Assembly: GCA_012295275.1 (NCBI GenBank)
Contig: CM022679.1
Span: 26,844,850 to 26,908,849 of the forward strand
Direction: 5' to 3'
From: Chrysomallon squamiferum
Lineage: Eukaryota > Mollusca > Gastropoda > Neomphalida > Peltospiridae
DNA length: 64,000 bases
The notes under the pieces were generated by a model, which was not told where the DNA came from, did not search any database, and saw nothing but the letters and a program-made list of their open reading frames with translations. A program made the position numbers and the translations under genes. This document shows, in pieces, positions 1 to 64,000 of the stretch (position 1 is its first letter; every line of letters begins with the position of its first letter).

Positions 1-217
1 CATTTATATGTTGCCTACATTTTTCGTTTTCTCTTTTTTCCATATGCTTTGTTACTAATCAAAAATTATTCAAAGAAATATATATTGCAGTAACTTGAAA
101 ATATACAAAATGAATTTAATCCTTTTATTGGTAGGTTTCTGGATTCATATTTATTGAGATTTTTCATAACTTGAATATACTTGGTGCATAATTCAGATCT
201 TTTGCTATTTATTATAG

Positions 218-3200
218 GATGTAAGCAGTATAATGACTGTGATGTGGTTGTCAAGATTTTGCATAATCATCCTGATAAAAAAAAGATGCTGGAATCATTC
301 ACAATGGTAAAGTTTACCACTTTTTTTTCTGTTTTCTTTCTCTTTTTATTATTTGTTTTAGTTGTTATCAGAAAACAAATACGTTACTTCCACTATAAAA
401 AAAATCTTTTATATTTCTTGTTTTTAATTTTTTGTGTTCCATACACACATTCAAAGCACATACCAAAGTCTTTTATGCTGCTATTGTGAAGCTTGAATGC
501 ATATGGGTCATTCCGTGTCAAATCACCCAATGGGTTAAACCCAACCGTCTCAGATTTGTATAAAACTTGGTATACTTGTTGACTGGGATCCCACAGCACC
601 AAATCTGACATATTAGCCCAATCGGATCAGTGGTGTGGGAGATATGGCCCACCGAATATTGAGATTTTTGGCAAAAATGGGCATGACCACCAACCTTAGA
701 ACCCTCACATCTCAGGAACTACTGGGCCAATCTTCATAAAATTGGTATTGTTGAAAAGGCAATATTGCAAGGATTCCAAATCTGCCATTTTTGTTCGGTT
801 TGGAAAATATTGGAGTACATTGACCTTTTGACCTTTGCTATGACCTTGAAATTGACGGTGTGGATCACGTGACCTTGAGATGACCTTTATTGAAATTTAA
901 TCTCCCACATGTTAACTAAAACATATACAAATTTCCTGGGTGTAATATTTTTGGTTTAGCCACAATATAGATTTAAAAAATGCACATACATGAAAATAAC
1001 ACATTTTCAGCCATTAACATCTGATTAACTAAAACCTGAATGATCGATTCTGGATGCTAGGAATCACCATCTTTCTTGATCATCGAGTAAGACTTTGTAG
1101 GCCTACATGTATGCATAAAGTTCACATAAACTTGAGAGAACTAGGTGTTCCATGACAGTGTGACTAAATATTTGTTGTGCTGCAAGAGAAAACCAGACTA
1201 AACACAAAATTTACAAATTTATTATTTATTTATTTTTCTGAATATAAAACTTTAGAAAAATATCTCACAAAACATCCCCTCAAAATGTACATGAAAGTGT
1301 GAGGTGATCACCAACCACTTAATGCCACTGTTTTAGCCAAGGCTAATCATTACCCCTCTCAAATTTGAATGCTAATGTACTTTTCAGAAAATACAAATAA
1401 AATGCCTTAGGTACAAAATATATATATAAAAATTAAAAAAATTACAATTCTATAAATTAGGGCATTCTGACATTCTGTGGCCTGCTACTCAAAATAGCTG
1501 TTTCCATCTTTGGCCTGATTTTCATGTGCTGGGTCTCATTTCAGAGTTTTGGTTTATCTAATAGTTAATTTCAAATATTAATTATGTCAAATCACAATAT
1601 TTGATCAGCTTGTATATGCTGTTGATACTTGGGTGTTATGTCTGTACAACACTGTGTCAGCTCTTGCTATGATGATGATTTTGCTCGACTTTTATGTCTA
1701 TATATTTTATCAGCTGATGCTGCAATATTGATGTTTTTTGAGTGTTATGTCTACGTAACATTTTACCAGTTCATACAATGTTGTGTGGGTGTATGGCTGC
1801 ACAAGTTTTTTGACATGCCACAGCAAAATATTTGAATTTCACAAATGATTTTATATTTTTTTCAGGAGATGATTTCATCCAGAAAAAAGCATCCTTTTTT
1901 GCTGCCATTGTTAGCTTATTGTGAGGAGAATCAAGAGGAAAATGGGTAATAACAAAGAAAATACAGGAATGAAGCTGATTGTGACATCAGGCCATATAAC
2001 GAGAATTATTGACTTGTTTACCAGTCATTCCTTTATCAACTAATCAAATAGAAAGGACCTTTTATTTTAACTTTTTTGTTTTTTAATTTTATATAAAATC
2101 TAAATGTTAACTGTAATTAATGGAATATATATGGCAAATGTCCAGATCAAACATCCATTGGCACTTAGTATGAAGAAATATATTGATAAAATGATAAATC
2201 TGACAGATTTTATGAATATAATCATCTGCCTTGTTATCATAAGAGACTGGAAATGAATACTGACTGCTGAATCTAGTTGTTACATTTACTGTGTTGACAA
2301 ATAAATAAAAAAATTGTGTTGTCTCTTTCTTAACACCAGTTTGGTAATTTTTTTCAGTAGTTGTTAGTTTTCTTATTTTATTAATTAAAATTTTTATAAG
2401 CATCTACAGATAGGATTCCAGTCATGATCTTTATTCAAGCAAGGCCTTAATAGATGGAACCCATCCACTCCCAAAAATGTCACTTAGGTGCAGAGAAGAA
2501 AATGTTTATCTTTAATTTTAAACTATTTATCTTTAATTTTTAAAATGTTTTATTTTAGATATATGTAGAATAAAATGCTAAATAAAGCATTTTCAAATGT
2601 TTAAACAGCTAGTACACTTTCTAACAAGATACTATGGCATGATTATTCCTTTACATGTATTAATCATTTGATGGTAAAGAAACGGTTCTATTCTTTCAGG
2701 CAGTACATTTTAATGTATCCATATATGAAGAATGAAGATCTTGATATCCGTTTAAAACATGTGTGGGATAAAAAAGCTACGTTATTGTTGGATGATTGCA
2801 TTCGCATTATGTACCAGGTGTCTGTTGGGTTAAAGTTCTTGCACACAAATCATGGAAATAACGGGTATGGAATTAACATGATCAATACAAGGAAGAAAAC
2901 AGTTAATTTATGCATCTTCAGTTTAGTTAAATATCTTGCTCTAAGTGAATGTGTTGATAGATAGATACATTTGCACATGTATAATTGCAAGGCCATACAT
3001 ATCTTTATATATATTGCAGGATAGATGATTTTAGAGTTTGTGTCTAAAACAGATGCTAGTTCTTAGTTTGATATGTATGTAATATTAAATAAGGTTAAGT
3101 CAGAACACATCTTGTATATCACAAATAATTAATCTGTCCATTGCTTTAGCTGTGGAATTTTAACATGAATATTTCCATGACATTTGTTTTCCCTCTCCCA

Positions 3201-6200
3201 CAGAACACAGATCGTACACAGAGATGTGAAACCAGCAAATATTTTGCTTGATGACAAGCTGAATGTTCGACTCAGTGATCCAGGAATAGCAAGAGAGCTT
3301 GGTGGTCAGACACATGTGACAATCATAAATTCAGTGGGCACTCCAGGATATGTTGATCCTGATGTTACAAGTTCAGGAGAGTTTAGACCAATAAACGATG
3401 TGTTTGGTCTTGGAGTGGGTGAGTGACCAACACACACACACACACACACACATTCCATTACCACAGGCATGCCTTAACACAAATATATATGTATGTACAT
3501 ATACATATACACATAATACCTACATAAACACACACTGACACACACACACAAACACACATACGCACATATATGCATTCACACACATTTGTGAAAGCCTGTA
3601 TGCTGTAGTAATAACATTTTATTATGTGATGTTTAGATACAAACACACACCAATATTTTTTTACAGATACATACAGACAATTCTATTCAGATTACAATAA
3701 TGTATTAAGTACCAATATCATCTTTAATCACAATGTTTTCCACTTTATATATATATATATATATATAATTTTTTTTTTTTTTTAATTTTTTTTTTCTCCT
3801 ATCTGACATGTTATTTTAAATTTTTCTTCCTGCTTAATTTAAGCATTCCTCAAGTTTAAGTCTCCATTTTGTTTTCTCGTCTAACTCAGATTTAATATAT
3901 TCTTATAACTATTTCACAGGTTATATTTTCATTACTGCTAAGTTTCTGTTTTCATGTTATTGCAGCCATATACTATTTGAAATCACTTCTATCTATAAGA
4001 AATGCCCTGACAAACTGCTGACATCTCTTGTGAGGTCTGCATCAGTGTTTTGTTTCTGCCAACACTGAGCAACATGCAGCAGGTTGATTTTTCAGTCATA
4101 GGGTAATGTTCTATTTCAGCCCCTTTTGTTGTCTGCAACAGCTGAAGTTTTTGCATGTACTTGTTATTTTTGTATACTCTAACAAAAAAGAAACGCAAAA
4201 GTAAATTTTATTGACATTGGGAGTATCTATCTAATGGATCAACAGAAAGCAGCAGAATGTTCAAATTTTACACACACTTTAGCAATTCATTAATACTGAT
4301 TGAAAAAGTTAAAGTTCAAGGTTACAACAGTATAATATCAATACCTTGTGTGCCCACCATGGGAGTCCAGAACTGCCTGACATCTCCTTCACATGGCAGT
4401 AATGATGTTACGAATTACACCTTGTGGAATGGTGGCCCACTCTGTAGTAATAATGCCAACTGAGCACGATTCTGTGGCTGTGGTTGATGCTGCCTCAGCT
4501 CTCTATCCAACTCGTCCCATAAATGCCCTATAGGGTTCAAATCCGGAGATTTAGAGGGCCAGGGCAGGACCTGAATGTTATTGTTGTGTAGGTACGCTGT
4601 TGTGAGTCTGGTTGTATGTTGTCTCGCATTGTGGTGGTGGAATACAGCTTTACCATTATTCATAATTGGAGCCGATTGCATTGTTTCATTGCATTTCACT
4701 CAGTCGTGGCATATGTTTGGTGTTGGGTCAGAACAAAAATAACGAACAGAAGTATTCGAAAACCTTGCATTTTTATAACCCTTGTATTCAAGTTTCATGT
4801 GCCGCATGTGCACATGCACTGGTAACGTGGTTTGCATGCGGGGATGTTTTGGCTAATAAACACGATCGTAGCCTTTATTTTGTGTTGCCTGCTTTTTGGC
4901 AACTGTAACAAAAGCTATACGTTTGAATCACCAAATGTCATTATATTCATAGTTTGTACATTGATACAGGTACCGGCAGCCTAGCCGATATAATTGGTCA
5001 AAGCTGTTAAATGTTCAGATTTTGTCCATTTTCCTCCACTCCCAAATCCCTTCTATAAATCCTACCATAAAAAACATATATGTGACTAAAGATCTTTATG
5101 TGCTCTTTTATATGGTGTTGTTGTTCTTGTTGTATGTTAAATCAGTTCTTTGTATGTGAGTGTTAAACACGGTGGGGGTAAACGCACTTCAGCGCCTGTG
5201 GTCAGCAATTAACAGCGTGGAGTAAAAAGTCCTAAAATAGGGTTGCTCTACAAACGCTTGGCTTGTTTTCACCAAAATGGCTTCAATGTTATTTTTAGCA
5301 CAGATAGGAGGGTCAAAGTTCAATCTTTCTAACCATGTGCATGTCATCGCTGGCAATGGCTTATATCAATAGTTGTCCAAAAATGTACTTTTTCATCACT
5401 TAACTTATTACTATCAATTATTTAATAGAGTGTAAATTGAAGCTGCTTATGTAAATAAAGTTGTGTTGTTCTATATAAATTGAAAATGTAAATTTATTTT
5501 ATGGGCTTGGAGAATTTTAAAATTCAAGTATGTCATTTGAAAAATCTTGATAAATTATTCACAACACAGGTTGAATTTGTCAAATAAGACAAAAACTGAA
5601 ACCACAGTGTCTATTTGAATGTTTAGTCGTTCTGCCGTGTGTCATTTTGAAGATTTTGGCATGTTCAGCATGTTATTGTGAACACACATACAAACATACA
5701 GGTCTGAAAAAAATTGAGCTCATTTAGTAAGTTGGTCCCATCACTCTTGTTGATTTTCAGCCTTTTGTGTCAATTACTTTTCAAACTACAGTTGGCCAAA
5801 GTAGCCCTTTCTGCTAATTAGCCAAAATAGGGCTAAAAAACAACCAAATACCTGTCGTACCGATTCGCATATATCTTTTTAACCGCTGGAGATACAGTCA
5901 TAATTTTTTGTGTGTTTTGTTTCTTTTTGCTACGGCTTTCATTATGTGCTAATTTTTTTCACATATGTGAAATTGAAGTCAGAAAAAATTTGCCTGCCAG
6001 TACCTAATTGATATGTGACAGTTTACAATAGTTACCTAAGAAATAAACTATTTTGCGTTTCTTTTTTGGGAGAGTATATTTTTTCACAATCAGTATTGAG
6101 TTCTTTGACTGTTCAGATTGTTGAAGTACATATCATGTAATGGTAGAACTCTGTTTTCAGTTATTATGGCCATAATGAAATTGGTGAGAAAAGCTTTCAC

Positions 6201-6310
6201 CCCTGGAAACTAATACTTCATTACAATTTAGCCTAGATTTAAAAAACATACACAGCAACACTAACAGTTTGGATTCTTGTTATTTTTTTTAAAACTTATA
6301 TCTTGTGTAT

Positions 6311-6345
<35 letters not shown>

Positions 6346-9300
6346 TGTTAGTTTCGATGATTTGACTTAAATTATGCTTTTTGAATTAGTTTATCAATAT
6401 AAATATGACCGAACTGCAATAAGTTTAATAACAACAATCTTCATTTCTACGAGCAACATTGGTTGGATATAAAATAGGACATGGAATATAAATAAAATGA
6501 ATATAAAAGATAATGACTTGAAAGTTATTTTGTTTATTCTAAATTATAAAAATCTACACAAGTTTAGTCCACTGTAATGACAGTCTCTGAATAAGTCAAA
6601 TTGATTTTACATTCCTGAATTAGTACTCATTATTTTAGTTTGTGTGTTTTGTGGAACAAATATATCACTGTTTTTAAGGGTTTTTTTTAGTTTAGATTTT
6701 AAGAATGTATACTAGTATTTCAAGTCTCTGAACACACCAAACTGATTTATATTCTTGTTTTTTATGTTGTTGTTGTTTTCTTTTGCTGTTGGTAGTGACA
6801 ATATAAGAAGACATTATTTAACCATATTAAGGAAATGTGCTGTATTTCATCTGTTCATTTTCAAATTGTTTGTTCTTTTGTGAAGTCTGTTGACTGTTTT
6901 GTGGAATTGTTTATTCATTTGTCAAGTGTGTTCAATGTTTTATGCAATTATTTGTTCTTTTCTGGCATGATCACTGCATTGTGGAATTTTTCACAATTTA
7001 ATTTCTGTTCACATTTACAATTTAAGTTACTGAGCAGAAACTTATATATTATGTTACTAATATCTGTGTAATATATTACTACATTTCAGTTATGTTGCAA
7101 CTGCTTTTAAATAAGCCAGCACAGATTCAAGTGGAAGAAAAAGGCAAGACAAAGAAGAAGAATTTATTCCAAATGTATAGAAAAAGACCTGAAAAAGACA
7201 TTCTGAAAGAAGTAAGAAAATTGTAGTACTTTTCTTTTATTACAAACAAGTTGATTTGTTTCCATTCAGAAATCTAATAAAAAAAAAAAACCTTTTTGTA
7301 TGAGTCATGTCCTGTGAAGAATGTTTCAGTGTTATAATTAAGGTTTGGTTTGTTTCACATTCACATTCGCTTGACCTTTGCAGTAGCCTGGGGAGTTTTT
7401 GGCTACTGGTATATCTTTCAGGAGGCTGAGAGAAAGGAAAGGTTTTTGTCTTTTTTGTGATACAGGTGCTGAAATTGTGTTTTCTTGTGTAAAGCTGTTG
7501 TGTGAATTCTTCCCAAATTCTCAGCCAAATTTTTGAAGAGTCTGAAGAGGCACTGATCAGCATATGTTATTATTTCACCATTGGTAATAGTTAAAATCAA
7601 GGACTTAGACCTTTCAGAGTGCCAAAGTCTCGCCATCCAATGTAACAAAGCTAATTTATCAAGGTTATGATGATTTCTCTCTGGTCACTGGATAGTTGAA
7701 TGAAAAAGAATCACTTGTTATGAACGCTGATGTGATCATAGTTGAAAACAAAAGCAAACGATGGAAAGCTGAAAACCTAGTTCTGTAGCAGTTGTTAAAG
7801 TTACACTAAATATCAGTAATAAGATGTACTCAGATGCCATTCATCCATATTTCATATGTTTGTATATTTCACTTTTTTGATGTTTTTTTTCAGGCTAAAG
7901 AACAACACAAAGATTGGCCAGAAAAATTATTGAAGAAATTTGTCAACTTAGCTTGGCAGGCAATAGCTGCTGCTGATGATCGAATTACTGCTGATAGTCT
8001 CTCTGGACAGCTGCGTGTGAGTTGGTCTGCAGATATAAGTATCAGATTGAATTCCTTTAAGCATTGTTGATTTGAGAAAACTGAAATTAGACTGATTTCA
8101 TTTCCAATTAGTTGGAAATGTGTTAATAATTTATTCTCCAAAAATTGAGTATGGCAATTATTTTAAAACAATTAAAAAGTTTAAAAATCCAGTAATCTCA
8201 TTCTCATACCCTTTCACTAACAGCAAGAAGCAATCATCTACAAAACTCACTTAAAAAGCTGGTAATTTCCAGATAACAGATTGATCCTGAAATATTAAAA
8301 GTATGCAGACCCTTTAGCTTATTTTTTCTTGGTTACATCAGTTATAGCATTAAACAAAATATCACTTTAATTAACTAGTCAGACTCTAGGAAACAAAAAC
8401 AAGAGAACATCAACATTGTTAAAATAAACCAAAAACCATTTCAAAATATCTTTTCTATCCTCTGTTCACTGATTTTAATTTTTTTGTTTTTCAATTTTTA
8501 TCTAATTTAATTTTACCTAATTTAATTTTCCTTCATTTATTTATTAATTATTATTATTATTATTATTATTATTATTGTTATCATCATCATCATCATCATC
8601 CTCATCAATGAAGGGACATGTTATTACTTGTAAAATATTCATGTTTCTTTTAATGTGATGTTTTATATAGAGGTTTGTGCATAATGCTAATATTTCAAAA
8701 TTTGTTTTCAGTCCGATTCTTTTACTACATTTCTTATTGGGAGAGAAGAAGGAATCTATATTGAATCTTATTGCTTGTGAAATATTTGTTTTAATTTAGC
8801 AATTTGATTTATATTTAAACAGGAACTTCTCATTAGTAACAAGGGTGAATTGTGGCAAGGTCCTTCACAGTTGACAATGTGTGTGTCTTGTTTTGGCCAG
8901 CCAATAGGTTAGTTTTATCTGTGGTTTTAGGATAGTTGAGATATTTACAATAACTTGATGTCGTGTTTATATCTTTGTTTTAATATGCATCACATATTTT
9001 TAACTGGAGTTGTGTATGTTTGTTTTCTTAATATTGTTACATACAAGACAGCATTCTAGCTGAAGCATAAATACATAAATAAAACACTTTACAATGTGTT
9101 TTAGAAAAACATTTGATACACTATAATTAAGTCAGTTCAATTTAGCTTTATGAACAGACTATGAAATAATTATTTTAGCAAAATTAAGACATCTGAAAAC
9201 AACAGATTTTAAAAAATAATTTTATAAATAAGATTAGCTTTTTGAAATTTGCCACTTGTTCAGTATATATATATATATAAACTGAACAATTGGCAAATTT

Positions 9301-9517
9301 TAAAATGCTAGTCTTTTTAAAATAATAATAAAAACTATTATTTATATATATATATATATATATTTTTTTAATGTTTCTCTCTAAATTTCAGTGAAGCTGA
9401 AGCCACATTCTCCAAACTGCAATGAAAACTGCGCTCGCTTTTGCCATAACTGTCTTTCCAGAAGCCAAGAAAACCCACTGTTCTGTCCACAGCATGGGGA
9501 ATGTCAACCACCAATTG
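218..9517 (+). CDS. Gene A kinase module 1 (IRAK/Pelle-like) with Cys-rich tail
   Basis: Eight exons. The beta3 lysine is present (CDVVVKIL, exon 218-306) and a plausible alphaC Glu opens exon 1866-1945 (EMISSRKKHPFLLPLL). The hinge LMYPYMKNEDL (exon 2700-2864) resembles the IRAK hinge, including a Tyr in the gatekeeper position. The catalytic loop HRDVKPANILLD (exon 3204-3418) is complete, while the Mg-binding motif reads DPG instead of DFG. The activation segment GTPGYVDPDV replaces the usual APE with DPD, and the alphaF region is INDVFGLGVVMLQLL. Exons 8823-8907 and 9392-9517 add a Cys/His-rich segment. The Gly-rich-loop exon should lie just left of the window. The key catalytic residues that can be seen are intact, so phosphotransfer is possible, though the DPG motif makes this uncertain. 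Confidence 0.8.
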
Positions 9518-12500
9518 GTAAGTACCTTAGTATTTTTTCTGTGTTGTCAGTAGCATTTGTAATCAGTGTTAACTTTAGAAATTACATTGTCAGTACATTC
9601 ACTTCAAATATTGTTATCTTAGCTTATATATATATATATATTTCAAAGTCCTGTCCAGCTATTGTTACTCTATTCGGATTCCTGATGTAAATTCCTAATC
9701 AAAAGAACATTTTATATAGTAATTAGCATTGTCAACAGCAGCACACAATTTTGCCAGTACTATCACTTCTTAAAGAATGACAGAAATTTTGCACACTTAA
9801 TAAATAATGTTGGTGTACTTTTTGTAGTTACTATACTCTATAGGCATCTAAATGAACAAGATTATTATTATTTTGTCAAGAAGCAAAAGTCTGCATAAAT
9901 ACATATGGTGCACATTTTGCATTGTCTTATTGATTGTTATGGCAGAGCGACCTAAAAAACTGAACTTTCTAAAGCAAAATTAATAGAAGAGTTTTCATCA
10001 AACCCACTGTGTAAACAGAAAGATTTAGCTGTGGAGGGTTCCCGTTGGGCTTGAAAAATAGGGAGAAGTGAGGTTTTGTAAAGGTGAAATGAGACAATAC
10101 AACAAAACCAAGCCCTTGTCACAAAACCGAAATTAAGCATCTAATGTTCGTTGTAAATAAAATTATCAAATGTTAACTGAATTTAACTATTACATGATTG
10201 TCATACAGTATTCACAGTAAATATTTCTAGTGAAAATAGTATCAACCTAGAAGACAGTGGCAGTTTTACATTCATTTTTCATTTGTGAATAAAACCTGGA
10301 AAATTAGTTTCAAAGTACTTTTTTTTTTGTTGAACGTCATAATAATTTGAGATCTGTGAGAGGTATTCTAAAAAAAAAAAACACAACTAAAAAATTTAAA
10401 CATTATTATTAGTAAAACATGATTGATAAAAACAGTGGTTACCAATATAAATAATGTACAAAAATAGATATATTGATTTCTGATACATAGTTATTAACAA
10501 TATCAAGAGTATTTAATATTAAAAATAATACTTAAAATTAAAATCCAGATTATTATAATTATTGTAGAAATTCAAAATGTGTACGTTTTGCATTCTGTGT
10601 GGCACATCTTTGCTTCCTGATAATTCAGTCTTGCATGACAAGTCAAGTTCTGAGGATAGTGAATAGCCAGGAGCTAGTTATTAATAATATCAGCAGTATT
10701 TAATATAAATTATGCAGTGAAGATGTAATCCGGATAATTGTAATTGTTGTAGGTCAAAATGTAATGGCATTCCCAGATGTGCCTGACTCATCATTGTTTC
10801 CTGATAATTCACTGGTACCGTCAGTGGCTAATGATTCATGTTCACAGAGTAGCAAAGAGCCAGTAGCTGGAGATAAAGATGGCCAACATGATAACATCAC
10901 AGCCAAAAAGATGAGCATAACAGAAATCAATCAGTATTTTAAGGAGAGTAATATATTGTGTTCTGGTGGAGGAAAAACTGTTTATAAAGGTTCAGATTTT
11001 TACTGCATGTTTAAATTTCATCTACATATAGAAAATGTATCCAGTTTCTTAAGAAGTTACAACACATGTTTGATGAAGTCTGCCAATTTTATTGATCTTT
11101 TCTATTTAATCTACCATCATAAAATTTAAATGTTGCCTACATTTATAATTTTCTTTTCTGTTCTTCTACTGTGTTATTAACCAAAAAATTATTCCAAGAA
11201 ATATATATCACAGTAACTTGAATTTAATCCTTTTATGGATAGAATCTGAATTCATATTAACTGAAATTTTTCATAATTTGTACATAAATGGTGATAATTC
11301 ATATTTTTGCTATTTATTATAGGACATAAGAAATATAATCACTGTGATGTGGTTTTAAGTGTTTTGCATAATAAAGAATCTTGTACAATGGTAAGACCTA
11401 CAACATATTTTCTTTTTTTATTTATTATTATCAATTGTTTTTTGTTTTTTTTGTTGTTTTTTTTAATTGATTTTTTTAAATTATTAATATTTGTTTGAGT
11501 TGTTATCAGAAAGCAAAACAGTTATTTCCACTATAAGGAATCTTTTTTCTTTTAATTTGTTTGTTGCATACACACATGCTAAGCACATACCAAAGTTTAT
11601 TCTGAAACTAAAATGTATATAGATATATATACTGATTGTGACATCTGTCCACATAAATTTATTATTTATTTATTTAGCTGATTTTAAAACTTTAGAAAAT
11701 TGCATCACAAAATAATTCTAGGGAAATTCCTTCATAATGTACGTGAATGTGTGAGGTGAAAATCAACCACTTAATGTCATTGTTTTAGCCAGATCTAATC
11801 ATTACCTCTCTCAAATTTGATAACTAATGTTTTGGACAGTTTGAGTAAAATCCTTTTGAGAAAATATAAATAAAGTGATTTATACTTTAAAAACGAAAAA
11901 GGAGTATTGGTTTCCTGAAGTAATTTTTATCTAATAGTGAATTTGATGAAAGTTTCAAGTTCACCATTTCAGATATTAATTATGTCAATTACAATATTTT
12001 ATTATCTCATACAATGTTGTTGATGGTTGAATTCTATAAATTAGCACATTCTGACATTCTGTTACTCAAAGTAGCTGTTTGTGACTTTGGCCAGATGTTC
12101 CCACACAGGATCACATTTCATTTCATTTCAATTTCTCTGGAGTAAATATTTATCGTTCACCATTTCAAATATTAATTTATGTCAAATTACAATATTTTAT
12201 CAGCTTGTACTATGTTGTTGATGTTTGAGTTTTATGTCTGTACAACATTGTGTCAGCTCTTGCTATGATGATGATGTTATTTGACTTTTATGTCTATACA
12301 TTTTACCAGCTCATACTGTGACATTGATGTAGTTTGAGTGTCATGTCTACTTAATGTTTATATTCTTGCACAAAGTTTTTGACATGCCACATTTGAACCA
12401 TTATTTTCTTCAGCAAAATATTTGAATATCAAAACTGTTTTGATGTTTTTTTCAGATGAAGATGGCATCCAGAAAAAAGCATCCTTTTTTGCTGCCGTTG

Positions 12501-15500
12501 TTAGCATATTGTGAGGAGAATCGAGAGGAAAACAGGTAATAACAAAGAAAAAAACGGGAATGAAACTGACTGTGACATCTGGCCACGTAACGGAGAATTA
12601 TTTACCTATTTATCAGTTGTTCTTTATCATACTACTACCTCTAGCTCAATTAAAACAGAAGCACAATGACCAAATAAAGGTTTTTCATTTTTAAGTTTTT
12701 CTTTAATTTTTTTGTTAAAATCCAAGTGTTGGATAATTAATGGAATGTGTATTCCAAATGTCCAGAACAAATACCAATTTTTACATAGTATGAAGAAATA
12801 CACTCATAAAAAGATAAATCTGAAAGATTTTATCAATGCAGTTGCCCGACTTCTTTTCGCTTTGAACTGAAAATAAATACTAACTGCTGAATTTAGCTAT
12901 TAATTTTAATTCTTGTATATATGCGTATCTCTTTGATTGTTAACACAAATTTGTTAATTTTTTTGTCTGTCGTTGTTAGTTTTCTTATTTTTTTAATTAA
13001 TATTTTTATAAGCATGTACAAATAGGATTCCAATCATGATTTTATTCAAGCCAGACTTTAATAGATGTCTGCAGAAAGGAAAATATTTATCTTTAATTTT
13101 CTTAAAAGTTTAATTTACAATAAAATGCTAAATAATGCATTTTTATTTGTTTACACAGCTAGTACACTTTCTAATAAAACTGTTTGGATGGATATTCCTG
13201 TACATGGATTAATGGTAAAGAAACAATTTCATACTTTCAGGCAGTGCATTTTAATGTATCCATATATGAAGAATGAAGATCTTCAAACTTATGTGCAGGA
13301 AAAAAAGGTGTTATCATTCGAGAATTGTATTCGCATTGTGTACCACGTGTCTGCAGGGTTAAAGTTCATGCACAAAGATGATGGAAATAACGGGTATGGA
13401 ATTAACATGATTAATATAAGGGAGGAATCAATTACAATTAATTAATACATCTTCATTTTAATTAAATTATCTTGCTCTTGTCTTTGCTTGTGTGTGTGTG
13501 TGTGTGTTGTGTGTATGTGGTCAGATAGATAGAAGTGTATATTTATAATACAACAGCATGCATAATCTATGTTTAAACAACATCTGTAGATGAATATTGC
13601 AGGAGTGGACTATTACAGAGTTTATTCCTCATTTGATAAACATATACTGATGTAAGTAATATGAAAAATGGTTGTCAGAACACATCTTGTGTATTACAGC
13701 TAATTAATCTGTCCACTGCTTTTTCTCTCCCACAGAACACAGATCCTACACAGAGATGTTAAGGCTTCAAATATTTTGCTTGATGACATGCTGAATGCTC
13801 GACTCAGTGATCCAGGAATAGCAAGAGAGCTTGACGATGTGACAATCGTAATGCCACCAGGCACTCCAGGATATGCTGATCCTGATGTTACAAGTTCAGG
13901 AGAGTTTAGACCAATAAATGATGTGTTTGGTCTTGGAGTGGGTGAGTGACCTGAAATATTATTAACCAACACACACATACACACACACATACATATTTAC
14001 ATAAGTGCACACATGCATATACACACACACACACAAACAAACACAAACACTACACATGTATACACAATCACAGACCCACTGATTAATACTGTAGCTTTAA
14101 CATTTTATTATGTGATGTTTAGATACAAACACACACCTGTCATTTATACAAAAACATACATACAAGTCTATTTACATTACAATCATAATGTATTAAATAC
14201 TGGTAGGAGTGGTATCATCTTGAATCACAATGTTGTATCTATATATTCACAATCATCGAGTTCTCTGACTGTTCAGATTGTTGAAGTACATAACATGTAA
14301 TGATAAACATTTTTCAGTTATCGTGGTCATAATAAAATTGTTGTGACTTTGTTTGTATTTATGGCTTTATTGTTATTTGAAATTGGTAAGAAAAGCTCTC
14401 ACCCTGAAAGCTGATATTTCATTACAATTTAGCCATGACTCAAAAAATACAAACAGCAACACAGACATTAACAGTTTGGACTCTTGTTATTTTTTAAAGC
14501 TAATTTGAAAAGTAGATTTTAAGACAAATCAACATAGCAAATCTGTGTGTGTGTGTGTGTGTGTGTGTGTTTGTGTGTGTTTCAATTATGATGACTTGTC
14601 TTAAATTATGGTTTTCTTATTTGTTTATAAATATAAATATGACTTAACTGCAAAAACTTTAATAACAACAATCTTCACCATTTCTACGAGCAAGATTGGT
14701 TGGCTATAAAATAGAACATGGAGTACAAATTAAATGAAAATATAAAAAGATAAAACTTGAAACTTATTTTGTTAATTCTTAATTATAAAAATGTGTACCA
14801 GTTTAGTCCACTGTAATTCCAGTTTCTGAACAAATTGAATTGATTTTACATTCCTGAGTGGGTACTGACTTATTTTAGTTTTTGTGTTTTGTCGAACAAA
14901 AGTAGCTCTGTTTTTCAGGAGTTTTTAGTTTTGATTTTATAAATCTATGACCTGTATTTCAAGTCTCTGAACATACGAATTTGAATCATATCCTTGTTTC
15001 GTGCAGGTTTTTTATTTTTTGTTGTTGTTGTTTTGTACGGTTTTTATGTTGCATTTTTTGCTGTTGGTAGTGATAATATAATGAAATTATATAACCATAT
15101 TGAGGAAATGTGCTGTATTTCATCTGATCATTGTTTTCAAATTATTTTTTTGTTAAGTCTGTTCACTGTTTTGTGGAATTGTTCATTCTTTCATGAAGTC
15201 TGTTAATTGTTTTCTAGAATAGGTTATTCATTTGTCAGCATGTTGTTCACTGTGTTGTGGAACTGTTCACAATTTGATGAGGTTCATTCACATTTACAAT
15301 TTAAGTTACTGAGCAGAAACTTATATATTATGTTATTAATATCTGTGTAATATATTACTACATTTCAGTTATGTTGCAACTGCTTTTAAATAAGCCAGCA
15401 CAGATTGAAGTGCAAGAAAAAGGCAAGACAAAGAAGAGGAATTTATTCCAAATGTGTAGAAACAGACCTGAAAAAGACATTATGAAAGATGTAAGAAAAT

Positions 15501-16523
15501 TGTACTATACCTTTCTTTTATTATAAACAAGATGATTTGTTTGCTTCAGAATTCTTACAAATTTTTTTAGTAAGCATATTTCATTGTGTGAAATTTAGTA
15601 TTTCAGTTTTTTAGGCTTTAGATTGAAGCTAAAATCCCTCTTTTGTTTCATCTTTCAGGTAGCCAGGGGAGAGTAAAATGTTTAGTCTTTTTGGCGTTTA
15701 ACCTAACTGTGTTATGGTAGCTGAAACTGAATATGCTGCTGTTTTTCTGTCAGCCAATTTTATGAAGAGGCACTGACTTCACATGTTGTTATTTTAATAA
15801 CCTGGTGTGCTTCCAGTGATAAAAGTTAGCCCCTTTAAAGTGCCAAAGTCTCAACCATCCAATGTACCAAAGCTAATTTATCAAAAGTTGTGGTGTTTTC
15901 TCTCTGGTCAGTGGAAAGTTGAATGAAAAAGAATCACTGATCTGGTCACAGAGGGAAAACAAAATGGGTGAAGTTGGAATCCTAGCAGTGCTGTAGCAAT
16001 TCTATAAGTTACACAAAAAGTTAATAATAAAATGTACTCAGATACCAGTCATCAGTATTTCACGGTTGTGTATTTCACTTTTGCTGTATTTTTTATTTTT
16101 TATTTTTTTCAGGCTAAAGAACAACACAAAGATTGGCCAGAAGAATCATTAAAGAAATTTGTCAACTTAGCATGGCAGGCAATAGCTGTTGCTGATGATC
16201 GAATTACTCTTGATAGTCTCTCTGGACAGCTGCGTGTGAGTTGGTCTGCAGATATAAGTATCAGATTGAATTCCTTTAAGCATTGTTGATTTGAGAAAAC
16301 TGATTTCATTTCCAATTAGTTTGAAATATGTTAATAATTAATTCTCCAGTCAAACTCTAGGAAGCCAAAACAAAAGAACATTATTAAAATAAACCATGTT
16401 TAACTTTTCATAATATCATTTCTGTCCTCTATAACACTGGTTTTTATTTTTTTATTTTATGTTATTTTGCTATTTAATTTTATTTAATTTTTTTTATTTT
16501 CATTAATAAATTAATTTATTATT

Positions 16524-16562
<39 letters not shown>

Positions 16563-18775
16563 ATTATTATTATTATATGTCAATGAAGGGACACGTTATT
16601 ACTTGTAAAATATTCATGTTACTTTCAGTCCAATGTTTTATACAGACACTAACATTTCAAAATTTGTTTTCATTCTTTTACTATTTTTGTAACTGGGAGA
16701 GAAGGAATCTATAATAAATTGTATTGCTTGTGAAATATTTATTTTAATTTTTTAACAATTTGATTTATTTTTAAACAGGAACTTCTCAATAGTGCCAGTG
16801 CTGAATTGTGGAAATGTCCTTCACAGTTGACAATGTGTTTGTCTTGTTTTGGCCACCCAATAGGTTAGTTTTATCTGTGGTTTTAGGATAGTTAAGATAT
16901 TTGCAACAATTTGATATCAGATGATTCTTTTAAAAAGATTAAGTTTTTGAAATTTGGCAGCTGTTCAGTATATAGATAGACAGATATATATATTTTATTA
17001 TTTCAGTGAAGCTGAAGCCACATTCTCGAAAATGCAATGACAACTGTGCTCGCTTTTGCATGGACTGTCTTTCCAGAAGCCAAGAAAACCCACTGTTCTG
17101 TCCACAGCATGGGGAATGTCAACCACCAATTGGTAAGTACCTTAGTATTTTTTCTGTGTTGTCAGTAACATTTGTAATCAGTGTTAACTTTAGAAATTAC
17201 ATTGTCAGTAGACACACTTCAAATATGGTTAACTTAGCTTATTCACACACAAGCACGCATGCACGCACGTGCACACACACACACACACACACAGTTGACT
17301 CCATTATGTTTAATCCGATTGCTGTCTACTTTGAATTTTGGATGTAAGTTCCAGAACAAAAGAATCAGTTGTATAGTAATCAGTTCTGCCAACATACAAT
17401 TTTTGAACAAATATGGCAGTTTGCACACTTAATAAACAATGATGTACTTTTTGTAATTACTATAGGCATCTAAAACAACAAAATAATTATTACTGTGTTG
17501 ATACCTAAGTGAATTCAGATTTAGATTTAGGGTCAAAATACCTATGCTGCACACTTTGCATTGTCTTACTGAATTCTTCATAACAGCAGAGTGATCTAAG
17601 AAATAGCAATGTATAGAACTTTCTAAACCAAAATTAATAGAAGATTTAGCTATGCAGGGTTCTTGCTGTGCTAGAAAAACAGGGAGAAGTGAGATTTTGT
17701 ATAGGTTAAATGAAACAATATGACAAAACCAAACCATTGTCACAAAACTAAAATTAAACATGTATATATGTATATTGATATTCCACTTCTGATAAAACAC
17801 AGTTTTCAACAAGATATTTTTTATACAGACATTAATTATAAAATTATTTAATAAAAGGTTTATTCTTACATTTGTTTAGAATTACATGCAGCCTTCTCTG
17901 TTCGGTATTGGACCTCTACTTATGTTAGTTTGTTAATTTTAATCTTTTCTGTACATGTAATTCTGTACAGTCAGTTATCCAGTTCACCTCAGTTAATTTA
18001 ATTGTATACAAGTTAAAAGAACTGTGTTTATCATCAGCCTCTAATCACAACAGTAAACAATGCATTTTTTGTAGCTATTCAGACAGTTGGTCATATGATT
18101 CATTAATACATATAATTTGATGGAAATAACAGAAATCTGCTAGTGCAGCAAAATGAGTGTCAGTACTTTTTAACTTCCAAGTGATATAAATAAAGAAAGA
18201 AAGAAAGAAAGAAAACAGAAATTAAAACAAAAAAAATGTAGAAAGCAAAAATGGAAATTTAAACTTTGCTATTGGTTTAAAGTAAGGCAAAGTTTAGTAC
18301 AAAAGGGTAAGTATTTTGCCCATGTTGCCCCCTCACATGAACCCTGACTACGCAATTTAAAATATGAAGACAAACAATATCTTAAAATTTAGTGACCATT
18401 ATCAGAAAGTGTATGAAACCAACTTTTCGGCAGAGAATAACAACCAGAAAATTAAAAAATCTGAATGGATTGAAGATAAACACAATGACTGATCTTTCAT
18501 ATGTAGATGTTCTTAAAGACATAAATCAAATTAAATCCACTGGCAGACTTTTCCACCCATGTTAAACATGGAGGCCATGATACAGTGGTTGGCTTTGAGA
18601 GAAATATGAAATACTGTGATAACTAATAGATTATTTTCAGTCAACCTTTGATAGATGTTTAACTGTAGCATTTATAATATTTAAAATATATTCCAATTTA
18701 ATTTTTAATCTTTATAAACAAGCAGTTATCTAAACAGCTTGTGTCATTGGTCCCAAGTGAATCTGATTTTGACAG

Positions 18776-18809
<34 letters not shown>

Positions 18810-20717
18810 TGCATGCATTCATACAGACATGCCAGTGTATATACATACATACATACTTAGAGATGTAGACACACAGACACACAGACCCCATATACACACA
18901 CAGTCATGCATTCATACATACATACATATTAATAGACATATCGACACACAAATACACACACACTCGCACAGATCTACAGTAAAAGGAACGTCACAACAAT
19001 TTGGGATGAAAATGGTTACGAATAATAATCATAAAAATTGCTCACGTGGAAAATTTACTGAAGTACATACTATGCTGATCCATTTTATTTTGTGCTATGA
19101 ATTACAGACTTGTAACTCGTTAGTTTACATCATATAACTGTTCTTTCATAATCTTGTGTCCCTGTCATTCAGTAGCCATTGCCTTCATCTGATTTCTTTA
19201 TGAAAATAAAATGATTTCACTTCAGGTCACAATAACATATTTGTCCTGATGGTTTCTGGAATTGGTAAAAATCCAAAGGAGAAAATTATACTTAATTCAG
19301 ATATTGATAGAATGAAAGAAATTCTGGAGGATAAACATATCATTGGTGTCAGGTAAACTTTCTTTTTATTATTGCTACTGCTTATCCAAAATCCTTGGTC
19401 ACAAACCAAATCATAATGACAGTGTTCATTCGTTACACTTCATGAATTTGCAAATCAGTTACTGGTTTCCCTTTACTAGGTTAAAAATAAAATAATCTAC
19501 AAAGAAATGTAATGTGTAAGCATAAAACAGCACATAATTGTGGTTGATTCGTTATGCACTTCTAAACTAAGAAAAACTGCCCAAAATTTGCAATGTTCTC
19601 TAGTCAAATAAAAACATTTAGAAACGGGTTTAGAGATATTTTATAGTTATGGGTTTAGATAGATGTGCAAGTGATATTAAATTGACATTGCACAATATAA
19701 ATAAATATACTAATATATTTAATTAATAAATTGTAAACATCATGTTTGACTTTTATCAAGTCAGATATCAAAAATAAAGAATGTTAAATTATTATATAAA
19801 CAAATTTTAGATAATCTCATAATGTTTTATCATTGGGCAGCATCTGTTAGTAATGAACTCATATTTTTGATTTGCAGTTACATGTACATATTTATTAAAA
19901 TCTGTAATAAAAAATAATAATTAATTTGTTAGAGAAAGCATTTATCATATCATAAATACTTTTTTCATTTGTTCAATTTTAGTCTGAATTAGTTGTTTAT
20001 CATATATATTTTTATTATTTCCTTGTTTTTAAAAACTTTTTCAGTCCTGATAATATAACAGTGATCCGTGGAAATGCTGATAAAAACAGTATTTTAAGTG
20101 CTGTTCATAAGATCAAGAAAAAAGTGGAAGGCCAGTTTGAAAGTCTTTTCATATTTTACTATACTGGACACCACAATACAGAAAGGGAATTTTTAACTGA
20201 TAATCAGGAAGAAAATTATCTGAAAGAAGAGGAACTGAAAGATCATTTCCGACAACTGAATGCCAAATACATGTTGTTCATATTGGACACTTGTTATAGT
20301 GGGGGTGCTGACATTGGTGCAAAGGGAAATCATCCAGGTTACTCACCTCCCCGCCTTTGGGATCTTTTTGAGTCAGATTTGCAGGCAAAAGGAGAAATAT
20401 CTAGCTGTGTTGTTCAATGGTCTTCATCAGTGAAAAACCAGGAGTCTTATTATAAAGGAAACCTGAGTGCTTTTACCTCTGCAATCATCAGTCAGCTGAA
20501 AAATGAATGTGTCATTTCTTGTAAAGGCTGTTCATCCTGTAATGGTTTTCACGAAAGTGCAAAACAAAAGGGCTATATTGACCTTAAAGAACTACATGAC
20601 TCTGTTAAGTATCATGTTAGGAAAAGTACGAGTGGAAAACAGCTACCAGAATTACGTAAAAAACCAGAAGATGCATTTATCCCACCATTTGCATATTATG
20701 TTCATAAAGATATGTAA
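218..20717 (+). CDS. Gene A: tandem kinase-pseudokinase plus caspase-like protease, 5' partial
   Basis: Nineteen exons join in phase into 1000 codons ending at TAA 20715-20717; the 5' end lies left of the window. Exons: 218-306, 1866-1945, 2700-2864, 3204-3418, 7090-7211, 7894-8016, 8823-8907, 9392-9517 (kinase 1 plus Cys-rich); 10753-10989, 11323-11390, 12456-12535, 13241-13393, 13736-13941, 15369-15490, 16113-16235, 16779-16863, 17007-17132 (linker, kinase 2, Cys-rich); 19226-19352, 20045-20717 (protease). Both module boundaries are phase 1, so the first Cys-rich exon can splice in frame to the second linker exon. No terminal exon or DED exon is visible between 9517 and 10753, which is why I read one gene and not two. 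Kinase homology is to the IRAK/Pelle group. By analogy with gene B, DED exons probably lie upstream, outside the window. A cytoplasmic death or immune signalling role is inferred. An alternative is two genes, the first lacking a protease. Confidence 0.75.
509..1190. repeat. Interspersed-repeat insertion in gene A intron
   Basis: The intron matches gene B (33117-33150) and the second module of gene A up to about 508, and matches the second module again from about 1190 (compare 11655). The roughly 680 bp between is extra. It opens with GGGTCATTCCGTGTCAAATC and contains a run of TGACCTT half-sites at 821-888. No ORF, terminal repeat or target duplication was recognised, so the class is unknown. 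Confidence 0.5.
3427..3455. repeat. (CA)n microsatellite after gene A exon 3204-3418
   Basis: An uninterrupted CA run sits immediately after the GTGAGT donor. More CA-rich and CACACATA-like sequence continues to about 3660, followed by TA and poly-T tracts at 3745-3795. Equivalent introns in module 2 (13970-14050) and gene B (35085-35105) are also CA-rich. Confidence 0.8.
4175..6076. mobile_element. Tc1/mariner-type element, non-autonomous, with TA target duplication
   Basis: The ends are inverted repeats: TACTCTAACAAAAAAGAAAC on the left, and on the right its near-complement reading GTTTCTTTTTTGGGAGAGTA. The element is flanked by TA at 4173-4174 and 6077-6078. The paralogous intron of gene B near 35560 carries the uninterrupted site (TTTTTGTATTTTTTCAC), so insertion boundaries and TSD are defined by an empty site. 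The 1.9 kb holds only the C-terminal third of a transposase on the minus strand; the rest is not recognisable. Confidence 0.9.
4350..4700 (-). pseudogene. Tc1 transposase remnant
   Basis: The minus-strand reading resembles the C-terminal DDE region of Tc1 transposases: NARQHTTRLT, VLPWPSKSPDLNP, then HLWDELDREL. The Asp normally preceding NARPH is His, and the Glu normally following NPI is Gly, so two catalytic acids are gone. The frame also shifts after the run of leucines near 4440 (the continuation WATIPQGVIRNIIT is in another frame) and hits a stop. N-terminal DNA-binding and catalytic parts are missing. Inactive. Confidence 0.9.
6316..6343. repeat. (GT)n microsatellite, intron
   Basis: Simple GT run in the large intron 3419-7089 of gene A. 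A matching GT run occurs in the same intron of module 2 (14543-14580), so it predates the module duplication. Confidence 0.8.
8536..8606. repeat. (ATT)n/(ATC)n microsatellite, intron
   Basis: ATT triplets pass into ATC triplets in the intron between exons 7894-8016 and 8823-8907. The same intron carries GTT/ATT triplets in module 2 (16518-16575) and ATT triplets in gene B (37935-37996). Confidence 0.75.
10753..17132 (+). CDS. Gene A kinase module 2 (predicted pseudokinase) with Cys-rich tail
   Basis: Nine exons, beginning with a 237-bp Ser/Asp-rich linker exon that carries a degenerate Gly loop (LCSGGGKTVYKG). The beta3 lysine is replaced by Ser (CDVVLSVL, exon 11323-11390). The position of the alphaC Glu in the other copies is Met (MKMASRKKHPF, exon 12456-12535). 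HRDVKASNILLD is kept and the Mg motif is DPG. Exon 13241-13393 is 12 bp shorter than in the other two copies. Reading frames and all splice signals are intact, so this is not a decaying pseudogene; a non-catalytic, allosteric or scaffolding role is the natural inference. The Cys-rich exons 16779-16863 and 17007-17132 keep the Cys pattern of the other copies. Confidence 0.8.
14543..14580. repeat. (GT)n microsatellite, intron
   Basis: Simple GT run in intron 13942-15368 of gene A, orthologous in position to the run at 6316-6343. Confidence 0.8.
16518..16575. repeat. (GTT)n/(ATT)n microsatellite, intron
   Basis: Trinucleotide run in intron 16236-16778 of gene A. The motif differs between copies of this intron, showing rapid turnover. 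Confidence 0.75.
18779..18969. repeat. CA-rich simple repeat, intron before protease exons
   Basis: A pure CA run (18779-18807) is followed by CATA- and CACAGA-type tetramer/hexamer sequence. Gene B has the same block expanded at 40199-40430, so the length differs between the duplicates. Confidence 0.75.
19226..20717 (+). CDS. Gene A caspase-like (clan CD, C14-type) protease exons
   Basis: Exon 19226-19352 encodes the first strand and helix of a caspase fold (IFVLMVSGIG, then NSDIDRMKEILEDKHIIG). Exon 20045-20717 encodes the catalytic part: LFIFYYTGHH with the catalytic His, then YMLFILDTCYSGG with the catalytic Cys. The DTCYSGG style is that of metacaspase, paracaspase or CHAT proteases and not the QACxG of classic animal caspases. 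A Cys-rich stretch follows (VISCKGCSSCNGF) and the C-terminus is FIPPFAYYVHKDM. Both catalytic residues are present, so activity is plausible; substrate specificity cannot be read from the sequence. AATAAA-rich sequence begins about 30 bp after the stop. Confidence 0.85.
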
Positions 20718-20959
20718 TTTCCTGCTAATAGTAAAAAAAAAAATAAAAAATAAAAATAAATAAAACATTTTCAGTCAATATGACAGGTGACATTTTACCA
20801 TCCCCTAGAAATATATCATTATAATAAAACAGTTACGTTCATAAAGATATATAATTTCCTGCCGATTTAAAAAAGTTAATAAATAAATAAGAATAAAACT
20901 GTGGAAGCAGCTTCTACATAGCTGTTTTATTAATATAATGATGTTGAAAGAGAAAATAA

Positions 20960-21185
20960 GCAGCTTTCCAGCTCCAAGAGCTAGTGTATCAGTTAGTAGC
21001 AGAAAGATTCTTCAATCAAACAAGAAAGTATAAACCACTACTTTTTAAAAACCGAACACGAGAGGTTCAGTGTATGGCTAAAGTGCAACAAATTACAGAT
21101 GAACATGCTAGTGACATCATTATTAACCCACCCTTTTTTCCAGATCCAGGTTTATTAAAGGATAAGCAGTTGAAAGCAGTATCAT
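20960..21185 (+). pseudogene. Unassigned coding-like relic, repeated three times in the locus
   Basis: An open stretch reads FQLQELVYQLVAERFFNQTR and continues through TREVQCMAKVQQITDEHAS and FFPDPGLLKDKQ before running into the ATT microsatellite. A copy at 42420-42645 is almost identical. A third at 23395-23600 carries stops. I do not recognise the protein. Composition looks protein-like, but the near-identity of the two open copies is explained by recent duplication and does not itself show selection. Confidence 0.3.
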
Positions 21186-21190
21186 TAATA

Positions 21191-21191
<1 letters not shown>

Positions 21192-21236
<45 letters not shown>
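21192..21236. repeat. (ATT)n microsatellite
   Basis: Triplet run in the 3' flank of gene A; shorter in the gene B copy (42652-42673). Confidence 0.8.
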
Positions 21237-21238
<2 letters not shown>

Positions 21239-21751
21239 GTAGATTTTCTCTATTTGTTTTTTAATTACAGCAAATTAATATTTGTAAATAAAAGAAATAA
21301 TTTGCCGAAGATGAAGCATATAAGTGTTGCATATTAATCTTCCATTATCAGTATGAGTATACTAAATATTCTAATCGGTATTTGTGATAATTTTATATAT
21401 ATATATATTGGGTTTTTTTAATCATTAAAAATTCTATTTTATAACAATAATAATATTTATATATTTTAATAAAATATTTCTTTCGGATGTTTTTTGTTCT
21501 TTTTATGCTTTTCATTATTTTGTTTGTTAATTAAAAACAAAGATAGCTAAGATGAATAACATTTGAACAATACAAGTCTGAGCAACTATGTATGTTATAT
21601 CACATGTTTCTAAAGCACAGGCACAGCTGGAAACCAATTAAAAAAGAACTGAAGAGAATAAGGGGGAAAAAAATGATTGTACATTTTCCTTACAAATAAT
21701 TTTTATTTTATTATATTATTATTTTATTTTTATTTTTTTTTTTGTTCCACA

Positions 21752-21915
21752 GTGTTGGATCAGGATATGGTTTAGCTTATAAATTATCACCTATCATAGC
21801 TGAGGTTAATTATATTCTAGTACAGTACAAAAAAATACCTTGTATCACCATTGATCAGCATTCTAATTATCATTCAAGACATTATGAACCAAGTTACAGC
21901 TACCCTCAGAAAGAT
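21752..21915 (+). pseudogene. Second unassigned coding-like relic
   Basis: After a TTCCACAG acceptor-like sequence an open stretch reads GSGYGLAYKLSPIIAEVNYI and continues to SYSYPQ before a poly-A tract. It recurs at 43152-43315 and, with stops, at 24147-24280. It could be an old exon of the same unknown gene as the relic at 20960-21185. Function unknown. Confidence 0.25.
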
Positions 21916-22679
21916 TTAAAAAAAAAAAAAAAAAAAACAGTTTACTTATCTACAGTAATGGGTATACTAGGACTTTTTAAGATATATAAAGTTTAAATCC
22001 AGTTTGTATCAGGATTATTTTTTTATTAAGATACATGAATCCAGTCTTCAAGAAAAAACAAATATTAATAAAAATTGGCATTTCTTTTTTTATCTTCAAT
22101 CTGTTAACCCAGTTTTCTTAAACTACCTGTTTACATGACACCAATCTCAACGTGCCAGTGCCTGCATTATTGTATCTAAAGTCTGGTATTCAGTATAGTT
22201 CTAGTGTTTTGGGATTGTTATTATCAGCACTCGTATGCTGTGTATGTTAGTTGAGAATGAATTTTGGACCTTTGAAACTATCTTGAATACAAAATGAACT
22301 TAATGTGTTTTGGAAATTCAACTGGAACAAATCTCGTAGACAGTCTCTGTATCTCAGTATGTATTGGTTATCAAGTTCACCATTTTCGGGATTGCAGAAA
22401 TTAATAAAGATACTGAATTTAATGATTTTATCAAGCTCGCTGTTTTGGGGATTCAAGAAATTAATAAAGATATCTGGATTAGAAATGTTAATATGTTCTG
22501 TCTTTGGGATTGCAGAAATAAATAAAAAAAATAGTGGGTTTAAAGGTATGTACAAAAAAGTATTGCAAGCAAAAGACAATGTGGGATAATGATGGATAAT
22601 GGATCCACAAATAAAAGGCTGTTGTAAATGTTGATTAGCTTCCTGACACAGAGCAGCTGCAGTTCATCTACATCTGTCT

Positions 22680-22795
22680 CATCTTCAACTTCAGAACTAT
22701 TCTTGACAACAATTTTATCATCCCCTTTCGAGAAAATGTCCCACAATTCTAAAATAATCGTTTTTCCCCTTTGTTCAAGTTGTTCATCTGTGATA
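22680..22795 (-). other. Minus-strand coding-like segment, repeated
   Basis: On the minus strand an open stretch begins TDEQLEQRGKTIILELW and continues through IFSKGDDKIVVKNS to EVEDETDVDELQLL. Copies lie at 44070-44197 (near-identical) and 24865-25005. In that older copy TNEQLDQGDK, IFSKADDK and EAEDET are kept and a 3-bp length change preserves frame, although a stop follows shortly after. Protein unknown. Confidence 0.3.
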
Positions 22796-23135
22796 TTTGT
22801 TTTTGTGAGAAAGAATCAAATTTGAATTATGAAAGAGATGAGCTAGCCTGAATATGTTTAAGAGTGACAGCTTTCAGTTCACATTAATGAGATTGTGTGG
22901 AACACAGTGAAACCAAAATATGCAAGAATAATTTGCACTTGTAAAAAATAATTAAAAACAAACACTTATAAGTCCATTGCTTGTCTTAATCAAGTACTAG
23001 GGGTAGAAGGAGAATGCCAGCTGAAATGTGGCACTATAACGCTCATCTTATTTGATCTGGACTGAATATTTCTCTTTGACTAAAGCATCCTTCTAAACAG
23101 ATTCTGTTATTTTAGTTTTAGTTAATTATAAATTA

Positions 23136-23296
23136 ATCAAGACCATGCCTGTGTTGGAATTGTCATCCATCCATCATATGGACAGCTGTTGTTCACTAGT
23201 TACTGCCTGATAGATTTCAGGATCTGTTCTCCTCAGCTGACCCTTTATTTTTCTCCTTCCAGCACAGAAACAGGACTGCTTTTCTAAAGTATCTGT
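23136..23296 (+). repeat. 161-bp copy of the RPUSD1 3' end
   Basis: The segment matches 49958-50118, immediately downstream of the RPUSD1 stop codon, over exactly 161 bp with no length change and roughly nine mismatches by eye. Orientation is the same. It sits between the two diverged copies of the gene A 3' flank and is absent from the gene B flank at 44555. It may be a small segmental duplication or a shared repeat. Confidence 0.85.
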
Positions 23297-23299
23297 GAA

Positions 23300-24347
23300 G
23301 CTGCTTAAAACTTGCATCAATGTAACAGGTGACATTTTATAATCATCTACAGGACTGTTTTATTATTAAGTAAAAAAGGAAATAAGCTGCTTTTCAGCTC
23401 CAAGAGCTAATTTGTCAGTTAATAGTAATTAGGTTCTTTAGTCAAATAAGGAAGAAAATATAAACCACTACTTTTTAAAAGGACACCAGACACCAGAGGT
23501 TCAGTTTATGGCTAAAGTGCAACAGATTACAGATCAACATGCTAGTGACATCTTTCTGAACTTTTGATCCAGATCCAGGTTTATCAAAGCATAAGCAGTT
23601 GAAAGCAGTTCTCGTTAATATCATTATTATAATTAGGTGCAGATTTTCTGTATTTGTTTTTTAATTACAACAAGTTATATTTGTAAATAAAGAGAAATAA
23701 TTTACAAAAGATGGTGCATATAATTGCTGCAAATTAATATACTTTTATAATCAATATTTGTGATAATTTTATAGAGATATTTTTTCTTTCTTTCAGTTTT
23801 TGTCTTTATCATTTTTTTTAAATCAGTTGTAACAGTAATAGTATTTATACATATTAATAAAATATTTCTTTCAGATATTTTTGTATTTTCAAATTTTTCT
23901 TATTTTGTTTGTTAATTGAAAATAAAGATAGCTGAGATAAATAATATTTTTATAACAATACAAGTTTGTGAAACTAAGTATGTTTTATCCCATGTTTCTA
24001 AAGTGCATTAAGAAAGTAGGAAAGGAAAGAAACGATTGTACATTTTCCTTACAAGTAAACAAATAAAATGTTGAAATATTTATTATTATTATTATTATCT
24101 TTTTTTTTTTTTTTTTTTTTTTTTCGTTTTCGTTTTGTTGTATTAGGAAATGGTCTAGCTTATGATTTACTACCTATAATATCTGAGGTAAATAATAGTT
24201 CAGGACAATACAAATAAACCATAGATCCACATTCTAATTATCATTATAAATGAAGTTACATCTGCCCTTACTCATATATATTTTTTTTAAACTATATTTT
24301 CTACGATTTGTTAAGGTATAAAAAGTTTAAATCCTGTTTATATCAGG

Positions 24348-24410
<63 letters not shown>

Positions 24411-25606
24411 GAATCCAATTTGCACCAAACATTTTTTTTTTTTTTTTTCTTTTTTTATCTTTAATCTGTGACCCACAGTTGTTGTTTTTTAAAACTATCT
24501 CAGTTTATATGTCAACTATCTCAACATGCCGGTGCCTGTAGTTATTAGCAGTTACATATGAATAGTTGAATATGAATCTTGAACGTATGAAACTGTCTTG
24601 CATTCAAAATGGTATCTTGGAAATTTAACTTGAACAAATCTTGTAAACAGTCTCTGTTATCAAGTTGACTGTCATTGGGGACTGCAGAAATAAATAAAAA
24701 TACTGGGTTTAAAGATATGTACAAACAATATGTGTCCTGACTGTTTTCCAAGCTAAAGACAATGTTGGACGACGATGGGTAATCAATCCACAAATAACGA
24801 TGTGCCTAGCAGCTGTTGTTAATGTTGTTTAGCTTCCTGGCACACAGTAGCTGCAATCCATCTATAACTCTGTCTCATCTTCAGCTTCTAAACTATTTTT
24901 GACACCATTTTTATCATCTGCTTTCGAGAAAATGCACTGAAATTCTAAAGTAAAGTCTGTTTTATCCCCTTGGTCAAGTTGTTCATTTGTGATATCTGTT
25001 TAAGAAAAATCTGTTTTTTAATGATAACGCAACCAAATCGTAATTCTGATACTAATGAACTATTCTGAATCTCTTCAAGAGTGACAGCTTGCAGTTCACA
25101 TGAAAGAGATTGTGCGGAACACAGTGAAATCAAAATAATGTGAGAATAATTTGTAAAAAATAATTAAAACCAAACACTCAGATGATAATAAACTATTGAA
25201 ATATTTTATATCATCTTAATTCTGATTTGTGGAACATTTTGAATCCTGTAATTACCTGTAAGTACACACACAGTTGAGCAAATATCCATATCTAATTAAA
25301 ACCAAATGTTGGAGCTCAGTTGATTTTTGGAGATTGTGAATTACTACATACACCAAAATTCAGCATTGGACCACAAATACTCCAGTTCTTGTCCACTTGT
25401 CTTAGTAACAGAAAGTATTTAGAGGTGGTGGGAATGCCAGTTTACATCACTCGTATTTTGTTCATTCATTCTTTTTCTCAAAGAATTACTTGATGGAAAT
25501 TTGTTTTGAAGTCCAGTATCAAGGAGTCTGTATGAGATTACTTTTTGCTGTATAAAATGAGGAAAGGTAAGGGAGCTGGTGGCATTTCTTTAAATAGCTA
25601 TTTAAG
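23300..25606. repeat. Gene A 3' flank, diverged unit 2
   Basis: A second, older copy of the 3' flank block: 23310-23900 corresponds to 20770-21480, 24147-24280 to 21752-21915, and 24560-25140 to 22240-22920, with many substitutions and stops. Its last part (25190-25606) matches the gene B flank 44585-45034. It includes a poly-T tract (24100-24124) and a 55-bp ATT run (24351-24405). No intact gene seen. Confidence 0.7.
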
Positions 25607-26000
25607 CAGAGATTTTCAAACTTTATCTAACTATACCCCTTAGAGAAAATAGTTGATGCGTACCCCTTTTCAAATAGTGTATTATGGCATCTGGTCAGTT
25701 ACTACGTGAGCAATATATAATGCAAAATTATAATTTTAGAAAAAGATACAACACCACCAACATCAACAGCAATAATAATAATAATAATATGAAGAAGAAG
25801 AATTAATAATAATTATATTGATGTTGTTTGGTGTCAAAATTATTTGAGGATCAGGCGAGGACAATTATTATTCTTTAAATGGCATCCTGTATAAATACTG
25901 TTTTTGCATCCGCCTTCATACAGTTTTTCTCACGTACCCCCATAGTGACCGACTACTTGTGTTCCAGAGGTGAGCGTGGGTACCAGTTTGAAAACCTCTG
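25607..26000. mobile_element. hAT-type MITE
   Basis: The left end CAGAGATTTTCAAACT and the complement of the right end (CAGAGGTTTTCAAACTGG) form imperfect terminal inverted repeats of the CAGxGGTTxTCAAAC type known from hAT elements. There is no ORF. An 8-bp target duplication is not apparent. Homology between the A and B flanks ends exactly at the left end of this element. Confidence 0.55.
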
Positions 26001-26257
26001 GTGTATATGTTGAAATTTAACAACATGGAATCACAAAGATGCGATGCAGAATGATACAACTGGCTAATATTTTGTCAATGTGGAAAGTTCGCAATATAGC
26101 TCCTGTTCATGATCATGTACATTAGAACTGTTGCTGTAATTTTACAGATTATGTAGAAAATTTCAGCGACAGAACATATTACTAACCATTACTGTCCGGT
26201 TCTTTCTTGTGATTTTTGTGGCATTGCAGAGAATAGAAGACGACATGCACACTCTAA

Positions 26258-26293
<36 letters not shown>

Positions 26294-26786
26294 CGCTGAC
26301 TTGACTGTGGGAAAAAAAAAAGGTTCAGTATTGAAGGTTATAATCTCATAATTGTTTTAATTACCTTAGTGTGGTTGTTTGAAAGTAATTTAATATTTAT
26401 TTTTGCTATTCCTATTATTAGGTGGTATAATAATTCATATTTTAAAACTTTGTTTTACTATTACTAGTATCAGTATTTGAATTTTTTCTCTCTTAATACT
26501 GTAATGAAAATACTTGGATATTTAGGCATGTAATTATTTTAATATAGTATTCTGAAGTGAAGTAAAGAAATAATATGAGAAAATAAATTTGCCTTTATAT
26601 AAAATGATTGATGGTATTTACTATACCTTAAGTGTGTCCGTAACTCACGAAAAATGACTGGATAAAAAGATAGTCCCAAATGAGCCGTTGTTTGTATCAC
26701 AAATTACATCATGTATAAACTATAATTTTGACATTTTGATGAAATATTCGCTAGGAATCTGATGCCTCTAAAATTATTACTATATA
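26001..26786. other. AT-rich intergenic stretch
   Basis: No gene recognised. The only evident structure is a TA dinucleotide run at 26262-26291 and general AT richness. Confidence 0.6.
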
Positions 26787-27504
26787 CAGTATTCCCTCGC
26801 TATTCGCGGGGATACGTTCTTACCCCCCGCGAATAGCGAAAAAACGCGAATATTGGATGCAGTTTTAAAACGTCTATTATGAGATTATATACGGTACTAA
26901 ATGCTTCCCAAACACTTTCTAAAGACACTCTTACTCATTAATACAGTAATAATGTAGTAATATTGCATGCAATTATGTATTTCACTAATGTAGTAATGAT
27001 AATGTAAACACATTTTAATTTTGTAGTGAAACAATATTTTAATCAGAAAGAAACGTAAGTACAGGAGGACAGTAACACCGCATAGCATAGTTACCCATAC
27101 AGTATTACTGTACCGTAAAGTCATTTTCTATGCGTACAACATTTGTATTAGAATTGACAGAAAGTGGAACAAATTTAAAGGCAAACAGACAGATAAATAC
27201 AGTACGCACAGTTCAGGTAATAATACAATTCAGTAATAATATGCAATTAAAAACATTATTAATACACGGTCACAAAAAATATGCACTGTACATACAGTGT
27301 ATGCATTTATAAAAAAAATACGTACTGTATTGCAATAATAATTGAAAAAATTTGATATTGTTTGTGCGGTTTACCGAGCATTTGTTTTTATGACGTTATG
27401 ACGCTAGCCTGGTATACCAGCATACGATGCGATAGGGTTAAGAGCCTAACCCGCGAATATGCGTGACCGCGAATGGGGAACCGCGAACAGGTGAGGGTAT
27501 ACTG
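26787..27504. mobile_element. Pogo/Tigger-like MITE with TA target duplication
   Basis: The left end CAGTATTCCCTCGCTATTCG and the complement of the right end (CAGTATACCCTCACCTGTTC) are inverted repeats, flanked by TA at 26785-26786 and 27505-27506. Additional subterminal CGCGAATAGCG-type inverted motifs are present. The 718-bp interior has no transposase. The CAGTATxCCCTCGC terminus and TA duplication fit the pogo/Tigger group. Confidence 0.75.
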
Positions 27505-27740
27505 TATTTGAAATGTCGTAAAAGATCATTTTAAAATCTGTAATATAACTTTAATATCTTTTCATTTCCAGTTTTCTTTTTCTTTTTGTTTCTTTTATTA
27601 TTCTTTTTATTTTATTTTATTACAAACCGAATAGCATTAAAAAATTATTTTTACAAGTCATTATTGTTACTGAAACTGAAAGTCACTAGTCATTGCTGAT
27701 GTGTTTCGACTTTCATAATTTGTTCTTTGCCATTAACACA

Positions 27741-27742
<2 letters not shown>

Positions 27743-27805
<63 letters not shown>
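27743..27805. repeat. (GA)n microsatellite upstream of gene B
   Basis: About 31 uninterrupted AG units, roughly 400 bp upstream of the putative gene B promoter. Position makes a promoter-proximal GAGA-type element conceivable, but only the repeat is seen. Confidence 0.9.
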
Positions 27806-27809
<4 letters not shown>

Positions 27810-28139
27810 AATAAATAGCTAAAATAGACTGGTTTCTCATCGTTATTTGATTTTGTCGGATTAACAGTTAATAGATATTTAAACAAGATCGGGTCGCCAA
27901 AGTGTCATGGCAGATTAAATTTCCCGCGTAATCAGTTAATGATTCAAAACTGACAGAGAGAGGTTACCATTTTTATATAACAAAATATCTAGGTTTGCAG
28001 ACTATTGAATGTGTATTAGAATTGTTTGAAAATGGCTTTTGTTGATTTATTCTTCTTAAATTACTTGTATCTTATATTACTTACATAAAAAAACGATGTC
28101 ACATGTGCCTAATAATTTAGACATGTGCAGATAATCGCC

Positions 28140-28534
28140 ATTAGCGGCGGCCATTTCGCACCAATTAGCTGTTCCACTTCACACGTATTTTGCATGATGG
28201 GGGGGCACCGTTTGTTCGCTTTTCATTGGCTCATGTTATATTCTTTCCATGGGATTTCTGCATAAAAACACAGACGGGGGGGGGATATTCATAAGTGTTG
28301 CGACGGACACGCCCGCTGACCTGTCAGAAAGCGTGCCCGTCGTAGACGTGCTTCACAACAACCTTGCTCTGATTAGTACGTTAATTTTTTTTTTCAGTTT
28401 CAGTTTCATAAGTGCTCACGATTTCGAATATTTTAATTCCGTTGAGTTTTGCTGCGCCTATGCTGCTTTTTAGAAAATTACGAATTTTGAACACGCTTGA
28501 ATCACTAAAACCAGCTACGTGACACGAACGAAAG
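28140..28534 (+). promoter_or_regulatory. Putative promoter and 5'UTR exon of gene B
   Basis: A GC-richer island in AT-rich DNA: GCGGCGGCCATTT, an inverted CCAAT box (CATTGGCTC, 28223-28231), G-runs and several CpGs. It ends in a strong donor, AAAG followed by GTAAGT at 28535-28540. The next plausible acceptor is TTTAAG at 30920-30925, just upstream of the gene B start codon. A transcription start site cannot be placed. The short ORF starting at 28249 is probably not translated as a protein of its own. Confidence 0.45.
28302..28341 (+). other. Inverted repeat in the putative 5'UTR exon
   Basis: GACGGACACGC (28302-28312) pairs with GCGTGCCCGTC (28331-28341) over 11 positions with one wobble-type mismatch. 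Inside it CTGAC and GTCAG form a second stem. It could be an RNA hairpin or a palindromic protein-binding site. Confidence 0.5.
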
Positions 28535-30469
28535 GTAAGTGGACATAATAATTTTTTTTTTTTTTTTTTTATCTTATTACTATTAGTAATATTATATTGG
28601 TATTTTTCATCCAAAATTTAAAAAAAAAAAAAAAAAAATTCAAATCGACTGGTTTCTCATCGTTATTTCATTTTGTCGGATTAACACTTAATATATATTT
28701 AAACAAGCTCGGATCGGCAAAGTGTCATCAGTTATTGACTTAAAATTCACAGAAAAAAGTCACCATTTTTTGGTCTAGGTTTGTAGAGTATTTAATATAT
28801 ATTAGATTTGTTTGAAAATGGCTTTTGTTGATTTATTCTTCTTAAATTACTTTTATCTTGTATTACTTACATAAGAAAACGATGTTACGTGTGCCTAATA
28901 TTATATTGGTATTTTTCATCCAAAATTAAAAAAAAAAAAAAATCTAATCGACTGGTTTCTCATCGTTATTTCATTTTGTCGGATTAACACTTAATATATA
29001 TTTAAACAAGATCGGATCACCAAAGTGTCATCATCAAATTTATTGACTTAAATTTCAAATTGACAGAAAAAGTCACCATTTTTTTTTAACAAGGTATCTA
29101 GGTTTGTAGACTATTTAATGTATATTAGATTTGTTTGAAAATGGCTTTTGTTGATTTATTCTTCTTAAATTACTTTTATCTTATTATTACTTACATAAGA
29201 AAACGATGTCACGTGTGCCTAATATTATATTGGTATTTTTCATCCATAATTGTCTTGGGATTTTAAAATGAATGTTAACCACCTGTTTACAAATCAAACT
29301 AGCAGACGCTGATGCTATTCTGTATGGAATAATTATTATATAATAGTCCTATTTAGTGCAATTCAAGACAATATTTAGCTAGTTAGATTCTGATGTAGAA
29401 AATGTATGGCAATACAACGAAAGCATAAGGAAATTAATACTAATTAATGCTACTGGTAAAAAAACAAAAAACAAACAGAAAATGTTTGCAAGATACTTGA
29501 AAAAGTAAAGGGTTCTACAGCTTACAAAGAGCTTCATCTTTTGTACTGGTTTACTTTCAATGGAGTTTTTATGATACTCTTATTAAAGTCATAAAGAAAA
29601 TTTGAGATAATTAGTGCAATTCATCATTCATTTAAAACTCACAAGTGTTAGGAACATGCTAAAAAATTGTGCTTAGTACTAGAACTCATCAAAAGCTTAA
29701 TTTATATATATATAAATATATATAGGTTTAAAACAATATGACATATTCAATTTTTATGTTGCCAAATGACTGAAATGAATCATAGTTTCGCCATAGATTA
29801 GCAAATTTTATTTAGATAAAAATTTATTTATTTCATATCAATGCTGTCTAACAGATCTTGGTTTCATTTTAAAAATTGTATTTTTATTCTCCCTCTCTTT
29901 CTAATGATATAGAATTTAATAGGAAAATTATATTTTTAAAAATTTTGAGACATCTACTGACTGTGGGTCTTTCTAATTAACACAATATGTGTTGCTTTTA
30001 TATGCTGTTATAATATGATTAAAAGGTAAAAATAATTAAAACAGAGCTTTCACAAAGTTATATGTCAATTAGTGAATTACTCTGCATCTTGGAATCAGTG
30101 TAGAGCAAGGAACAAGAACAGAAATTAGCAATCCAATTATTTCAACAGTTGTTGTAGGTAGTTAGTAAAGCCCATGATAGCCATTGTTTGTTGTACTTTA
30201 CTCCCATCTTCATTTATTGTCACATCTAAAAGTAGTAAGAGACCAGCAAGAAATTTACTTATTAATGAAAAGTGTATTCATTCTGTACAAGAATTTTAAG
30301 AACATTATCCCAATAAAGATCAAATAGTCCGATCCTCTATCAAGGCAGATAATACAGGGGAAAACAAAATAATTGCTTTCTTTCCTTGACAATGAAAGAT
30401 TGAACATTATTTCTGAGAAGACGTTATTTATATGATAATAATTTTTCTTATTATTATTTCTATTATTTC

Positions 30470-30470
<1 letters not shown>

Positions 30471-30516
<46 letters not shown>
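30471..30516. repeat. (ATT)n microsatellite in the 5'UTR intron of gene B
   Basis: Triplet run within the inferred intron 28535-30925. The remainder of that intron after the 303-bp repeats (29256-30470) shows no gene. Confidence 0.8.
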
Positions 30517-30517
<1 letters not shown>

Positions 30518-30975
30518 GTTATGCAGAGTGTTATTTAATTTAAAATTTTAATTTAAATTTTTTTTTTTTATTAATAACATTAACAGGGAACTGTCGTTAG
30601 GATTAATTATCCCTACTTTGAATTGGTAAATAAATTATTTTAAAACTATGTACAATTTATAACAGATAATGTACATCCATTGTTATGCCTCCAAAATTTA
30701 ACACTTAAAAATAAAAAAAAATAAATTACATCCCTTAAATGCCTCTGTGCAAATTTAAAATTTGTCTAATCAAAAAAGATGTGCATTTGCAGTATCAACA
30801 CATAACAAAAACTTCATACGGGTCGGGTATATAATGTGTGTTCTCTGTATCTGTATTTGTTGGAACAACTGAAAATATCTTACATTTTTATTTATTTATT
30901 TATTTTTTTTATTATTTTATTTAAGGGAAACATTCATTGTTGCAGTCTGCACTCATTTAACTGTTGCTGAGAACA

Positions 30976-33900
30976 ATGACTTCTGCAACTGATATCAGTG
31001 GTAAGTATGTCCGTCTGTCTGTAATGAATGAACCATTATGTCAAATGAAATGAATATGCTGGTTGATAAGTGTTTATTGCCATACAAAGAACAAAACATT
31101 TTGTCTGATAACCTTGAGCTATTGATACATTTTACCATTATCCGAAATTGTTCTGATAACTCAAAATAGTGAAATCATCTTCCTGTATGATTTTCTTTTG
31201 AAGATAAAGAAATTCGACAATTGCTTTCTTCAGTAGTGGATGAACTTAATTCTGATGAACAAGAACAGTTAAAACTTCTTTCTCAAGATGTTCTCAACGA
31301 AAAAGACAAAAGCGAAACACCACTAAAGCGTTTTGATATATTACTTAAAAGTAAAACAATATGTCCAGAAAATATGGCATTCCTTGTAGAGGCTCTGGAT
31401 TTGATGCAGCGTAGAGATGCCATTGAAAAGATTCAGAACTTTTACAAATATAAAGGACATATAAAGGACATCTCAAGATCAAAATTGTATATTTCTCCAT
31501 TTACTTGCCAACTTTATAAGTTGGGCTGCGACATGGATGAAAAAGATGTTCAAAATTTGGCTTTTCAACATAAAAAAGCAAATAAATACAAAATCGATGG
31601 GAACTGCTGACTCTGTTACGCAAGGAATCTGTTTTGAACGACTTGACAAGTATTGAAACGGTGAGGAAACTTCTGAAGCTTGCCCCTGATAAGAACAGTG
31701 AGAGACTTCACTATCTGCAGGAATATTCCTCACCTGATCAGTCAAAAGAAACTGGTAATTATTGCATGGAATAAGAAAATTATTTTAAAAAGAAGAAAAA
31801 AATAATAATGATGAAAATAACAGTTAACTGAAAACAGTTAGTATGTGTTATAGGAATTAGTTATTACAAATCCAATATGGACTGTAAATAAGATTATCAA
31901 ATGTGAATTTAACTTGATTTTGGTTACACATCTGTTATATAATTATCATACAGTGTGTTCAGTTAAATATTTCCAGTCAAAATAGCATCAACCTAGATGA
32001 CAGTGGCACTTATACATTAATTTTTCAGTTGTGAAAAACACCTGGGGAAATAATAGTTTGAAATTAAAAACTTTTTGATTAAATGTCTCAATAATTTGAG
32101 ATTCTGTGAAAGGTATTTTAGGTTAAAAACAAAACAAAACAAATGCTGAAAAATGTAAACATTGTGATCAGTAAAACACAACTTGATAAATTGTGGATAA
32201 ATATATTGATTTTTGGTTCATAGTTATTAATGATATCAGCAGTATTTAATATGAAAAAATACTTAAAATTGTACAATGTGTAAATGTATAATTATTTTCA
32301 CTTAAGACAAACAGTGAATGCAGTGAAAATGTAATCCAGATAATGGTAATTGTTGTAGGTCAAAATGTAATGGCATTGACAGATGTGCCTGACTCATCAT
32401 TGGTTTCTGATAATTCTCTGTCACAGTCAGTGGCTAATGATTCAAGTTCCCAGAGTAGCAAAGAGCCAGTAGCTGGAGATAAAGATGGCCAACATTACAA
32501 CACCACAGCCAAGAAGATGAGCAAAACAGAAATGAATGAATATTTTAAGGAGGATAATGAATTGTGTTCAGGTGCAGGAGGAACAGTTTATAAAGGTTCA
32601 GATTTTTATTGCATGTTTAAATTTCATATAAAAAATGTAACAAATCTAGCCACTAGTTTAAGAAGCTGCAAAACATGTTTGACAAAGTTTGCCACTTTTA
32701 TTAATCTTTTCAGTTTTATCTACCATCAGTAAAATTCAAACGTTTCCTACATTTTAATTTTCATTTCGTTTCTTATACTAATGTTATTAACCAAAAACTA
32801 TTCCAAGAAATATATATCACAATAACTGGAAGTATACAAAATGAATTGAATGTACTATTGCTATTTATTATAGGATGTAAGCAGTATAATGACTGTGATG
32901 TGGTTCTCAAGGTTTTGCATAAAGAAAACATGTCGAAATCTTTCAAAATGGTAAAACTTACCACACATTTTCTTTTTTTGTTACTATTTTTTATTTTTAT
33001 TTGTCTGAGTTATCAGAAAGCAAAACATTTATTTCCACTATAAGACATTTTTATTTCTTCTTTTTCATTATTTGTATTTGTTGCATACACATGTACAAAG
33101 CATATATCAAAGTCTTTTATGCTGCTATTGTGAAGCTTGAATGCATATAGTTTATGAGAGGACCATAGAGGATGGATCCTGTTACCCATTACAACTCAAC
33201 TTACAAATATCTCTCCATTGTGAATTTGATGGATGGTTGAGTTCACCATTTCAAATATTGATTATGTCAAATCACAATATTTTATCAGTTTGTACTATGG
33301 TGTTGATACTTGAGTGTTATATCTGTACAACATTTTGTCAGCTGGTGCTATGATGTTGATGTTGCCTGACTTTGATGTGTATTAATTGTATCAGTTCGTG
33401 TATGATATTGATTTTCTTTTTATTTTTAAAAATAACAAAATAAAAAAAGGAGTTTTGTGTTTCTTTCAGTTCGTGTATGATATTGATGTTTTTTTAGTGT
33501 TACGTCTGCATAACATTTTATCAGTTCATATGATGTTGTTTGGGTGTATGGTTGGCTGCGCAAGGCTCTTGATGTGCCTCAGCTAAATAATTTGTTTATG
33601 ACAAATGTCTTTATATTTTTTTCAGGAGCTTATTTCCTCCAGAAAAAAGCATCCTTTTTTGCTGCCATTGTTAGCTTATTGTGAGGAGAATCAAGAGGAA
33701 AATGGGTAATAACAAAGAAAAAAACAGGAATGAAACTGACTGTGACATCAGGCCATAATGAGAATTATTAACTTGTTTACCAGTCATTCCTTTATCATTG
33801 TACTGCTACTACTTGCTCAAAATTGAAACAGATGCTTAATAATCAAAAAGGGCTTTTATTTTTTATTTTTTATTTTTTTTTATAAAATCCAAATTTTCAC

Positions 33901-36900
33901 TATAATTACTGGAATATATATGGCAAATGTCCAGATCAAACACCCATTCTTACTTAGTATGAAGAAGTATATTGATAAAATAATAATCTGACATTTTATG
34001 ATCATCTGCCTTGATAACATATGAGACTGGAAATGAATACTGACTGCTGAATCTAGCTGTTAAGCTTACTGTGTTGACAGATAGATTTTTTATGTGTATT
34101 TGTGTGCATATCTCTTTGATTGTTAACAACAGTTTGGTAATTTTTGTCTGTAGTTGTTAGTTTTCTTATTTTTAATTTAATATTTTTATAAACATCTGCA
34201 GATAGTATTCCAATTATGACTTTATTTAAGCCAAGCTTTAATAGATGGAACCTATCGAGTCCCAAAAGTATCACTTAATGTGCATAGAAGAAAATGTTCA
34301 TCTTTAATTTTAAAATATTTTTCTTTAATTTTTAAAATGTTTTATTTTAGATATGTAGAATAGAATGCTAAATAATCATTTTTATTTGTTTAAACAGCTA
34401 ATACACTTTTTAACAAGAATTTTTGGCATGGTTATTCCTTTACGTGGATTAATGGTAAAGAAGCAATTTTATGCTTTCAGGCAGTGCATTTTAATGTTTC
34501 CACATATGAAGAATAGAGATCTTGAGGTCCGTCTAAAAGATGTTTGGGATAAAAAAGCTATGTTATTGTTGGAAGATCGTGTTCGCATTGTGTACCAGGT
34601 GTCTGTAGGATTAAATTTCTTGCACAGAAATGATGGAAATAATAGGTATGGAATTAGTGTGATTGATGAAAGAAAGAAGGCATATTAGAGTTAATTAATA
34701 CATCTTCATTTTAGTTAAATCATCTCATTCTGTATGTGTGTGTTTCTTGGTAGAGGTAGTTATGCTTATATGTATGATAGCACAGGTATGCTTATCTCAT
34801 GAATATTTGCATGACAGTTTTTCTTTTCTTTTTTCTCCCACAGAAAACGCATCCTTCACAGAGATGTGAAAGCAGCAAATATTTTGCTTGATGACATGCT
34901 GAATGCTCGACTCAGTGATCCAGGAATAGCAAGAGAGCTTGATCGTCGGACACATATCACAACTATAACTCCATCAGGCACTGCAGGATATATTGATCCT
35001 GATGTTACAAGTTCAGGAAGGTTTAGACCAATAAATGATGTGTTTAGTCTTGGAGTGGGTGAGTGAGCTGAAATATTATTAACCAAAACACACAAAACAC
35101 ACAGTCACAGACACATTGTTTAAAGCCTGTATGCTGTAGCATTAACATGTTATTATGAGATGTTCAGATACAAGCACTAATTTGTTTATAACATACGTAG
35201 ACACAGTTCTATTCAAATTATGATAATATTGTATTAAAGACTAGTAAAAGTGATATCATCTTCAATCACAATGTTTTCCACTTGTGTGTGTGTGTGTGTG
35301 TCAGGTTATTTTAAATTTCTCTAAGTTTCTGTTTTCTTGTCATTGCAGCCATACTTTGTAAGATCTCACTCATATATTATAAGAAATGCCCTGACAAACT
35401 GCTGACATCTCTTGTGAGGTCTGCATCAGTGTTTTGTTTCTGCCAACACTGAGCAACATGCAGCAGATTGATTTCTCAGTCATAGGGTAACGTTCTATTT
35501 CAGCCCCATTTGTTGTTTTCAAGGGCTGAAAGTTTTTGCATGCACTTGTTATTTTTGTATTTTTTCACAGTCAGTATTGAGTTCTCTGATTGTTGAAGTA
35601 CATAGCATGTAATGGTATAACACTGTTTTCAGTTACAGTGGCTTTAATGAAATTGTGACTTTCTTTGTTTGTATTTATGGCTTCGTTCTTACTAAATTGG
35701 TGGGAAATCTTTCAGCCCTGGAAGCTACCATTTCATTACAAGTCTTATTATTATTATTATTATTTTTTTTTTAGCTAGATGTGTGAGTGTACTGTATATC
35801 TATGTCTATGTATATATGTGTGTGTTTATGTGTGTCTTCGTTATAATTATGTATGTATCTATGTTTGTCAGTTATGATGATGTGTCTTAAATTCTGCTTT
35901 TTGTGTTAATTGATAAATATAAATGTGAGATAACTGCAATAAATTCAATAACAAACAATCTTCATTAACATGGCAACATTGGTTGGGTATAATATAAAAC
36001 ATTAAATAAAATGAGAATTGAAAAAATAATACTTTAAAGTTATGTTGTTTATTCTAAATTATAAAAATGTTCTACCTGTAACTCCAATCTCTGAAGAAAT
36101 CAAAAGAATTTTACATTTCTGTGTGTGTTGAGTTACGTTAGTTTATGTTTTTCGGATCAAATAAATCACTGTTTTTTTCAGGAGCTTTTTAGTTTGTTTT
36201 TGAAATGTGTACCAGTATTTCAAGTCTCAGAATGTATCAGATTGATTTATATGCTGCTGTTGTTTTTTTTTTTTTTAATGTTTTTTCTCTTTTTTCCCTT
36301 TTTCTATTGGTACTGATGATATAACAAGGAACTATTTAGCTGTATTGAGGAAAAGTGCTGTATATCATCTGTTCATTATATTTTCAATTGTTTATTCTTT
36401 TATGAAGTCTGTTTACTGTTTTGTGGAACTGTTTATCTTTTGTGAAGTTTGTTCACTGTTTAATGGAATTATTTGTTCTTTTGTAAAGTCTGTTCACTGT
36501 GTTGTGGAATTGTTCACAATTCAATGAAGTTTGTTTACATTTACAATTGAAGTTACTGAGCAGAAACGTAAATGTTGTTATGTTATTAGTATCTGTTTAA
36601 TACATTACTACATTTCAGTTATGCTGCAACTGCTTTTAAATAAGCCGGAACAGATTGAAGTGGAAAAAGATGGAGAGACAGACATCAAGAATTTATTCCA
36701 AATCTATCGCAACAAATCTGAGAAAGATGTTCTGGAAGAAGTAAGAAAATTATACTATACTTCTCTTTTAATTCATATAAGTTGATTTGTTTGCTTCAGA
36801 AATCTAACTAAAAACCTTTTTCTATGAGTCATGTCCTGTGAAGAATGTTTCAGTGTTATAATTAAGGCTTGAATGTAGCAATAGCTTGGGAATTTTTTCG

Positions 36901-38621
36901 CTACTGGTATCTCTCAAGAAATTCTGGAATTCTAACCACAGCAGTATACTGGACAACTACCTTATTAATGCCTCTTCAGGATTTTTATTTATCTGTGTCT
37001 GAAATTCCACAAGGTGACGTAAGTGTTAATTTGGTCTTGTGAGAAGCATGACAAGGTACAGTCATGTGAGCTAAAAGAATTGTTCATAGTTATGAGCTTG
37101 CATTTGAGAGATCAATATTACACACTTGTATAAAATTCTCAGTCAGTTTTTTGAAGAGACACTGTGTTCACTGACTGGCATATCATTTTAATAACTTAGT
37201 GTGCTTCTAGTGATAAAAGTTGAAGTCCAGCCATTCAGAGTGCCAAAGTCTCAGCCGGCCAGTGTACGAAAGCTAATTTATCAAAAGTGGTGACCTTTCC
37301 TCCCTGGTCAGTGGGAAGCTGAATGAAAAAAGAATCACTTGTTATGACTGCTGGTGTGATCAGTTAAGAAACAAAAATGGGAGAAGGTGGAATCCTAGCA
37401 GTGGTGTAGCAGTTGTTTAATTTCCACAAAATATCAATAATAAAATGTATTCAGATGCCATTCATCAATATTACACTGTTGTATGTTTAATTTTTTCTGT
37501 ATTTTTCTTCTTTCTTTTTTTTTAAGGCTAAAAAACAGCACAAAGAATGGTCGGATGAATTATTGAAGAAATTTGTCAACTTAGCTTGGCAGGCAATAGC
37601 TGTTGCTGATGATCGAATTACTGCTGATAGTCTCTCTGAACAGCTACATGTGAGTTGGTCTGCAGATATAAGTATCAGATTGAATTCCTTTAAGCATTGT
37701 TGAGTTGAGAAAACTGAAATTAGACTGATTTCATTTCGAGTTAGTTGGAAATGTGTTAATAATTTCTTCCCCAGTCAAACTCTAGGAAGCCAAAAGAAAA
37801 GAACATTGTTAAAATAAACCAAAAACCTTTTCATAATATCATTTCTGTCCTCTATAACACTGGTTTTTATTGATATTTTAATTTTAATATTATTTAATTT
37901 TATTTAAATATTTTATTTTCATTTATCAATTAATTTATTATTATTATTATTGTTGTTATTATTATTATTATTTATTATTATTATTATTATTATTATATGT
38001 CAATGAAGGGACATATTAATTGTAATATATTTGTGTTACTTTCAGTTCAATGTTTTATACAGACGCTAACATTTGAAAATTTGTTAATCTATAGTAAATC
38101 TTATTGCTTGTGAAATATTTATTTTAATTTTTAACAGTTTGATTTATTTTTAAACAGGAACTTCTCATTAGCGCCAGTGCTGAATTGTGGAAATGTCCTT
38201 CACAGTTGACAATGTGTGTGTCTTGTTTTGGCCAACCAATAGGTTAGTTTTATCTCTGGTTTTAGGATAGTTAAGATATTTGCAACAATTTGATATCAGA
38301 TGATTTTTTTCAAAAAGATTAAGTTTTTGAAATTTGGCAGCTGTTCAGTATATAGATAGACAGATATATATATTTTATTATTTCAGTGAAGCTGAAGCCA
38401 CTTTCTCCAAACTGCAATGAAAACTGTGCTCGCTTTTGCATGGATTGTCTTTCCAGAAGCCAAGAAAACCCACTGTTCTGTCCACAGCATGGGGAATGTC
38501 AACCACCAATTGGTAAGTACCTTAGTATTTTCTCTGTGATGTCAGTAACATTTGTAATCAGTGTTAACTTTAGAAATTACATTGTCAGTAGATTCACTTT
38601 AAATATTGTTATCTTAGCTCA

Positions 38622-38663
<42 letters not shown>

Positions 38664-40197
38664 GGAGTCTGTGGAAACTGACCTTTGACTAACCCAGATT
38701 TCTGTGAAAAGCAGCACCATTTCAAAGTCCCATCCAGATATTGTCAATCTGTTATGTCTAATCTGGATGCTGTCTACTGTGAATTTCGGATGTAAGTTCC
38801 AGAACAAAAGAATAAGTTGTATAGTAATCAGTTTTGCCAACAATTTTTGAACAAATACGGCAGTTTGCACACTTAATAAACAATGATGTACTTTTTGTAA
38901 TTACTATAGTTATCTAAAAGAACAAAATAATTATTACTGTGTTGATACCTAAGTGAATTCAGATTTAGATTTAGGGTCAAAATACCTATGCTGCACATTT
39001 TGCATTGTCTTACTCAATTCTTCATAACAGCAGAGTGACCTAAGAAATGGTAATGTATTGAACTTTCTAAACCAAAATTAATAGAAGTTTTAGCTATGCA
39101 GGGTTCTTGCTAGGCTAGAAAAACAGGGAGAAGTGAGGTTTTGTATAGGTCAAATGAAAAACAATATGACAAAACCAAACCATTGTCACAAAACTAAAAT
39201 TAAACATGTGTATATTGATATTCCACTTCTGATAAAACACGGTTTTCAGCAAGGTATTTTTTATACAGACATTAATAATAAAATTATTTAATAAAAGGTT
39301 TATTCTTACATTTGTTTAGAATTACATGCAGTCTGCTCTGTTCGGTATCAGACCTCTACTTATGTTAGTTTGTTAATTTTAATCTTTTCTGTACCTGTAA
39401 TTCTGTACAGTCAGTTATCCAGTTCACCTCAGTTAATTTAATTGTATACAAGTTAAAAGAACTGTGTTTATCATCAGCCTCTAATCACAACAATAAAACA
39501 AGGCATTTTTTGTAGCTATTCAGACAGTTGGTCACATGATTCACTAATACATATAATTTGATGGAAATAACGGAAATCTGCAGGTTGACAGCAAAATGTG
39601 TGTCAATACTTCTTAACTTCCAAGTGATATAAATAAATAAATAAACAGAACAGAAATTAAAACAAAAAAATGTAGAAAACAAAAATGGAAATTTAAACTT
39701 TGCTGTCAGTTTAAAATAAGGCTAAATTTAGTACAAAAGGGTAAGTATTTTGCCCATGTTGCCCCCTCACATGAACCCTGACTACACAATTTAAAATATG
39801 AAGACAAACAATATCTTAAAATTTTTGACCATTATCAGCAAGTGTATGAAACCAACTTTTCAGCAGAGAATAACAACCAGAAAAATATAAAATTAGAATG
39901 GATTGAAGATAAACACTATGACTGATCTTTCATATATAGATGTTCTTAAAGACATAAATCAAATTAAATCCATTGGCAGACTTTTCCACCCATGTTAAAC
40001 ATGGAGGCCATAATACAGTGGTTGGCTTTGAGAGAAATATGAAATACTGTGATAACTAACAGATTATTTTTAGTCAACCTTTGATAGATGTTTAACTGTA
40101 GCATTTATAATCAAATGTATTCCATTTTAATCTTTATAAACAAGCAGTTATCTAAACAGCTTGTGTCATTGGTCCCAAGTGAATCTGATTTTGACAG

Positions 40198-40243
<46 letters not shown>

Positions 40244-40369
40244 CATTCATACAGACATGCCAGTGTATATACATACATACTTAGAGATGTAGACACACAG
40301 ACACACACACCCCATATACACATACAGTCATGCATACATACATACATACATACATATTAAGAGACATAT

Positions 40370-40403
<34 letters not shown>

Positions 40404-42180
40404 CACACACACACTCACACTCACACAGATCTACAGTAAAAGGAACGTCACAACAATGTGGGATGAAAATGGTTACGAATAATAATCATAAAAATTGCTT
40501 ATGTGGAAAATTTACTGAAGTACATACTATGCTGATCCATTTTATTTTGTGCTATGAATTACAGACTTGTAACTTATTAGTTTACATCATATAACTGTTC
40601 TTTCATAATCTTGTGTGCCTGTCATTCAGTAGCCATTGCCTTCACCTGATTTCATTATGAAACTAAAATGATTTCACTTCAGGTCACAATAACATATTTG
40701 TCCTGATGGTTTCTGGAATTGGTAAAAATCCAAAGGAGAAAATTATACTTAATTCTGATATTGATAGAATGAAAGAAATTCTGGAGGATAAACATATCAT
40801 TGGTGTCAGGTAAACTTTCTTTTTATTATTGCTACTGCTTATCCAAAATCCTTGGTCACAAACCAAATCATAATGACAGTGTTCATTCGTTACACTTCAT
40901 GAATTTGCAAATCAGTTACTGGTTTCCCTTTACTAGGTTAAAAATAAAATAATCTACAAAGAAATGTAATGTGTAAGCATAAAACAGCACATAATTGTGG
41001 TTGATTCGTTATGCACTTCTAAACTAAGAAAAACTGCCCAAAATTTGCAATGTTCTCTAGTCAAATAAAAACATTTAGAAATGGGTTTAGAGATATTTTA
41101 TAGTTGTGGGTTTAGATAGATGTATCAGTGATATTAAATGCACATTACTGCACAATATAAATAAATATACTAATATATTTAATTAATAAATTGTAAACAT
41201 GTTTGACTTTTATCAAGTCAGATAACAAAATTGATAAATGGTATATTATTATTAAATAAACTCTTAATGTTTTATCACTGGGCAGTTTCTGTTAATAATG
41301 GACGCACATTTTTGATTTGCAGTTACTTGTATGTATTCGTTAATCTGTAATAAAAATAATAATCAGTTTGTTAAAGACAGCATTTGTCACATCATAAACA
41401 CTTTCATTTGTTCAGTAAGAACTTTTTCATTTTTTGCTATTTTAGTCTGAATTAGTTGTTTATCATATATATTTTTATTATTTCCTTGTTTTTAAAAACT
41501 TTTTCAGTCCTGATAATATAACAGTGATCAGTGAAAAGGCTGATAAAAACAGTATTTTAAATGCTGTTGATCAGATAAAGGAAAAAGTGGAAGGCCGGTT
41601 TGAAAGTCTTTTCATATTTTACTATACCGGACACCACACTAAGGAAAGAGAATTTTTAACTGACGAACAGAAGAAATGTCATGTAAAAGAAGAGGAACTG
41701 AAAGATCATTTCCGACAACTGAATGCCACATACATGTTGTTCATACTGGACACTTGTTATAGTGGGGGTGCTGACATTGGTGCAAAGGGAGATTATCAAG
41801 ACTACTCACCTCCCTGCCTTTGGGATCTTTTTGAGTCTGATTTGCAGGCAAAAGGAGAAAAGTCTGTATGTGTTGTTCAATGGTCTTCATCAGCTGAAAA
41901 CCAGGAGTCTTATTATAAAGGAAACCAGAGTGCTTTTACCTATGCAATCATCAGTCAGCTGAAAAATGAATGTGTCATTTCCCGTAAAGACTGTTTTTAC
42001 TGTAATGGTTTTTGCAAAAGTGCAAAACAAAAGGGCTATATTGACCTTAAAGAACTACATGATTCTGTTGAGTATCACGTTAGGAAAATTAAGAGTGGAG
42101 ATCAGCTACCAAAACTACATAAAAAACCAGAAGATGCATTTATCCCACCATTTGCATATTATGTTCATAAAGATATTTAA
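30976..42180 (+). CDS. Gene B: tandem DED, IRAK-like kinase, Cys-rich module, caspase-like protease fusion
   Basis: Thirteen coding exons: 30976-31000, 31204-31754, 32359-32595, 32874-32950, 33626-33705, 34481-34645, 34844-35058, 36619-36740, 37527-37649, 38158-38242, 38387-38512, 40683-40809, 41508-42180. The start is the ATG of MTSATDIS, whose G/AT split codon joins the DED exon in phase. If the single missing base in DED2 is allowed for, the sum gives 868 residues. Approximate layout: DED1 9-85, DED2 95-185, linker 193-255, kinase 258-490 (HRD 384-386, DPG 404-406), helical and Cys-rich 491-602, protease 603-868 (His 687 or 688, Cys 728). No signal peptide or membrane segment; cytoplasmic. 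The combination suggests one chain that oligomerises through DEDs, signals by kinase and cleaves by protease. All kinase motifs are intact apart from DPG. If the frameshift is real, only a DED-less product from a downstream ATG would be possible. Confidence 0.85.
31204..31754 (+). CDS. Gene B tandem death effector domain exon, with one-base frameshift
   Basis: DED1 shows the family pattern: two N-terminal helices (SSVVDELNSDEQEQLKLLS), a hydrophobic helix (PLKRFDILLKS), then ENMAFLVEALDLMQRRDAIE ending in the R-x-D-type motif of DEDs. DED2 starts at SPFTCQLYKLGCDMDEKDV and is cut by a stop at 31608-31610. The expected continuation WELLTLLRKESVLNDLTSI and LLKLAPDKNSERLHYLQEY is in the -1 frame from about 31598. 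The exon is 551 nt; its entry and exit phases require 552, so exactly one base is missing near 31595. This could be a true null, a polymorphism or an assembly error. Tandem DEDs are known from caspase-8 and c-FLIP. Confidence 0.75.
32359..38512 (+). CDS. Gene B kinase and Cys-rich module
   Basis: Nine exons. The linker exon ends in a Gly-rich loop (LCSGAGGTVYKG). The beta3 Lys (CDVVLKVL) and alphaC Glu (ELISSRKKHPF) are present. The hinge LMFPHMKNRDL, catalytic loop HRDVKAANILLD, Mg motif DPG, activation segment GTAGYIDPDV and alphaF INDVFSLGVVMLQLL follow. Exon 37527-37649 (KKFVNLAWQAIAVADDRIT) completes the C-lobe. Exons 38158-38242 and 38387-38512 encode eight cysteines and a histidine (MCVSC; CNENCARFCMDC; CPQHGEC) suited to two metal sites. 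Probably an active kinase, with the DPG caveat. Confidence 0.85.
38624..38661. repeat. (CA)n microsatellite, gene B intron
   Basis: Simple CA run in intron 38513-40682, corresponding to 17268-17293 in gene A. Confidence 0.8.
40199..40430. repeat. CA-rich simple repeats, gene B intron
   Basis: Two pure CA runs (40199-40241 and 40371-40414) surround CATA-type tetramers. The gene A counterpart is 18779-18969. Confidence 0.8.
40683..42180 (+). CDS. Gene B caspase-like protease exons
   Basis: Exon 40683-40809 differs from its gene A counterpart by one silent change. Exon 41508-42180 keeps the catalytic blocks unchanged (LFIFYYTGHH; LFILDTCYSGGADIGAKG) but differs from gene A at about 41 of 218 residues, many of them charge changes. 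C-terminus FIPPFAYYVHKDI. AATAAA-type signals lie at about 42210-42224. Confidence 0.85.
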
Positions 42181-45034
42181 TTTCCTGCTAATATTAAAAA
42201 AATAATAATAATAAATAAATAAAACATTTTCAGTCAGTATGACAGGTGACATTTTACCATCCCCTAGAAATACATCATTATAATAAAAGAGTTATGTTCA
42301 TAAAGATATATAATTACCTGCCGATTTAAAAAAAAAAAAATAAATAAATAAGAATAATATTGTGGAAGCAGCTTCTACATAACTGTTTTATTAATATAAA
42401 GATGTTGAAAGAGAAAATAAGCAGCTTTCCAGCTCCAAGAGCTAGTGTATCAGTTAGTAGCAGAAAGATTCTTCAATCAAACAAGAAAGTATAAACCACT
42501 ACTTTTTAAAAACCAAACACGAGAGGTTCAGTGTATGGCTAAAGTGCAACAAATTACAGATGAACATGCTAGTGACATCTTTATCAACCCACTCTTTTTT
42601 CCAGATCCAGGTTTATTAAAGGATAAGCAGTTGAAAGCAGTATCATTAATATCATTATTATTATTATTATTATATGTAGATTTTCTCTATTTGTTTTTTA
42701 ATTACAGCAAATTAATACTTGTAAATAAAAGAAATAATTTATCGAAGATGAAGCATATAAGTGTTGCATATTAATCTTCCATTATCAGTATGAGTATACT
42801 AAATTTTCTAATCGGTAATCATTAAAAATTCAATTTTATAACAATAATAATATATATATATTTTAATAAAATATTTCTTTTGGATGTTTTTTGTTCTTTT
42901 TATGCTTTTCGTTATTTTGTTTGTTAATTAAGAACAAAGATAGCTAAGATGAATAACATTTAACAATACAAGTCTGAGCAACTAAGTTATATCCCATGTT
43001 TCTAAAGCACAGGCACAGCTGGAGACCAGCTTGAAAAAGAACTGAAGAGAATAAGGGTGAAAAAAATGATTGTACATTTTCCTTACAAATAATTTTTATT
43101 TTATTATATTATTATTTTCCTTTTATTTTTATTTTTATTTTTATTTGTTCCACAATATTGGATCAGGATATGGTTTAGCTTATGAATTATCACCTATCAT
43201 AGCTGAGGTTAATTATATTCTAGTACAGTACAAAAAAATTCCTTGTATCACCATTGATCAGCATTCTAATTATCATTCAAGACATTATGAACCAAGTTAC
43301 AGCTACCCTCAGACAGAAAAAAAAAAAAAAAAAAAAAAAAAACAGTTTACTTACCTCCAGTAGTGGGTATACTAGGACTTTTTAAGATATATAAAGTTTA
43401 AATCCAGTTTGTATCAGGATTATTTTTTTATTAAGATACATGAATCCAGTCTTCGAGAAAAAACAAATATTAATAAAAATTGGCATTTCTTTTTTTATCT
43501 TCAATCTGTTAACCCAGTTTTCTTAAACTACCTGTTTACATGACACCAATCTCAACGTGCCAGTGCCTGCATTATTGTATCTAAAGTCTGGTATTCAGTA
43601 TAGTTCTAGTGTTTTGGGATTGTTATTATCAGCACTCGTATGCTGTATATGTTAGTTGAGAATGAATTTTGGACCTTTGAAACTATCTTGAATACAAAAT
43701 GAACTTAATGTGTTTTGGAAATTCAACTGGAACAAATCTCATAGACAGTCTCTGTATCTCAGTATGTATTGGTTATCAAGTTCACCATTTTCGGGATTGC
43801 AGAAATTAATAAAGATACTGAATTTAATGATTTTATCAAGCTCGCTGTTTTGGGGATTCAAGAAACTAATAAAGATATCGGGATTAGAAATGTTAATATG
43901 TTCTGTCTTTGGGATTGCAGAAATAAATAAAAAAATAGTGGGTTTAAAGGTATGTACAAACAAGTATTGCAAGCAAAAGACAATGTGGGATAATGATGGA
44001 TAATGGATCCACAAATAAAAGGCTGTTGTAAATGTTGATTAGCTTCTAATCTGACACAGAGCAGCTGCAGTTCATCTACTACTGTCTCATCTTCAACTTC
44101 AGAACTATTCTTGACAACAATTTTATCATCCCCTTTCGAGAAAATGTCCCACAATTCTAAAATAATCGTTTTTCCCCTTTGTTCAAGTTGTTCATCTGTG
44201 ATATCTGTTTTTGTGAGAAAGAATCAAATTTGAATTATGAAACAGAAGAGCTAGCCTGAATATTTTTAAGAGTGACAGCTTTCAGTTCACATTAATGAGA
44301 TTGTGTGGAACACAGTGAAACCAAAATATGCAAGAATAATTTGCACTTGTAAAAAATAATTAAAAGCAAACACTTTTATATCCAGTACATTTGCTTGTCT
44401 TAATCAAGTACTAGGGGTAGAAGGAGAATGCCAGCTGAAACGTGGCACTATAACGCTTATCTTATTTGATCTGGACTGAATATTTCTCTTTGACTAAAGC
44501 ATCCTTCTAAACAGATTCTGTTATTTTAGTTTTAGTTAATTATAAATTAATTATAATCAGCACATTTGTGAATTTTCATAAACGGCGAACTGGCAACGAA
44601 ATATTTTACATCATCTTAATTGTGATTTGGAGAAATTTTCAATAGAAACACACACACACAGAGTTGGGCAAACAACTATTTCAAGTTAATGCCCACTAAT
44701 GAAGCTCAACTGATTTAGGGAGATTGTGAATTACTACATACAACAAAACTCAGAAATACTCCAGTGCCTGTCCATTTTGTCTTAGAGAATAACAAAAAGT
44801 CTGCCCAGTTATAATCCCTTTTATTTTGAACTCTCGAAAAGATGTTAAAAATTAACCAATACATTTGAAGGTGGTGGGAATGCCAGTTTACATCACCTGT
44901 ATTGGTCATTCACTCTTTTTTCCAAAGAATTACTTGACAGATATTTGTTTTGAAGCCCAATATGACATAACATTTTGCAGTATAAAACCAGGAAAGGTAA
45001 GGGAACGAGGCGCATTTCTTTATATAGCTATTTA
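42181..45034. repeat. Gene B 3' flank, duplicate of the gene A 3' flank
   Basis: 42181-44555 is nearly identical to 20718-23135, including the coding-like relics (42420-42645, 43152-43315, minus strand 44070-44197). 44585-45034 matches 25190-25606, so relative to gene A the stretch 23136-25190 (RPUSD1 fragment plus most of unit 2) is absent. Homology stops at 45034. No intact gene seen. Confidence 0.8.
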
Positions 45035-45611
45035 ACGTTTTTATTTGTCAAGTTAATGAACTACACTTAATGATGCAAAATAATAACCTTTTAGAAAGAA
45101 TAAGGAATTTATTTTGAATGAAGTAATAGTTCTAGAATGGTATTTCACTGTGATGAAGTGGTTACTTGCTTTCATACTTTCAGGGAATGGGCATTTGGCA
45201 ATGTTTGATATTGCAATGCCAAACTGATTACCCTAGAGAGAAATATATATTTTGTATTCATAGAATACAACACAGTGATGAAACGATTTCCTTGATGATC
45301 AGTTAATTAGTCAATACTGACCCCATTGTGGCCTATGGGACTATACAGAGTTTCAAGAGAGGAATATGTCCAGAAATGGGAATTAATTGAGAAGGAAGAA
45401 CCAAATGCAAAGAAAAATGAATCATGTAGAATGATGATATATCATGGATTCCATGAAGAGGTCGATGGTTTAAAACGTTTGACTACGTTTTTTTTTTTAC
45501 ATTTTTCTTGTCCATTTATTATTTTATTTTACAGATTTAAAAAATAATAAATAAATAAAAAATCATTATTTTATGCTTGTAACACTATCCGCAAAGTGTA
45601 AGATTTACTGT

Positions 45612-45654
45612 TTTGGATCTTCGGAATTTCGGATAAGGAATTCTCAACCTGTAT
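45612..45654. mobile_element. Terminal fragment of a pogo/Tigger-like repeat
   Basis: GAATTTCGGATAAGGAATTC followed by TCAACCTGTA resembles one terminus of the element at 48752-49020 (TACAGGTTG on the complement). From memory, it also resembles ancient DNA-transposon ends found in vertebrates. The partner end is not found. Confidence 0.35.
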
Positions 45655-45844
45655 TTAAATAAAGACAATCGGTGCTCATGGAGTTTTGGGCCAGTAAGCC
45701 GGAGTCCGTTATAAAGATGTTTGACTGTATGTATTCTGTTGGACGAAGTTTTTCCAAATGGATACATTTCCAAATTCGTGTACTGATCTACCCCATACAA
45801 AGCAAAAAAAAAAAAAAAAAAATACAAAAAAACAACAACATATA

Positions 45845-45873
45845 TATAAATAAATAAATAAATTAATTAATTA

Positions 45874-45906
<33 letters not shown>
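45845..45906. repeat. (TAAA)n/(AAT)n microsatellite
   Basis: TAAA, TTAA and AAT runs in sequence upstream of RPUSD1. Confidence 0.8.
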
Positions 45907-45908
<2 letters not shown>

Positions 45909-46171
45909 CACGAGTTGCGAATGTTCCAGCATGTCTAACGATGAAATTTAAATCTGATAGTGATATTCTTCATTTATTTTTAAGCTGTTTAATATTAGAT
46001 TTCCTTCTAACTTATATTATTTATGAATAATTTTCTGTTCTGAGTAGAAATATAAAATGTCAACTAAACTGTCTTATCGGACTTTGCCTCCACACAAATT
46101 TTTATTTAACACGTCCATAAACGAAACAATAACAGAAAAAAAGAAGAAACACACTACACAACCATCTCAGA

Positions 46172-49100
46172 ATGATAAGAACGGTAACTCTAATTTACAG
46201 TTTCGCTGACGATTATAAAAGTGTTATGTACTTCATGAATCCCGTATTTAAAAAATTGTGTGCCTCTGCACTCAAACACAGAAATGTGTTGGCTGCTTTC
46301 ACAGAACAAAATAAATGCTGCATCTATAGTTGTTCAGTAGTTGGGTCTGCCAACAGTCGTGGTGTTATGTCAAATCAGTTGTATGATCTAGAAGTCCTTC
46401 ACAAATGTGCCGATTACATTGCAATTAATAAACATTTTGACATTAAAATAAATATGAATGACAAAACTGATGAAATCACTGTAGACAAACAATTGTGTCA
46501 TGCCTTTCCCGAACTAGTTGATCCAAAAATGGTATTTGGATTCAGGTAAGAAAATAATAATAATAAATAAATAAAAGGTGTAACTTGATAGTCAAAAACA
46601 AGTACTAGTGTGGTAGTTGAAAATCCTTTCACGTAACTACTTTTACTGGTAGTACTAGTTGAGCTAAAGCATCTACGATGCAGATAAATGTTACTTTAAA
46701 ACGACAGTTTAATGTTAAGAAAATACACTTACAAAAACAAAAACAAATATGGCTAGTCATTTATTGTGAATGGATGAGAAAAAAATCACTTAACCTACAA
46801 ATTAATTTTAAAACTCAGTTTGAGACTATCACAAATCTATAATAATTCATTATTGTTGTTGTCGTGTTGTTATCGTTATTATTGTTATTAAGTTATTCTT
46901 GTTGCTCTTATTATTATTTAAATACACATAAAAGTCAGTGTATTATATCGTTCACAAACCTGATTAAAAACAAACTTTGACTTGACAGCCAAGAAAGCAA
47001 TAGAACATTTGACAGAATGCTTGAATTTGCAACTGACATCACCATATTGAATTAATCAAACCACTGTTGCACATCAGAAGTGTTACCCTGCACTGATTTC
47101 TCCGAAACCACTAATGTCACTGGTCTACAGTAAATAACTGATCCATAGTGTGAAATTCATTAAGGAAACCCAATAGATTATTCCCACAAATATGTTAATA
47201 TACGATAAGTTAGTTGATGCCAGACTTTCCTAATAATAAAGTTTGAAATTATAATAAACGTTTGACACAATGGTGCCTATTTGCTGTTTTACCTTCATTT
47301 GATCATGCACAAGAAAACAAAAACTGATGACCTTTGCTACGGATAAAATAATATTTAACGATAATCTACATTGGTTGTTTATTAAATCTTTATTAGGAAC
47401 ACACTTAAATCATTAATCATGTGTTATATACACAGAGAAACATAGACAAAAAAATTAATTCATTTAAAAAATGAAAATATTAGGTTTTCTAGTGGGTTTT
47501 TTTCTGCTATAATGACACAGAAGTTTAATGCAAAGTGAACTGATACATGTATTTTAAAATCTTGTTGAATGTTTTTTCTTCTTTTTTTTTTTGTTGTTGT
47601 TTCTGTTTAATTTCAGATTTGCTCATCGGTTAGACTATGCCACCAGTGGAGTACTGTGTGTTGCTTTGTCTCGCAAGTCGGGGGCAGCTTTACACAAAGC
47701 ATTTTCCAAAGGGCAAGCAGTAAAACATTACCTTGCACTAGTGAGATTATCTTTATTAAATCATTTGTAATATAGTGTGTCTACTCACAGTAGTGTAATG
47801 ACAGTTGTATCAACAGTAATGCAATGTTTGTATTAACAATACCGTAATGTAAATATTTCACTGTTAGCTTTTATTATCAATGAAATGAAATCTCCGTATT
47901 TGAATTAATTTCCTCCTATCCTCACTCCTCCCTCCCTGCAGGTTCACAGTCACGTTGGAAAGGAGAATTTACTCATTGATGTAGCAATAGGTCAAGACAG
48001 CTCGGTGCAAGATTTCAACAAAATGTGTACAGCAAATGTTCGAGCGTGTTCCAATCCGAGACCTGCAAAGACGTTGCTCGTCTGTCTAGAACATGGCTTT
48101 TACAACGGACGTCCTGCTAGTAAAGTCTTGTTGAAACCTATCACAGGTAGCTTGTGCGATGCAGTAGTTAGATAGGGATTTTCACTTATCTGTCGATTCA
48201 TTTATTTCTCATTTTTGTTTGTTTGTTTGTTTGTTTATTTACTTAGTAATTTATATTTATTTTAAACATTTAATTTTTTTGTTATTTATTTTATTTATTT
48301 ATTACATATTCTTTTTAATTTAAATTCAGTTTAGGCATTAAAAAAAAAATAATAATAATAATAATACATTTTAAAAAAAATAAACAATAATAGTAGTTAA
48401 ACATTTAAATATCTTTTTATTATTATTATTTTATAAAAATTAAAGTAATTTGGTTAAGTTATTTTACATTTTTTTACTTTGTAAAAATGCAGTTTTTATA
48501 ACATCTAGATTTAGACCAGTGAATCTCAAATGGGAGTTGTTGTTTGCCATTGAAGAAATGGAGAAAGATTGAAGTGCATACTTGTATACTTAAAATTAAA
48601 ATAGCTGAGTAAACGGGGAAGCCCGAGATCACATGACATAAACTACTGAGAACCACTGGTTTAGTCCAAACTATCATAAAGTAACTTTTATTGGGTTGAA
48701 ACAGAAGTTCTTAGCATTTTTTAATGAGATATTCTGAGATAATAGTAAGAAAAAGGTTGAAAATCCAAAATCTGAAATAGCAATATTTTAGTTTTAAGAC
48801 TGTTTTGCATACATAAACTTTATTTTATGCACAAAATTATTAAAAATGTTATATTAAAAAAGCTATTTGTTCAAACTGTATACGAAATATAAATGGGATT
48901 TGAATTTTGACACAGATACTCTTCTCAGGCTGTAATCTTATATTCTCAAATCTGAAACATTCTGAAATCCAAAACACATTCAGTTCCAAACGTTCATGTA
49001 AAGAATGTGCAACCTGTATTACTCTTAGATTTACTGAACCATATATGTACCATCTTTAAAGTAGCTTTGTGATTCCATCCTCCCCAAATTTGGCATCTTT

Positions 49101-49876
49101 CTGGGTGACAAACTGGTCTAAATATTACAAACTTTTGTTGTTTCAACCTGATAATAACTGAGATACATTTTTGTCACGAACATCACATTAGCACTTGAAA
49201 CAGCATCAACGTGACACTTGCATAAAGGCAAAGAAAATATTTTTGAAATAAATCATTTTAAAAATTGCTTGAAAACCATAAATATAAAAAATAAAAAATA
49301 AAACGGTGTTGTGAACTGCTTGATGAGTAGCAGTATTTATACACCTTGTTTTTTCTGATCTAGGTGGAAAAATTAAATTCTGTAGACTGTAATTACGTTA
49401 ATATATTTAGAAAAATGACAACGTTTGTGATTGCACTAACAGTATTAATGATTTTGGTGTGCATAATTGAGAATGTATTTTTACACAGCTTGCTATGAAT
49501 AATACTGTGAATAGTACATGCTTAAGCCACTTCTCAAGCAATGCTGTTCCACTTGTTGCTCACAGAGAATTATATTTTTTTGCTTTCATCAGGCAGAACA
49601 CATCAGCTGAGAGTGCACTGCGCTCACATCGGCCACCTCGTTATCGGCGACTACACCTACAGCAATCGAACGGACACTGAACCGTTTCGAATGATGCTGC
49701 ACTCCCTCCGCCTCGTCGTTCCTCTGAAAAAACGTCGTCTTGACATCGTTTCTGGTGATCCATTCGTTTCCAACGTCGACCCAAAGTGGCAGACGTCTAG
49801 TGTCATAAACACATACAGCAGGACATCACAGTGTGTGGATGTGTCCACTCTCAAACATGTAACAATGGACATCTGA
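46172..49876 (+). CDS. RPUSD1: RNA pseudouridine synthase domain-containing protein 1
   Basis: Four exons (46172-46545, 47617-47740, 47942-48146, 49593-49876) join in phase into 328 residues, close to the usual size of about 310. It is a RluA-type pseudouridine synthase that isomerises uridine in RNA. Seen in order: DYIAINKHFDIKIN, PELVDPKMVFGFRFAHRLDY with the catalytic Asp about residue 131, TSGVLCVALS, EHGFYNGRPASKVLLKP, RTHQLRVHCAHIGHLVIGDY and PFRMMLHSLRLVVPL, all family hallmarks. The first ATG after an in-frame stop (46130) is 46172; the ATG at 46367 (MSNQLYDLEV) matches the usual family start better, and the extra 65 residues could be a targeting extension or untranslated. Introns hold small MITEs (48517-48658, 48752-49020). 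Confidence 0.92.
48517..48658. mobile_element. hAT-type MITE in RPUSD1 intron
   Basis: CAGTGAATCTCAAA on the left and the complement of the right end (CAGTGGTTCTCAGT) form hAT-style inverted repeats. The 142-bp element is flanked by ATTTAGAC and GTTTAGTC, an imperfect 8-bp target duplication (6 of 8). No coding capacity. Confidence 0.7.
48752..49020. mobile_element. Non-autonomous DNA transposon (MITE) in RPUSD1 intron
   Basis: AGGTTGAAAATCCAAAATC at the left and TGCAACCTGTA at the right are imperfect inverted termini. Internal AAATCTGAAA and GAAATCCAAAACAC motifs occur in both orientations. Pogo/Tigger-like assignment is tentative. Confidence 0.45.
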
Positions 49877-49957
49877 TCATGGAGGATTTTGTTCGTGTGC
49901 TTCCAATAGAGAACTATTTATGTCAAGGACATCTTTTTTTTTTTTTTACATAACCTT

Positions 49958-50118
49958 ATCAAGAACATGCCTGTGTTGGAATTGTCATCCATCCGTCATA
50001 TGGACAGCTGTTGTTCACTGGTCACTGCCTGATAGATTTCAGGATCTGTTCTCCTCAGTTGACCCTCTATTTTTCTCCTGCCAGCACAGAAACAGGACTG
50101 CTTTCCTAAAGTATCTGT
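49958..50118 (+). repeat. RPUSD1: Downstream segment of RPUSD1 shared with the gene A flank
   Basis: It lies between the RPUSD1 stop and its poly-A signal, so it is probably 3'UTR. It is the partner of the 161-bp segment at 23136-23296. Confidence 0.8.
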
Positions 50119-50269
50119 TCCCCCCCTTCTCTTTGGGAAGGTGCATTAAAACAATAGCATCCTGCTGATTTGAAAAAATGTAACTCACTGAATAGCGACA
50201 GAAATGTTATCTGTGTAATTCTTAACTCCATGTATGATAAGATGTATTCATGGAAATATGTTGAGTTCA

Positions 50270-50275
50270 AATAAA
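50270..50275 (+). terminator. RPUSD1: Likely RPUSD1 polyadenylation signal
   Basis: AATAAA, about 395 bp after the stop codon, followed by T-rich sequence. It is the first canonical signal downstream. Confidence 0.65.
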
Positions 50276-50564
50276 TTATTTTTTACTTTTTTTCTTTAAT
50301 TTGTATCCTTATTTTTTTTTTTTTTCAAATATATGGAAAAAATCTTACAAATAAAATTCTTCTAGAAAGTCTGTGATTTCTACCTAAATCTCAATTTCTT
50401 TTTATAGAATTTGGTTTTTTTTTTTCAAAGTTTTATGTCAGTAGTTTTTTGTGACTTTTATTTCATTAAAATAATGATAATAATAATATTAATTTATTTT
50501 TTTTTTTATTTATTTATTTATTTATTTATTTTTAGCTATTTATCAGTACTGCACAGTTTCTCAC

Positions 50565-50905
50565 CAAAATAATGTTAGGCCGACAATGATACATTATGAA
50601 AGAAAAAGAAAACGTATTTAAATAGGGTTATTGTTGTTGTTTTTTTAACATCTATCTAGTCGATACTTAACAAAATAATGTTAGGCCGACAATGATACAT
50701 TACGAAAGAAAAAGAAAACATATTTAAATAGGGGTTTTTTGTTGTTTTTTTAACATCTATCTTGTCGATACTTAACAAAATAATGTTAGGCAGACAATGA
50801 TACATTATGAAAGAAAAAGAAAACATATTTAAATAGGTTTTTTTTTGTTGTTTTCTTAACATCTATCTTGTCAATACTTAACAAAATAATGTTAAGTGTA
50901 CACTG
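50565..50905. repeat. 105-106-bp tandem minisatellite
   Basis: Three full units begin CAAAATAATGTTAGG at 50565, 50671 and 50776, and a partial fourth begins at 50882. Units differ by few substitutions and by T-run length. Confidence 0.9.
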
Positions 50906-51568
50906 CTACATAATGAATGTAAATTAAAAAGAAAGAATACTGTAACAAAAAGAATGAGAGAAAATAAAAAAAAAGATTTAAGAAATGATGTCTACCACAA
51001 AGAGAAGCTGTGCTGCAGCTTTTCGCAAATAAACTAATATTCAGTTATTTATATATTTATACACTAAGCCAGGCAGAGGTGATGATGGTAAATACATGTG
51101 TGATTAAGAAAAACAAAAAAGCAAGACCTCTAAGGTATATCATTTATAATAATACGTTTACATCAAACGATCTATAAACTCAAATATACAAAACATCAAC
51201 TGTGGGCTTACTATAGTTGTTTTAAAAAAATAAATTACTAAATATAACTTATTGATACTGTAAGAATCACATATCAGCTGTAAGTATGATTTTTTGTTTT
51301 TATTTTTGTTCTCGTCACTTTTGTTATTTAGAAATATTTTCATTTATTTATTTACTTTTAGTTTTTTGTTTGTTTTTTTGGTCATGAAGTTTTCACTTAT
51401 TTACTTTTTTATAATATAGTAATAGCTTAGCTGCAGTATATGCATCAGTGCAAGTTTAATCATATCAGCCCAGACATTTTAAATCTGAAAATTTTCTTAA
51501 TTTAATTCCTATCCTCAAAAGTTCCAACTTTTTTCTTTCATTATTATTATATTTTAATTTTAATTTAA

Positions 51569-51601
<33 letters not shown>

Positions 51602-51707
51602 TAGGGGTAAAAAAAAGACAGATAAAAGAAGTCCCATATTCCACTGTGTAATATAAACTTCATGAGCATGTGTGTGGTGTTTTGGCTTATTTATTTTGTT
51701 ATTATTT

Positions 51708-51819
51708 TTATTACTACTACTAGTACTACTACTATTATTATTATTATTATCATTGTTATCACCATTATTATTGTTTTTATTGTTGCTACTGCTGCTACTA
51801 CTACTACTACTACACCTAC

Positions 51820-51852
<33 letters not shown>

Positions 51853-51856
51853 CATC
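51708..51856. repeat. Mixed trinucleotide repeat (ACT/ATT/ATC)
   Basis: A run of related triplets with local switches (TACTAC, TTATTA, CTGCTA), giving open frames in several registers that are not genes. Confidence 0.85.
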
Positions 51857-52659
51857 AGCAATTCAGCCTTCTCAGTGACAGTATGACTGCAGGAATGAAT
51901 ACTGACACAACAGCACTGATCAGTGAAGACATGACAAGAGTTGATCCTGTGACCCATTACACCTCAGACCAAGATTTCTCTAGCCCACAGACAGCACTTA
52001 AAGAGTCATAATAAGAAACTGTCTACAGTTTCATTAACAAACTAAATTGTAATAAAAAGTGGCAAAGTGTAATCATTCTTGTGCCCCCACTGGATTATTT
52101 CCCATTCCAACCTGTATGATATAAATGGTTTATCAAAGATGCTTAGTACTGGCCACCTGCCTCCCTGTCAGTGAGAACATCAATGTAAGAAACTCCTTGC
52201 TGATGTAGATAAAGCACGATTTTTGATATTCTGTGTGTGTGTTTGTTAAAATATACACAGTATATTCAAATGTTAGCGTGACAATACTGAATTACATCAC
52301 TGCACAAAATGTAACCAAATACATTTACATTCAGCATTAAAAAAAAGCAAAAAAAAAGCATTTGAGATTTCATGTGCATGAAAATATCACTTAAATTTAT
52401 ACATCCAAATCATATACACAAACAATAGAATAAGAACATAATGAATTCAATCCAGCACACTATAAATCATTAATCTCAAAAGTGATTGTCTTTGCTACCT
52501 CCCGAAACAAAACGAAACACTGGTAGCATCATTAGGCTGGTTAGAAATGTATAGCTACAGTTATGAAAACTGGGTAGGGTGAAAGACAGTGGATCTATTT
52601 AAAAACATTACCATGCTGGTTTTTGAAGCAGTAACTTAAATAAAATAACTATCTTCAGG

Positions 52660-54350
52660 TCTAGGTAATATTAATTAAATATTAATTAAACATCCAGAAC
52701 TCTGTCTACTCAAGGTTGAAGTATATGTGCAACCCATTTCCATAAAAGATGCACAAAGTCACTTACAGCCAATGTCACCATACATCAGATTAATTATAAA
52801 ATTTGTTTTTAAAAATAAAACTGAAGGTTTTTTTTTTCATGTTTATCTCCTACAATCATTTTAACAATAATTCACTTTGTTTTTCTTAAACTGTGTTGAA
52901 TATATGTGTGTCCTTCGAGTGAAACAAATTAAAAAATATATATATTATACTGACAATTTTTAAAAGCAATAATCGTATTTTGATTACTGATAAATCAGCA
53001 AGGCTTTTATCATTTAACATATTATATTTCGTAGGTTCTAAATGACAGAAACTCAAAAAATAAATTATAATAAAATTTAAAAAATTCAAAATGTGACTTG
53101 ATGCACCTTTTGTGGGAATGGGTCAGATATGTTCTGGGTACAAAATTCTATGACTGTGTCTGCACAAATGTAGAATAATTATTTAAAATGAAGGTATTAT
53201 GATCTGGACAAGGGTTGTTACTGGGATATGATCACAGTACCTTCCAGACTTAAGCTGAGGATTTAACCATGGTTAGACATTATTGAAACTCCTCTAAACA
53301 TGGCCAAAAGCAACAACTAAAACATCTGTTAATTTTAAGCTTTTATTTACTTACTTATTTACTTCTGTTTTCAATTTTAAATGCATTATTTATTCATTCT
53401 CTGAAGAGAATCAAAATTATCTGACCGGTGAAATTATGAAAAGAACAATTGTTGAATTATTTTTCTCTTTTTTATTTACATCAACTATTTACATGTTCAG
53501 TATCATTTACTCATGATTTTAACCTTTATTTTTGAAACTGGATGCAAACAAAATTAATATCACCAATACAGACATCATAGATTAAAATTAATAAAAGCAA
53601 TATTTGATAAAGTAAAGCTGGTATACAATACTAATAAACCAAAATAATAAAAAAAAGGTTATCATCTGGTAATATTTCTGTAAAGCCAAGAGCAGGGTAA
53701 TGGAGATTTGGTCTCACATCTAGACAAAGCAATATAATTCATTAATATTAATGAAGCAATAGATCTGCTGAGACAAATTAATATTAATTAAACAGTAGCA
53801 TTTGTTAATATTAAAAAAAAAAAAAAAAAATCAACTGTAACAGAAAGGTATAGTTTCAGATTTAACTTAAGAAACAGGATATTTTTTTTAACATTATTCA
53901 AACAGGGAGGACTGAATGGTATTAAGATAAGACCTTTTTAATATTAATAAAGTACGTACTAATTAATATTAAAGGTGAACAGGCTATCTATAGTAATAAA
54001 TCAGGTAGAATAGATTAACATTACTGAGCAGACTAAAATAATCCAGTATAGATAGTCTTTAATGAAGAAGAAATAGCTGATAAATAAAATGGGTATAACT
54101 TTAATATTAATAAAGCTATGTGCTGTTTACTAATATTAATAAAAGTTGTACTGTTTATTAACATTTAATTTTTTTATTTTTATTTTTAATTAATACCATT
54201 AATTAATATATAAAAATAATAATAAAAAAATAAATAAATAAATAAACCAAAATGTTTATTAATATAAAAAAAGAAAAGAAAAAGAACCTGCAGTTTAGAA
54301 ATATTAACAAAGCTGTACTGCTTATTAATATTAATTAGGTTGACTGAGTT
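52660..54350. repeat. Dispersed TTAATATTAA-type palindromic repeats
   Basis: The palindrome (T)TAATATTA(A) recurs about ten times, for example near 52668, 53740, 53775, 53938, 53964, 54103, 54130 and 54325. Several copies are followed by AATAAAGCT or AAAGTTGTACTG, which suggests a decayed tandem repeat. No gene seen. Confidence 0.5.
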
Positions 54351-54889
54351 ACAAAATTATAATGACAAGCAGTAATCATGCTATGTAAACAAACTCTGTG
54401 AGTGGTGTTTACCACTGAATGTAAACAAGTTAAATAGTGGTTCCACTTTACTTTCAAACTCACAAGTTGCTTCAGTTATGATGTAGATGTTCTACCATGC
54501 AGCTGTTTTGATGTTCGATATTATCTGTTTTGTACAAAATAATTTCTTGACTTGTTTCATCATAGTGTAGCCATATTAAATTTCACCATTTTTGTTAACC
54601 ATTTTTAATTTTTACCATTTTGTATCTGATTTAAATGACATTTTGTAGTTATTTCAAATTTGCCATTTTTGCTGATCAGTTTGAATGCATGTTCCCATTC
54701 TGCAGCTGTTTTGATGCTAACTGTTTTTCAAAAGTCATTTTCAAGTCCATTATTCTGAGATTATTCCATTTTATTGCCATTTGTGAGTTAAATACCAATA
54801 TTTAATATATGATTTACAACAGATCAACTTCTGTCTTATTTAAATATATAAAACTATGTCACAGAGATGTAATACTCTATAAAAGAATG

Positions 54890-54921
<32 letters not shown>

Positions 54922-55897
54922 ATCTCTTTCTTCATTGTAATGAGAAAATCACACAAACTAACTAAATAATAACAAATAATAAATATAATTCTTCTATCAT
55001 TAGAACATGAAAATGCAAAAAAAAAATACAATTGAAAAGAAAGTAGTGGTTACTTTCTGTAAAAAAAAATTAAATAAGAAGGAAAAAAATCTGACATATA
55101 TCTTCCAAAATCTTGAAATAGTTAAATTTTTATATATTTTTATGACAACAAATAGAACAAATTTTGTTAATAAAATACAAAACAAAAACAGTAATTCAAA
55201 AAGATTTAATAATAATAATAATAAAAAAAAAACAGATTAATAAGAAAATAATAATAGTATAATTCTATCAAGTTAAAACAAAAAATAGAATAATAATAGA
55301 AAAAATAAAATATATCAAACTTTTAATAAATTAAAAAAGTAAGTAGTGTTTTATATATATATATATATTTAAATAGTTTGACTAATAAAGAGACAGAGAA
55401 CACTGGGAATATTTTGTATACTTTTCAGTGATAAGATTGTCCAAAATTAAAAATCAATATGTTTGTGTTTGTGTAGACAAACATATACAAACAAAAATAA
55501 GAGTGTTTATATTCCAGCAATGAGAAAATCTCAGTTAAGAAAACTAAGTTATTCTCTTTAATGACACAGCCACCAGCGCAAGTCAATTTTTTTTTTTTTT
55601 TTTTTGACACCATTCTCAGACTCACAGAAACAATAATAACCCTTTTAGCACCGTGAAACAATAGCAAAACTGTGGTGAAGAAAACCGTGCATTATTTTTT
55701 TAATTTCTTTTTTTTTTTTTTTTTTTTTTTTAAACTTAACCTGACATCTCTGCAGTTACTCATCCTATGTGCTGAATATAACTGTTTTGGAAAATATACC
55801 ACAACCCTGGAGGAATCAATACCTTATAACATCAGTTCACTAAAATATACTGGCCATGCATGTAACAATCTTTGACACTACAACACTATATCAGCCA

Positions 55898-55929
<32 letters not shown>

Positions 55930-56303
55930 ATTTCTTCTAACAAAAATGTTAATGAGCAATACAGCAACTACCGGGTACAGCAAATAATTTGAGCCAATCA
56001 GAAAGCACAATACATCTACGTTAACATGGCAACATACACTGGGCATCTCTGAATTCTTGTACCTCACAGTGAAGAGTTAGTTTGTCTCTGATAACAGAAG
56101 GCGGTCAGTGCTAAAAGGGTTTAAAGAATTATTTTAGTGAGATTTAAAAAAAAAAAACATAGCACACATACAAGTTAGACAAATAGTGCTGTATATATAT
56201 AATTCTATCAATATAAAACAAAAAGACCAAAAACTTTCATTTTTTTTTTTTTAAAAAAAAAAAAACTGTCAAAAAATCTCCTTGGAGCATTTTCATCAGT
56301 CGT
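54351..56303. other. Gene-free stretch downstream of OGDH
   Basis: A (TA) run at 54890-54913, poly-T at 55588-55605 and 55706-55731, and poly-A at 55901-55928. Part is probably the OGDH 3'UTR (read leftwards), but I could not pick a convincing poly-A signal. Confidence 0.5.
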
Positions 56304-57055
56304 TTACTTCCGACTTCGGGAGCGTACGTCCATCGCTGTCTGAAGAATCTGGCTCAGCTCCATCAGGTGCATCTGTTTGTTTCCTGTTGCTGCAGCAGCT
56401 GAGGCATGTCGACCAGCGTACCTACAACAACAACAACAACAGCAGCAGTGGCATTAGTTATGAAATATGTAAAATGTAAGCAAGTGATTATCCAGCATAT
56501 TCTAATGCAGGTTTTGTTGGTGTAAACATACGTCCTTCGAAAAATTCAGGTTTTTTTTCGTTCCTTTCTTGAATCTTTGTTAATAATAAAGTATGGAAAT
56601 GAAAAAAACAAAACAAATCATGGACATTCAGTTTGTCTGATTTAACTAATATAAACATTTATTAATACGAGTATCACACTATTTATCAGCAGGATTGATA
56701 CTGGAGTTCACCTGGGTTACTGGATTTTCTGAACCAAGATTTTTAAAATGTAAAATAAACAATGAAAAATAAAGAACAAAACTGTATTTAAAAGATAGAA
56801 ATCAATACTCTTATTAACCCAGTTTTCTAGAAGTCATACCAACAATACCTGTTTCAGACACACACACACACACAAAATTATGTTTAGGGCAAAAACAAAT
56901 GCTGTCATAACTAAAATGAATATTAAAATTGATTTGAACAGGATTTTATTTATTTAAAGTTGTTTAAGAGGTAAACCATACATTATAGTTTCTATGAAAA
57001 ATAATTACAAACCAAATGTTTAAAATAATACATTACTAATCAAACCACATTTGAA

Positions 57056-57091
<36 letters not shown>

Positions 57092-60000
57092 ACAACCAAA
57101 ACGAAACGAGAAATAAAACTAAATTTCTCTTACTCTAATTCAGAGTCTTTGTTGATCTTGTGGAGAATGGTTTTGATTCGCGCCTGCACGTACATCCATG
57201 CTCCCATGTTCTTGTGCTCCTCCTGGGCCCAGGTCAGACAGGCCTTTGGGTATTTCTCAATTTCAGACTTGACCAAGTCAAACGGAAACGGCGTGAGCTA
57301 AAAGAACACAAAAATAAACTCACTCGGAAAAACAATACACACTGGAGGATGAACAGAGCAGAGGAACACCTCCAAACATTTCTTTCAAGTTAAAAATTAT
57401 TAAATTATTAAACATTTATTTTATGATATTTAATTACATTTTGATACCAAGAGCTGTTGGTATAGTGTACTGTTTATTTAGTTATTTATATACAACAATT
57501 AACTGAGTGGGAAACAAAAATCATTTGTGGCCTGGTGATGGGCTACTGTTATTGTTTAGCAGAATAAAATATTTTATAGAAACCTTCCCAAGGACTTAAA
57601 CATTATAACAAATATATAGCTGGATTGGGAAATAATCTGTATACCTAGGATTACAGATTTTGTTCCTGACTGTATCTAATAACTGAGCCACAGCCAGTTT
57701 TTTTTTCAACTAAAATCACTCTGGACCAATCTAAGAGTGACAAATCCATACGTATGAGATATCCAAAAACATGTAATGCTTGGTGCAGAGTATGAACATT
57801 TAATTTTTTCTTCTTTTAACTGATTACAAATCTCTAACACAGTGTTTTTCAAAGTCACAACATCTGAAATCACTGTCAAAAAAACGTGTGCAGTCAAGGA
57901 CTTGTTACCTGTTCAATTCTAGAAATAGCAATCTTGTCCACGACTCCTTTCTGCTCTCGTTCCTTCACCAGCTCATAGTAGAGCTTTCCAGTGCAGAAGA
58001 CCAGTTTCTTCACACCGCTAGGGTTGTCTGCTGCCTCTCCACTTTCTGCTATCACACGTTTGAACGTCGTCCCTTCCTTCATCTCATCGAAACTTGACCT
58101 CGCTTCAGGCAGACGCAACAAACTCTTTGGTGTCATCACAATCAGCTGCCAAAAAAATAATAATTCAAATCACTGTTAGCAGCAAAATAAAATTTAAATT
58201 ACTATTAGCTGCAAAAAATAATTCAAATCACCTTCAGCTGCAAAAATAATTCAAATCAGCATCAGTTTCAAAAAGTAATTTAAATCACTATTAGCTGCAG
58301 AAATAATTCAAATCACTATACCAGCTGCAAAAGGTAATTCAAATCACTATTAGTTGCAAAAATTCTAATCACTATTAGCTGCAGAAATAATTCAAATCAC
58401 TATCGGCTGCAAAAAGTAATTCAAATCACTATTAGTTGAAGAAACAATTCATATCACTATCAACTGCAGAACTAATTCAAATGACTGTCATCTTCCAAAA
58501 TAATTTAAATGTCATTATTTGTTGTACTGATTATTCAAATCCCTACCAGTCACAATGATAATTCAAACTGGTGTTAGCTGCAGAAATAAATTGAATCACT
58601 ATTAACTATAGTAATAATTCAAGTCACTACAGGTATTAGCTACAGTAATAATTTAAAATTACTATTACTGTAATTAGCTGTAACAATAATTTAAAAAAAA
58701 ACGAAAATTAGATTTTGGCACATTTCGTAATCATTACTGGTGGTTGTGGTAATTACCAGAAAGTCAAATCATGTCTGAGAAGTAAAAATCAAATCAGAAG
58801 TAAGTGGGAATGAAAAAAGAAGAGAAAATCAGACAAATTGTGAGATTAGCTCTGGTGTATAATGAGATGGATTCCTAGATTCAACACACTCACAGGTTTT
58901 CTGAATGGCAGGACAATCTGTCGCCTCATCGCGTGGAAGAAGTTGGCAGGAGTGGTCAGGTTACATACAATCCAGTTTGTCTCATGAAGCTGCTGAATTT
59001 CAAAGTTTTGATTCTCTGGCTGCAAACAACAACAACAACAATAATAATAATAACAATAACAATAATAATAATAGCAATAATAATAATAATAAATAAATAA
59101 ATAAAAATAGATAAATAAGACTGAAGAAAGAAATATTTTATTTAAAAGTATATTTAAGATATATGTCAATACTACAGCAAACTATGCACCAGAATACATG
59201 TGGATTACTGTCCTTATAGTTAACAAGAAAGGAAATTTGATGTGGGTTACTTTTTCATAAATTGCAACAAAGGGTATCTATTATAAGCTCTTTCTCACAG
59301 TTAGTTATGTATAGACCATATTACAGTATTTGATAAGCAGCTAGAACAGGAATTTTTTCAACAGAGGTACAACTGGTTTGATTTTTCTATATTTACAGAC
59401 TGTTGTATCAAATGTACTGGTATGTCTGACCTATGGTTCTAATACTTTCATATACAACAGTTCCGTAACTGCAATTAATCCTATATATCTACTGACTACA
59501 AACAATAACACTAGCTAAACAACAGTACATAAACATATTCAGAGTTAAGTCTACTAGTACAATTCAAAAAGGAAAAGGTTATTGTTTTAAAATAAGAGAG
59601 ATCTACAACTGGCTTAATTAAAAAAGGAACAGGCTACTGTTTTAAAACAGGAGAGACCCATCAGATGATGCATTATTTCAAAATGAAGGATGAAACTGTT
59701 CACTTGTAAGAACAAACTCACAGGGAAGTGGTCAGGGTCATCATTACTCATCTGCAGGAAACGCTCCAGTCTGGCACTTGAGTGCTCTGGACCCTGAAAT
59801 CAAAACAAAACCAATTTTCTTCAACTTTTCAACCACAATCTTATCAATTTTAAACTGTCCAGCTGAATGGTTTTTTTTTGTTTTTTTGTTTTTCAAAGCA
59901 AAAAACCATTTCTCAACAGACCGAAAACGACTAGGACAAATTACCATTATTTCATGGCTGTAGACAAAGACAACTTACCATTCCTTCATACCCATGAGGC

Positions 60001-63000
60001 AGCAGGAGGACTATGCCACTCTGCCGCACCCACTTAGCTTGTCCGCTGGAGATGAACTGATCAATTATGCACTGAGCTGTATTGGCAAAGTCTCCAAACT
60101 GGGCTTCCCAGATCACCAGAGCTGTTGGGTTGGACAGGGAAAAGCCAAGCTCGAATCCTGAAAGAGGTGGTATTAGAAGTGTTATCAGTGATACTGGTGT
60201 GGTCTAGGGTGAGTGAAATACTTTTACTTCTACTCAAGTACAAAATAAAAGTATCTTGTAACAAATCCACCTGAATTAGAAAGTAAAACTATTTTCTAAA
60301 ACTAATTAAAAAAAAAATGTAGAAGGTAGAAGTTAATGAAACACAAAATACAAGAATCAAATGCACTGCGACCACAGACATGTGCTGCCACCTTCAGTTG
60401 ACATCGATACCTCCTTGTACAGAAGTGTGCAAAGCAAGCACACCATCTTTAACAAATTTCCCTTTCCTGACAAGAATCATCAGCAGATGTGGCCACTGGT
60501 GTTGTCACAATCTCAGTTCCCTTTTGCCACTCTCTACTTTTCATGATCTCAAAATAAACTAGTTGCTATAATGAGAGTTAAAAGTAGGTTTTCTGTAAAT
60601 ACTTACCTAAAACCACATTCCATGAAAGAACTTAAAGTGGGTTTTTTCTATGAATACTCACCAAGTACTCCATACTCTGACAGTGAGCTGCTACACACAG
60701 TGTAGTTGGTTTTCTAGGAATACTCACCAAGTACTCCATACTCTGACAGTGAGCTGTTGCACACAGTGTAGTTGGTTTTCTAGGAATACTCACCAAGTAC
60801 TCCATACTCTGACAGTGAGCTGCTACACACAGTGTAGTTGGTTTTCTAGGAATACTCACCAAGTACTCCATACTCTGACAGTGAGCTGTTACACACAGTG
60901 TAGGTGGCCTGGTCTGGATACAAGTGATTCAGAGGTACATAGATACACTTGTCAATATTCTGGTGGTGAAGCACATGGTGACGGTGACTGGAATAAATAA
61001 AAATAAAAATGAAAGATTCAAACAAACACAGAAATGGTGATTGCAGAAGCAATTTAAGAGAGAGACACATATTCACTTCAGTTAAATAATATTGTAGTTC
61101 TCTTGTATCTAGTAGTTAAATAATGGTATGATGATATATGTCACCCAAATTAATGGTGTCAGTGCACAATTTGTTATAAAATAAGGTGTGATCTGTAATG
61201 AACAGTAACATATTCACTTTCTGAATGTGGAATGTTTTAATCCTGAGTAACGATATTTTTATACATTCTGAATAATGAAGTCACAGTACCCGAGTTGTGA
61301 CATGTCACATAAACTGAAAGACCTGCAACATTCCATGATGACAGTCACTCATAAAAGGATTCAACCAAACACAAACACACCTCTCAAAGACACACACACA
61401 CACACACACAATCAGATGTTGTAGCTGTAGATGCAAATGTCACCTGAAAGTGCCACGTTCCACATCCTGCCCACTCAGTCGGACTGGGCTGCCTTCTTTG
61501 AGCAGAGATCCAAAGGCGAGAGCTTCTCCAAGGGCCCAGTCAGCCATGCGATTCTGAACCATTTCTCCTCGGCTTTTCAGAATCCTCTTTAAACCTGTCA
61601 ACAACAAAAACTTGTGTCTAACACGTTAAAGTCTCTCTGCTTTAAACCTGTCAACAACAAAAACTTGTATCAAACACATTAAAGTCTCTCTGCTTTAAAC
61701 CTGTCAACAACAAAAACTTGTATCCAATACACATTAAAGTCTCTTTGCTTTAAACCTGTCAACAACAAAAACTTGTGTCTAATACACGTTAAAGTCTCTT
61801 TGCTTTAAACCTGTCAACAACAAAAACTTGTGTCTAATACACGTTAAAGTCTCTCTGCTTTAAACCTGTCAACAACAAAAACATTACAGTCTCTCTGCTG
61901 CATGATGTGAACATACTGACTAAATACATTCTAAATATTTCCAGTGCTCTTCAAGTGAAAAAAAACCAGTCTGAATTATCTAAATAACCCTTCAGTGCTT
62001 CCAGGTAACAGATTTTTTTTTTTTTTTTTTTTGACCCTGTCTTTGCTGTTCCTATACTGACAACTTATTGATTTATTTGTTGCTTCTTAAAGTATGATGG
62101 CACGAACATGGAAAGAACAATCATCTGATAATTCTGCATTTTAACAAACTAGAAGTGTAGAAATAATCAAAAAAACTTAACAAACCTCCATGGATGACGA
62201 AGTCATCAGGTGGAGTGCTGAACACATTTCCAATATGGTGCAGGACATCCTCGGAGATTCCTGTTATGGGCATCTTCATGGGATCCCGTCCCTCAAAGAA
62301 GTTGCCCCAGGGTGAGTCCAGCCAGTCTGTGTTTTTCACAGCAGTTTCTTTCTTTGCGGCCACGTAAGCTTCTTCACAGATTTTGTCATACTTAGCTACT
62401 TCCTCCTGCAACGGAAAAGAGACAGAATCATGGGACTGTTCATAACAATGATGATGTTGATATTTATTACAATAATGATGATGTAAATATTAATGATGAT
62501 TTATGTCAAATATTTATGATTATGATGGTGATGATGATGCTTATGATAGTGACATTTACTACACAATTTTAGATCTGAACAAGTACAATGTAAATAAAAA
62601 GATAAACTGGTTAAAGATTTTATTTTTTTTTTTTTATATGTTTATCTGGTATGTAGTACATTACCCTAACAATACACAAGTAAACACAAAAATCAAAGTA
62701 AATCTATTCACACTATCGCAGCCAGTATTGTGAAATATATTTTGAATTAAATATATTGACAATACATGCAAATATATTTAATGTGGAGAGTGTAAAATAA
62801 ATGTCACTGACAGATACAACAAGATACAGTACCTCGTATTCCTGCTGTGAAACAACACCGCTAGCGACCAGGTTTTGAGCATACTTGGCCAGACATGTTG
62901 GCTGTTTGGCAATCTTCTTGTACATGAGAGGTTGGGTGAACAGTGGCTCATCAATTTCATTGTGTCCAAACCGCCGATAACAAACCTAGGTGACAAACAC

Positions 63001-63910
63001 ATCAATTTAAACATTTTCAACTGAAAACTCAGGTGACAAACACATCAATTTAAACACTTTCAACTGCAAACCTAGGTGACAAACACATCAATTTAAACAG
63101 CAAACCTAGGTGACAAACACCAATTTAAACACTTTTCAATTTAAATATTTTTTAACTGCAGGTGACAAACACCAATTTAAACACTTTCAACAGCAAACCT
63201 AGGTGACAAACACATCAATTTAAATATTTTTAACTGCAACCTAGGTGACAAACATTTCAATTTAAACACTTTCAACAGCAAACCTAGGTGACAAACACAC
63301 CAATTTAAACACTTTCAACAGCAAACCTAGGTGACAAACATTTCAATTTAAATACTTTCAACTGCAAACCTAGGTGACAAACACATCAATTTAAATATTT
63401 TCAGCTACGAACTAAAAATAGGATCAACAGTATAATAAGAACATGCTTTAAATAAAATCAGCTTTGACTAGATAACAAACACATCTATTTAAACACTTTC
63501 AACAGCAAACCTTTATAATAAAAAATATCAATTTAAAAACTATTATCATCAACCCTAGATAACAAATAAATTAATTGAAATTCCATTAGAAGCAACCTTT
63601 AATAATCAATTTAAATATTTTCTACAGCAGACCTTGATAACAAAACATTTTTAATATAACTACTTTAACAGGGATACGTAACAAGTATCTCACAAGGCCA
63701 ACAACATGAACAACGTTCAAAGTAACTCACAAGATCAATGACTACGTCTTTTCCAAACGTTGTCCTCCAGTCAGCAGCTACCTTGCACACGTGAATGACA
63801 GCCTCGGGGTCATCAGCATTCACGTGGAAGATAGGCGCGTTCACCACCCGGGCAACGTCGGTGCAGTACGGCGAAGACCTGGCCATGCGAGGATCTGTGG
63901 TGAAACCAAT
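56304..63910 (-). CDS. OGDH: 2-oxoglutarate dehydrogenase E1 component, C-terminal part
   Basis: Eleven minus-strand exons, in transcript order 63910-63731, 62985-62833, 62405-62186, 61594-61444, 60987-60860, 60157-59979, 59793-59722, 59019-58894, 58145-57909, 57297-57134, 56421-56304. They sum to 1728 nt, 575 residues plus stop, with every phase matching; the N-terminal part lies beyond the right edge. The thiamine-dependent enzyme decarboxylates 2-oxoglutarate in the mitochondrial TCA-cycle complex. Seen in order: [131 protein letters not shown]-type [49 protein letters not shown]. The stop is TAA at 56304-56306. All conserved blocks are intact. Four junctions adjoin splice-site-containing tandem arrays. 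Confidence 0.97.
57058..57090. repeat. Poly-A tract, OGDH intron
   Basis: A 33-bp A run (poly-T on the OGDH sense strand) in intron 56422-57133. It could be a retro-insertion tail, but no element was recognised beside it. Confidence 0.8.
58135..58690. repeat. Tandem array seeded on an OGDH acceptor (about 33-bp unit)
   Basis: The unit ATCACTATTAGCTGCAAAAA plus TAATTCAA recurs roughly 15 times with decay to the right. The first unit is the end of exon 57909-58145 itself (ATCACAATCAG, then CTGCC), so the minus-strand acceptor GCAG/CTGAT is part of the unit. Confidence 0.8.
59024..59103. repeat. (CAA)n/(TAA)n microsatellite next to an OGDH acceptor
   Basis: A triplet run starts five bases from the end of exon 58894-59019. 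A similar CAA run follows exon 56304-56421 (56423-56447). Confidence 0.8.
60653..60916. repeat. 66-bp tandem array copying an OGDH exon end and donor
   Basis: Units begin AATACTCACCAAG at 60653, 60719, 60785 and 60851, exactly 66 bp apart. The last includes the true 3' end of exon 60860-60987 and its GTGAGT donor. Each of the other three repeats about 43 bp of that exon end plus the donor and 23 bp of intron. Confidence 0.95.
61588..61885. repeat. 53-55-bp tandem array copying an OGDH acceptor
   Basis: TTTAAACCTGTCAACAAC recurs at 61588, 61641, 61694, 61749, 61804 and 61859. The first copy is the start of exon 61444-61594, so each unit holds the acceptor GTTGACAG plus seven exon bases on the minus strand. 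Confidence 0.95.
62976..63400. repeat. About 43-bp tandem array copying an OGDH acceptor
   Basis: CAAACCTAGGTGACAAACAC followed by ATCAATTTAAACACTTTCAAC recurs about nine times, then decays to about 63640. The first copy overlaps the start of exon 62833-62985, giving repeated CACCTAG/GTTTG acceptors on the minus strand. Confidence 0.9.
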
Positions 63911-64000
63911 CTGAAAGAGAAAACATTAAAACTTTCTGGGTTCTCAGTTTAGGCAGCATGGATGGAAATTGTCTTTATTTTCTCTTCAGTCAAAAGAAAG

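Follow-up and report, generated by a model that had tools for sequence, protein, structure and literature searches.

The locus at positions 30976-42180 (+) of a 64,000-nucleotide stretch of the Chrysomallon squamiferum genome (hereafter the window) on balance probably belongs to a small family of snail genes, duplicated locally, that encodes a single-chain signalling protease. Its exons encode, in order, a tandem DED, a linker, an IRAK/RLK-type kinase, a Cys/His module and a C14 protease; the kinase has a DPG motif, and judged from the sequence the Cys/His module would be RING-spaced and the C14 domain bacterial- or metacaspase-like. An earlier note on this DNA had proposed such a one-chain DED-DED-kinase-Cys-protease design; a paralogue of the locus and an annotated NCBI gene of Gigantopelta aegis both lend support to it.

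Gene model and the break in exon 2

The gene, here called copy 3, comprises 13 exons with GT-AG at 12 of 12 junctions, and runs from an ATG at 30976 to a stop at 42180, with phases that are consistent throughout, exon 2 excepted:

Exon 1, 30976..31000, +, start codon and first 8 codons; GT donor, phase 1; a matching exon 1 lies upstream of the paralogue
Exon 2, 31204..31754, +, tandem DED; one-base frameshift in the DED2 half; Pfam DED1; unbroken in the paralogue
Exon 3, 32359..32595, +, linker and kinase glycine loop
Exon 4, 32874..32950, +, kinase beta3 lysine, VVLKVLH
Exon 5, 33626..33705, +, kinase helix C region
Exon 6, 34481..34645, +, kinase
Exon 7, 34844..35058, +, kinase HRD, DPG in place of DFG, GTAGYIDP
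Exon 8, 36619..36740, +, kinase C-lobe
Exon 9, 37527..37649, +, end of kinase C-lobe
Exon 10, 38158..38242, +, Cys/His module, first half
Exon 11, 38387..38512, +, Cys/His module, second half
Exon 12, 40683..40809, +, start of C14 protease
Exon 13, 41508..42180, +, C14 protease with His (YYTGH), Cys (DTCYSGG) and stop

The suggestion that exon phases join all these parts in one frame stands for the phases and splice sites of the other exons, but not for exon 2, where the one-base frameshift breaks the assembled open reading frame. In frame 0 this exon stops at 31608-31610, with the remainder of DED2 continuing in a different open frame, and the frame-0 product ends after about 140 residues. 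A continuous chain therefore requires read-through, and a read-through chain of 868 residues was built with an X at the break.

Local copies and the integrity of their reading frames

The window holds three copies of the family. The two others, as well as a complete paralogue upstream, were absent from the earlier note:

Copy 2, 10753..20717, +, linker-kinase-Cys-C14; 11 exons, none of them frameshifted; Ser at the position of the beta3 Lys; a DED exon was not found
Copy 1, 217..9519, +, kinase-Cys module with open frames; linker exon just upstream of the window; no DED or protease exons found

The paralogue begins 95 kb upstream and has the same domain order, with an unbroken DED exon and a frameshifted Cys exon. 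Genome-wide, three close protease copies were found (82-100% identity), all within this cluster. I rejected the idea that the paralogue and copy 3 are alleles, given a kinase dS of 0.19, although the difference in intron 12 is as small as 0.4%, a hint of conversion. For protease and kinase dN/dS lies at 0.64-0.92, and for the DED part at 1.69 (23.3 non-synonymous against 3.7 synonymous differences); these values could reflect either weak constraint or diversification.

A single frameshift interrupts each of the two full DED-bearing copies (exon 2 in copy 3, exon 10, the Cys exon, in the paralogue), so that an intact full open reading frame was not seen in the assembly. The array could consist of decaying local duplicates, with copy 3 giving at most a DED-only fragment, possibly a FLIP-like decoy, or nothing at all; I regard this as a possible but clearly less probable reading. 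Both frameshifts, the early stop in copy 3, the loss of the beta3 lysine in 2 of 5 copies (copy 2 and a further locus, gene B) and the dN/dS of protease and kinase are all in its favour. However, the exons compared (12 in copy 3, 12 in the paralogue, 11 in copy 2) contain just two breaks, each of a single base, and are otherwise free of stops. Splice sites are retained, and three copies as well as Gigantopelta keep the protease His and Cys. With the exception of the two breaks, exon-length differences among three copies are multiples of three, whereas 52 of 76 intron gaps are not. The source assembly is probably nanopore-based, so that sequencing error may account for the frameshifts, and for the one in DED2 of copy 3 a sequence error is more likely than decay, though this is unproved.

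Domains of the predicted chain

Profile searches uphold the DED, kinase and C14 assignments of the earlier note, with reservations for the second DED. When the DED exon of copy 3 is scanned alone, DED1 matches Pfam at 1.7e-9 (38.2 bits, cut-off 35.9), and in a scan of the full chain at 8.9e-8, under the cut-off. The tandem nature of the DED, as initially described, is borne out in the paralogue, where two DED stretches match Pfam (4.8e-15), but in copy 3 DED2 is broken and has no Pfam match. All three DED exons of the cluster match DED, while the Death domain stays under its cut-off, at 0.1 for the chain of copy 3 and 0.01 for the DED exons of the cluster. Among PDB profile matches of the DED exon the tandem DEDs of cFLIP and caspase-8 come first, with matches that extend over DED1 into the beginning of DED2. 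A further DED is located at C15:23157145 of the genome.

The kinase of copy 3 matches Pfam at 2.5e-31, and among the best 60 of 1471 PDB matches plant RLKs (BRI1, SymRK) come first, with IRAK4 as the best animal kinase, in agreement with the kinase originally recognised. Its likeness to IRAK4/Pelle and the plant RLKs lies in the kinase domain as judged by these matches. In copy 3 the lysine and HRD are kept; in contrast to those kinases, the family has DPG rather than DFG, lacks an APE-type Glu (there is no PE in copy 3) and is fused to a protease, and the DEDs occupy the place of the N-terminal death domain of IRAK/Pelle kinases. The DPG, absent from the earlier description, is common to the snail cluster and Gigantopelta, with DPR in one copy.

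The Cys/His-rich module noted earlier is present and conserved, with a spacing (C-x2-C-x14-C-x3-C-x3-C-x2-C-x10-C-x2-H-x2-C) that is identical in copies 2 and 3 and in Gigantopelta. It matches no Pfam or NCBIfam family; its spacing resembles that of a RING, and it may be an E3-like or a structural zinc domain.

For the protease, exons 12 and 13 of copy 3 scanned alone match Pfam C14 at 2.3e-12 (47.6 bits versus a cut-off of 21.4), consistent with the C14-type protease first proposed. Two wider scans missed it: C14 is unlisted at E up to 1 when the whole read-through chain is scanned, and when the genome is searched in six frames with PF00656, the 90 matches include the protease exon of copy 2 and not that of copy 3. 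PDB sequence searches gave no solved-structure relative of the protease. Distant relatives of it occur on the genome sequence labelled C14.

As had been remarked, the motif DTCYSGG is unlike the QACxG of animal caspases. I consider it highly improbable that the protease is nevertheless a canonical animal caspase whose motif has drifted, in a protein that would be a caspase-8-like initiator into which a kinase has been inserted. In favour of this, cFLIP and caspase-8 are the nearest matches of the DED profile, the domain is C14 by Pfam, and an N-terminal tandem DED with a C-terminal C14 domain is common to caspase-8/cFLIP and the snail chain. However, the snail chain has a kinase and a Cys module in between, DTCYSGG is invariant in four aligned sequences, and QACQG open reading frames are present on C1, C8 and C13 of the genome. 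The EACC1-type caspase model NF047832 matches copy 3 at 6e-16 (model positions 24-187 of 211; 58.6 of 140 bits, below the curated cut-off) and all four family sequences, each under cut-off, but not a canonical QACQG caspase, the only one tested. A PADLOC caspase model also matches the family protease (2.8e-5), and the snail chain differs from caspase-8/cFLIP in that its C14 domain is closer to a bacterial-type model. The resemblance to the bacterial EACC1-associated caspases, as portrayed in passages of eLife 52696, is this profile match. Nine prokaryote loci, picked up by scanning with two peptide patterns, are only 20-31% identical to the snail protease and an intron splits the domain, and on these grounds I rejected a recent bacterial transfer.

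A counterpart in Gigantopelta aegis and a putative signalosome

The same order and motifs are found beyond this genome, in the annotated NCBI model LOC121378532 of Gigantopelta aegis, an uncharacterised protein of 1504 residues. It likewise unites a DED, a DPG kinase, a Cys/His module of the same spacing and a DTCYSGG C14 domain in one chain. Its kinase-to-protease part aligns with the snail chain over 695 columns at 44% identity, and its DED region over 147 columns at 35%. Pfam gives one DED in this protein, and its second rests on alignment. Unlike the snail chain, it begins with a CARD and has a long stretch in its middle; a CARD exon was not found in the 334 kb examined around the snail cluster. 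A protein search with the Gigantopelta C-terminus matched only itself. As both the paralogue and Gigantopelta repeat the domain order, chance open reading frames are very unlikely, and I rejected them.

Could a DED gene simply adjoin a kinase-Cys-protease gene, the two being joined only on paper? Copies 1 and 2, for which tblastn found no DED exon, would fit such an arrangement, but I consider it rather unlikely, as the DED exon directly precedes the linker and kinase exons at three loci (copy 3, paralogue and gene B), phases fit in the two that were modelled (copy 3 and paralogue), and the Gigantopelta model joins DED to kinase-Cys-C14.

The earlier view that no described family has this order is uncontradicted in the open-access literature, among the matches listed, where searches for fusion phrases and for the Gigantopelta locus name returned no paper; the order is however already annotated, if unnamed, in Gigantopelta aegis. 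In the death-fold fusions of amphioxus and sponge (Genome Biol 9:R123; eLife 70394), adaptor and effector domains have likewise been joined in a lineage-specific way, but the passages concerned describe no DED-DED-kinase-protease chain.

Returning to the single-chain protease, its tandem DEDs would nucleate filaments or join FADD/caspase-8-like platforms, and crowding would then activate the C14 domain through proximity. An Asp two residues ahead of the catalytic Cys goes with Arg/Lys cleavage, as in metacaspases and MALT1, and its presence here suggests that the C14 domain cuts after Arg or Lys, not Asp. The kinase may serve as a regulator or scaffold, perhaps inactive, and weakened in some copies. 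The chain could form a self-contained signalosome with the kinase as its gate. More tentatively still, and with more doubt than confidence, vent snails might possess a family of death-fold signalosomes with everything in one chain: proteases of bacterial- or metacaspase-like type that carry a RING, assemble through DEDs, are gated by a (pseudo)kinase and cut after Arg/Lys. Such a family would evolve fast via local duplication and conversion alongside symbiosis, and would work apart from the ordinary caspases of the animal.

Adaptor, kinase and protease are ordinarily brought together by recruitment. One chain with an adaptor, a kinase and a non-caspase C14 protease would show that death signalling has been rewired by fusion in animals, and would make the direct firing of a basic-specific protease by a DED filament testable.

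Architecture of the chain and assignment of its domains

The earlier note had placed two DEDs, an IRAK-like kinase, a Cys-rich module and a caspase-like protease on one chain in a single frame. This gene, here the finding copy, and its relatives in the cluster (on contig C15 of the snail assembly) are located as follows.

Window 30976-42180: finding copy, 13-exon model from ATG to stop
Window 31204-31754: its exon 2, DED1 and half of DED2 in frame 0, stop at 31608-31610
Window 217-9519: copy 1, kinase-Cys
Window 10753-20717: copy 2, kinase-Cys-protease
C15:26780837-26792292: paralogue, upstream, complete, DED exon unbroken, exon 10 frameshifted
C15:26817303: gene B, third tandem-DED exon, followed by kinase exons to about 26823164

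The claim of one frame stands as far as the splicing is concerned, as 12/12 junctions are GT-AG with compatible phases. It fails in exon 2, where the stop in frame 0 had gone unnoticed and a different frame is open over the remainder of DED2; because of this break, I used an 868-residue read-through with an X at that point.

The DED, kinase and C14 assignments themselves were borne out. The DED exon of the finding copy alone matches the Pfam DED over the cut-off (1.7e-9, DED1 only), the full chain under it (8.9e-8). All three DED exons of the cluster match, the unbroken one of the paralogue in two stretches (4.8e-15), and when the three are combined into a profile, its leading PDB hits are cFLIP (2.2e-6) and caspase-8, covering DED1 and the start of DED2. 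The kinase domain is recognized by Pfam at 2.5e-31, and among the best 60 of 1471 PDB matches plant receptor kinases (BRI1, SymRK) lead, with IRAK4 as the top animal kinase. HRD is found in 5/5 copies. The beta3 Lys is present in copy 1, the finding copy and the paralogue, whereas copy 2 has Ser there and gene B has Asn. At the DFG position four copies and Gigantopelta carry DPG and gene B carries DPR, and the APE-type Glu is missing. With these changes, some chains of the family are probably pseudokinases.

The Cys/His module matched no family in Pfam or NCBIfam. Its spacing, C-x2-C-x14-C-x3-C-x3-C-x2-C-x10-C-x2-H-x2-C, presumably like that of a RING finger, is identical in copy 2, the finding copy and Gigantopelta, and is missing from the paralogue because of its frameshift.

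The protease is a Pfam C14 domain when exons 12 and 13 are searched together (2.3e-12); it is not listed in the scan of the full chain, and a six-frame PF00656 search of the genome lists only copy 2 from the cluster. An NCBIfam model of EACC1-associated caspases matches the finding-copy protease at 6e-16, under its cut-off, and a PADLOC caspase model at 2.8e-5. The EACC1-type model matches 4/4 tested family sequences, each under the cut-off, and did not match the one canonical caspase tested from the same genome. Nine prokaryote loci show only 20-31% identity to the snail protease. The protease His and Cys are kept in copy 2, the finding copy, the paralogue and Gigantopelta. In metacaspases and MALT1, the S1 pocket is lined by an Asp that stands two residues ahead of the Cys and accompanies a preference for Arg/Lys; animal caspases have Gln at this position. 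In a genome-wide search with the protease, 13 candidates were scored and 10 matches resulted: two exons in each of three copies in the cluster account for six, and the other four are distant matches on contig C14 (27-32% identity). These distant relatives lie at C14:6138040-6175157, with open frames up to 258 residues.

A cluster of copies, and the origin of its frameshifts

The gene is a member of a family, not a lone gene. Exon 11 ends and exon 3 starts in phase 1, which would make the kinase-Cys block a module of symmetric phase and could allow in-frame splicing of copy 1 into copy 2. In the paralogue the exon 2 acceptor is displaced by six bases with the frame kept. A 200-base N gap (C15:26824783) lies behind the kinase exons of gene B, whose missing exons may thus be assembly loss. 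Intron 12 differs by merely 0.4% between the paralogue (C15:26790924-26791623) and the finding copy (window 40809-41508), against a kinase dS of 0.19, which suggests gene conversion.

A long block holding the protease exons and downstream sequence is duplicated at 91-96% identity (window 17304-23137 and 38752-44551), part of it matching also near 23346-23738. Within it, 3' of both protease copies, is a conserved open stretch (...VYQLVAERFFNQTRKYKPLLF..., window 42421-42774 and 20960-21337). The window's end is richer in GC and carries tandem repeats of 66, 55 and 43 bases (60644-60907, 61587-61882, 62981-63403).

Among exons 2-13 of the finding copy, 12 paralogue exons and 11 exons from copy 2, there are two single-base frameshifts and no further stop. 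The remaining exon-length differences among these copies are multiples of three, whereas 52/76 intron gaps (four introns, three copies) are not (E9-E10: 4/6, 2/6, 6/8; E10-E11: 3/3, 2/2, 1/1; E11-E12: 9/12, 8/10, 13/16; E12-E13: 0/0, 2/6, 2/6). This contrast favours, without proving, error in a nanopore-based assembly over decay as the source of the frameshifts. The scaly-foot snail genome description (PMC7142155) gives an estimated size of 444.4 Mb with 1.38% heterozygosity, sequenced by nanopore and Illumina and assembled into 15 pseudo-chromosomes plus seven unanchored contigs; the genome searched here has 404.6 Mb in 22 contigs. Nei-Gojobori dN/dS (paralogue-finding copy, paralogue-copy 2, copy 2-finding copy) is 0.64, 0.90 and 0.70 for the protease, 0.75, 0.92 and 0.67 across exons 4-9 of the kinase, and 0.26, 0.93 and 0.92 for the Cys module; for the DED part it is 1.69 (paralogue-finding copy only). 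Constraint, diversification and conversion would all be possible with such values.

A relative in Gigantopelta and a possible mode of action

Gigantopelta belongs to the same taxonomic family as Chrysomallon squamiferum. A protein search with residues 440-868 found one relative among 5909 candidates, LOC121378532 of Gigantopelta aegis (1504 residues), with these Pfam domains.

12-98: CARD
137-213: DED (one)
826-1067: kinase
1222-1426: C14

It is 44% identical to the finding copy from kinase to protease (695 columns) and 35% in the DED region (147 columns), its second DED being recognized by alignment alone, and it carries HRD, DPG and DTCYSGG. The protease alone found one relative (368 candidates, 33% identical), and the Gigantopelta C-terminus found itself only, among 1287 candidates. 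In contrast to this chain with its N-terminal CARD, no similar CARD exon was seen in the 334 kb examined in the snail. Residues about 310-580 of LOC121378532, without a Pfam match, are by impression reminiscent of TRADD-N-type regions.

Chains could be gathered by their DEDs (and the CARD in Gigantopelta) on filaments or existing platforms, where crowding would turn on the C14 domain. The kinase would serve as gate or scaffold, and the Cys/His module may bind zinc. Related fusions have been described (eLife 70394; eLife 52696; Genome Biol 9:R123; BMC Genomics 20:5), and the examined portions of these four papers do not describe a DED-DED-kinase-Cys-protease chain. Elsewhere in the genome, QACQG at 5/8 C14 loci (plus-strand frames only) marks ordinary caspases. 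The stretch C4:4182786-5511530, on another contig, holds 28/40 of the genome's DED matches, with C14 matches there too, perhaps a caspase-8-like expansion. Beside these, the DED-kinase-C14 family would be a line parallel to ordinary caspases.
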